Of a stretch of DNA of 35,086 bases, positions 1 to 35,086 are shown one piece after another (position 1 is the first letter of the stretch; every line of letters starts with the position of its first letter). The stretch is from an uncultured Acetatifactor sp. Lineage in GTDB: Bacteria; Bacillota; Clostridia; Lachnospirales; Lachnospiraceae. The DNA lies in assembly GCA_947588205.1 (NCBI GenBank), contig CANPYG010000022.1:1-35086 (forward strand). Direction: 5' to 3'. Made by a program: the position numbers and the translations under genes. The notes beneath the pieces are model-generated. The model was not told where the DNA came from and made no database searches. It saw only the letters and a program-made list of their open reading frames with translations.

Positions 1-40
1 GCATTTATAAGGATTTAATGTAACTGAAAACTGTATGAAA

Positions 41-70
41 TTGACAAGGTGCATACCTAAAAAATCAAAT
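41..70 (+). promoter_or_regulatory. Candidate sigma-A promoter of the XRE regulator
   Basis: A perfect -35 TTGACA (41-46) is followed after 18 bp by TCAAAT (65-70, 4 of 6 matches to TATAAT), 45 bp upstream of the start codon at 115. A short dyad, AGGT-GCAT-ACCT (46-57), sits in the spacer and could serve autoregulation by the downstream HTH protein; that role is inference. Confidence 0.5.
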
Positions 71-114
71 TGCTGTGACTAATAATCAACCAAACCAGAA
101 AGGAGCATAACAAA

Positions 115-969
115 ATGTTGGATCAAAAAGCTTTTGGTGAAAAACTTCGTAATCATCGTAAAAGTCTGTCCTTGTCCCAGGAAGAGGTGGCGGATCAGGT
201 GGGCATATCCCCTCAGGCGGTTTCTAAATGGGAAACAGGTGAATGTCTTCCAGACTGTTTTAATCTGGCATCCATTTGTAAAATATACGGCATTTCAGCG
301 GATCTTCTGTTGGAAACGGAAACGGTTAAAGATATCGACCAGGTTGCGGCAAAAATAGAACAGCTTGCAGACGAATATATCTGGACGCAAAGCGGTCTGG
401 GTCGTTATGACAGTACATCCTGGGATGGTCAAAAGACTTCCCATCGGGATCTGGGCGCAGATCTTTTGAAGCTTTGGAAGGGAATCTACTTTATCGAAAC
501 GGGCAACCGGGAAGTTCAGAAACGGGAAAAAGAGATGGGGAATCTTCGCATTAAAAGTGATTTCGGCTTAAAAATATGGGATGACGACGGCATTGTGGCA
601 GTTGTCAGCAACCAGCTGCTTGACAGGCTGGATTCCATTGGGGAGAAGGAATATTCTCTCATGCAGACACTTTGCACCCGGGAAAGCATGGGCCTGCTCT
701 CCGCTTTCCCGCGGGATGGGGTCGCCATCGGAAAAGCGGAGCTGACAGAAAAATGCGGCATAGAACCTGCTCGCCTGAACGATCTTCTCCTGACATTTTT
801 GGAAGCACAGATCATCGAATTTGTCAGCAAGGGCAGACAATACCCTGTCAGCGGCTACAAGATTTCCGGTCATTTTGGGATTACGGCTTACATGGTACTC
901 GCATCCCTGTTTATTCTTTCCAAAACCTCTTATACTGTGTCCGAATATCTGCCGGACGCCAGGCAATAA
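115..969 (+). CDS. XRE-family HTH transcriptional regulator with C-terminal sensor-like region
   Basis: A 284-residue cytoplasmic DNA-binding protein. Residues 8-64 form a typical XRE helix-turn-helix, with LSQEEVADQ and SPQAVSKWETG covering the two recognition helices. The remaining 220 residues are not recognised. They contain a stretch around 175-240 that could be a second winged-helix-like fold, and a hydrophobic C-terminal segment (about 252-270). The start is supported by AAAGGAG at 99-105, 9 bp before ATG. The gene converges on a second XRE gene (broken) on the other strand; the two stop codons lie inside the same tandem repeat. No neighbour it clearly controls is transcribed with it, and no function beyond transcription control can be claimed. 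Confidence 0.8.
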   Translation: MLDQKAFGEKLRNHRKSLSLSQEEVADQVGISPQAVSKWETGECLPDCFNLASICKIYGISADLLLETETVKDIDQVAAKIEQLADEYIWTQSGLGRYDSTSWDGQKTSHRDLGADLLKLWKGIYFIETGNREVQKREKEMGNLRIKSDFGLKIWDDDGIVAVVSNQLLDRLDSIGEKEYSLMQTLCTRESMGLLSAFPRDGVAIGKAELTEKCGIEPARLNDLLLTFLEAQIIEFVSKGRQYPVSGYKISGHFGITAYMVLASLFILSKTSYTVSEYLPDARQ

Positions 970-1044
970 TTTGTGTCGGAAATCAATAATTTGCGCAGAA
1001 AATCAATAATTGATGCTGGAAATCAATTATTGACGCCGGAAATT
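965..1044. repeat. Four-copy 20-bp tandem repeat at the convergent gene ends
   Basis: Four imperfect copies of exactly 20 bp (965-984, 985-1004, 1005-1024, 1025-1044), consensus AATAATTTGNNNNGGAAATC. The first copy contains the TAA of the upstream XRE gene (967-969) and the third/fourth copies contain the stop of the opposing XRE gene (1023-1025). The unit contains the near-palindrome ATCAATAATTGAT. There is no GC stem and T-run, so it is not an obvious rho-independent terminator. Confidence 0.85.
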
Positions 1045-1831
1045 TGTTCGTAAATTTGCTCCCGCATGGATCGTATGGCGTTATTATTTGTTTCACATGA
1101 GGAAAGGATATCGAGTATCTTTTCTGCTTTGACCAGGTATGCGGGGTCATTTTCTGTTTCATAAAGGGCGTTCATTTGATGGGCCACTACCCAGGCAAGC
1201 GGAATGAGCGCCTCTTTTGCCGCCTTATGCTTTTCTTCGCCGCACAAAAAATAGACAAGAGCATTTTCCCGTGCCTTATAGAGATTGGGAAGCTTCTTTG
1301 CCTGCTCCAACGCCTTGTCGTATTCGCCGGCTTTCCAGTACGCGAAGCATATGTTATGCAGCGTGGCGCTGCGCACCTCAGAATCCTCCCCATAGCGGAG
1401 GATTTGCTCCTGTACCGCTATGGATTCCCGCAAATACCGGGCTTTTTCGACATCTGTACCGTCCAGTTTTTCAAGGGATGTGGACAGCTGAACCAGCAAA
1501 AGGGCATTATTGGGAAAGGTCTTCAGGGATTGGCGCATGAGTGCAACGTTCTCACTGTGCAGACCCTTTTTATTGTTTTCATCCCATATCCGGTTGATTT
1601 CATCGTACTGCTCTTTTTTTGCAATTTCGCCCACACCGAGCAGTTCATCGACACTGATCCCGAAGTAATTTGCTAACGCCGGCAGCATCGCGATATCCGG
1701 GTATCCGTCGTTTCGTTCCCATTTACTTATATGGATTGAAATGATACACCCAGATGCGCTGCCACTTCTTCCTGCGTCAGGTTGCGTTCCCGGCGCATCC
1801 GTTTGATGTTTTCGCCAATGAAAAGATTCAT
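1023..1831 (-). pseudogene. XRE-family regulator broken by a 2-bp insertion in the HTH
   Basis: From ATG at 1831 (AGGAGG-type site, complement of 1837-1841, 5 bp away) the frame reads MNLFIGENIKRMRRERN and the HTH helix LTQEEVAAHLGVSFQSI, then hits a stop. The family continuation SKWERNDGYPDIA-MLPALANYFGISVDELLG is present in the next frame. The defect is an extra TA: TCCATATAAGT where TCCATAAGT would be in frame (plus-strand about 1726-1732). The 809-nt length is 269 codons plus 2 nt, which fits a 2-bp insertion. The intact product would be 268 residues: HTH (1-65) and a TPR-like helical sensor region (about 80-265). Downstream codons show no other damage, so this is a recent lesion, a sequencing error or a switchable site. 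A 221-residue HTH-less fragment could start at 1688. Confidence 0.85.
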
Positions 1832-1889
1832 GGTAACCTCCGAAATTTTTTAATGAAAATTTTTATGGATTTTAGAAGCTTCTGAAAAC

Positions 1890-1919
1890 ATTATAGACGA
1901 ATACATCCTGCATATTCAA
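1890..1919 (-). promoter_or_regulatory. Sigma-A promoter of the broken XRE gene
   Basis: On the minus strand TTGAAT (complement of 1914-1919) and a perfect TATAAT (complement of 1890-1895) are separated by 18 bp, 59 bp upstream of the ATG at 1831. The promoter still looks intact although the gene it serves carries a frameshift. Confidence 0.65.
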
Positions 1920-1991
1920 TAACCGCATATGCGACTTGATTCTACGGAACGTGGAAAAATTCTATTTTGTAAATTTCTATTTTTCTCCTTG

Positions 1992-2017
1992 AAAAAAGGG
2001 CGACCATGCTGCCGCCC
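1992..2017 (-). terminator. Rho-independent terminator on the minus strand without an upstream gene
   Basis: On the minus strand a 7-bp stem GGGCGGC/GTCGCCC (one G-U pair) with a 6-nt loop is followed by TTTTTT (complement of 1992-1997). Immediately upstream on that strand the sequence can fold further: TGTC 2028-2031 with GACA 2089-2092, and GGGAA 2036-2040 with TTCCC 2082-2086. No minus-strand protein gene ends here, so it may close a small RNA or be the remnant of a lost gene. No promoter for such an RNA could be settled. The 1832-2237 gap otherwise holds two promoters and a repeat, listed separately. Confidence 0.6.
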
Positions 2018-2086
2018 GTAAGGAAGGTGTCCTGAGGGAACCCAAAAAGTTTTGTAGTTGCTGGAAGAACCTGAAAAAGTTTTCCC

Positions 2087-2149
2087 TTGACATTTCCCCT
2101 TTTCCACATCAAAATATAAGAGTCGGAACGAGGGAGTTTTCCTTGTTCC
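2087..2149 (+). promoter_or_regulatory. Candidate promoter and leader hairpin for the MATE gene
   Basis: A consensus -35 TTGACA (2087-2092) is followed after 17 bp by CAAAAT (2110-2115). Ten bases downstream a 9-bp hairpin (2125-2133 with 2141-2149, one G-U pair, 7-nt loop GAGTTTT) begins the leader. The hairpin lacks a T-run, so attenuation is only a possibility. Confidence 0.5.
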
Positions 2150-2154
2150 CGGAA

Positions 2155-2215
2155 TTTGCATCGTACATAAATGATTTGCAATCTTACATAATGATTTGCA
2201 ATCGTACATAAATGA
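2155..2215 (+). repeat. Three direct repeats with embedded dyads upstream of the MATE gene
   Basis: Three copies of a 20-21-bp unit, TTTGCAATCNTACATAAATGA (2155-2174, 2175-2194, 2195-2215), lie directly before the MATE gene. Two junctions create the dyad GATTTGCAATC (2173-2183 and 2193-2203), exactly 20 bp or two helical turns apart. This spacing fits a tandem operator for a dimeric regulator; the regulator is unknown. Confidence 0.7.
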
Positions 2216-2237
2216 ATTGGGAAAAGAGTTGATTATT

Positions 2238-3599
2238 ATGGAATCTGAACAGGCGAGAACCGACCGCCAATTTGAACGTATGACAAAAACGCCCGTACAC
2301 CGGCTGATTCTGACGCTGGGGCTGCCTACCACCGTCAGTATGTTGGTTACGAACGTCTATAATATGGCTGATACTTATTTCGTCAGCACCATCAACACCA
2401 GCGCCAGCGGCGCCGTTGGGATTGTTTTTGCACTGATGGCCATCATCCAGGCTTTCGGCTTCATGCTGGGACAGGGCTCCGGAAGCTGTCTGAGCAGGAA
2501 GTTGGGCCAGAAGCGTTTGGAGGAAGCCCGGACCTACGCCGCCACCAGCTTTTATCTGTCTATCCTCTGCGGTCTCGTCATTACCGTACTGGGTCTCACA
2601 TTCCTGACGCCCTTCATGTACCTTCTGGGCAGCACGGATTCCATCCTGCCCTACGCCAAGGATTACAGCATTTTCATCCTGTTAGCGGCTCCCGCCATGA
2701 CCTCCAGCTGCGTTATGAACAATATTCTGCGCTATGAGGGCAAAGCCGTCTTTGCCATGTTCGGTCTGGCCTCCGGCGGAATCCTGAATATTTTCGGGGA
2801 TTATTTGCTGATTCGGCATTTTTCCATGGGAATTGCGGGCGCCGGCCTTTCCACCGCCGTCTCCCAGTACATCAGCGCCGGAATCCTGCTGGCGCCCTTC
2901 TTATTAAAGAAAGTACAGACAAATTTTCATCCGAAATACCTTTCCCGGAGGTTTGCATACGTCCGGGAAATCGTCGTGGTGGGCTTTCCCAGCATGATGC
3001 GCCAGGGTCTGACCAGCATTTCCGTCATGATCCTCAACCAGTGCGCCGCCGCATACAGCGACGCGGCGGTGGCGGACGCCGTCATCGCCGCCATGAGCAT
3101 TGTTTCCAGGGTCATCAATTTCCTGTTCTGCATTGGCATCGGTATCGGTCAGGGATTCCAGCCGGTCAGCGCCTTCAATTACGGCGCCGGCCGCTATGAT
3201 CGGGTAAAGGAGGCATGGCGCTTCACCTGGTTGTTTTCCACCGGCGTGATGGCGGTCATGGCCCTGATTGGTTTTATCGGCGCCGAGCCCATCATCCGCG
3301 CCTTTCGGGATGATCCGGAAGTGATCCGCGCCGGCATCCCCGCCCTGCGGATGCAGTGTGTGGCGCTTCTGGTGATGCCCCTGTGCTTAAGCGGCAACAT
3401 GTTGTTCCAGAGCATCGGTAAAAGCGGGCAGGCCATTTTTCTGTCCAGCATCCGCAGCGGACTTTTGTTCATCCCCATCCTCTTAGTCACAAGCCGTCTC
3501 TTCGGGCTCTTTGGGATTCAGATGTCACAAGCTCTGTCGGATCTTTTGTCCGGCTTCATCACCGCCCCAATGATCTATCGGTTTTTCAGGCAGCTGTAG
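2238..3599 (+). CDS. MATE-family multidrug efflux transporter
   Basis: A 453-residue polytopic inner-membrane protein with about 12 hydrophobic segments in two homologous halves, as in MATE cation or drug antiporters that expel cationic compounds using a Na+ or H+ gradient. The N-terminal family signature is visible (PVHRLILTLGLPTTVSMLV, then NVYNMADTYFVS), and the mid-protein IGIGIGQGFQPVSAFNYGAG motif is characteristic. ATG at 2238 is preferred because an AAAAGAG-like site lies 10 bp upstream. A TTG at 2196 would lie inside the direct repeats and would add 14 residues not expected for the family. It is monocistronic and converges on the symporter gene; a 6-bp hairpin (3622-3639) in the 109-bp gap may terminate it weakly. 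Substrate cannot be deduced. Confidence 0.9.
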   Translation: MESEQARTDRQFERMTKTPVHRLILTLGLPTTVSMLVTNVYNMADTYFVSTINTSASGAVGIVFALMAIIQAFGFMLGQGSGSCLSRKLGQKRLEEARTYAATSFYLSILCGLVITVLGLTFLTPFMYLLGSTDSILPYAKDYSIFILLAAPAMTSSCVMNNILRYEGKAVFAMFGLASGGILNIFGDYLLIRHFSMGIAGAGLSTAVSQYISAGILLAPFLLKKVQTNFHPKYLSRRFAYVREIVVVGFPSMMRQGLTSISVMILNQCAAAYSDAAVADAVIAAMSIVSRVINFLFCIGIGIGQGFQPVSAFNYGAGRYDRVKEAWRFTWLFSTGVMAVMALIGFIGAEPIIRAFRDDPEVIRAGIPALRMQCVALLVMPLCLSGNMLFQSIGKSGQAIFLSSIRSGLLFIPILLVTSRLFGLFGIQMSQALSDLLSGFITAPMIYRFFRQL

Positions 3600-3708
3600 C
3601 GTTCTTGTCAGCCTTGCAGTCTGGCGGCGAAGTCCGCCATGGCTTTTATGTATTTGATTTGGAGAAAGTATAAAAAATCTTTTACTACCACTTCCCATCT
3701 CTCCAAAG

Positions 3709-5142
3709 CTACCGCTTCCCGTATCTGCGTACCTCCCTGCAGACTTCCCCCGACAGGGCGAGCAGGCAAATCAGATTTGGCACGGCCATAAGTCCGTTGC
3801 AAATATCCGAAAAATCCCAGACCACATCCAGGGCACAGACTGCCCCAATAAAAGAAACAAACCCATAGAGGAATCGGTATATGATACAGAATTGCGGTTT
3901 TTTTACCAGAAATTCAAAAGCTTTTTCCCCTTGATACGCCCAGCCGATAATCGTGGCAAGGGCGAAAAGGGAGATCCCGATACTGACCAGCACTTCCCCC
4001 ATGTCGCCGAAGGTGGTGGCAAAGGCTTCTACAGTAAGCCCCGTTCCGGTAAGGGGTTTCCCGCTTTCATCCAGCTTTCCCAGCGCTCCGGAGCAGGCAA
4101 GCACAAGACCTGTTATCGTGCAAATAACGACGGTATCCAGAAAAACTCCTGTCATGCTGATATATCCCTGTCTGACCGGATCGTCCGTTTCGGCGGCAGC
4201 GGCGCTGATCCCGGCAGCCCCCAGACCGGCTTCGTTGGAAAAAACGCCCCTGGAGACGCCCCAACGAAAGGCCTGCAGCCCATTTGCTACCAGGTGCCCG
4301 CCCGCTCCTCCCGCTACAGCCCTTGGGGAGAATGCCATAGTGAGAATCATCCATAGGCCGCCCGGAATATTTTCCCAGTGCAGGAGAATCACAGACAGGG
4401 AACCCAGTATGTAGAAGATTGCCATTGCGGGAACCATAACCCGCGTTACCTTTGAGATGGCGGAGATCCCCCCAAGCACTACCAGAATTGTAATCAGGGT
4501 AATGACCAGTCCGGTCAACGGACGGCTGACCTGAAAAGTTTCTTCCATCACGGAAGCGATGGAATTGGATTGCGTCATGTTCCCCATTCCAAAGGAAGCG
4601 AACACCGCAAACAGGGCAAAGGCTTTTCCCAAGATTTGCCCGAGGCCTTTTATGGGAAAGGCTTTTGCCAATGTATACATGGGTCCTCCTACGGGCTCGC
4701 CTTTTTCATTGCGGGTTCGGTATTTTACGGATAAAAGGCTTTCCGAAAGCTTGGTGGAAAGTCCGATCAGGGATGAAAGGATCATCCAGACCAAAGCCCC
4801 GGGACCGCCCAGCACCATAGCTGTCGCAACCCCCACAATATTTCCTGTGCCGATCGTGGCTGCCAGCTCCGTCATCAGTGAAGAAAAAGGAGAGATTTCT
4901 CCCTCCTTTGTTTTGTGCTCTGTTTTGAACTTTGTTTTGTGCTTTTTCTCATGCTTTCCCGAGTTATCTTCTTTTGCGCCCAATGCGCATTTAAGCGCCC
5001 AACCCAAGTTGCGCAAAGGTAGAAAATCCATATTGACCATCAGAAAAATACCGGTTCCCAAAAGTAACGTCAGAAGAACCGGTCCCCAGATCCAATCATC
5101 TATCTGTCTGATCAAATTATTTACAGCTTCCGCACGAATCAT
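3709..5142 (-). CDS. Alanine/glycine:cation symporter (AGCS family)
   Basis: A 477-residue integral membrane protein that should import alanine or glycine with Na+ or H+. The AGCS signatures are clear: IGTGNIVGVATA with GGPGALVWM (about 97-120) and FSNEAGLGAAGISAAAAET in the middle, with about 11 hydrophobic segments. A lysine-rich hydrophilic insert (about 57-82, KHEKKHKTKFKTEHKTKE) after the second membrane segment is unusual in length. It is the last gene of the envelope operon, 76 bp after the carboxypeptidase gene. Since that enzyme releases D-alanine, alanine recovery is a plausible partner role, but this is inference. The ATG at 5142 has only a weak ribosome site. An 8-bp inverted repeat (3658-3665/3700-3707) with a long loop follows the stop. 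Confidence 0.9.
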   Translation of the reverse strand: MIRAEAVNNLIRQIDDWIWGPVLLTLLLGTGIFLMVNMDFLPLRNLGWALKCALGAKEDNSGKHEKKHKTKFKTEHKTKEGEISPFSSLMTELAATIGTGNIVGVATAMVLGGPGALVWMILSSLIGLSTKLSESLLSVKYRTRNEKGEPVGGPMYTLAKAFPIKGLGQILGKAFALFAVFASFGMGNMTQSNSIASVMEETFQVSRPLTGLVITLITILVVLGGISAISKVTRVMVPAMAIFYILGSLSVILLHWENIPGGLWMILTMAFSPRAVAGGAGGHLVANGLQAFRWGVSRGVFSNEAGLGAAGISAAAAETDDPVRQGYISMTGVFLDTVVICTITGLVLACSGALGKLDESGKPLTGTGLTVEAFATTFGDMGEVLVSIGISLFALATIIGWAYQGEKAFEFLVKKPQFCIIYRFLYGFVSFIGAVCALDVVWDFSDICNGLMAVPNLICLLALSGEVCREVRRYGKR

Positions 5143-5218
5143 CTATAGAACTCGCCTGTTCCAAGAGTTAGTACATTATATCCATGCCGTTTTCCTTTTA
5201 TGTCTTTTCAACCCTTTT

Positions 5219-6247
5219 TCACCCCTTTTTTTCAACCGAATCCCCGGATATCATGTCCAGGGCCTTCTCTGCAAGCTCTTCCAGATATTCCTCCAGCGTC
5301 AGGTCATGCTCCATGATATAGGTGGCGGCTTCCACCCCTACATATCGGTAATGCCAGGATTCATAGGTGATGCCGGTCACATCCTCCCTGCCGTCCGGGT
5401 ATCTTAAGATAAAACCATACTCCGCGCAGTGTTCATGGAGCCAAAGGGTTTCATCCGTAACAGCCTGTTTCGCATTCAGCAGTTGATAATCCAGGGCGAC
5501 GATATCAAAGGCCAGCCCAGTGGAATGCTCACTGTAGCCGGGCGGCATAGTCTGCATCGTCACCTCATCGTATGCTTCCTGATAGCTGTAGCCCTTTTTC
5601 ATAAGTTTTTCGATATCCTCGTCCAAAAGCTCCTGCTGGCGCTTTACGGAACGATAGGAGGAACAAACTTCAAAGGCGAGCCCCTCCTTTCTCCCTGCCT
5701 TGAGCATGGCGTTAAGAGGGTCATATGCCACAGAGGCAGCACGGTTGGTTTTATCGCTCAAAGTCATCAGTTCCACTTCATAATCCTCCGGCAGCTTATG
5801 ATCTTTATTCACCAGAAGCAAGAGGGGGTTGATCGTCCAGATCCAAGAAAGATCCTCCTCCGATAGGAAAGCGTCACCGGAATTCTTGCCGCCCTCTGGT
5901 CCGGTTCCAGATCCTTCCCCGGAATTTGCTGCGGATGAGGGACCGGTTTCTCCGTTTCCCGGATTCCCATTTTTTCCATTCTCAGAGCCGTTCTCCTTAA
6001 TCGCAGAGCTCTCGTTCATAGCGGCATTTTCTTCCTGGGAAAGATTTCCATTCATATTCTGGGCATTGCCGTTAGCAAGCAATGCCTGCTCTTCCATTTT
6101 CTCCCTCATGGTAATTCCACCCAGGAAATGTCCCGCTGCAAATGCGCCTGCAAAAAAGATCAGAAACAACAAAATCCTGATGCAGAAATAAAGGAACGCC
6201 CGTTTTCTATATTTTTTTATGATCTGCTCTCTTCTGCTCCCTGACAT
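5219..6247 (-). CDS. vanY: VanY-like membrane-anchored D-alanyl-D-alanine carboxypeptidase (M15B)
   Basis: A zinc peptidase of 342 residues that should remove the terminal D-Ala from peptidoglycan stem peptides outside the membrane. A basic start and one hydrophobic segment (about 17-44) anchor it. A long Asn/Gly/Ser/Glu-rich spacer (55-127) follows, then the catalytic domain (about 145-325). Visible motifs are SSYRS (196-200), the zinc ligands H241 and D248 in EHSTGLAFD, and E296/H299 in the ESWHYRYVG block. GGGAGG stands 11 bp before ATG. It lies 30 bp downstream of the unknown membrane-anchored gene and upstream of the symporter. The context with VanR/VanS-like proteins resembles vancomycin-resistance regulation, but no vanH, vanA or vanX ligase genes are present, so it is more likely a wall-remodelling module. 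The symbol denotes family, not proven resistance. Confidence 0.85.
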   Translation of the reverse strand: MSGSRREQIIKKYRKRAFLYFCIRILLFLIFFAGAFAAGHFLGGITMREKMEEQALLANGNAQNMNGNLSQEENAAMNESSAIKENGSENGKNGNPGNGETGPSSAANSGEGSGTGPEGGKNSGDAFLSEEDLSWIWTINPLLLLVNKDHKLPEDYEVELMTLSDKTNRAASVAYDPLNAMLKAGRKEGLAFEVCSSYRSVKRQQELLDEDIEKLMKKGYSYQEAYDEVTMQTMPPGYSEHSTGLAFDIVALDYQLLNAKQAVTDETLWLHEHCAEYGFILRYPDGREDVTGITYESWHYRYVGVEAATYIMEHDLTLEEYLEELAEKALDMISGDSVEKKG

Positions 6248-6277
6248 CGGTTTCCAATCCCTCCCTTTTTGTCTCCC

Positions 6278-7279
6278 TTATTCCCCCTGCCAGTAAGGAA
6301 TACCCTTGACCTCCTGGGGGAGCAGGTCCGCGATTTCCTGAATTCCCATACAGACGGCCGGGTAATCGATCCCTGCCCGGTAATGTACCTCATTATAATC
6401 CGTTGCAAAGCTGATGACGCAGGTCAGGCTGCCCTCTTCATATTCCATATCGCCAAGCAGCTTATGATCCTCCCAGCGGAATCTGTTGGATACTTCCTTT
6501 ACCCTTCCCATGCCGCGGTCAAATACCTCATATTCCTCGATCGGGTATCCCAGTTCTTCAAAAGCATTGACGACCTTCTGGGCGATCCCATCGCCGGCAA
6601 GGTAATAATCGTCAAGGAAACGATACAGAGATATAAAAGAGGAACTCTCCCTGGCGGCCACAGTCATATCTCCAACCTCATTGTCCTCCGAGTTAGAAAC
6701 AGCGTCATAGAACTCCTTGCTCAGGGCGCTGTAGGCTTCCATATAATAGATTGTGCTGTCCTTCGCATCCATCACGATCCTAAGCAGCCCCCAATTCGGA
6801 TATGCAAATTCCAGGTAACGGCACAAAAGCGTTTCACCCCCTGCTGCATTTGCGCCATAGATTACATAATTTCCGAAAGCATGGAGCTCATACCGGGATA
6901 TCTCAAAAAGCTCGCCCATACTGTCGTCTTCAAAAAAGCTTGCCAGGACCCAGAACATCTCCTGCCCGTCCAAAGACTTATAGATTTCTTCCAGATCCTT
7001 TTCTGAAATCCCCTTCCCGGTATCGGCTGCCACAATATAATACTGATTCCCGGAAGCAATGCCCTTTGCAAAAGAATTCAGCCTGCTTCCCCTGTTCAGG
7101 TCATATTCCAGATTAATGGCTTCATAATCGACGCCCGTCCTGTTCTGAAATACATAATTTTTTCCCGTCTGCCTGTCCAGAATCCCCATTACAATTCCCG
7201 GCATCCAGAAGGCGCCGGATACAAAGAACAGAACCAGCAGGACGCACAGAATATATTTCCCGGCACTCCCGATTTTCAT
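6278..7279 (-). CDS. Unknown membrane-anchored extracytoplasmic protein
   Basis: Not recognised. The 333-residue product has one N-terminal hydrophobic segment (about 8-31) and a long soluble, acidic, aromatic-rich domain predicted outside the membrane. There are no cysteine pairs, enzymatic motifs or repeats that I recognise. The start at 7279 is chosen because AGAGG lies 9-10 bp upstream; an earlier ATG at 7348 would add a region made of duplicated leader DNA. It sits between the sensor kinase and VanY genes in the same operon, so it may be an accessory sensor or wall-stress protein. The 132-bp gap upstream contains a 17-bp tandem duplication. Confidence 0.65.
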   Translation of the reverse strand: MKIGSAGKYILCVLLVLFFVSGAFWMPGIVMGILDRQTGKNYVFQNRTGVDYEAINLEYDLNRGSRLNSFAKGIASGNQYYIVAADTGKGISEKDLEEIYKSLDGQEMFWVLASFFEDDSMGELFEISRYELHAFGNYVIYGANAAGGETLLCRYLEFAYPNWGLLRIVMDAKDSTIYYMEAYSALSKEFYDAVSNSEDNEVGDMTVAARESSSFISLYRFLDDYYLAGDGIAQKVVNAFEELGYPIEEYEVFDRGMGRVKEVSNRFRWEDHKLLGDMEYEEGSLTCVISFATDYNEVHYRAGIDYPAVCMGIQEIADLLPQEVKGIPYWQGE

Positions 7280-7382
7280 AGAAATGTTCCTCTTTCCATA
7301 TAACTTTAACCTACTGCCTAATACCCCTCTGTAGCTGTAGCCGCTCACGAATACGAATTTAACTTACCGCCCAACACCCGCT

Positions 7383-7416
7383 GCAAGCCATCGTTCACGG
7401 CAAGCCATCGCTCACG
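7383..7416 (-). repeat. 17-bp tandem duplication over the kinase stop codon
   Basis: Two adjacent 17-bp copies, GCAAGCCATCGNTCACG (7383-7399 and 7400-7416), differ at one base; the second includes the kinase stop codon (7412-7414). A more diverged copy of the wider region is visible at about 7307-7365 (AACCTACTGCC versus AACTTACCGCC, then CGCTCACG), so the leader of the next gene seems to have grown by duplication. Confidence 0.7.
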
Positions 7417-8878
7417 GATTCAAGGGGATTATGATCCGCACCACTGTTCCTTCCCCAAGCCTGGAGTCTATGCGCATTTCCCCGCCGTGGAGCTTTACGA
7501 TTTTCTGGCAAAGGGCCATTCCGATACCGGCGCCCCCTTCCCTTCTGGAACGGGACTTGTCCACCATGTAAAAAGCCTCCGTAATACGGGAAATCTCCTC
7601 CTTGGGGATTCCCCTGCCGTTATCCACGACCTTGAATTCATATTCCTCTCCGGCCCTTGTACCCTTTAAAAGGATGAATCCCCCGGGCTCCACCGCCTTG
7701 GAAGCATTATCCAGCAAATTGTACAGCAAGGACAGAAGCAGGTCTTTATCTCCTGACAGCCTGGCTTTTTCCAGGGCGATCTTGCCGTTGATCTGCTTCT
7801 GGTCAAAAAGCGGGCGCATGGTATTGCGGATATTTTCCTCAAGCTCCTTCGTCTGGATAGGTCTTTTTTCCAGCTCCTGCTTATCCATGCCCACCAGCTC
7901 CAAAAGCTTATGGGACAGACTTTCCAACCGTTTCCCCTGACGGAAAATGTAATAGGCGGACTCACTTTTTTCCGCCTCAGTCAACTGCATGGTGCCCAGC
8001 ATGTCCGCATAGCCTATGATGGAAGTTAAAGGGGTCTTCAGCTCATGGGCAAAAGCGGCTGTGAAATCTTCCTGCTGCTTTGCTTCCAGTTCCTTTTGCC
8101 GGGCTTCCTCTTCCTTCCTTCGCGCCTCTTCTTCCTTTTCCTTCATGCGCTCCACAAGGGCGTCCGCCATTCTGTTGAAGTTCCGGGAAAGCTCGCCGAT
8201 CTCATCCTGGGAATGGTTCACGGCCCGCACATCCAGGTTGCCCCGGGCAATATGCCTTGCGGTAAAGGAAAGCTCCCTGATCGGTCTGGTAATATACCGG
8301 GACAGGATAAAAGTGATCAGGATGCTTATCACTAAAAGCAGCACCAGTACAAAACGGTATTGGTTCAGCAATACGCTTCTGTCCTCAAAAATGGACGTAA
8401 TATCCTTACAGACCGCCAGGTACAGTACGTTCCCCCTGCTATCGATTCTGACGGAGGACAAAAGATAATGATGCGCCCCCTCTTCCACAACATGTCCGCA
8501 ATAATTATAATCTTCCGTCAGCATGGACTGCATTTTTGCACACTCATCCTGCAGGAGTGTTTCCTCAGAAGAAAAGTTTCCAAATACCAGTTGGTTCTCT
8601 TCATTAAAAATATAATACCGGTGATTTTCCTTTGTCAGACTGCCCATAACGGATTCTGTGGCCTTCCTCAGGGCATATTCATCTCCGTATTCCTCAGGAA
8701 TGGAATCATAAGCCATTTCAAACACATACTGGAACATCTGGCTCTCCACGCTGCCCTGCTCCATCTCCCTGTTCAGAAGATTTTCAAAAAAGGAAGTCAG
8801 GATCCAGACCCCGAACACCGCAAAAATCACGGCAAGAAGCGATATCATCGTAAAAAAAAGCTTATCTGAAAATCTCAT
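7412..8878 (-). CDS. VanS-like sensor histidine kinase
   Basis: A membrane sensor kinase of 488 residues. Order: transmembrane segment (about 8-30), extracytoplasmic sensor domain (about 31-172), second membrane segment (about 175-193), HAMP, a charged coiled coil rich in KEEEARRKE (about 245-272), and HisKA with phospho-acceptor H278 in AFAHELKTPLT. The HATPase domain follows, with N-box NLLDNASKA, DNGRGIP and GGAGIGMAL. The start at 8878 (MRFSDKLFF) has AGGGAG 5-6 bp upstream; the ATG at 8935 has no clear site. It should phosphorylate the regulator encoded 77 bp upstream. The E-x-x-x-x-P-type catalytic core and partner genes resemble VanS and related envelope-stress kinases. Confidence 0.9.
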   Translation of the reverse strand: MRFSDKLFFTMISLLAVIFAVFGVWILTSFFENLLNREMEQGSVESQMFQYVFEMAYDSIPEEYGDEYALRKATESVMGSLTKENHRYYIFNEENQLVFGNFSSEETLLQDECAKMQSMLTEDYNYCGHVVEEGAHHYLLSSVRIDSRGNVLYLAVCKDITSIFEDRSVLLNQYRFVLVLLLVISILITFILSRYITRPIRELSFTARHIARGNLDVRAVNHSQDEIGELSRNFNRMADALVERMKEKEEEARRKEEEARQKELEAKQQEDFTAAFAHELKTPLTSIIGYADMLGTMQLTEAEKSESAYYIFRQGKRLESLSHKLLELVGMDKQELEKRPIQTKELEENIRNTMRPLFDQKQINGKIALEKARLSGDKDLLLSLLYNLLDNASKAVEPGGFILLKGTRAGEEYEFKVVDNGRGIPKEEISRITEAFYMVDKSRSRREGGAGIGMALCQKIVKLHGGEMRIDSRLGEGTVVRIIIPLNP

Positions 8879-8955
8879 ACAAACTCCCTGGCATTTTTCG
8901 AGAATGTCCGTTCCTATTACGGCTTTCCTGCGCATCCGTTCCCGTCACGGTCCGT

Positions 8956-9606
8956 CTACTGCAGCCGGTAACCCACCTTGTACACCGCTACCAGGTGTTC
9001 CTCCCAATGCAGCTTCTTTTTCAGCCTCTGCACATGAAGATCCACCGTCCGGCTTTGTTCCAGATATTCGCCGCCCCAGACATTTTCGTAAATCGTATCC
9101 CGGTACAGGGCGATGTTCCGGTTTCGCACAAACAGTAAAAGAAGGTCGAATTCCTTCATGGTAAGGGGAACCTGTTCCCCATTCTGGACTACAGTCCGGG
9201 AAGCGGTATCAATGGTGATATCAAAGATTTCCATCAGCTTCTCAGCTTTATTGTACCGCCGCAGCACCGCTTCCACCCTGGCTAACAGTTCTACGATTTC
9301 AAAGGGCTTGGGCAGATAATCATCCGCCCCCATTTTAAGCCCCTTCACCTTATTCTCCGTACTGGACAGGGCTGTCAGGAAAATCACTGGAATCTCCAAC
9401 CCTTTTGCATACTCCATCAGCTCATATCCATTGATCCCAGGAAGCATGATATCCAAAAGCACCAGATCAAAATGCTCGTTCATCATCAGATCCGCAGCTT
9501 TCTCGCCATCCAGTGCGCATACACAGGAATAACCCGCTTTTGTCAGATTGATCCTGATCAGATTGGAGATCGGTTCCTCATCCTCTGCCACCAATATTTT
9601 AATCAT
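8956..9606 (-). CDS. VanR/OmpR-family response regulator
   Basis: A two-domain cytoplasmic regulator of 216 residues: receiver (1-118) with the acidic pair E9/D10, phospho-acceptor D52 in LLDIMLPG, switch T79 and K100 in LPKPF; then a winged-helix DNA-binding domain (about 125-216) ending in HVQRLKKKLH and the wing KVGYRLQ. The ATG at 9606 is chosen because GAGGGAGA lies 6-7 bp upstream; an ATG at 9624 would overlap that site. It is encoded 22 bp after the lipoprotein and 77 bp before its probable kinase. It probably controls its own operon; no clear direct-repeat binding site could be assigned near 10700. Confidence 0.9.
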   Translation of the reverse strand: MIKILVAEDEEPISNLIRINLTKAGYSCVCALDGEKAADLMMNEHFDLVLLDIMLPGINGYELMEYAKGLEIPVIFLTALSSTENKVKGLKMGADDYLPKPFEIVELLARVEAVLRRYNKAEKLMEIFDITIDTASRTVVQNGEQVPLTMKEFDLLLLFVRNRNIALYRDTIYENVWGGEYLEQSRTVDLHVQRLKKKLHWEEHLVAVYKVGYRLQ

Positions 9607-9628
9607 TTCATCTCCCTCTCCCATAGCT

Positions 9629-10660
9629 TTAATATGATCTTATATTTTCCGGCACTGTGGACGCGTCCGGCACGATAGGCATGTCCTCCGCCGGCTCTCC
9701 GATCACAAAATCGTCCGAATATATATCATCGAAAGCCTTGCTCATTTGGAGCATGGCCATATATTCTCCGTCCACATATTTAAATATCCTGAACTTCAGG
9801 TGCTGCGTACTTCTGAAATCGCCATATACCGAAACATACCTGAGTGCAGCAATCACATCTTTATCGCCGTCCTTATCATAATCCGTCAAAAGGATACACT
9901 CCACGCCTGTACATTCCTCGTACTGGTCGGCGGATGGATCGAATTCAGCCATATACGGGAATGCGTAAACGATCTCCTCCCCCCTGGCAAGATAAAACAT
10001 GGCGTCCTTTGCGGGAAGATAAGGGTTCTGCTGCATGCAGGAGATAAAGGTCACCTGCCCGAAATCATTCAGCTCCAGGTCAAAGGTCTGATCCTCCACA
10101 ATCTCCATTTCGGAATAGGGAAGCCTCTCCAGCAGGAAAAACACGCCTTCCCAGTACACCCATATCACATCCTCGTTGCCATCCAGTAAAAATATCGTGG
10201 ATCCGAAGGTATAGGCAAAGCTTTCATCGGATGGAGAGGTCATCGGAATCATCTTGACGGAATCCCTCTCCCCGATCCAATCGTCCATACTGACCTGGAA
10301 AGCCTCTTCCAGGGAATCCCTGTTGTCAAAGGCATAAAGTCCCAGGTCAAGCTGCCCGAAGGGTGTTATGTGACCGTTATAACAGAAAATATCCTCTGTC
10401 AAAAGAAGTACCGTATCCAGGTGGCTATAAATTTCTTCACTGCTGAGCGCATACACCTTGGAAGCCTTGAAATCCTTCACCTGATAGGCCCCGCCCTGAA
10501 AGCCGGCGATACTATTCTGCAAACCGCCTGCTTCCAAATCCTGGGCATCCGTTTCACCGGATGCCGTGCTTTCTGCCTCCGGACCATCCTGACGGCTGCA
10601 GCCGGACAGGAAAAGCAGCATCATTCCATATAAAAGTAAAAAAATCCAAAAACGTTTCAT
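9629..10660 (-). CDS. Lipoprotein of unknown function, first gene of the envelope operon
   Basis: A 343-residue exported lipoprotein. The signal peptide (1-20) ends in the lipobox LSGC, with C21 as lipidation site, followed by an acidic low-complexity spacer (22-50). The mature domain is not recognised. It contains one calcium-loop-like stretch, DYDKDGDKDV (260-269), of the sort found in FG-GAP or dockerin-like domains. The ATG at 10660 has only AAGGCAG about 10 bp upstream. Being the first gene before a VanR/VanS pair and a carboxypeptidase suggests an outer-surface sensing or accessory role, which is inference. Confidence 0.75.
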   Translation of the reverse strand: MKRFWIFLLLYGMMLLFLSGCSRQDGPEAESTASGETDAQDLEAGGLQNSIAGFQGGAYQVKDFKASKVYALSSEEIYSHLDTVLLLTEDIFCYNGHITPFGQLDLGLYAFDNRDSLEEAFQVSMDDWIGERDSVKMIPMTSPSDESFAYTFGSTIFLLDGNEDVIWVYWEGVFFLLERLPYSEMEIVEDQTFDLELNDFGQVTFISCMQQNPYLPAKDAMFYLARGEEIVYAFPYMAEFDPSADQYEECTGVECILLTDYDKDGDKDVIAALRYVSVYGDFRSTQHLKFRIFKYVDGEYMAMLQMSKAFDDIYSDDFVIGEPAEDMPIVPDASTVPENIRSY

Positions 10661-10699
10661 TTAACCAGTCTGCCTTAAAGATGTATCATTTTTGTATCT

Positions 10700-10728
10700 A
10701 TTTTATACGCTTTTTCTTACGGTTACAA
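10700..10728 (-). promoter_or_regulatory. Promoter of the envelope two-component operon
   Basis: On the minus strand TTGTAA (complement of 10723-10728) and TAAAAT (complement of 10700-10705) are 17 bp apart, 40 bp upstream of the lipoprotein ATG. It lies back to back with the cotJ promoter. Confidence 0.55.
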
Positions 10729-10734
10729 GAGAAA

Positions 10735-10768
10735 GTTGCACACTATCGTCGGTGCAACATACTATAAT
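10735..10768 (+). promoter_or_regulatory. cotJ operon promoter with mother-cell sigma features and a dyad
   Basis: The sequence CATACTATA (10758-10766) fits the sigma-K -10 pattern CATAnnnTA completely and the sigma-E -10 CATACAnT at all but one base. A sigma-E-like -35 GCACACT (10738-10744) is 13 bp upstream, and an AC (10740-10741) is 16 bp upstream as sigma-K prefers. A vegetative-like TATAAT (10763-10768) overlaps but lacks a good -35. A perfect dyad GTTGCAC-N10-GTGCAAC (10735-10758) covers the -35 region and may be an operator. The cotJ operon of B. subtilis is sigma-E controlled, which makes this reading likely. Confidence 0.5.
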
Positions 10769-10802
10769 ATTAACAATAACAACCTTTTATGAAAGGAAAA
10801 TC

Positions 10803-10973
10803 ATGCAGGATTATCGTTCTACCGAACAATGTGACCAATTCCCGGTTGCCATGGCATATGTTCCCTGGCAGCGTTTTAACGGAATCAGCGAGAATCTGGA
10901 AGAAGCCTATCAGACGGGCACCATTTTCCCTGAGCTGGATCTGCCTTTCACAGGAAGGAGATGCGTATCATGA
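10803..10973 (+). CDS. cotJA: Spore coat-associated protein CotJA
   Basis: A 56-residue protein with the CotJA core: MAYVPWQRFNGI then the invariant-looking GTIFPELDLPF block (about 38-48). CotJA belongs to the inner spore-coat CotJ set deposited by the mother cell. AAAGGA at 10792-10797 stands 5 bp before ATG. The stop overlaps the next start as ATGA. It is shorter than the B. subtilis protein (about 80 residues) but contains the conserved segment. It leads the cotJABC operon from the sigma-E/K-like promoter. Confidence 0.88.
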   Translation: MQDYRSTEQCDQFPVAMAYVPWQRFNGISENLEEAYQTGTIFPELDLPFTGRRCVS

Positions 10974-11221
10974 ATCAGAAGGAACAGATGTTTTACGAGA
11001 TCGGCATCGTTGATTTCGTAGTCGTTGAGCTGACTGAATTCCTGGACACCCATCCTTCCAATCAGGAAGCCCTGGAATATTTCAACCATTATTCCAGGAT
11101 CAGGAATCAGATGGTGGAGGAATTTTCCCGGAAATATTTCCCCATCACCGCCAATTATGCAAGATGTGACAATGAATGGACTTGGGGCTCCGCCCCGCTT
11201 CCATGGGAAGGAGGATGTTAG
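10970..11221 (+). CDS. cotJB: Spore coat protein CotJB
   Basis: An 83-residue CotJB family protein. The N-terminal helix pair (FYEIGIVDFVVVELTEFLDT) and the C-terminal tryptophan-rich end (WTWGSAPLPWEGGC) are typical. It is thought to act with CotJA and the catalase-like CotJC in the inner coat. AAGGAG (10955-10960) is 9 bp before the ATG at 10970, which overlaps the cotJA stop. An ATG at 10961 would touch the ribosome site and is less likely. cotJC starts 3 bp after its stop. Confidence 0.9.
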   Translation: MNQKEQMFYEIGIVDFVVVELTEFLDTHPSNQEALEYFNHYSRIRNQMVEEFSRKYFPITANYARCDNEWTWGSAPLPWEGGC

Positions 11222-11224
11222 TCT

Positions 11225-11409
11225 ATGTGGATTTATGAGAAAAGACTGCAGTTCCCTGTCAACATTAAGGAGCCTAACGCGAAGCTGGCGCAGGTCATCA
11301 TCTCCCAGTTCGGCGGCCCTGACGGGGAACTGTCCGCCAGCATGAGATATCTTTCCCAGCGCTATACCATGCCCTATAAGGAAGTGGCGGGGCTTCTTAC
11401 CGACATCGG
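11225..11409 (+). CDS. cotJC: CotJC, N-terminal part of a split gene (residues 1-62)
   Basis: CotJC is a spore-coat protein of the manganese catalase family. This part encodes MWIYEKRLQFP through LLTDIG and includes the first metal ligand E35 (GPDGE). The start has AAGGAGG 10 bp upstream. At 11408-11410 (GGT, Gly62) the family sequence stops and the frame runs on into the mobile element for 34 unrelated residues, ending at 11515. The rest of the gene begins at 20121. Fusing the GG of 11408-11409 with that of 20121-20122 gives a continuous 213-residue protein. Unexcised, the gene can only make a 96-residue fragment lacking three of the four other metal ligands and more, so it should be inactive. 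Confidence 0.92.
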
Positions 11410-11432
11410 TAGGGAAGCCCCTAAAATGCTCC
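11385..11432 (+). other. Left attachment site (attL) of the element
   Basis: The cotJC sequence gives way to element sequence at GGTA (11408-11411). The inner arm 11410-11432 (TAGGGAAGCCCC, then TAAAATGCTCC) is the partner of 20098-20120 at the other end. The hybrid site itself is strongly dyadic: GGGGCTTC 11389-11396 pairs with GAAGCCCC 11414-11421, and TACCGA 11398-11403 with TCGGTA 11406-11411. Confidence 0.8.
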
Positions 11433-11473
11433 ATTCTGCCGGACAGCAAATAAGGGTGACGAATGACGACATT

Positions 11474-13063
11474 TTATTCAGCCACAAACTTCCATTTGTA
11501 TGGCAGAAATTTTAAATAGACGTCCATGTGATCGCGGTCGTACACAATTATCTTATCTAAAATCTGCCTGTAAAACTCATCCTCGTATTCCATTCCTCCC
11601 ATCATTTCCAGGACGGCATCCCTGATTTCTTTTATTCGGTTTCGCTGCCCGGTCAAAGCGTCCTGCATATCGGTGTTTTGGGAAATAAGCTGTAGATTGA
11701 CGATTTTTTCTTCATATTTTACCCTGGCAGCAGTAAATTCCTCTTTTGTGATTTCTCCGGATAAATATAAATCAATCAGCCGGATTTGCTTGTTTTCGAG
11801 ATCCTCGACCTGCGCTTTGATTTTTTCGGGAGAGAGCTCTTCCGCATCCAAGGCAACGATGGAATAGATGATAGAAAGCAGATCATCCGCTGTTTTCTGC
11901 CTGTTGTATCTTAATCCCTTCGTCAGCAGGCACATGACATGGATCAGGTCCTCGTTCCGGATGCCCTGTCCCACACAGCCCGCCTGCTTCCCTGTTCCAT
12001 CAACGTGCGGGGCGCCGTTCCTAGAGGCTTCCAGACACCGCCATGCTTTATATGTGCTCCCGTCCGGGCGGGTCTTATACCTTGCCACATAGCCCGCGCC
12101 ACAGCATCCGCACTTGATTTTGCCTGAAAATAAATAGCGGTCACTGTATTTTTCCCTCCCTTTCCGCCCTAAGGAGCGTTCCTCTAAAATCCGGTTGGCC
12201 TCGTCAAACATCTCACGGGAAATGATGGGCTCGTGATGATCCCTGATAATGACGAACTCTTCTTCTCCCCGGTTATATTTCTTCTCATGGGAAAGGAAAT
12301 CCGGGGTATAGGTTTTTTTCTGTACCAAATCCCCGCAGTATTTTTCATTGCGGAGAATACGGAGAATCACAGTATTCTGCCATTCCCTCCCCCGCATCGG
12401 TACGATCCCCTCCTCGCGGAGCTCACGGGCAATTACATGGGTGCCTTTCCCCTCCACAACAAATTTATGGAAAATAAGCCGCACAATCTTCGCGCCCTCT
12501 TCATTGAGGTACATTTTGCCCCCACGGACATCGTATCCGAGCATGTCCCTGCCAAAAACCACGCCCCGTTCCATCTGGCGTTTCTGACCCCATTTCACGC
12601 GCTCCGAGGTCTTCCGGCTTTCCTCCTGTGCGATAGAAGACATAATTGCAAGGCGAAGCTCGGCGTCACTGTCTAAAGTATTGATATTATCATTCATAAA
12701 AATTACACCCACGCCGCATTTCTTCAGCTCTCGGGTGTAATAAATACTATCAAGTGTATTTCTGGCAAACCTTGATATTTCTTTTGTGATGACCAGATCA
12801 AATTCGCCATTATGGGCACACGCTATCATACGGTTAAATTCCCTGCGCTTTTTCGTATTGGTGCCGGAAATTCCTTCATCGGCAAATATTTCATATAATT
12901 CCCAGTCAGGATTATGCTCGATAAACTGTTTAAAATAACGTCTCTGACTTTCAAAAGAATTGGCCTGATCTTCATGATCCGTGGAAACCCGGCAATAAGC
13001 TGCCACCCTTTTTTTTCGACCGTTTCTCTTTTGCCCCTGGTTTATGGATTCATGCCTGTCCAT
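11474..13063 (-). CDS. Large serine recombinase (SpoIVCA-like), excisionase/integrase of the element
   Basis: A site-specific DNA recombinase of 529 residues. The N-terminal resolvase domain has the catalytic serine S27 in AAYCRVSTD and the arginine-rich block KEISRFARNTLDS. A recombinase domain (about 165-275) with GRDMLGYDV and ILRNEKYCGD follows. Next come a zinc-ribbon (KCGCCGAGYVARYK through the later Cys pair) and a coiled coil with LYLSGEITKEEF (about 400-455), as in integrases that control excision direction. The length is near SpoIVCA (about 500). The ATG at 13063 follows AAAAGG by 7 bp; a TTG at 13081 is possible. Its stop is 63 bp from the left junction, the usual position for an integrase. 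No clear sigma-E, sigma-K or sigma-A promoter was found in the 109 bp upstream, so its timing is unknown; readthrough from the upstream gene is possible. Confidence 0.93.
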   Translation of the reverse strand: MDRHESINQGQKRNGRKKRVAAYCRVSTDHEDQANSFESQRRYFKQFIEHNPDWELYEIFADEGISGTNTKKRREFNRMIACAHNGEFDLVITKEISRFARNTLDSIYYTRELKKCGVGVIFMNDNINTLDSDAELRLAIMSSIAQEESRKTSERVKWGQKRQMERGVVFGRDMLGYDVRGGKMYLNEEGAKIVRLIFHKFVVEGKGTHVIARELREEGIVPMRGREWQNTVILRILRNEKYCGDLVQKKTYTPDFLSHEKKYNRGEEEFVIIRDHHEPIISREMFDEANRILEERSLGRKGREKYSDRYLFSGKIKCGCCGAGYVARYKTRPDGSTYKAWRCLEASRNGAPHVDGTGKQAGCVGQGIRNEDLIHVMCLLTKGLRYNRQKTADDLLSIIYSIVALDAEELSPEKIKAQVEDLENKQIRLIDLYLSGEITKEEFTAARVKYEEKIVNLQLISQNTDMQDALTGQRNRIKEIRDAVLEMMGGMEYEDEFYRQILDKIIVYDRDHMDVYLKFLPYKWKFVAE

Positions 13064-13172
13064 TCTCACGCCTTTTCCCAATAAGCATTTATTCAGTCTT
13101 CAGATAACGATCTTCAAGCGCCGCCAAACGTTGTTTCCGCTAAGAAACATTCAACAGCCTTCTCTAAGGAAA

Positions 13173-14306
13173 TTATTCTCCATATAGGATCTCGGTTCCT
13201 CGCTCCGGGTAAAGCGTATCATCGAACACATAATAATTCGGGTGCTCCGGATACGATTCGGTATATGCCTGTACCTGTGCATCCGTCTGCATAAAACAAC
13301 GATAATGGTCTCCGTTCCTGCGGGGACTGCTGTCACAGTGATACCAGCCATCCCCCAGATTGACAAGATTCCACCAGTGATCGCTCGTTCCTCCGACCCG
13401 GCGTATTTCCATTGTCTCTATTCCACATTTTTCCAGAAGAATTGTAAAAGTCGCATAATACACATAACAATCCCCGCACTTGTCATGTAGACCTTCAAAG
13501 GCCCCGGCATAAATCGTGCGTTCCCCGGCGGAATAGGAATACCGTATTTTTGTCCTGCACCAGTTCCAAAGCGCATAACAGATATCCCACTTTGTCATGT
13601 CGTCAGTCACAAGCTCTCCGATCAATGCATCTGCAAGCTCATCTACCTCTTTTTCCAGATCTGACCGTTCCAAAACATATAATATGATCTCTTCTTCCGA
13701 AACGTTGCCGGAAGCGTCCGTCGCCACATAACGAACCGGATATTCCCCCTCCTTTTCCAAGTCCACACTATCATTCTTTATTTCAAGGGAAATCTCCCCG
13801 TCCGCATTATCCGACAAGGTAATCCCTTTTCTATAGGAAACCGAGTCCCCCACATAGATAGTCAAATCCTCCGCCCCCAAAATAACCGGAGGCGTCGTGT
13901 CCACGATTTCCACAGTAACTCCCACTGACTGATCGCCGCAACAGAGCGAAAGCTCATAAACAGCTCCTGCTGCCCGCATTTGCCCTTCTGTCAGCTCCGG
14001 AATAAGCACTGCATCCTCCGGCGCATCCTCCGGGTCAAAAAATACCCTTACATCAAGGCTGCCTCCCGCCTCAACTGTCGCCGCATTTCTTTTGATCCCG
14101 ATAGTCGGTTCCACAGACCTGACCATCATAACAGATTCCTGCGCAGGCGGCAGATCCTCCAAACGGGTTTCCGTTTCCATCGCATCTTCATCTTCAACCA
14201 CTGGGATAGCTTCATCCGCCTGTTCCAGGACAATCTTCACACATATACAGAAACAAACCAGGAATACGCCAATACATAGCGATCGTTTTATCCTACTGTG
14301 CCTCAT
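13173..14306 (-). CDS. Membrane-anchored Ig-like/transglutaminase-like protein
   Basis: A 377-residue protein with one N-terminal membrane segment (about 9-26), an acidic spacer, and two beta-rich regions. The second (about 136-212) is a bacterial Ig-like domain with DTTPPVI at its start and YVATDASGNV near its end. A transglutaminase-like cysteine domain (about 225-377) follows. The catalytic triad is visible as C280 (KCGDCYVYYA), H310 (SDHWWNLV) and D325 (WYHCDSSP). Such proteins act on the outer surface as proteases or peptidyl-transferases; the substrate is unknown. The promoter at 14346-14374 rules out the TTG at 14342, which would lie at the transcription start, so ATG 14306 is chosen. 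It lies directly upstream of the recombinase gene on the same strand. Confidence 0.85.
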   Translation of the reverse strand: MRHSRIKRSLCIGVFLVCFCICVKIVLEQADEAIPVVEDEDAMETETRLEDLPPAQESVMMVRSVEPTIGIKRNAATVEAGGSLDVRVFFDPEDAPEDAVLIPELTEGQMRAAGAVYELSLCCGDQSVGVTVEIVDTTPPVILGAEDLTIYVGDSVSYRKGITLSDNADGEISLEIKNDSVDLEKEGEYPVRYVATDASGNVSEEEIILYVLERSDLEKEVDELADALIGELVTDDMTKWDICYALWNWCRTKIRYSYSAGERTIYAGAFEGLHDKCGDCYVYYATFTILLEKCGIETMEIRRVGGTSDHWWNLVNLGDGWYHCDSSPRRNGDHYRCFMQTDAQVQAYTESYPEHPNYYVFDDTLYPERGTEILYGE

Positions 14307-14345
14307 GCCATTCTTTCGCTTCCTCTGATGTTCACATTTCAAGTT

Positions 14346-14374
14346 ATCTTAACACAACTGATACTAAGTGTCAA
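14346..14374 (-). promoter_or_regulatory. Sigma-A promoter of the transglutaminase-like gene
   Basis: A perfect TTGACA (complement of 14369-14374) and TAAGAT (complement of 14346-14351) are 17 bp apart on the minus strand. It could also drive the recombinase gene 1.2 kb downstream by readthrough, since no terminator is evident in between. Confidence 0.7.
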
Positions 14375-14405
14375 TAAATCCACTTTTCTCTTCGGTTATG
14401 TTGTT

Positions 14406-14561
14406 ACAGTTCAGCCAGCCGCCCAATATGATGGAAAATCGTGCTTGCACGAATTTTCCATCATGTTTGGCAGCTGAGGGAGCGCCATTTTATGAGCAAA
14501 GGTAGTCGCGAAGCGACGGACAGCGCGTAGCGCGGCTTTGCGAATGGCGCGGCTGAACTGT
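14406..14561. repeat. 156-bp MITE-like element with nested inverted repeats
   Basis: Perfect 11-bp terminal inverted repeats, ACAGTTCAGCC (14406-14416) and GGCTGAACTGT (14551-14561). Inside lie a 16-bp stem with a 4-nt loop (14428-14443/14448-14464, one bulged A), a stem GCGCCATT/AATGGCGC (14482-14489/14543-14550), GCAAAG/CTTTGC (14496-14501/14536-14541), and two small hairpins GTCGC-GAA-GCGAC (14505-14517) and CGCG-TAG-CGCG (14524-14534). The whole forms a branched, cloverleaf-like fold in DNA or RNA. No transposase is encoded. It overlaps the 3' end of the small ORF. Confidence 0.7.
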
Positions 14562-14759
14562 TCTTTGGTTATGGCATTTTTGACTGTACTGGTTTTCAAG
14601 CTGGTCCAAACAGCGTTCCCGCTGCGTGCAGGTCAATAGCCTTCTCTTCTCCAAAGAAAAGAGGATGCCCTTTTGAATATTCAAAAGGAACGCTGCATAT
14701 TCCTGTCCATCCAAATCCGGAACAGGGTCGCCCGCATAAATAAATTCTCTATGCTTCAG
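14490..14759 (-). CDS. Small element-borne ORF, 3' end overwritten by the MITE-like repeat
   Basis: A frame of up to 89 residues reads LKHREFIYAGDPVPD then DGQEYAAFLLNIQKGILFSL, with helical charged sequence (EKRRLLTCTQRERCLDQLE) after it. This looks like a real soluble helical protein, possibly one of the short conserved proteins found beside recombinases in Clostridia, but I cannot name the family. The start is unsure: a GGGAGG site lies 9 bp before a CTG at 14759 where an ATG would be expected, and an internal TTG lies at 14714. The last 20-25 residues (rich in R, S, C) come from the inserted repeat, so the native C-terminus is probably lost. It may be a decayed gene. Confidence 0.4.
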   Translation of the reverse strand: MKHREFIYAGDPVPDLDGQEYAAFLLNIQKGILFSLEKRRLLTCTQRERCLDQLENQYSQKCHNQRTVQPRHSQSRATRCPSLRDYLCS

Positions 14760-14843
14760 TTGCCAACACCTCCCTCGTTCTCAATAAATATATGAACCTG
14801 TGCTTGGCCCATATAACGAGGGGGCTAATCCCCTTTTTATGCG

Positions 14844-14871
14844 ATTCTATCTATGCAATTCTATCTATGCA
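14844..14871. repeat. 14-bp perfect tandem duplication
   Basis: ATTCTATCTATGCA occurs twice in a row (14844-14857, 14858-14871) in the gap between the small ORF and the kinase gene. Just before it a small hairpin GGGG-CTAAT-CCCC with TTTTT (14821-14838, plus strand) is terminator-like, but no plus-strand gene precedes it. Nothing else was found in 14760-14903. Confidence 0.6.
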
Positions 14872-14903
14872 GAGGACCTTATGAGCAAATCAGCAGTGAA
14901 ATA

Positions 14904-14930
14904 CTCCCTGGCAAATGATCATTTCGGGAG
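14904..14930 (-). terminator. Hairpin at the end of the RR-ABC-kinase operon
   Basis: CTCCC (14904-14908) pairs with GGGAG (14926-14930) around the perfect 12-bp palindrome AAATGATCATTT (14913-14924), which contains the kinase stop codon. On the minus strand it is followed by TATTTC, a weak U-tract, so termination efficiency is uncertain. Confidence 0.4.
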
Positions 14931-15848
14931 CCCAATGATCATGTACAATCTATTGTTTTCGTACCTGGCCGCTATGGTTCCTTCCATCTGTTCCATCAGG
15001 GTTCTGGCAATCGACAGCCCCAGTCCCGTGGACTTCCGGGCGGCTTCCACCGTATAAAAACGGTCGAACAGTTTTCCCACCTGTACTTGGTTTAAGCCGG
15101 AAGCCGTATTGGCGAAAATGATGGTGCCGGCTGCAGATAAAGTGATCTCCAGGTCGCCGTCGCTGTATTTTATGGCATTATTCAGGAGATTGGAAAACAC
15201 CCGGAGCAGGGCGGAACGGTTTAACGTCCGCACCACCCTTTCCTCCGGGATCTGGACCACAGGCTCAATATTCCGTTCCTTTAACGCAGTGTAGAAAGAT
15301 GCGATGCTTTCTTCCAGCACAGCGCCTACATTTACGGGCTCCACACTTTTATTGTTTTCCGCAGAAAGGATCATGGAATATTGGAAAAGCTCGTCGGTCA
15401 GCTGGGTTAAAAGCTCCGCCCTGTTGCGGATGATGCTAAGATACTGTTCCGCCTTACTGCTGTTTCCTTCTGCCCTCCCGGCTTCTTCCTCTTCTTCTCT
15501 TCCGGTTCTTTCTTCCACTTCCAACAAATCCAAATAGCTGCAGATGGCTGTCAGGGGCGTCCGCAGATCGTGGGATATATTCGTAATCGCATTCTGGAGT
15601 TCCCGGTTCCCCTGCTCAAAACGGTGTCTTTCCTCCCGCAGCTTCCGCAGCTGGAGGTTTAAGCTGTTCGCCAGGCGGCACATATAGCGGTCTGTGGAAG
15701 AAATGTCGATCAGGGTGTTTGTATTGGTGGAGAGTCTGTCGGCAAAAGCGCTCTCCATTTCCTGTGCAGCGCTTTGCAGCGCATATATTTTCAAGAGCAG
15801 CAAAATAATGACGACAGCCATAATGCCTACAAGTATCCATAACCACAT
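14919..15848 (-). CDS. Sensor histidine kinase of the element's ABC exporter operon
   Basis: A 309-residue kinase with a single N-terminal membrane segment (about 2-22) and almost no extracytoplasmic sensor. HisKA has H93 in NISHDLRTPLT; the N-box is NLLNNAIKYS (about 220-229) and the G-box STGLGLSIAR (about 273-282). An acidic insert (EEEEEAGRAEG, about 118-128) lengthens the dimerisation helix pair. Small sensors of this type often detect antibiotic load through the partnered ABC transporter, as in the bacitracin and lantibiotic systems. AAGGGGG lies 9 bp before ATG. It is last in the operon, 30 bp after the permease gene. Confidence 0.9.
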   Translation of the reverse strand: MWLWILVGIMAVVIILLLLKIYALQSAAQEMESAFADRLSTNTNTLIDISSTDRYMCRLANSLNLQLRKLREERHRFEQGNRELQNAITNISHDLRTPLTAICSYLDLLEVEERTGREEEEEAGRAEGNSSKAEQYLSIIRNRAELLTQLTDELFQYSMILSAENNKSVEPVNVGAVLEESIASFYTALKERNIEPVVQIPEERVVRTLNRSALLRVFSNLLNNAIKYSDGDLEITLSAAGTIIFANTASGLNQVQVGKLFDRFYTVEAARKSTGLGLSIARTLMEQMEGTIAARYENNRLYMIIGLPK

Positions 15849-15878
15849 TTCTACAGCCCCCTTTCGAACCCGCCTTCT

Positions 15879-16709
15879 TCACCGGATGTTTTTCTTTTTA
15901 AAAGCGTATAGCCCGCCCGCTGTTGTCACTGCCGTAAGAAATAGAGAGGAAAGCAACATCCGGACCGGACTGGCGACCTCCAGCCGCCACACCCGAAGCC
16001 CCTGTCCCGTGGGCAGAAAGTCAACGATAAAATCGTAAATCTCCCGCTTCCTTCCGGTGATATATCTCGGGTTGGGAGAAGCTTCCGTCATTTCCAGCCC
16101 GTTTACGGTGAGCTGAACGCCGCTTATCATTTCCGGCTCGCTGAGTCTGTTATAAACCAGGCTCGCCAAAAGCAGCAGCCCGATAAATAACAGGATGGAA
16201 ATAAGAAACGTATTGGCTTTATTGGCCGACAGCATATTGATTGCCGTAAAGATAGCGGAAAACGCCAGGATAAACAGGACGGCAACAAACAGGAAAAGAA
16301 CCAGGCGTAAAATTCCTATTTTCCAAAAGCCAAGGGCGGGAACAGCCACAAGGGCCGCGACCAGCCATACTAAGGTGATAAACAGGGTGGCAATAAAAGT
16401 AGTGAGCAGGCTCGCCAGGTAAATGCTTGTCCGGGTATGCCCGATGATGATCTTATTGCGGATGGTGCCGTCGTTGTATTCCGTTCCGAAAAACATACTG
16501 CTGCACAGGGAGCAGAACAGGCCGATGGATAATGCGAAATGAAAATAATACTTATCAATGGAATACTGATACTCCGACAAATCCATTGTGGCCTGCCTGC
16601 AGCCGTTCAGCATATAAGCAACCGCGTATACTAACATGGCCCCCATACAAAGCCAGAATATTTTATCCTTCCAGAGCCTTGTAAAATTTGAATGCAGTAG
16701 TTTTCTCAT
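15879..16709 (-). CDS. ABC-2 type permease (BcrB-like)
   Basis: A 276-residue membrane protein with about six hydrophobic segments. The first loop contains the ABC-2 family hallmark FFGTEYNDGTIRNKIIIGHTR (around 73-93, helix coupling to the ATPase). It should form the membrane channel of the exporter with the ATPase encoded just upstream; the start codon overlaps that gene's stop as ATGA, showing translational coupling. Substrate is not evident; the set resembles BcrAB-type bacitracin or lantibiotic self-protection pumps. Confidence 0.88.
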   Translation of the reverse strand: MRKLLHSNFTRLWKDKIFWLCMGAMLVYAVAYMLNGCRQATMDLSEYQYSIDKYYFHFALSIGLFCSLCSSMFFGTEYNDGTIRNKIIIGHTRTSIYLASLLTTFIATLFITLVWLVAALVAVPALGFWKIGILRLVLFLFVAVLFILAFSAIFTAINMLSANKANTFLISILLFIGLLLLASLVYNRLSEPEMISGVQLTVNGLEMTEASPNPRYITGRKREIYDFIVDFLPTGQGLRVWRLEVASPVRMLLSSLFLTAVTTAGGLYAFKKKNIR

Positions 16710-17620
16710 TCTTGCACCCCTCCTCCCACCAAACTCATGTAATAACTTTCCAGACTCTCATCCCGTTCCTGGGCCGAGATCAGCTCGCAGTTTTCCTTTG
16801 CCAGGGCTGCGCTCAGGCGGGAAAGATTCACTTTCGCGTAAACATCCGCCGACACATCGCTTAAAATTTGATAGTCAATTTCCATTTCATCCAAAACCCG
16901 GGCAAGAGCCTTTGTGCTGCTGACCTCCATGCGGATGCACTTCCTGCAGACGGCTTCCAGGTCATGGGCGCTAATCTCTTTTACCATGCGTCCGCCGTCG
17001 ATAAAGCCATAATGAGTGGCAAATTTCGATAATTCATCCAAAATATGGCTGGAAATCAGAACCGTGATCTGTTTTTCCCGGTTTAGTTTCAGGATCAGTT
17101 CACGGATTTCAATGATACCCTGAGGATCCAGCCCGTTGGCAGGCTCGTCCAAGACCAGGAAATCTGGATCTCCCGCCAGAGCCACGGCAATTCCCAGCCG
17201 CTGGCGCATACCCAGGGAAAAGTTTCTGGCCTTCTTTTTCCCCGTCTGGTCAAGCCCTACCAGCTTCAGGATATCAAAAAGCCCGTCAAAAGAGGGAAGC
17301 CCCAGGATACGGTACTGCTGCTTTAAATTGTCTTCCGCCGTCAGGTTCAGATAGATGGCAGGGGTTTCCACCACCGCTCCCATCCTCCTGCGGGATTTCA
17401 GAATGTCCTTTTCGGTATTTTTCCTGCCGTACAGGGTATAATCTCCCGCTGTGGGCTCCTGCAGCCCGCAGATCAGGCGGATCAAAGTGGTCTTGCCGGC
17501 GCCGTTTTTTCCCACAATTCCGTAAATGGCTCCCCTGGGAACGTTCATGGTAAGATTGTCCAGCGCCTTGAAGCCCTTGTAGCTTTTGCCCAAGGCGTTG
17601 GTTCTGAGAACATAGTCCAT
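16706..17620 (-). CDS. ABC transporter ATP-binding protein (BcrA-like)
   Basis: A 304-residue ATPase. Walker A GKNGAGKT (37-44), Q-loop region near 85-100, signature SLGMRQRL (135-142), Walker B FLVLDEP (154-160), D-loop and switch H192 (SSH) are all intact, followed by an 80-residue C-terminal extension, as in BcrA (about 306 residues). The start at 17620 has AAGGAGG 10 bp upstream; an in-frame upstream ATG at 17737 would run through the regulatory repeats. It is the first gene after the repeat-bearing promoter and is coupled to the permease. Likely role: ATP-driven removal of a peptide antibiotic from the membrane (inference). Confidence 0.93.
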   Translation of the reverse strand: MDYVLRTNALGKSYKGFKALDNLTMNVPRGAIYGIVGKNGAGKTTLIRLICGLQEPTAGDYTLYGRKNTEKDILKSRRRMGAVVETPAIYLNLTAEDNLKQQYRILGLPSFDGLFDILKLVGLDQTGKKKARNFSLGMRQRLGIAVALAGDPDFLVLDEPANGLDPQGIIEIRELILKLNREKQITVLISSHILDELSKFATHYGFIDGGRMVKEISAHDLEAVCRKCIRMEVSSTKALARVLDEMEIDYQILSDVSADVYAKVNLSRLSAALAKENCELISAQERDESLESYYMSLVGGGVQE

Positions 17621-17653
17621 ATAGACATAACCTCCTTCACATTTGATGCCGCC

Positions 17654-17710
17654 ATAATAGCAGACAACCGTAAAGAAAGCGGTAAAGAACACAGTAAAGA
17701 TTCGGTAAAG
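17654..17710 (-). promoter_or_regulatory. Phased direct repeats and -10 box upstream of the ABC ATPase
   Basis: Four copies of GTAAAG (plus-strand 17670, 17682, 17694, 17705; a weaker fifth GTAAA at 17724) are spaced 12, 12 and 11 bp, about one helical turn. On the minus strand they lead to TATTAT (complement of 17654-17659), 34 bp before the ATPase start. OmpR-type regulators bind such phased repeats over a poor -35, so the regulator encoded just upstream is the obvious candidate. Confidence 0.6.
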
Positions 17711-17763
17711 AAAATGAAAAAAGGTAAAACTGTCCAAGGCTTAAAACGAAATGATTTTGCAGT

Positions 17764-18483
17764 CTACTTCAGCTTGAATCCGATTCCCCAGACGGCCTCA
17801 ATGCAGTCGCCGCCCCCTGCTTCCCGAATTTTCCTCCGCAAATTGCTGATGTGCATTTTCAGGGAGCTTTCCGTACAGTCCGGGGTGTCCTGGCTAATCC
17901 GGTCTAACAAAAGGGATTTGGTAACCACCTGGGCAGGATTTTGCATGAGCATTTTCAGGATGGCAGTTTCCGTCCTGGTCAGCTTTACCCCTTTTTCGCC
18001 CGGACTTTTTTCACCTGGATCTTTTTCGCCTGACCTGTTTTCACATGGACTTTTTTCATCCAACGAAAGCATGTGGGAATCGGTATCCAGCCTGAGCATC
18101 TGATAGCTGAGCACATGGGCTTGTTCCTTACCCGGGGCATTGCGCAGATGGACGGCTATCCTGGCCAACAATTCCTTCGTATGGAATGGCTTTGTCACAT
18201 AATCCACCGCCCCGCCAAGCAGCAGAGCCGCCTTTTCGTCAGGATCCTTCCTGGCGCTCAGGACAATGACCGGGATCCCTTTTATCTGGGGCAGCACCTG
18301 TTCCCCTTCTAAGCCCGGCAGCATCAGATCCAACAGGATCAGATCCGGCTTTGCCTGGGAAAGGACGAGCAGGGCTTCTGTTCCGGAATAGGCGCGAGAA
18401 ACCTGATAGCCTTCCTTCCGGAGCGTCTCTTCCAGGGCGTTTCCAATATGAATATCATCATCAATGACCAGGATTTTCTTCAT
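17764..18483 (-). CDS. OmpR-family response regulator with repeat-expanded linker
   Basis: A 239-residue regulator: receiver (1-118) with D8/D9, phospho-acceptor D52 in LLDLMLPG, S76 and K98 in TKPF; winged helix (about 165-239) with SSLKMHISNLRRKIR and the wing WGIGFKLK. The linker (about 142-165) is made of four 5-residue repeats of the GEKSP type, encoded by a 15-bp tandem repeat; normal OmpR linkers are shorter and not repetitive. GAGGT is 5 bp before ATG. It lies 143 bp upstream of the ABC genes and probably controls them through the GTAAAG repeats. Confidence 0.92.
   Translation of the reverse strand: MKKILVIDDDIHIGNALEETLRKEGYQVSRAYSGTEALLVLSQAKPDLILLDLMLPGLEGEQVLPQIKGIPVIVLSARKDPDEKAALLLGGAVDYVTKPFHTKELLARIAVHLRNAPGKEQAHVLSYQMLRLDTDSHMLSLDEKSPCENRSGEKDPGEKSPGEKGVKLTRTETAILKMLMQNPAQVVTKSLLLDRISQDTPDCTESSLKMHISNLRRKIREAGGGDCIEAVWGIGFKLK
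17991..18058 (-). repeat. 15-bp minisatellite inside the response regulator gene
   Basis: Four to five 15-bp units of the form GAAAAAAGTCCNGGN keep the reading frame and encode the EKSPG linker repeats of the regulator (minus strand). Slippage here would change linker length without frameshift. Confidence 0.75.
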
Positions 18484-18500
18484 TTCTACCTCGTTCCATT

Positions 18501-18598
18501 CTGCTGTGTTTCTTTCTGTTGTGTTTCTTTTTGTTGTGTTTCTTTTTGTTGTGTTCCTTTTTGTTGTTTCCTTTGTGTTCCTTTTTGTCGTATTTCAC
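18501..18598 (-). repeat. 15-bp tandem array in the regulator's 5' leader
   Basis: Four good 15-bp copies, TTGTTGTGTTTCTTT type (18501-18515, 18516-18530, 18531-18545, 18546-18560), then degraded copies to about 18598. On the minus strand the transcript reads AAAGAAACACAACAA repeatedly, an A-rich unstructured leader ending 17 bp before the regulator's start. It fills most of the gap between the DUF4143 and regulator genes. Confidence 0.8.
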
Positions 18599-18631
18599 AA
18601 TTCTCGACCGCTTTCTGTATGGCAGAATATT

Positions 18632-19927
18632 CTAGATACAAAATGCAGCGTAAAGGGGAACGGTCTTTTTTCCATCTTCAAAGCCGAAGTTTTTCGCAGA
18701 AAGCTTGATGGCGTAATCGGGCTTGTAGGTATCCATATAGACCTTCAGGCTCTTAGCTCTTGTGTTGTCGGCGGATTTGACCTCAATGGGAATGAGTTTT
18801 CCTTCCCTCTGGATGATAAAATCAATTTCCGCCCCACGCTCGGACTCCCAATAATAGGTCTGATAGCCGTTTATGGTGAGCTGCACATTTACATAATTTT
18901 CCACCATGCCGCCCTTAAAGTCATTCAGCTCCTCCACCATGTAAAGGATATCGTTAGCCGCTAAATCCTTTTTGGCGGCAAGCAGCCCCAAATCGGAAAC
19001 ATAAATCTTAAAGGCGTCGATGTCACGATAGTTTTCCAAAGGCTTTTTTACCTGTTCCACCTTAAACACCTGCGACACGATACCAGTGAGCCTCAGCCAT
19101 TCGATGGCATTTTCAAATTCGGAAGCCCTTGCGCCTTTTTTGATCAGTTTATACTGAAAACGGGTGTTCTTCCTGGAAAGCTGTACGGTGATATTGTCAT
19201 AAGCAAGCCGCGTCTTTTTGATCTCATTCAGGTTATTGTACTTGCTCATGTCGTTAAGATAGCTTGCCAGAATGGTGTCCTGGGTATGGCGCACAAGGAT
19301 GTAATCCCTGGTCTGGACAAATTGCATGACGCACTCCGGCATACCGCCCACAATCAAATACTGTCGATAAAGCAGCATCGCCGCATCATGCAAAGCGGAG
19401 GGCATCGGCGTGTCGGTCTGGAAGCACTTTTTAATCTGCTCTACTAAAGCGTCTTCCCCCAGCGCAAGCATGAATTCCTCCATGTCCATTGGGAAAAGGG
19501 TTTTCATGTCGACCTTGCCCACAGGGAAGGAAAACCTTGCCCGATTGACTGCAACTCCCAAAAGACTGCCCAACGCGACGATGTGATACCCGGGAGCATC
19601 CTCGCAAAAATACTTGAGCGAAGTCAGCGCCCGTTCACAAAGCTGCACCTCGTCAAAGACAATCAGCGTTTTTTCTTTGACGATGGTTTGCCCAGCGATA
19701 TGCGATAAAATAGGGATCAGATAATCTGGGCTGATGTTTTCCTCAAAGGTTTCCGAGAGCTTCGGATTGGTTTCAAAGTTGAAATACGCCACATTCTCAT
19801 AGCGTGTGCGCCCAAACTCCAAAAGGGAATAAGTCTTGCCCACTTGCCTTGCTCCCTGCAGGATCAGCGGCTTGCGGTGTTCGCTATCTTTCCATGCTTC
19901 TAAAAAAGCCATGATTTTTCGGTACAT
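18632..19927 (-). CDS. AAA ATPase with DUF4143 domain (element copy)
   Basis: A 431-residue member of the AAA_14/DUF4143 family. Walker A is GARQVGKT (25-32), Walker B KTLIVFDEVQ (86-95), and the C-terminal domain has a restriction-enzyme-like motif: GAEID (365-369) followed by E382-x-K384 in PIEVKS. These proteins are common and poorly understood; ATP-dependent DNA or toxin-like functions have been suggested, none proven here. It has its own promoter and AGGAGG site 7-8 bp before ATG. It lies at the right end of the element; a paralogue of nearly equal length lies outside the element at 31711. Confidence 0.9.
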   Translation of the reverse strand: MYRKIMAFLEAWKDSEHRKPLILQGARQVGKTYSLLEFGRTRYENVAYFNFETNPKLSETFEENISPDYLIPILSHIAGQTIVKEKTLIVFDEVQLCERALTSLKYFCEDAPGYHIVALGSLLGVAVNRARFSFPVGKVDMKTLFPMDMEEFMLALGEDALVEQIKKCFQTDTPMPSALHDAAMLLYRQYLIVGGMPECVMQFVQTRDYILVRHTQDTILASYLNDMSKYNNLNEIKKTRLAYDNITVQLSRKNTRFQYKLIKKGARASEFENAIEWLRLTGIVSQVFKVEQVKKPLENYRDIDAFKIYVSDLGLLAAKKDLAANDILYMVEELNDFKGGMVENYVNVQLTINGYQTYYWESERGAEIDFIIQREGKLIPIEVKSADNTRAKSLKVYMDTYKPDYAIKLSAKNFGFEDGKKTVPLYAAFCI

Positions 19928-19952
19928 AAATAACCCTCCTTTTCAGAAGTCA

Positions 19953-19980
19953 CTTATAGGATAGCAGATGTTCGTGTAAA
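19953..19980 (-). promoter_or_regulatory. Promoter of the element DUF4143 gene
   Basis: TTTACA (complement of 19975-19980, 5 of 6) and TATAAG (complement of 19953-19958, 5 of 6) are separated by 16 bp on the minus strand, 26 bp before the ATG at 19927. Confidence 0.6.
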
Positions 19981-19995
19981 AATCAATGGATATTT

Positions 19996-20027
19996 TGCGA
20001 ATATTCGCATTAAATTGCGCGAATATT
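19996..20027. other. Perfect palindrome and direct repeat near the right end
   Basis: TGCGAATATTCGCA (19996-20009) is a perfect 14-bp palindrome, and its half GCGAATATT recurs at 20019-20027, 22 bp downstream. It lies about 100 bp inside the right attachment site and upstream of the DUF4143 promoter. It could be an operator or an accessory-protein site for recombination; sequence alone cannot decide. Confidence 0.5.
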
Positions 20028-20097
20028 TTTACCAAGCTCGCGCCGTCCGACACAAAGTTCATTCTCTTTGCGGGCTTGTCCGCCATTTTGGGCTTAT

Positions 20098-20145
20098 GGA
20101 ACATTTTCGATGCTTCTGTAGGTACGGAGGAACTGGCCCATATGG
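20098..20145 (+). other. Right attachment site (attR) of the element
   Basis: Element sequence changes to cotJC at GGTA (20121-20124). The inner arm 20098-20120 (GGAACATTTTCG, then ATGCTTCTGTA) is an inverted partner of 11410-11432, matching at 17 of 23 positions when the circle is closed. The most symmetric centre is the GG dinucleotide at 20121-20122, equal to 11408-11409. Confidence 0.8.
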
Positions 20146-20579
20146 AAATCGTCAGCGCCATCATCTATCAGCTGACCAGGAACCTGTCCATGGAAGAGAT
20201 CGAGAGAAGCGGTTTTGACAAGTATTATGTAGATCATACCTTAGGACTTTGGCCCCAGGCTGCAGGCGGAATCCCCTTCAATACCTGTGAATTCCAGGTA
20301 AAGGGCGATATCGTGACCGACCTGGTGGAGGATATGGCTGCCGAACAGAAAGCCCGCTCCACCTATGAGAATATCCTGAGACTGGTTGATGACCCGGATG
20401 TATGCGCACCCATCCGGTTCCTGCGCCAGAGGGAGATCGTCCATTTCCAGAGATTCGGGGAAGGACTGAGAATCACCCAGGATCACCTTGACAGCCGGAA
20501 CTTCTACGCATTTAACCCGGAATTTGACCGCTGCAAGGACTGCGAAGGAACGCCGGTCAATAACGGCTGCTGTGGCTGA
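20121..20579 (+). CDS. cotJC: CotJC, C-terminal part of a split gene (residues 62-213)
   Basis: This continues CotJC exactly where the left part stops: GTEELAHMEIV onward. In reconstituted numbering it carries the metal ligands E65 and H68 (EELAH), E136 (EDMAAEQ) and H169 (REIVHFQRF), matching the spacing of manganese catalase ligands, plus a Cys-rich tail (RCKDCEG, GCCG). No start codon or ribosome site belongs to it: an open frame extends upstream to 19986 only through element sequence. No frameshift or stop interrupts it, so purifying selection appears to have kept it intact despite the split, which argues for functional reassembly. A strong terminator follows at 20649. Confidence 0.92.
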   Translation, partial: GTEELAHMEIVSAIIYQLTRNLSMEEIERSGFDKYYVDHTLGLWPQAAGGIPFNTCEFQVKGDIVTDLVEDMAAEQKARSTYENILRLVDDPDVCAPIRFLRQREIVHFQRFGEGLRITQDHLDSRNFYAFNPEFDRCKDCEGTPVNNGCCG

Positions 20580-20648
20580 TAATACCCTAATGCCCTTTTA
20601 GGCCATAACATTTACTGATAATGCTTCTGCATTTGCTAACAGTTTAGG

Positions 20649-20692
20649 GCTGCGGCAATCGGATGAATTGCACCGACTGCCGCAGCATTTTC
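20649..20692 (+). terminator. Rho-independent terminator of the cotJ operon
   Basis: A 9-bp stem GCTGCGGCA/TGCCGCAGC, extended after one mismatch by TCGG/CCGA, spans 20649-20686 and is followed by ATTTT. It lies 69 bp after the cotJC stop and 22 bp before the end of the opposing spoVAF gene. Confidence 0.85.
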
Positions 20693-20713
20693 CTGCATCT
20701 GTCAGGTTCCCTT

Positions 20714-22159
20714 TCACCCCCGTTTCTGCAGGGACCCCGGGAGCCGTCTCCTGATCAGCCTGTTTTTCAGCTTCGTCCAGTCAAAAGGAAAGAGCGGATA
20801 AAGATAACTCGTATGGGAAACAGTTTTGTTGCAGGAAAGCGACAGTAAGAAGATCAGGATCCCCGCCACATATCCTGCCAGCCCGAATATTGCCGTCAGG
20901 ATCAGGTTCAGGATTCTCATAAATTTCAGTGCATAGCCCATCTCATAATTGGCCTGGGTATAATTTGCGATAGCGACAAAGGCCATATACAGCATGACTT
21001 CGGAGGAAAACCATCCGCTGTTGACAGAAAATTCCCCCAGCACCAGGGCCGCCATCACGCTCAAAGGAGTGCTCAGCATATTCGGCGTGTTTACGGAAGC
21101 CAGGCGCAGGCCGTCAATCGCCAGCTCCAGGATCAGGAACTGCCAAAGAAGGGGCACATTGGGCGGCTCCTTCAGCATGATAAAGGAAAAGGATTCCGGA
21201 ATCCACTGTGGATGATCCATTAAAAGCAAAAAGGTCGGCGTCATGATATAAGTGAGAATGGCAATGAGGAACCTGGTAAGGCGCAGGTAAGTACCTGTCA
21301 CGGGCGGGAAATAATAATCGTCCGCCTCCTCCACTACGTCAAAGGCTGTAGTGGGAAGTATCATGGCGGAAGGAGAATTATCTACCAGGATGACCAGGTT
21401 GCCCTCCAGGACTTGGGCTGCCGCCGTATCAGGACGCTCCGAATATTTGAATTTCGGAAAAGGATTGAACCAGTGTCTGTCGTAGAGACATTCCGCCAGG
21501 CTTTCCTGATTCATAGTCAGGGCATCCACCTGGATATTTTTTATTTTCTCTTCCACCTCCGCCAGGAATTTATGGTTCACTCTGGAATCCATATAGCAAA
21601 GCACAATATCCGTCTGGGAATAATCTCCCGCTTTCATCATTTTCATGCGGAGGTCAGTGCTGCGGATTCTCCTTCGGATCAGGGCGGTGTTGAATACCAC
21701 GGTCTCCACAAAGCCGTCCTTGGAGCCGCGCATGACCTTGTCTTTTTCAGGCTCTTCCACGCTTCTGGCAGGATAGGTCCTGGCATCGATCAGCAGCGCC
21801 TTGTCGTAGCCGTCCACCAAAAGGATAAACACTCCCGACAAAACCGAATAAATAATGTTTTCCCACTGATCTTCCAGATCCACTTCTACATACGGGATGC
21901 CCTGTTTGGACATCTCATGGGCATTCTCCGGAAAATCCTCCGGCTTCATGTCCATAAAATACTGCAGCAGCTTCTGCATCGTATCGTCCTTGCAGAAGCC
22001 GTCCATAAAATACATGCAGGCTTCCCTGCCGCCGATGTAAATGATCCGGTATACCACATCAAAATTCGTATCCACGGCAAGCATCCGGTTCAGATACTGC
22101 ATATCTGACTGGAAAGAACCGGATAATTTTAAATCTTCGTCCACACTGTTTTTTGCCAC
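20714..22159 (-). CDS. spoVAF: SpoVAF/GerA-family spore membrane protein
   Basis: A 481-residue protein of the GerA A-subunit family: a large N-terminal soluble domain (1-285) and about five membrane segments (about 290-440). The N-terminal stretch with GGREACMYFMDGFCKDD and the short C-terminal tail fit SpoVAF better than receptor GerAA proteins. SpoVAF sits in the spore inner membrane and is linked to germinant signalling and dipicolinate release. It is alone here, without spoVA or gerB/C genes, and converges on the cotJ operon. GGAAGGGAG is 5 bp before ATG. A forespore sigma-G promoter was sought upstream but not convincingly found. Confidence 0.82.
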   Translation of the reverse strand: MAKNSVDEDLKLSGSFQSDMQYLNRMLAVDTNFDVVYRIIYIGGREACMYFMDGFCKDDTMQKLLQYFMDMKPEDFPENAHEMSKQGIPYVEVDLEDQWENIIYSVLSGVFILLVDGYDKALLIDARTYPARSVEEPEKDKVMRGSKDGFVETVVFNTALIRRRIRSTDLRMKMMKAGDYSQTDIVLCYMDSRVNHKFLAEVEEKIKNIQVDALTMNQESLAECLYDRHWFNPFPKFKYSERPDTAAAQVLEGNLVILVDNSPSAMILPTTAFDVVEEADDYYFPPVTGTYLRLTRFLIAILTYIMTPTFLLLMDHPQWIPESFSFIMLKEPPNVPLLWQFLILELAIDGLRLASVNTPNMLSTPLSVMAALVLGEFSVNSGWFSSEVMLYMAFVAIANYTQANYEMGYALKFMRILNLILTAIFGLAGYVAGILIFLLSLSCNKTVSHTSYLYPLFPFDWTKLKNRLIRRRLPGSLQKRG

Positions 22160-22182
22160 ATTAAAACTCCCTTCCTACGGTT

Positions 22183-22203
22183 CACAATGATTGCTATATT
22201 GTG
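22183..22203 (-). promoter_or_regulatory. Dyad upstream of spoVAF
   Basis: CACAAT-N9-ATTGTG is a perfect 6-bp dyad 24-44 bp before the spoVAF start. The gap 22204-22360 between this and dut shows no further feature apart from a CATACAAAA (minus strand near 22270) that only partly fits a sporulation -10 box. Confidence 0.35.
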
Positions 22204-22360
22204 TCCGGGAAAGGGAGTTCTTATTCTTTTGTACTGTTGCATGAACAGCCTTTATCTTTTGTATGGGCAATACTCAATACTGCTGTGAATGTATTGTAAG
22301 GGGATTACCTTGAGGGCTTCCATAAAAGAAAGAAATACCTCTGTCAGATTCTCAAAATAT

Positions 22361-22879
22361 TTACTTTGCAGATGTCGTGCTCCCAAATCCTCCGTTGCGA
22401 AGTCCCTGGGCATCGTCATCCACGGTAATGCCGTATTCCAGGAAAATTCCCTGCATAAAACCCATTCCCACGGAAACCTCCACAGTCTTGCCTTCCTTGG
22501 AATCGTTGGTCAGCTTGGTCATGATATGCCCTTCGTTGTCCGAATAAAAATAGTCGCTGTCAATAATGCCTACCGTGTTGTTCAACTGCAGACGGTACTT
22601 AAAGCCGAGGCCGCTTCTGGGATATAGCTTTAACACCCAATCGGGCTCCATCTCCACGCGTATCCCTGTGGGGATCTTGATCGTGGAGCCTGCAGACAGG
22701 GAAAAGGCAAAGGGCGCATAGAAATCATAACCTGCGCTCCCTTTTGTGGCGCGCTTCGGAAGCTCTATGGATTCATAAATATCCCGGATATCCTCATCTG
22801 TATATTCCGGGAAGTTATCCTTCATTGCTTCCAGGAACTGCCCGGGACTCACCTTATGAAATTTCGCAATCCTGCGCAT
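22361..22879 (-). CDS. dut: dUTP diphosphatase (trimeric dUTPase family)
   Basis: A 172-residue enzyme that hydrolyses dUTP to dUMP and pyrophosphate, keeping uracil out of DNA and supplying dTMP synthesis. The conserved motifs appear in order: KGSAGYDFYAP (motif 1), PRSGLGFKY (motif 2), NTVGIIDSDY (motif 3), GFMQGIFLEYG (motif 4) and RNGGFGSTT (glycine-rich motif 5). A 40-residue N-terminal extension precedes motif 1. AGGAGG is 9 bp before ATG. It follows nrdG by 68 bp on the same strand and probably belongs to the nrdDG operon, all three genes serving dNTP balance. Confidence 0.9.
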   Translation of the reverse strand: MRRIAKFHKVSPGQFLEAMKDNFPEYTDEDIRDIYESIELPKRATKGSAGYDFYAPFAFSLSAGSTIKIPTGIRVEMEPDWVLKLYPRSGLGFKYRLQLNNTVGIIDSDYFYSDNEGHIMTKLTNDSKEGKTVEVSVGMGFMQGIFLEYGITVDDDAQGLRNGGFGSTTSAK

Positions 22880-22947
22880 CTTCTCGTCCTCCTGTCATTT
22901 TCTCCTCAGCTGTCTCAGGATCATCTCGGGATCTCTTTCAGAGCCTA

Positions 22948-23514
22948 TCATGCAGTACACCCACATTCCGGCAGCTTGAAGGGGCCGTATCCCACATCCG
23001 TATTTTCCTCATAATCCGGGCTGTGCAGCACGGGAACAGATGGATCGTCCTTGGCTAGCGTGCGCTGTACATCGATCACTCTCTGATTCTTGCTTCCTTT
23101 CCAGAGAAGCTTCACATCCTTTTCCTCAACATGAAACTCTCCATCCACCAGCACGTCCACATACTTCATCATGGGGTAGTACATGATATTTTCCCAGGAA
23201 TCGCCGGTATAGAGCCATATGGTCTTGTCCGGATACTTCTCCTTGATCTCAGCCATCAGCTTCCTCACGTCAGCCCGGTTGGCAGGATGCAGGGGATCTC
23301 CCCCAGAAAAGGTGATCCCGGAAATATAACTTTTATCCAGCTGTTCAAAAATCTCTTCTTTTGCCGCCTGGTCAAAGAAAAGACCGCCGTTGGGATCCCA
23401 GGTGACCGGATTCTGGCATTCCCTGCAGCAATGGTCACAGCCTGACACCCACAGCACGACCCGCAGGCCATCCCCGTTGAGCATGTCATCTTTGGTTATA
23501 TTATGATACCTCAT
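22948..23514 (-). CDS. nrdG: Anaerobic ribonucleoside-triphosphate reductase activating protein
   Basis: A 188-residue radical SAM enzyme that uses S-adenosylmethionine and a [4Fe-4S] cluster to put the glycyl radical on NrdD. The cluster motif is C26-x3-C30-x2-C33 in SGCDHCCRECQNP, and the SAM-contact GGDPL segment is at about 71-75. It starts 2 bp after the nrdD stop, with its ribosome site inside the end of nrdD, implying coupled translation. The C-terminus ends CGCTA, slightly longer than the E. coli protein. Confidence 0.95.
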   Translation of the reverse strand: MRYHNITKDDMLNGDGLRVVLWVSGCDHCCRECQNPVTWDPNGGLFFDQAAKEEIFEQLDKSYISGITFSGGDPLHPANRADVRKLMAEIKEKYPDKTIWLYTGDSWENIMYYPMMKYVDVLVDGEFHVEEKDVKLLWKGSKNQRVIDVQRTLAKDDPSVPVLHSPDYEENTDVGYGPFKLPECGCTA

Positions 23515-23516
23515 TT

Positions 23517-25706
23517 TTACATGCTCTTCCTTTCTGCGATCTCAGCCATCTTCGCCTCGTTCAGCCTGGTATCCCCATGGACACGGGAATAAGACAGATA
23601 ACCGTTCATACGGTCTATCTTGGTCAGATTACGGCTGCCGCACTTCGGGCATACATCCATCTCAAGCTCCTGATGACCGCAGTCATCACAATAAGCCAGG
23701 GACAGATTCACCCCTTCATAGAAACCCATATCCATCGCACGGCGGATCAAAGTCTTTACTGCCTCTATATTATAATCGATCGGATACTTTACATACTGAA
23801 TCTTTCCGCCATTGCACAGATCCCAGAAACGGTTTTCCAGATCCTGCTTCTGGATCGGCGTAATGTCCTCCGTCACATGGCAATGAAAACTGTTGCTCAC
23901 GTATTCTCTGTCGGATACGCCCTCTACGATTCCGTATTTCTCACGGAACTGCTTCACCTGCAGACCGCAGAGGCTCTCAGCCGGGGTGCCGTAGATCGCA
24001 TAAAGATTGCCGTCCTCTTCCTTGAATTCAGCCACCTTGGCGTTGATATGCTCCATGACCTCCAGGGCAAAAGCCCCGTCCTCCACCAGAGACTTTCCAT
24101 TATACAGCTCCTGCAGCTCATTCAGGGCAGTGATGCCGAAGCTGGCAGTGGCAGATTTAAGCAACGGCTTAATCTTATCCCGAAGCTTCAGATGTCCGCC
24201 CAGGAACCCTCCCTCACAGTAAGCCAGCGGGTTCGTGGAAGCGCGCATCTCACCCAGATAGGCATAAGTACGGATGTGAAGCTGCCTGATCAGATTCAGG
24301 TAGTAATCCAGGACCTCATAGAAATCCCGGCTCTCCTTGCGGGACTTCGCCAGGATCATGGGCAGATGCAGGGAAACTGCCCCGATATTGAACCTTCCCA
24401 CAAATACAGGCACATCCTGGTCATCCGCCGGATGCATGCCGCCCCTCTCATACCAGGGAGAAAGGAAGGCCCTGCAGCCCATAGGGGAAATGATCTTACC
24501 ATAACGCTTATAGATGCTCGCGACATAACCCTTGCCTGTCAGACTCAGCCAGTCCGGATACATAGTCTTGGCAGAGCATCTCACGCCTGCTTCAAATACA
24601 TCTTCCAGGGGCTTACCCGGTCCATGGAGATTCTCATCATACAAAAACACGATCTTCGGGAAAAGAACCGGCTTCTTGCATTCCGCCTTGCCCTGTCCGC
24701 GGCGCCGCACATTCAGCATGGCGATGGTGGCAAGCTTCGCAAATCTGCCTGTACCCGTACCGGCGGTCACGGTAATGAACGGATAGTCCCCCCGGCTGCT
24801 GGCAACGGTATTGAACTTATATTCCCAGCCCTGGAAGCCCTGTTCAAACTCCCGCACCACATCGTTATAGCTCTCTTCTTCCGCCTTCTCCTGGCTTACG
24901 CCAAGGCGCAAATACTTGTCCACGTTCCTTTTATAAGACTTCTCAGCATAGGGCTCAAGGATCAGATCCACGCTGGGCACAGTAAAACCGCCATACTGCT
25001 GACTGGCTGCGCTCAGCACAATATCACCAATGACATCAAAAGCAACGTCCAGGCTCTTCGGCTCGTTATACCAGATATTGCCCATCTCAAAGCCGCCAGT
25101 CAGAACGCTTTGCACATCAAAAAGACAGCAGTTCATGGTATCCCTTCTTGCCGACATATCATGTACATAAATGTATCCGTCGCGGCACGCCTGGATCTCC
25201 TCCGTGGTCATAAAGAACTTCTGATACAGCTCCTTATTCAGCTGATTAAAGATCAGGCTTCTCTTAGTAGAAACCAGCGCGGAATCCGTGTTGGAATTCT
25301 CTTTATCCCCGATATACATGATGGACTGGCTCTTCTTATAGACATCATCCAGCATCCGCACAAAATCCTGCTTATAGTTACGGTAGTCCCGGTAGCTCTT
25401 CGCAACAATGGGCTTTACCCGCTCTAAGGCGCTCTCCACAATGTTATGCATGACGGGAATAGGAATCTCCTCTTGTCCCATCTCATTCACCTTGTCCACA
25501 ACGTACTGACAAATCTGACATTCTTCCTCCTGCGTGAACTTGGTGAGGGCACGGTAAGCGCTCTTGCCTACGGCATTGATCACCTTCTGTACGTTAAAAG
25601 CCTCCTTGCTTCCGTCCTTTTTAATCACGCAAACGTTGCCTTCTGGCTTAAATGCTTCGCTATAATTCACTCCACTTGTTGTTGCCGACTGAAAACTACT
25701 GCTCAT
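23517..25706 (-). CDS. nrdD: Anaerobic ribonucleoside-triphosphate reductase (class III)
   Basis: A 729-residue glycyl-radical enzyme that reduces all four NTPs to dNTPs without oxygen. An ATP-cone allosteric domain occupies about 25-115. The catalytic barrel follows, and the zinc-binding cysteines C673, C676, C686 and C689 (CDDC, CPKC) precede the radical site G702 in RMNGYLSYSR. Length is normal. The ATG at 25706 has an AGAGG-like site about 12 bp upstream. It is first in an operon with nrdG and probably dut. Two NrdR boxes lie between its promoter and the gene. An O2-independent reductase as the visible RNR fits an obligate anaerobe. Confidence 0.96.
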   Translation of the reverse strand: MSSSFQSATTSGVNYSEAFKPEGNVCVIKKDGSKEAFNVQKVINAVGKSAYRALTKFTQEEECQICQYVVDKVNEMGQEEIPIPVMHNIVESALERVKPIVAKSYRDYRNYKQDFVRMLDDVYKKSQSIMYIGDKENSNTDSALVSTKRSLIFNQLNKELYQKFFMTTEEIQACRDGYIYVHDMSARRDTMNCCLFDVQSVLTGGFEMGNIWYNEPKSLDVAFDVIGDIVLSAASQQYGGFTVPSVDLILEPYAEKSYKRNVDKYLRLGVSQEKAEEESYNDVVREFEQGFQGWEYKFNTVASSRGDYPFITVTAGTGTGRFAKLATIAMLNVRRRGQGKAECKKPVLFPKIVFLYDENLHGPGKPLEDVFEAGVRCSAKTMYPDWLSLTGKGYVASIYKRYGKIISPMGCRAFLSPWYERGGMHPADDQDVPVFVGRFNIGAVSLHLPMILAKSRKESRDFYEVLDYYLNLIRQLHIRTYAYLGEMRASTNPLAYCEGGFLGGHLKLRDKIKPLLKSATASFGITALNELQELYNGKSLVEDGAFALEVMEHINAKVAEFKEEDGNLYAIYGTPAESLCGLQVKQFREKYGIVEGVSDREYVSNSFHCHVTEDITPIQKQDLENRFWDLCNGGKIQYVKYPIDYNIEAVKTLIRRAMDMGFYEGVNLSLAYCDDCGHQELEMDVCPKCGSRNLTKIDRMNGYLSYSRVHGDTRLNEAKMAEIAERKSM

Positions 25707-25749
25707 AATAATCCCACGCCTCTTTCATTTCTTCAAAAACGGCACCAAA

Positions 25750-25797
25750 ACACAAGATATTGTGTCTGTCGCACCGCTAGGTTCATAAATGTTGTGT
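25750..25797 (-). promoter_or_regulatory. Tandem NrdR boxes upstream of nrdD
   Basis: ACACAAGATATTGTGT (25750-25765) matches the 16-bp NrdR consensus at 15 positions. A second, weaker box TTCATAAATGTTGTGT (25782-25797, about 10 of 16) lies 32 bp away, the usual three-turn spacing. Both lie downstream of the -10, so binding of dATP/ATP-loaded NrdR should block transcription. Confidence 0.8.
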
Positions 25798-25808
25798 GTA
25801 CGATACTC

Positions 25809-25837
25809 AGTATATGAAAAAACTTTTTGCTTGTCAA
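25809..25837 (-). promoter_or_regulatory. Sigma-A promoter of nrdDG
   Basis: Perfect TTGACA (complement of 25832-25837) and TATACT (complement of 25809-25814) are 17 bp apart on the minus strand, just upstream of the NrdR boxes. Confidence 0.8.
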
Positions 25838-25945
25838 TGATTTAAAGATAGAAAAAATAACTAAAAATAGATATGAAAAATTGGAGAATTTTACGAGAGA
25901 TGATATTCCTGTTTTTGACTATACGAGTCAAAATGACTCCTTTGG

Positions 25946-26665
25946 TCAATTTGGATGCGAGTTATCCACACTCTTACCATCCATCCCCAGAATCCCATAA
26001 ATCTGGTGCAGATCGCTGATCTCATAGTCCGGTACCCATTGACTATTATTTACGCTGCCTTCCGGGCGATACCAGCAGGTCCTAAGCCCCGCATTCACGC
26101 CGCCTTTGATATCGCTGGTCAGGGAATCCCCTACCACAAGAATCTTTCCCCTGTCCTTTTCTTCTACTTTCTCCAGACAGCGTTCAAAAAATACCCTTTC
26201 CGGCTTGGAACAGCCGATTTCTTCTGAAATAAAAATATCCTTCATCCAGACGTCCAACCCTGAAAGCTTCAGCTTATTGCGCTGGGTCAGCGTAACACCG
26301 TTGGTAATCACATACTGCTCGACACGTCCTCTCAGGGACTTGATGACCTGAATGGAATTATCCACATAACGGTAAATATTACCGAGCTCCATCTGATATT
26401 CCCTGCAAAATGCTTCCAGATTCACATCCTCGATTCCAAATTCCTGAAACAATGTGGTAAAGCGCCCGGTCAACAGCTGTGCCTTTGTCACTTCTCCCAG
26501 CTCCAGGCGCTTCCAGTAGGAATCGTTGATCTTATCATAGCGCGAAATGATCTCGTCTGTAATCGAAAGCCCTGCGGAGGCAAAACACTTCGTCAGGGCA
26601 TAGGTCTGGGAGTAAGTAAAATCCAAAAGGGTACCATCCACATCCCAAAGAATCGTTGTGATCAT
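25946..26665 (-). CDS. HAD-superfamily 5'-nucleotidase-like hydrolase (YjjG type)
   Basis: A 239-residue haloacid-dehalogenase phosphatase: motif I WDVDGTLLDF with D8/D10, a four-helix cap, motif II around VITNGVT, motif III lysine in CSKPERVFF and motif IV GDSLTSDI. The overall pattern fits the YjjG/YfnB branch, which removes phosphate from (often damaged) pyrimidine nucleotides. That fits the nucleoside salvage operon it closes. ATG 26665 is chosen (ACGGAG 7 bp upstream); it lies 1 bp after the stop of the small membrane peptide gene. Earlier frame extension is antisense-like and lacks a ribosome site. Confidence 0.85.
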   Translation of the reverse strand: MITTILWDVDGTLLDFTYSQTYALTKCFASAGLSITDEIISRYDKINDSYWKRLELGEVTKAQLLTGRFTTLFQEFGIEDVNLEAFCREYQMELGNIYRYVDNSIQVIKSLRGRVEQYVITNGVTLTQRNKLKLSGLDVWMKDIFISEEIGCSKPERVFFERCLEKVEEKDRGKILVVGDSLTSDIKGGVNAGLRTCWYRPEGSVNNSQWVPDYEISDLHQIYGILGMDGKSVDNSHPN

Positions 26666-26666
26666 A

Positions 26667-26813
26667 TTATGACTCCGTTCCATGCCCTGAGGCTTCTTCC
26701 TGCCTGTCCTTTCTCTTGCGGAGGGCGATCCCAAGAGCAATTCCGGCTGCCATCAGTCCTGCCGCTATGATCAGCAATAACAAATACGATAACAAAGAAT
26801 TTATAAATGCCAT
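26667..26813 (-). CDS. 48-residue single-pass membrane peptide
   Basis: A short gene between the MutS-like and HAD genes. The product MAFINSLLSYLLLLIIAAG... has one membrane helix (about 6-31) followed by a basic LRKRKDRQEE tail, so it should sit N-out/C-in. AGAGGAAAA precedes the ATG at 26813 and its TAA is 1 bp from the HAD start, which supports translation. Small proteins of this form occur widely in Lachnospiraceae and are often given unrelated automatic names; function unknown. Confidence 0.7.
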   Translation of the reverse strand: MAFINSLLSYLLLLIIAAGLMAAGIALGIALRKRKDRQEEASGHGTES

Positions 26814-26920
26814 CTTTTCCTCTCTTTCACTTCGCCTGCAGAATTGCGTTAAATTTCCATCTAAGCTACAGTATAACAGGAAAACACATGTTCGTCAAGC
26901 CGATTTCAACGAATTACACG

Positions 26921-28612
26921 TCAATTCCAGCTCCCTGTCCGGATAAAATGCTCCGCCTGGCCGACGGCCTCCTGAATGATCTTTTCATCATATCCCATAA
27001 GCTCCAGAAGCTTAATGGCGTTTCTGGTAGTCGCTTTCCCGCTCATAAGCTTGTAGTTGAAGAAAATATCCCCATCCCTGATCTCTTCCTCAAAGTGATA
27101 GTTATTGTATTCCTCCTTCAGCAGTTCGGTCAGCTCGATATCATGTGTAGCAGCAAAACAAAGAATATTTCTGCCTGACAAGCTTTTCAGTATCTGGGTG
27201 GACGCTGCGATCCGTTCCACCGTATTGGTTCCCCGCAGCACCTCGTCCACAAAGCACAGGAGCGGAACATCTTCCCCTGCGGAAGCATCCAGAATCCTTT
27301 TTAAGGATTTGATCTCCACGATATAATAGCTCTCCCCGCTTCCCAGATCATCGCGTAACGCCATGGAAGAAAGGACACGGAAAAAAGGGGCCTCGTAGCA
27401 TCCAGCCAGACAGGTGTGTATGGTCTGTGCCAAAATGGCATTTAACGCCATTGTTTTCAAAAAAGTAGATTTCCCGGAAGCGTTCGACCCTGTAAGCAGC
27501 ACGCCCCTGTCGGTGGAAATACTGTTCTTGACAGGTTTCTGAATCAAAGGATGATACCCTTCTTCAAGCCTGATCCTGCACTCTGGGACAAAATCAGGTA
27601 TGCACCATTCGTTTCCAAGCGCATGCTCAATGGAGCTGCGGTACGCGGCGATGCAGATGGAGGCCTCCACATACCCGACCTCCCCGATCAGCACGTCAAT
27701 ATCCTCAAGATGCTTGTTCAGTTCCGATAACATCCTGTTGAACACGATGATATCCACATGAAAGACCATCTTGACATAATCAATCAGGATTTCCAGCGGG
27801 TTGCCGGTCGAACTGATACCGCCGCCCGAAAGCGCCCAGAAGGAACCGCTGCGCATCGAGGAAAGCCTCGCTTTATGCTTCTTTATCCGTTCCCACTCCT
27901 TTTCACAGGGTGGGATCGGAAGTCTGACCAGCGTATCGCAAACATGAAGCAGGCGCATGATATAAGCAAAGCTCACGATATAGGGCTCGATTACGCTCTT
28001 TTCCTTATAATATGTGACGATATTATAACAAAGTAAGGATACGATCCCTACAATTCCCACTGAAGGCAGGAAAAAACAAAGCACGATAAGAACGGCAATC
28101 CCCAGAATGGCCGCAATATGCTTCATATTGGAACGCTTTCCCAAATCCCCCAGATACCGCAGATAATCGTATAGGGAATAATTCCCTGTAGTGCCCAGCT
28201 GATCCATCAAAAGCTCCACATCCACCCGTCGTCTGGCGTTTTCATCAAAAAACTGGACCATTTCCTCCAGATGCAGGAGTTTGTCCGGATCCGTTTGGGG
28301 CGTGCGCAAGATATAATAAAGATACTCCTCTCCGGTAGAAGAATAACTGTGGTTCATCTGCCGGAAGATTTCATCCATGTCCAGGTCGTTCCATGTGATA
28401 TCGTCAATCTGGCCTTCTTGGGGATGGTTCAGATAATAACTGTTGATGCGCGCAAAGCGTTCCAGCTTATATTCCTTTTCCGGAAGCTTCCCGTAGTCCT
28501 GAAAAAGCTTCTGTTCAAAATTCTTCCTATTTTTGCGGGCGTCAAAGGCTCCCTTCATAAAGATAAAGACCAGGAACAATATAAATGCCCCGAAAAATAT
28601 AATATATTCCAT
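26921..28612 (-). CDS. Membrane-anchored MutS-like ATPase
   Basis: A 563-residue protein with an N-terminal membrane helix (about 3-20), a helical lever-like region, two further hydrophobic segments (about 165-201), a clamp-like helical region, and a C-terminal MutS ATPase domain. Walker A is GSNASGKST (375-383), Walker B LLCFVDEV (451-458), with the MutS-type RGTNTVERIAAS and switch ATHD. It lacks the mismatch-recognition and connector domains of MutS1 and the Smr nuclease of MutS2. This membrane-bound subfamily is common in Firmicutes and Bacteroidetes and has no settled role. It is 32 bp after mtaD; the ribosome site AGGAG is 13 bp from ATG, rather far. Confidence 0.82.
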   Translation of the reverse strand: MEYIIFFGAFILFLVFIFMKGAFDARKNRKNFEQKLFQDYGKLPEKEYKLERFARINSYYLNHPQEGQIDDITWNDLDMDEIFRQMNHSYSSTGEEYLYYILRTPQTDPDKLLHLEEMVQFFDENARRRVDVELLMDQLGTTGNYSLYDYLRYLGDLGKRSNMKHIAAILGIAVLIVLCFFLPSVGIVGIVSLLCYNIVTYYKEKSVIEPYIVSFAYIMRLLHVCDTLVRLPIPPCEKEWERIKKHKARLSSMRSGSFWALSGGGISSTGNPLEILIDYVKMVFHVDIIVFNRMLSELNKHLEDIDVLIGEVGYVEASICIAAYRSSIEHALGNEWCIPDFVPECRIRLEEGYHPLIQKPVKNSISTDRGVLLTGSNASGKSTFLKTMALNAILAQTIHTCLAGCYEAPFFRVLSSMALRDDLGSGESYYIVEIKSLKRILDASAGEDVPLLCFVDEVLRGTNTVERIAASTQILKSLSGRNILCFAATHDIELTELLKEEYNNYHFEEEIRDGDIFFNYKLMSGKATTRNAIKLLELMGYDEKIIQEAVGQAEHFIRTGSWN

Positions 28613-28644
28613 TTCCAGCTTGTCACTCCTAATCGCATATGATT

Positions 28645-29970
28645 TCAATCTGTCAGGCGCGCTACAATTTCCTGACATTTCCGGTAAATCGCTTCCGGCT
28701 CCTCTCCCACCCGGAAAACTCCGTTGCGGTAAAGGATCCTGCCATCAACCATAGTCATGCAGACATTGGATTTACTGCCGCTGTAGACAAGATTCTTAGG
28801 AATATGATTCAAGGGCTGCATGTTGGGCTGCTGCAAATCGATCATGATAAGATCCGCTTTTTTCCCTTCCGCCAGCACATCGCAGTCCTCCAGTCTCATG
28901 GCGTGTGCTCCTCCTGCCGTCGCCATCCGAAGCACCTTGAGCGCATCCATGCTGGAAGCATCGTTTTCACGAAGCTTGCTCAGGGCGGTCACAAGGAACA
29001 TTTCGCGGAACATGTCCAGACAATTGTTGCTTGCCGGGCCATCCGTCCCGATTGCGACGGGAACCCCCAGCCGGTCATACTCCGCAATCGGCGCGATCCC
29101 GCTCGCAAGCTTCAGGTTGGAGGCTGGATTGGTGATTGCAAATAATCCCCTCCTGCGGAATATTTCGATATCCTCATCCGTCATATGGACGCAGTGATAA
29201 CCGCCGCCCCCATACGCGAAAATTCCTAAGGAATCCAAAAACGCAGTCGGCGTCATCCCATAACGTTCCCTGCATTCTTCCACCTCATGCGCGGTCTCCG
29301 AAAGATGCATATAAACCGGGGCGTGGAACCGCCCAGCCAGCTTTGCCACGCCGCATAAAAGCTCCCTTGAACAGGTATATTCCGCATGAAAACCCAGCTG
29401 ATAGCTGACCAGCCCGGACTCCTGATTCCATCTCTGATAATCGCGCTCCACCTGTTCCAGAGAAGATGTAAAATTGTTCAGCCCGCTCACAAGCACACAG
29501 CGCATTCCAGTGTCCATACAGGCTCTTGCCGTCGCCTCTGTGTCCAGGTACATATCAAAAATAGAGGTGATCCCAGAGGTAAGGTACTCCAACACGGCCA
29601 GTTTTGCCAGATGATAAATATCCTCTCCGGTAAGCTTTGCCTCTAAAGGGAAGACCTGCTTTTCCAGCCACTCCTGCAGAGGCAGATCATCCGCCATGGA
29701 GCGCAGGAAGGTCATTCCGGAATGGGTATGAGCGTCCTTAAAGCCAGGCATCAAAAGATTTCCCTGACAGTCAATTTCTTCATCCCAGGGAACAGGCAAT
29801 TCTGGTTCCGAACCTATTCCGCGTTCATGAAAGGCGCTCGTTCCCGCGTTTCCATTATCCTCCTCCAGGATGCGCGTGATCTGATTGCCCTGAACCCAGA
29901 CCTCTCCCCAAAATATGGGTCTCTTTTCCTCCATCGTCAATATCCTTGCATGATAGAAACGAATCTTCAT
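28645..29970 (-). CDS. mtaD: 5-methylthioadenosine/S-adenosylhomocysteine deaminase-type amidohydrolase
   Basis: A 441-residue metal-dependent hydrolase of the TRZ/ATZ group that deaminates MTA, SAH or related purines to inosyl forms. The barrel metal site is visible: H81/H83 in DAHTHSG, the later GFHAEYTCS, HLSE and TDGPASNN segments, and the small beta domain at both ends. A 25-residue insert (about 38-64) extends the first beta domain. It lies between cdd and the MutS-like gene in the salvage operon, next to a purine nucleoside phosphorylase that would accept the deaminated product. The ATG at 29970 has GCGGGAAG upstream; this whole initiation region is tandemly duplicated. Confidence 0.85.
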   Translation of the reverse strand: MKIRFYHARILTMEEKRPIFWGEVWVQGNQITRILEEDNGNAGTSAFHERGIGSEPELPVPWDEEIDCQGNLLMPGFKDAHTHSGMTFLRSMADDLPLQEWLEKQVFPLEAKLTGEDIYHLAKLAVLEYLTSGITSIFDMYLDTEATARACMDTGMRCVLVSGLNNFTSSLEQVERDYQRWNQESGLVSYQLGFHAEYTCSRELLCGVAKLAGRFHAPVYMHLSETAHEVEECRERYGMTPTAFLDSLGIFAYGGGGYHCVHMTDEDIEIFRRRGLFAITNPASNLKLASGIAPIAEYDRLGVPVAIGTDGPASNNCLDMFREMFLVTALSKLRENDASSMDALKVLRMATAGGAHAMRLEDCDVLAEGKKADLIMIDLQQPNMQPLNHIPKNLVYSGSKSNVCMTMVDGRILYRNGVFRVGEEPEAIYRKCQEIVARLTD

Positions 29971-30052
29971 CTTCCCGCCCTCTCTAACAAACGAATCTTC
30001 ATCTTCCCGCTTTCTCTAACAAAGGTCAGAACATCTAACAAAGGTCAGGACA
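29959..30052 (-). repeat. Nested tandem duplications between cdd and mtaD
   Basis: Two 32-bp copies (29959-29990, 29991-30022; two mismatches) each contain the ribosome site and first codons of mtaD, ATGAAGATTCGTTT. The upstream copy opens an 11-codon reading frame (MKIRLLERAGR) whose TGA overlaps the real mtaD ATG. Next to it two 19-bp copies (30015-30033, 30034-30052; one mismatch) duplicate the last codons and stop of cdd. Confidence 0.85.
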
Positions 30053-30451
30053 TCTGCCAAACCCGTGCGGCATCAGGTTTTCCAGGGAAAGGCAGATATA
30101 ATCCTCTTCATTTTTTGCAACAATGACCTGAAAATCAGGCTCGCAGAATTCCAGCATCACCTGTCTGCAAAGGCCGCAGGGATAGGCATAGCCTACCGGC
30201 TCCTTTCCCTGTGCGCCCCCGGCTATGGCGATTGCCGTAAACGCCCTTTCCCCCTCGCTCACAGCCTTGAAAAAAGCCGTCCGTTCTGCACAATTCGTCG
30301 CTCCAAAGGAAGCGTTTTCAATATTACAGCCGGTATAAATCTTCCCACTTTTTGAAAGCAGCGCCGCCCCAACCTGATAATGGGAATACGGCGCATAAGC
30401 CCGTGCGCGCATTTCCAGCGCCAGACGGATCAAATCCTTGACTTCGTACAT
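30035..30451 (-). CDS. cdd: Cytidine deaminase
   Basis: A 138-residue homotetrameric-type zinc enzyme converting cytidine or deoxycytidine to uridine forms. Zinc ligands are C54 (NCAERTAF, with catalytic E56) and C92/C95 (PCGLC). The start at 30451 has GAGGG 5 bp upstream; the longer frame from 30508 overlaps the punA stop region and lacks a site. It lies 31 bp after punA. Its 3' end is duplicated just downstream. Confidence 0.95.
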   Translation of the reverse strand: MYEVKDLIRLALEMRARAYAPYSHYQVGAALLSKSGKIYTGCNIENASFGATNCAERTAFFKAVSEGERAFTAIAIAGGAQGKEPVGYAYPCGLCRQVMLEFCEPDFQVIVAKNEEDYICLSLENLMPHGFGRCPDLC

Positions 30452-30482
30452 TTTTTCCCTCTTTATAGTTGATTTTGTTTTC

Positions 30483-31325
30483 TTAGTTGAAGTGATACAA
30501 CGCTCCAAACCTTTTAACGCTTTCCGTTACCAGCTTCGAGAAGCGGGGCGCCGCAAGGTCGGCAGCCTCCTGAACCTCTTCATGGGTCAAGGGGTTGGCA
30601 GTCATTCCCGCAGCGAGATTGCTGATACAGGATACGCCGCAGATCTTCATACCCATGTGATTGGCAGCGATGGCTTCCACCACGGTGCTCATCCCCACCG
30701 CATCGGTTCCGAGCAGACGCAGCATCCGGATCTCCGCCGGAGATTCAAACGAAGGACCCGTAAGCTGAGTATAAACGCCCTCCTGCAGAAAAATGTTATT
30801 CTCCCTCGCTGTACTGCGGATGATCTCCTGCAGCTCTTTATCATATACAGAACTCATATCCGGGAAACGCACGCCCAGCTCGTCTATATTCGGTCCGATC
30901 AACGGATTCGGGGCAAACAAGGCGATGTGATCCCTGATCAGCATCAAGTCGCCTGCATGGAAGGAAGGATTCACGCCCCCTGCCGCATTGGTCAGAAATA
31001 GGATCTTCGCACCCATCAAGCCCATCAGCCTGACGGGCAGCACCACATCTGAGATATCATAACCTTCATAATAATGGACTCTTCCCTTCATACATACGAC
31101 CGGGATGCCGTCAATGGTTCCGAAGATAAATTTTCCTGCATGACCAGGCACCGTGGAAACTGGGAAATCTTCGATTTGTCCGTAGGAAAGCTCCGACTCC
31201 ACCTTGATCTGACTGGCATAATCCCCCAGCCCAGAACCCAGGACAATCGCCGCCAGGGGCTTAAAATCCGTATATTCCCTGACCTTTTGATAACATTTTG
31301 TCAACTTTTCATATACTCCATTCAT
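30483..31325 (-). CDS. punA: Purine-nucleoside phosphorylase (trimeric PNP)
   Basis: A 280-residue enzyme that phosphorolyses inosine and guanosine to the base and ribose-1-phosphate. Motifs: phosphate-binding GSGLG (31-35), VPGHAGKF, the HYYEGY segment, TNAAGGVN and the base-pocket AVGMSTVVEA. AGGAGG is 8 bp before ATG. It heads the operon punA-cdd-mtaD-mutS-like-small peptide-HAD, a nucleoside salvage set. Confidence 0.93.
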   Translation of the reverse strand: MNGVYEKLTKCYQKVREYTDFKPLAAIVLGSGLGDYASQIKVESELSYGQIEDFPVSTVPGHAGKFIFGTIDGIPVVCMKGRVHYYEGYDISDVVLPVRLMGLMGAKILFLTNAAGGVNPSFHAGDLMLIRDHIALFAPNPLIGPNIDELGVRFPDMSSVYDKELQEIIRSTARENNIFLQEGVYTQLTGPSFESPAEIRMLRLLGTDAVGMSTVVEAIAANHMGMKICGVSCISNLAAGMTANPLTHEEVQEAADLAAPRFSKLVTESVKRFGALYHFN

Positions 31326-31445
31326 GAGGAACGCCTCCTGTTTCCCTCAGCAACATCAACAACAACATCAAACTGATTTCTTAAATTCTAACCAGTCAGA
31401 TATTTTTTAGCATCGAAAAATGCCGGATTGCTAAATTTTAAAACC

Positions 31446-31474
31446 ATTATATAGCAGTGACAACTGTAAAGCAA
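31446..31474 (-). promoter_or_regulatory. Promoter of the nucleoside salvage operon
   Basis: Perfect TATAAT (complement of 31446-31451) with TTGCTT 17 bp upstream (complement of 31469-31474) on the minus strand. The 120-bp leader contains a dyad TTTAGCA/TGCTAAA. No purine riboswitch core was seen. Confidence 0.65.
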
Positions 31475-31504
31475 GGATAAATTTTTATACCATTTTTGTC
31501 CACA

Positions 31505-31617
31505 AAAATGTGATTCAGAGAAATCAAATTAATTAGATAAAATGTGTTATAGGGAAAAATATTGTGCGAAAAATGTGTTTATCCTGCATTGATTTTATCA
31601 GAAAAATGTGTTAAACT
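31505..31617 (+). promoter_or_regulatory. Promoter with four AAAATGTG direct repeats upstream of the second DUF4143 gene
   Basis: AAAATGTG occurs at 31505, 31539, 31570 and 31603 (the last three as AAAATGTGTT), 34, 31 and 33 bp apart, about three helical turns. The last copy lies in the spacer of a candidate promoter TTGATT (31589-31594), 17 bp, TAAACT (31612-31617). The phased copies may bind a regulator. Confidence 0.45.
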
Positions 31618-31635
31618 ATTATATGTCAATCTATT

Positions 31636-31680
31636 ATGCATCAATCCATTATGCATCAATCCATTATGCATCAAACTATT
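31636..31680 (+). repeat. Three-copy 15-bp tandem repeat in the leader
   Basis: ATGCATCAATCCATT occurs at 31636-31650 and 31651-31665, with a third copy ATGCATCAAACTATT at 31666-31680 and a partial copy before. Each contains an in-frame ATG with respect to the downstream gene, but none has a ribosome site. Confidence 0.8.
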
Positions 31681-31710
31681 CCTATCTCGGGGGAAAGGGA
31701 GGAAATCAGA

Positions 31711-33003
31711 TTGAAACGAAACGCAATCCGCGAGCTGGCCGCATGGAAGTCCAGTGAAGACCGTAAACCCATGGTACTCAAAGGCGCCCGTCAGGTAGGT
31801 AAGACCTGGTTAATGAAGGAATTTGGACGAACCTGTTACGACAGCTTTGTTTACTTTAATTTTGATGAAGAAGATGGGTTGAAATCCATTTTTGAAGGGA
31901 ATAAGAACCCCTACCGTATCATCGAGCTATTGTCCCTGATTGCAGGGAAGAAGATTCTTCCAGCAAAAACCCTCATTCTTTTCGACGAGATTCAGGAGTG
32001 TCCGGAGGCCCTCAACACCCTCAAATATTTTAAGGAAAAAGCCAATGAATATCATGTGGTTGCTGCAGGAAGTCTTTTGGGAACGCTTCTCGCCCAGCCG
32101 AAATCCTATCCGGTGGGTATGGTGAATCTTTTGGAGTTATCTCCGATGACCTTCGATGAATTCCTGGAAGCCACGGATGAACCGCTGTTTGCATACTATT
32201 CTTCCATCCAAAAAGGACAGCCCATCGAAGAGTATTTCCATAACCGTCTTATGGATGCCTATCGCTCCTACCTGATTATCGGCGGAATGCCGGAGTGCGT
32301 TGATTCCTGGATCAGATATAAGGATCCTGCTCGGATCAGCCGAATCCAGCGGGAGTTGATCGAAATTTATGAAAATGATTTTTCAAAACACAATGGAAAG
32401 GTGAACAGCGGGCGGCTGCTCATGGTCTTCCGCAGTATTCCTTCCCAACTGGCCAAAGAGAATGAGAAATTCATGTATGGAGCCGTGCGGGAAGGCGGCA
32501 GGGCAAGGGATTTTGAAGAAGCCATTGAATGGCTTGTGTCGGCAGGGATGCTCCGGCGGGTCTATAATATCTCCAAGCCGGAACACCCTTTATCTGCCTT
32601 TGACAGGTTGGACTCCTTCAAATTGTTTGTCTTTGATACCGGACTCCTGAAGCAAATGGCCGGAATCGATAACAGCGCGATCCTGTTAAAAAGCAATTAT
32701 CAATTTAAGGGTCCTCTGACGGAAAACTATGTACTGCAGCAGCTTTACGGCCAATTTGAAGTTGCTCCCCGCTATTATTCGGATAAAAACAGCGAAATCG
32801 ACTTCCTTTTGCAGTACGGAACCAGGATCATTCCGGTTGAAGCCAAAGGCGGGTCGGATAAGTCTGCGCCTTCCTTTAAACGGTATATCGCAGAAAAACA
32901 GCCTGCTTATGCGCTGCGTTTTTCCGACAGGGGCTACCTTAAAAACGGACAAATCACAAATATGCCCCTATACCTTGCCAGGAAGGCCAAAGCGTTATTA
33001 TAG
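31711..33003 (+). CDS. AAA ATPase with DUF4143 domain (chromosomal copy)
   Basis: A 430-residue paralogue of the element protein at 18632: Walker A GARQVGKT (25-32), Walker B KTLILFDEIQ, and the C-terminal nuclease-like motif SEIDFLLQ with PVEAKG. The start is taken as TTG at 31711 because GGGAGG lies 8 bp upstream and the N-terminus (KRNAIRELAAWKSSEDRKP) then aligns with the paralogue without overhang. The ATG at 31636 would add 25 residues from tandem repeats. The acidic/lysine pair of the nuclease motif is E-x-K in both copies. Role unknown; it stands alone and converges on the next gene. Confidence 0.9.
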   Translation: MKRNAIRELAAWKSSEDRKPMVLKGARQVGKTWLMKEFGRTCYDSFVYFNFDEEDGLKSIFEGNKNPYRIIELLSLIAGKKILPAKTLILFDEIQECPEALNTLKYFKEKANEYHVVAAGSLLGTLLAQPKSYPVGMVNLLELSPMTFDEFLEATDEPLFAYYSSIQKGQPIEEYFHNRLMDAYRSYLIIGGMPECVDSWIRYKDPARISRIQRELIEIYENDFSKHNGKVNSGRLLMVFRSIPSQLAKENEKFMYGAVREGGRARDFEEAIEWLVSAGMLRRVYNISKPEHPLSAFDRLDSFKLFVFDTGLLKQMAGIDNSAILLKSNYQFKGPLTENYVLQQLYGQFEVAPRYYSDKNSEIDFLLQYGTRIIPVEAKGGSDKSAPSFKRYIAEKQPAYALRFSDRGYLKNGQITNMPLYLARKAKALL

Positions 33004-33069
33004 CATTAAAATATCCTACAAAAATTTAAAAAGAGGGGCCATCGAATACACGATCCTGGAGCAGCCCGT

Positions 33070-33663
33070 TTAATAAATGGCGTAACTGACGATGAACTTA
33101 TTCATTCCCAGCAAGAAATTTACGGCGTCGATGAACTCCCGGACCATGGCGCTGTCATAAATGTGGCCGGCCGTATCCATAGGGGGTTCAAAATTCAGGT
33201 ACAGGCAGTTGCCTTCAAACTCATAATCCTCCGGGGTCAGCGGATCCCAAGTGAAATGGTACATCATGAAGTCGTCCACGCATTTCCAGGATCTGACTTC
33301 GGCCTCCGGCATCGCTTCCTCGTCTTCCTCCTCTTCCGAATCAACGGCGAAATGGTTCAGGATGTTCAAAACGTCCGCCTGCATCTCCTCATCGACCTTT
33401 TCGTCAAAAAACAGGGCGATGCCGCCCATATAGACGGGCCTTGCGGAAGACTCCAGGATTTCCCTGAATGTGAGCTTCAATTCCTCCTGCACCTCCGGGG
33501 GAACCTCCTTCTCCGGAGGGTTCTTACAGGCTTCCTTCACCTTCTCGCTGATCTTCCGGCCGCAGCCCGCCAGCATCTCCACGATCTTATTGAGGTTCTC
33601 CGTGGTCAGCCCGTTGCGCACCATGATAAGAAGGGCTTCTCCGATTAATTTTTCCATGTACAT
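33070..33663 (-). CDS. Acidic protein of unknown function
   Basis: Not recognised. A 197-residue soluble, acidic protein with a helical N-terminal half (1-60), a PPEKEVPPEV linker, a run of acidic residues (SEEEEDEEAMPEAE, about 109-122) and a C-terminal alpha/beta part with several aromatic residues. No signal peptide or membrane segment. AAAGGAG lies 12 bp before the ATG at 33663; a second ATG two codons later is possible. It follows the YD-repeat lipoprotein gene by 34 bp and may be in its operon. Confidence 0.65.
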   Translation of the reverse strand: MYMEKLIGEALLIMVRNGLTTENLNKIVEMLAGCGRKISEKVKEACKNPPEKEVPPEVQEELKLTFREILESSARPVYMGGIALFFDEKVDEEMQADVLNILNHFAVDSEEEEDEEAMPEAEVRSWKCVDDFMMYHFTWDPLTPEDYEFEGNCLYLNFEPPMDTAGHIYDSAMVREFIDAVNFLLGMNKFIVSYAIY

Positions 33664-33697
33664 GTCTTTTGTATTCTCCTTTCTTTCTTTCTTTTGG

Positions 33698-34915
33698 TTA
33701 TTTGGTTATGTATATGGTGGTATATTCGGTTTCTGTGATACTGCCATCCGAGTAATACTCCGTTTCTTTCGTCATGTTGCCGGCTGCGTCATATTCATAT
33801 TCCCATTTATACCAATAAGCAACACTGCTGCCCGCTTCTTTCACACCAATAGCGTAATCATGCAAATCATCAAAACTGCCGTACGGTTCATATTGAATTT
33901 CTCTCGTCATGTTGCCAACAGCATCATATTCGTATTCAGTCCTAGATATGTTGCCGACTTCGGTGTTATAGGTCGTTTCTTTCGTCATGTTGCCAGCATC
34001 GTCATATTCATATTCCGTCCAACCACTATTTAGAATCATACTTTCGTTAGAATACGGCATGTAATTGGTGAAATATTTTACCGTTTTGTTGCCGGCAGCA
34101 TCATATTCCCATCTATAAATATAATTAGAATAAGTAAAATTATCGCGCCACACATACCATTCTTCATACGTCAGGTTGCCGACAGCGTCATATTCGTACA
34201 TATAATGATCACCCAACTCACTGCCATCTGAGTCATACGCTGTTCTCTTTGTCTTGTTGCCATCAGCGTCATATTCATATTCAATCCAATTTTTAAGACT
34301 GCCGTCTTCGTAATAGTCCGTTTCTTTCGTCATGTTACCGACAGTATCATATTCCCATTCAGTCCAATCATCACAAATACTGTCGTCCGCATAGTGGGTC
34401 TTTTCTTTCGTCTTGTTACCTACAGCGTCATATTCCCATTCATACCAACTACAAACACTGCCGTCCGAGCCATAGATCATTTGTTTCGTCATGTTTCCGG
34501 CTACGTCATATTCCCTTTCAATCCAATTAGAAACACTGCCGTCCGAGTTATAGTCCGTTTCTTTCGTCTCGTTGCCGGCTGCGTCATATTCCCATTCAAA
34601 CCAACTAGAAACACTGCCGTCCAATTTAAAATGCGTCTCCTTTACAGCCACCGTGACGGCCTGCCCTTTTGGATTCTCCACCGCTTCCGACCCTTCCGCC
34701 GTCTCCGTCTCAGGCGCCTCCGCTGTTCCTGTCTCCGTTATCCCAGTTCCTACCGTTCCCGTTTCCTTCTCGCTTTCCAGGGAAACTGCGCTCCCCGTAC
34801 CTTCGGTACTTCCCTCCTGGCCGCAGGCCGCCGTGCCTATGGCTAAAAGCGCCGCCAGGAGCGCTGCCGACGCCCTTTTCACCCATTCTTTTCCCGCTCC
34901 TTTGTTCCCGATCAT
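33698..34915 (-). CDS. Lipoprotein with about ten YD-type repeats
   Basis: A 405-residue surface protein. The signal peptide ends in the lipobox IGTAAC (C31), followed by a Thr/Glu/Gly-rich spacer (32-85). The rest is about ten copies of a 24-30-residue repeat with core EYDAxGNxTKExxYxxDGS, related to the YD repeats of RHS proteins that wrap into beta-barrels and may bind carbohydrate. It has no RHS core, toxin tip or hyper-conserved junction, so it is not a toxin by this evidence. The DNA of the repeats is diverged enough to be stable. AAAGGAG is 12 bp before ATG. Confidence 0.8.
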   Translation of the reverse strand: MIGNKGAGKEWVKRASAALLAALLAIGTAACGQEGSTEGTGSAVSLESEKETGTVGTGITETGTAEAPETETAEGSEAVENPKGQAVTVAVKETHFKLDGSVSSWFEWEYDAAGNETKETDYNSDGSVSNWIEREYDVAGNMTKQMIYGSDGSVCSWYEWEYDAVGNKTKEKTHYADDSICDDWTEWEYDTVGNMTKETDYYEDGSLKNWIEYEYDADGNKTKRTAYDSDGSELGDHYMYEYDAVGNLTYEEWYVWRDNFTYSNYIYRWEYDAAGNKTVKYFTNYMPYSNESMILNSGWTEYEYDDAGNMTKETTYNTEVGNISRTEYEYDAVGNMTREIQYEPYGSFDDLHDYAIGVKEAGSSVAYWYKWEYEYDAAGNMTKETEYYSDGSITETEYTTIYITK

Positions 34916-35039
34916 TTCCGATCTTATCTCCTTTCCCGTTTGTCCCGGCTCCCTTCCCCGGATTTCCGGGCAGGAACCGTTCCATTACGATTCCATTCTA
35001 CCCCCCCCACAGGCCGTCCCAAAACTTGTTTTCTGCAAC

Positions 35040-35078
35040 AAAAAATGCCAGATATATTTCATACGAAATAGATATCTG
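35040..35078 (-). terminator. Terminator for a minus-strand gene beyond the window
   Basis: CAGATAT (35049-35055) pairs with ATATCTG (35072-35078), with inner TTTC/GAAA; on the minus strand the stem is followed by GCATTTTTT (complement of 35040-35048). It should close a gene lying to the right of the window. Between it and the lipoprotein start (34916-35039) no clear promoter was seen. Confidence 0.6.
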
Positions 35079-35086
35079 ACCTCAAC

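Follow-up and report, generated by a model that had tools for sequence, protein, structure and literature searches.

The gin element, which splits gerE in Bacillus cereus ATCC10987, is described as a 28.6-kb element with three recombinases and a 9-bp shared sequence, and rebuilding of the gene has been proven (PMC5595907). In the skin element of C. difficile, which interrupts sigK, experiments assign the recombinase to a sigma-A promoter and the directionality factor CD1234 (72 aa) to a sigma-E promoter, as that account has it (PMC5025042). Also on record are SP-beta in spsM, vfbin in spoVFB and vrin in spoVR (PMC4191935), and yin in yabG (PMC10747680). The C. difficile phage phi027 is reported with a CotJC homologue adjacent to attR, the gene being uninterrupted (PMC11222575). 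A literature search did not find a case of an intervening element in cotJC.

The cotJC elements described here resemble gin in being non-phage elements that interrupt a gene of the mother cell, with a short sequence common to both break points, and in carrying a serine recombinase together with a small extra factor (GirX in gin, a predicted one here; PMC5595907). They differ, as far as that report describes gin, in their clostridial hosts, in their target, in having mostly one recombinase per element and in occupying several sites in one gene; rebuilding, moreover, is what we infer here. With C. difficile skin they share, as a prediction, the same layout of promoter and small factor, the likeness being one of layout (PMC5025042); skin, however, targets sigK and has a demonstrated control by SpoIIID, whereas the cotJC elements have a GTACWWGC box between the promoter boxes. 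SP-beta, vfbin, vrin and yin are likewise serine-recombinase elements interrupting a sporulation gene that excision rebuilds or would rebuild (PMC4191935, PMC10747680), but they are phage or phage-like, reside in other genes, and the available text of their reports makes no mention of a gene with multiple breaks. Like the cotJC elements, phi027 attaches beside a manganese-catalase gene; unlike them, it does not interrupt it (PMC11222575).

An interrupted cotJC and its intervening element

In the window, by which we mean the whole 35,086-nt stretch of DNA analysed, cotJC lies in two same-strand halves, both open and complementary in extent. Downstream of cotJB, the operon's upstream gene (10961..11221, plus strand; Pfam CotJB, 2.1e-25), the N-terminal half begins with an ATG at 11225 and runs for 62 codons up to a GGTA core (11225..11411, plus strand), and the C-terminal half extends from a second GGTA to a stop codon ending at 20579 (20121..20579, plus strand). 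Both are recognized by Pfam, with positions 1-65 of the Mn_catalase profile matched by the N-terminal half and 60-196 by the C-terminal half. Fusing the halves at the short common GGTA yields a stop-free, in-frame CotJC of 213 residues (LLTDIG-TEELAHME across the join) and removes 8,713 bp, bearing out a sequence-only reading of this DNA that had proposed an 8.7-kb serine-recombinase element and a 213-residue fusion. The same reading had taken the halves as open and complementary, which holds with a small correction: the N-half ORF continues to 11515 and the C-half ORF begins at 19986, inside the element, so that cotJC proper stops at the GGTA core in the N-terminal half and resumes at it in the C-terminal half.

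The element encodes, on the minus strand throughout, a 535-residue large serine recombinase (11474..13081; Pfam Resolvase, Recombinase and Zn_ribbon_recom; PHROG 95 integrase, 5.7e-132), the stop codon of which lies 62 bp from the left GGTA, and a cargo assigned by Pfam: a transglutaminase-like protein with an Ig-like domain (13173..14342), a histidine kinase (14919..15848), an ABC-2 permease (15879..16709), an ABC ATPase (16706..17737; the nearest NCBIfam model, lantibiotic protection, scored under its cut-off), a response regulator (17764..18483) and an AAA_14/DUF4143 ATPase (18632..19927). Some related elements carry mobility or defence cargo. Phage structural genes are absent from the window element by Pfam and PHROG, which rules out a prophage and places it with gin-type, non-phage elements, not in the prophage-type subclass of SP-beta and skin; in a census of 13 other elements (65 of their 89 ORFs), the 25 families listed, out of 73, included no phage structural one. 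An Rfam search of positions 9000-22500 matched no known RNA element.

The GGTA cores occupy 11408..11411 (attL) and 20121..20124 (attR), and each is bordered within the element by an arm kept in relatives: GGGAAGCCCCTAAAATGCTCC (11412..11432) on the left, which pairs with the right arm, GGAACATTTTCGATGCTTCTGTA (20098..20120). The attP that excision would create, composed of right arm, GGTA and left arm, is an inverted repeat in which 18 of 25 arm positions pair, a value that none of 5000 shuffles and none of 5000 random window pairs attained. At locus L056, an actual attP sits between tandem elements. Arms of the attP type recur across related recombinase loci, and the arrangement was found in dozens of genomes; a search of IMG/VR with the attP pattern gave 0 hits for an excised circle.

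An uninterrupted cotJC, which the sequence-only reading had suggested looking for, is present in a same-genus genome, where 1,033 bp at 74% span the junction. That reading had also named a second intact cotJC, with this copy decaying, as a case that would speak against its proposal. No such pair was found: a profile search, read by eye, returned a single other Mn-catalase match in the host genome, a fragment with a decayed look, the assembly being a 135-contig draft, 92.9% complete, that could hide another cotJC copy. Fragmentation of this kind might favor an assembly artefact or chimera, but both halves and the element stand on one contig, and because the same split occurs in independent genomes, among them G282, which is a single contig, and G306, on a 3.2-Mb scaffold, such an artefact is excluded for all practical purposes.

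Recurrence of the split and selection on its pieces

The sequence-only reading missed the wide spread of split cotJC and the several break sites in the gene. At 67 of 80 database loci for a related recombinase, that gene adjoins a fragment of cotJC, the piece near the recombinase end being the 5' one in 63 and the 3' one in four; cotJC is not at hand in five loci, two of which hold the same element arm at other sites. Within the host's family, 36 of 184 cotJC-bearing genomes (about one in five) have cotJC in at least two pieces, defined as complementary pieces on separate contigs or more than 1 kb apart. This count joins the window's genome to 35 read from a table of the 44 genomes with a best E weaker than 1e-80; 139 of the 184 lay outside the re-examination. 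The nine of 44 left out comprise G011 and G016 (contig-end cuts), G037 (a frameshift in one place) and six genomes with one usable piece each (G018, G057, G163, G208, G228, G272), and among those counted G173 is without a middle piece and the first piece of G098 begins at a contig end.

Breaks fall at five sites, one or more per split genome, and a serine recombinase lies between the pieces in all 16 split genomes inspected. An exact in-frame join gave full-length CotJC for 13 of the 19 sources with both halves; three of the other six are shortened by a later break or contig end, and three have an extra upstream break that the join script did not handle. In the more distant relative Intestinibacillus massiliensis, five cotJC pieces, one of only about 10 bp, spread across 75 kb and join in frame, accompanied by four recombinases, one of them truncated. 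It is one of the cultured carriers, as are Hespellia stercorisuis DSM 15480, Parablautia muri D42-62 and Dorea sp. 5-2. Across the wider group, elements have landed in cotJC repeatedly, several recombinase lineages using the five break sites.

Neither the 78 N-terminal nor the 68 C-terminal halves contain a stop, and median dN/dS is 0.222 and 0.180 for the split halves and 0.182 and 0.197 for intact genes, values that indicate purifying selection much like that on intact genes. Intact frames with such dN/dS in both halves argue that regular rebuilding is needed. They also weigh, together with the exact in-frame joins, against insertional inactivation, in which gut bacteria could do without cotJC and the insertions would be neutral dead ends. 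The lack of a CotJC match in 115 of 299 family genomes, the decayed second copy in the host and the reported lack of a significant coat defect in C. difficile cotCB and cotD mutants (PMC11222575), from which cotJC may be dispensable, lend this reading something, and we nonetheless judge it very improbable.

Harder to set aside, although still unlikely, is the proposal that these are ordinary integrative mobile elements using conserved stretches of cotJC as attB and excising in order to transfer, possibly when prompted by a conjugative element in the same host, with rebuilding incidental and not timed to sporulation. In 121 of 2628 pairs, recombinases more than 95% identical occur with CotJB identity down to 30%; such similarity of recombinases between hosts whose cotJB genes differ greatly points to recent spread, as this proposal expects, and the mobility or defence cargo of some elements and the arm found at other sites agree with it. 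It accommodates poorly the intact, constrained frames of both halves, the occurrence of five breaks within a single spore gene, and the absence of elements whose halves have been lost.

A small ORF and its leader

The evidence on timing comes from a small ORF (14490..14759, minus strand), which has a CTG start and an altered tail in the window and is conserved in 71 of 81 sources. In the window, cargo stands between it and the recombinase. Nothing scored above cut-off when four relatives were compared with Pfam, or in searches of NCBIfam and PHROG with one relative. We predict that it encodes a recombination directionality factor from a promoter, TTATATG-15-CATATATT (14787..14816, minus strand), resembling the family's spoIVA promoter, which is of sigma-E type; the host genome encodes both SpoIVA and SpoIIID.

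This resemblance was scored with a matrix whose seed was the sigma-E consensus together with 11 leaders, all of spoIVA (leaders were parsed at 14 of 24 spoIVA and 1 of 20 spoIIID loci). At 11 bits or more, it matched 61% of 72 small-ORF leaders, which are not independent (the layout expression matches 15 of 40 distinct leaders), versus 3.4% of the 59 leaders of recombinase genes and some 2% of sequences that were shuffled or drawn at random; at 9 bits, the proportions were 71% and 37% for small-ORF and recombinase leaders, respectively. As a control, the leader of cotJ in the host itself reached 8.6 bits, a poor fit. The GTACWWGC box is common to small-ORF leaders, and sigma-E does not explain it. 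Elements at break sites C and D have the same leader layout; nine of 16 recombinases are without such a small ORF, six at site E and three divergent ones at site B. The case for a hairpin in read-through RNA that would mask the ribosome-binding site is suggestive only (86.5% paired, versus 83.7% for shuffled and 50-68% for slid sequences).

Two elements outside cotJC carry the same promoter layout before small ORF and recombinase, near sigma-like genes, which favors the mobile-element explanation; the likeness of small-ORF leaders to spoIVA leaders speaks against it, as does the absence of sigma-like genes from the window element and from minimal elements.

Proposed excision and its meaning

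Taken together, the anatomy, recurrence, att arms, uninterrupted congener and purifying selection make a skin/gin-like, gene-restoring cotJC element well supported. The sporulation timing that the sequence-only reading had proposed is something we infer from the small ORF, which is conserved and follows a promoter resembling those of sigma-E. Expression of this ORF from the predicted mother-cell promoter would depend on sigma-E, possibly together with a further regulator; the ORF product, the putative directionality factor, would help the serine recombinase excise the 8.7-kb element between the att sites, and cotJC would be rebuilt in the sporulating mother cell. We consider this course of events probable. 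Because excision would be confined to the mother cell, the spore would inherit the split gene. With confidence evenly divided, we extend the proposal to gut Clostridia at large: cotJC may be a gene kept in DNA-level pieces by unrelated elements at five sites; where the pieces number two to five, each element would be excised by its own recombinase under a shared mother-cell switch, and the intact coat-enzyme gene would re-form whenever a mother cell sporulates.

Sporulation genes with intervening elements have so far been isolated examples; in the present data, several recombinase lineages have landed repeatedly in a single coat gene, which is split in about one-fifth of the searched family genomes that have cotJC and lies in up to five pieces. 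Annotation will label such split genes broken, and the loci offer new integrase and att pairs. If excision proceeds as proposed, the tolerance of mother-cell genes for insertions would become directly testable, as would how unrelated elements came to use a common switch and whether it matters when this coat enzyme is made.

The split cotJC and its element

Downstream of cotJB (10961-11221, + strand), cotJC is encoded in two pieces on the same strand; its first 62 codons (11225-11411, +) cover positions 1-65 of the Pfam Mn_catalase profile, and the remainder (20121-20579, +) covers positions 60-196. The interval between the pieces is 8,713 bp, and joining them through the GGTA common to both yields a stop-free protein of 213 residues, bearing out the sequence-only reading of a gene split by a recombinase-bearing element and joinable in frame. 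The skin-type interpretation offered there is well supported as to the structure of a cotJC-splitting element that would restore the gene on excision; we infer the timing of excision to sporulation. All genes of the element lie on the - strand. Leftmost is that of a large serine recombinase; the others are those for a transglutaminase-like protein, a small ORF predicted to be the recombination directionality factor, a histidine kinase, an ABC-2 permease and ATPase, a response regulator and an AAA_14/DUF4143 ATPase. None of them matched phage structural families. The small ORF possesses a CTG start and an altered tail, with cargo between it and the recombinase.

The inferred attP, obtained by joining the element ends via GGTA, has arms that pair at 18 of 25 positions, a value reached by none of 5000 shuffles and none of 5000 random window pairs. 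Many relatives have these arms in common (GGTA-GAGAAGCCCCTGAAATGTTCC on the 5' side; GGAACATT..CG.TGCTTCTCTGGGTA on the 3' side); relatives with 51-53% identical recombinases have different ones. An attP of the window form is present between a tandem pair of elements at locus L056, and the pattern was absent from IMG/VR. Two loci (L063, L064) possess the same recombinase family and att arm, but the DNA past the recombinase end is not cotJC; these are likely secondary integration sites.

An uninterrupted cotJC is present in a genome of the same genus (G022); its alignment with the joined window flanks extends for 1,033 bp across the junction, with 74% identity. A second intact cotJC in the host genome had been named as a refuting case; the single other Mn-catalase match there is a fragment on contig 51 (G000:C51:21265-21600, L002), which, read by eye, misses an internal stretch, is out of frame upstream and has apparently decayed. 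The host encodes SpoIVA and SpoIIID.

Recurrence and break sites

The recombinase search identified 104 relatives, mostly Lachnospiraceae, Oscillospiraceae or uncultured Clostridia among the best 80 of the 104 loci, which were kept. Within these best 80 of 104, a cotJC 5' piece lies at most 400 bp from the recombinase end in 63 loci (median 55 bp), a 3' piece lies within that same distance in four, a piece is elsewhere in the locus in eight, and five are without any. Both halves were in reach in 19 sources, 13 of which give a full-length CotJC (197-213 residues) on joining. Of the other six, L057 and L082 stop early at a later break, L087 stops at the contig end, and L068, L090 and L098 contain one more break further upstream, for which the joining script made no provision. 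Intervals range from ~2.4 kb (G256) to ~72 kb (G326). In addition to its small ORF and recombinase, the 3.0-kb element of L048 seems to include a pair of small genes (8870-9458) that is toxin-antitoxin-like by eye. Three IMG/VR entries filed as viral (L214, L216, L218), in which a cotJC middle piece lies between two mutually facing recombinases, are probably cotJC elements, not viruses.

Among 299 genomes from the family of the host, 184 contain a CotJC match. Re-searching the 44 of these with a best match weaker than 1e-80 revealed complementary pieces, on separate contigs or more than 1 kb apart, in 35; split cotJC thus occurs in 36 of 184 genomes, the window's own included. Breaks fall near residues 30, 62, 65, 136 and 176, and eight of the 35 split genomes have more than one. 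Because only 17 of the 299 family genomes carry the window recombinase at 1e-100 or better, most cotJC splits use other recombinases. At least one serine recombinase lies between the pieces in each of 16 split genomes (20 stretches fetched, three far-end ones holding a cotJC piece alone). Recombinases at the same site can resemble each other: identity to the respective reference is 64-83% at site C (five genomes), 78 and 91% at site D (two genomes) and 33-47% at the residue-65 site. Recombinase matches spanning most of the reference are present at both breaks in G262 (sites B and D) and G273 (sites C and D). In G060, the cotJC 3' piece occurs twice in tandem (C68:14660-15094 and 18200-18634), as if two elements were stacked. 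In two family genomes, an insertion of 12-17 kb appears to divide spoIIID as well, near residue 40 (L314, G028:C12:135000-149500; L315, G024:C52:25000-43500), with a serine recombinase adjoining one piece.

A predicted switch

Of 81 sources, 71 have a small ORF, mostly of 60-75 residues, close to the recombinase; in four relatives compared with Pfam, nothing exceeded the cut-off. Its leader is conserved, as TTATATG-15-CATACATT in many sources and TTATATG-15-CATATATT in the window, and a regular expression for this layout matched 42 of 72 leaders, or 15 of 40 when each distinct leader is counted once, compared to a mean of 0.04 and a maximum of 1 in shuffles. With a promoter matrix derived from 11 of the family's spoIVA leaders, 61% of small-ORF leaders (n=72) reached at least 11 bits, compared with 3.4% of recombinase leaders (n=59), 2.4% of shuffled sequences and 2.2% of random window stretches; lowering the threshold to 9 bits gave 71%, 37%, 7% and 7%. 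Upstream of many recombinases, a sigma-A-like TCGACA-17-TATACT is instead seen by eye. The small-ORF leader layout, with its 15-nt gap between the boxes, also occurs at sites C and D, where both the recombinases and the small ORFs are different ones; overall, it is present at seven of 16 recombinases checked, at none of six residue-65 and none of three divergent site-B ones. The same recombinase/small-ORF promoter layout is known from the C. difficile skin element, where experiments showed the recombinase to be constitutive and the directionality factor to be controlled by sigma-E and SpoIIID (PMC5025042); in cotJC elements, it is predicted.

A regulator other than sigma-E could be the trigger, because a GTACWWGC box common to small-ORF leaders is unexplained by the sigma-E consensus and because two elements located elsewhere than in cotJC, close to genes judged sigma-like by eye, have this layout ahead of their small ORF and recombinase (L259, G222:C2; L260, G306:C3); the GTACWWGC layout perhaps reflects a regulon that mobile elements have in common. 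Within 14787-14830 (-) of the window, and in relatives' leaders, the predicted promoter is flanked by CCCTCGTT and AACGAGGG, the 3' arm overlapping the ribosome-binding site. This is suggestive of an arrangement in which read-through RNA might hide that site and own-promoter RNA would not.

Multi-piece genes, selection and spread

At least nine of the 39 genomes behind the recombinase loci carry cotJC in at least three pieces, some on separate contigs (G304, G309, G312, G319, G322, G326, G329, G334, G335). Intestinibacillus massiliensis Marseille-P3216T has five on one contig and strand, starting at 271242, 246681, 236722, 203267 and 195650, with cores common to piece ends of TTGGCGGT, GGTACCG, GAACT, and CGC or GCGA; the third piece comprises 9 bp plus the 5-bp core. 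Joins were picked by alignment score, two cores almost tying for the last, and the 214-residue product aligns gap-free to residues 1-197 of the window CotJC. Of its four recombinases, three appear complete, judged by match or ORF length; the one adjoining the last piece has shrunk to some 200 residues, and therefore the last element may no longer be self-excising. This remnant lowers our confidence in the boldest reading, and slightly in the best explanation also; we regard it as evenly balanced whether a cotJC in two to five pieces is rebuilt in the mother cell by several excisions, each by its own recombinase under a shared switch.

Median dN/dS was 0.222 in split halves (107 pairs) versus 0.182 in intact genes (12 pairs) for the N part, and 0.180 (24 pairs) versus 0.197 (3 pairs) for the C part. 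The pair counts are upper bounds, as some rows are a single stretch fetched twice, and synonymous change is close to saturation (median dS ~1). No stop codon was detected in 78 N halves or 68 C halves, these counts likewise being upper bounds. Among 2628 locus pairs, 121 have recombinase DNA more than 95% identical, with CotJB identity falling to 30%, and recombinase and cotJB identities show a rank correlation of 0.35. Near-identical recombinases beside divergent CotJB argue that elements moved recently between distant hosts.

Sporulation genes known to be interrupted include sigK (skin), spsM (SP-beta), spoVFB (vfbin), spoVR (vrin), gerE (gin) and yabG (yin) (PMC4191935, PMC5595907, PMC10747680). 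The sequence-only reading knew of no described case for cotJC, and none was found in the literature searched, with most subscription papers outside its scope. The nearest published remark concerns the C. difficile phage phi027, described as adjacent to a CotJC homologue whose gene is uninterrupted (PMC11222575). The kind of element is already known; the cotJC elements are notable for how often they occur, how many sites they use and the genes they leave in several pieces.
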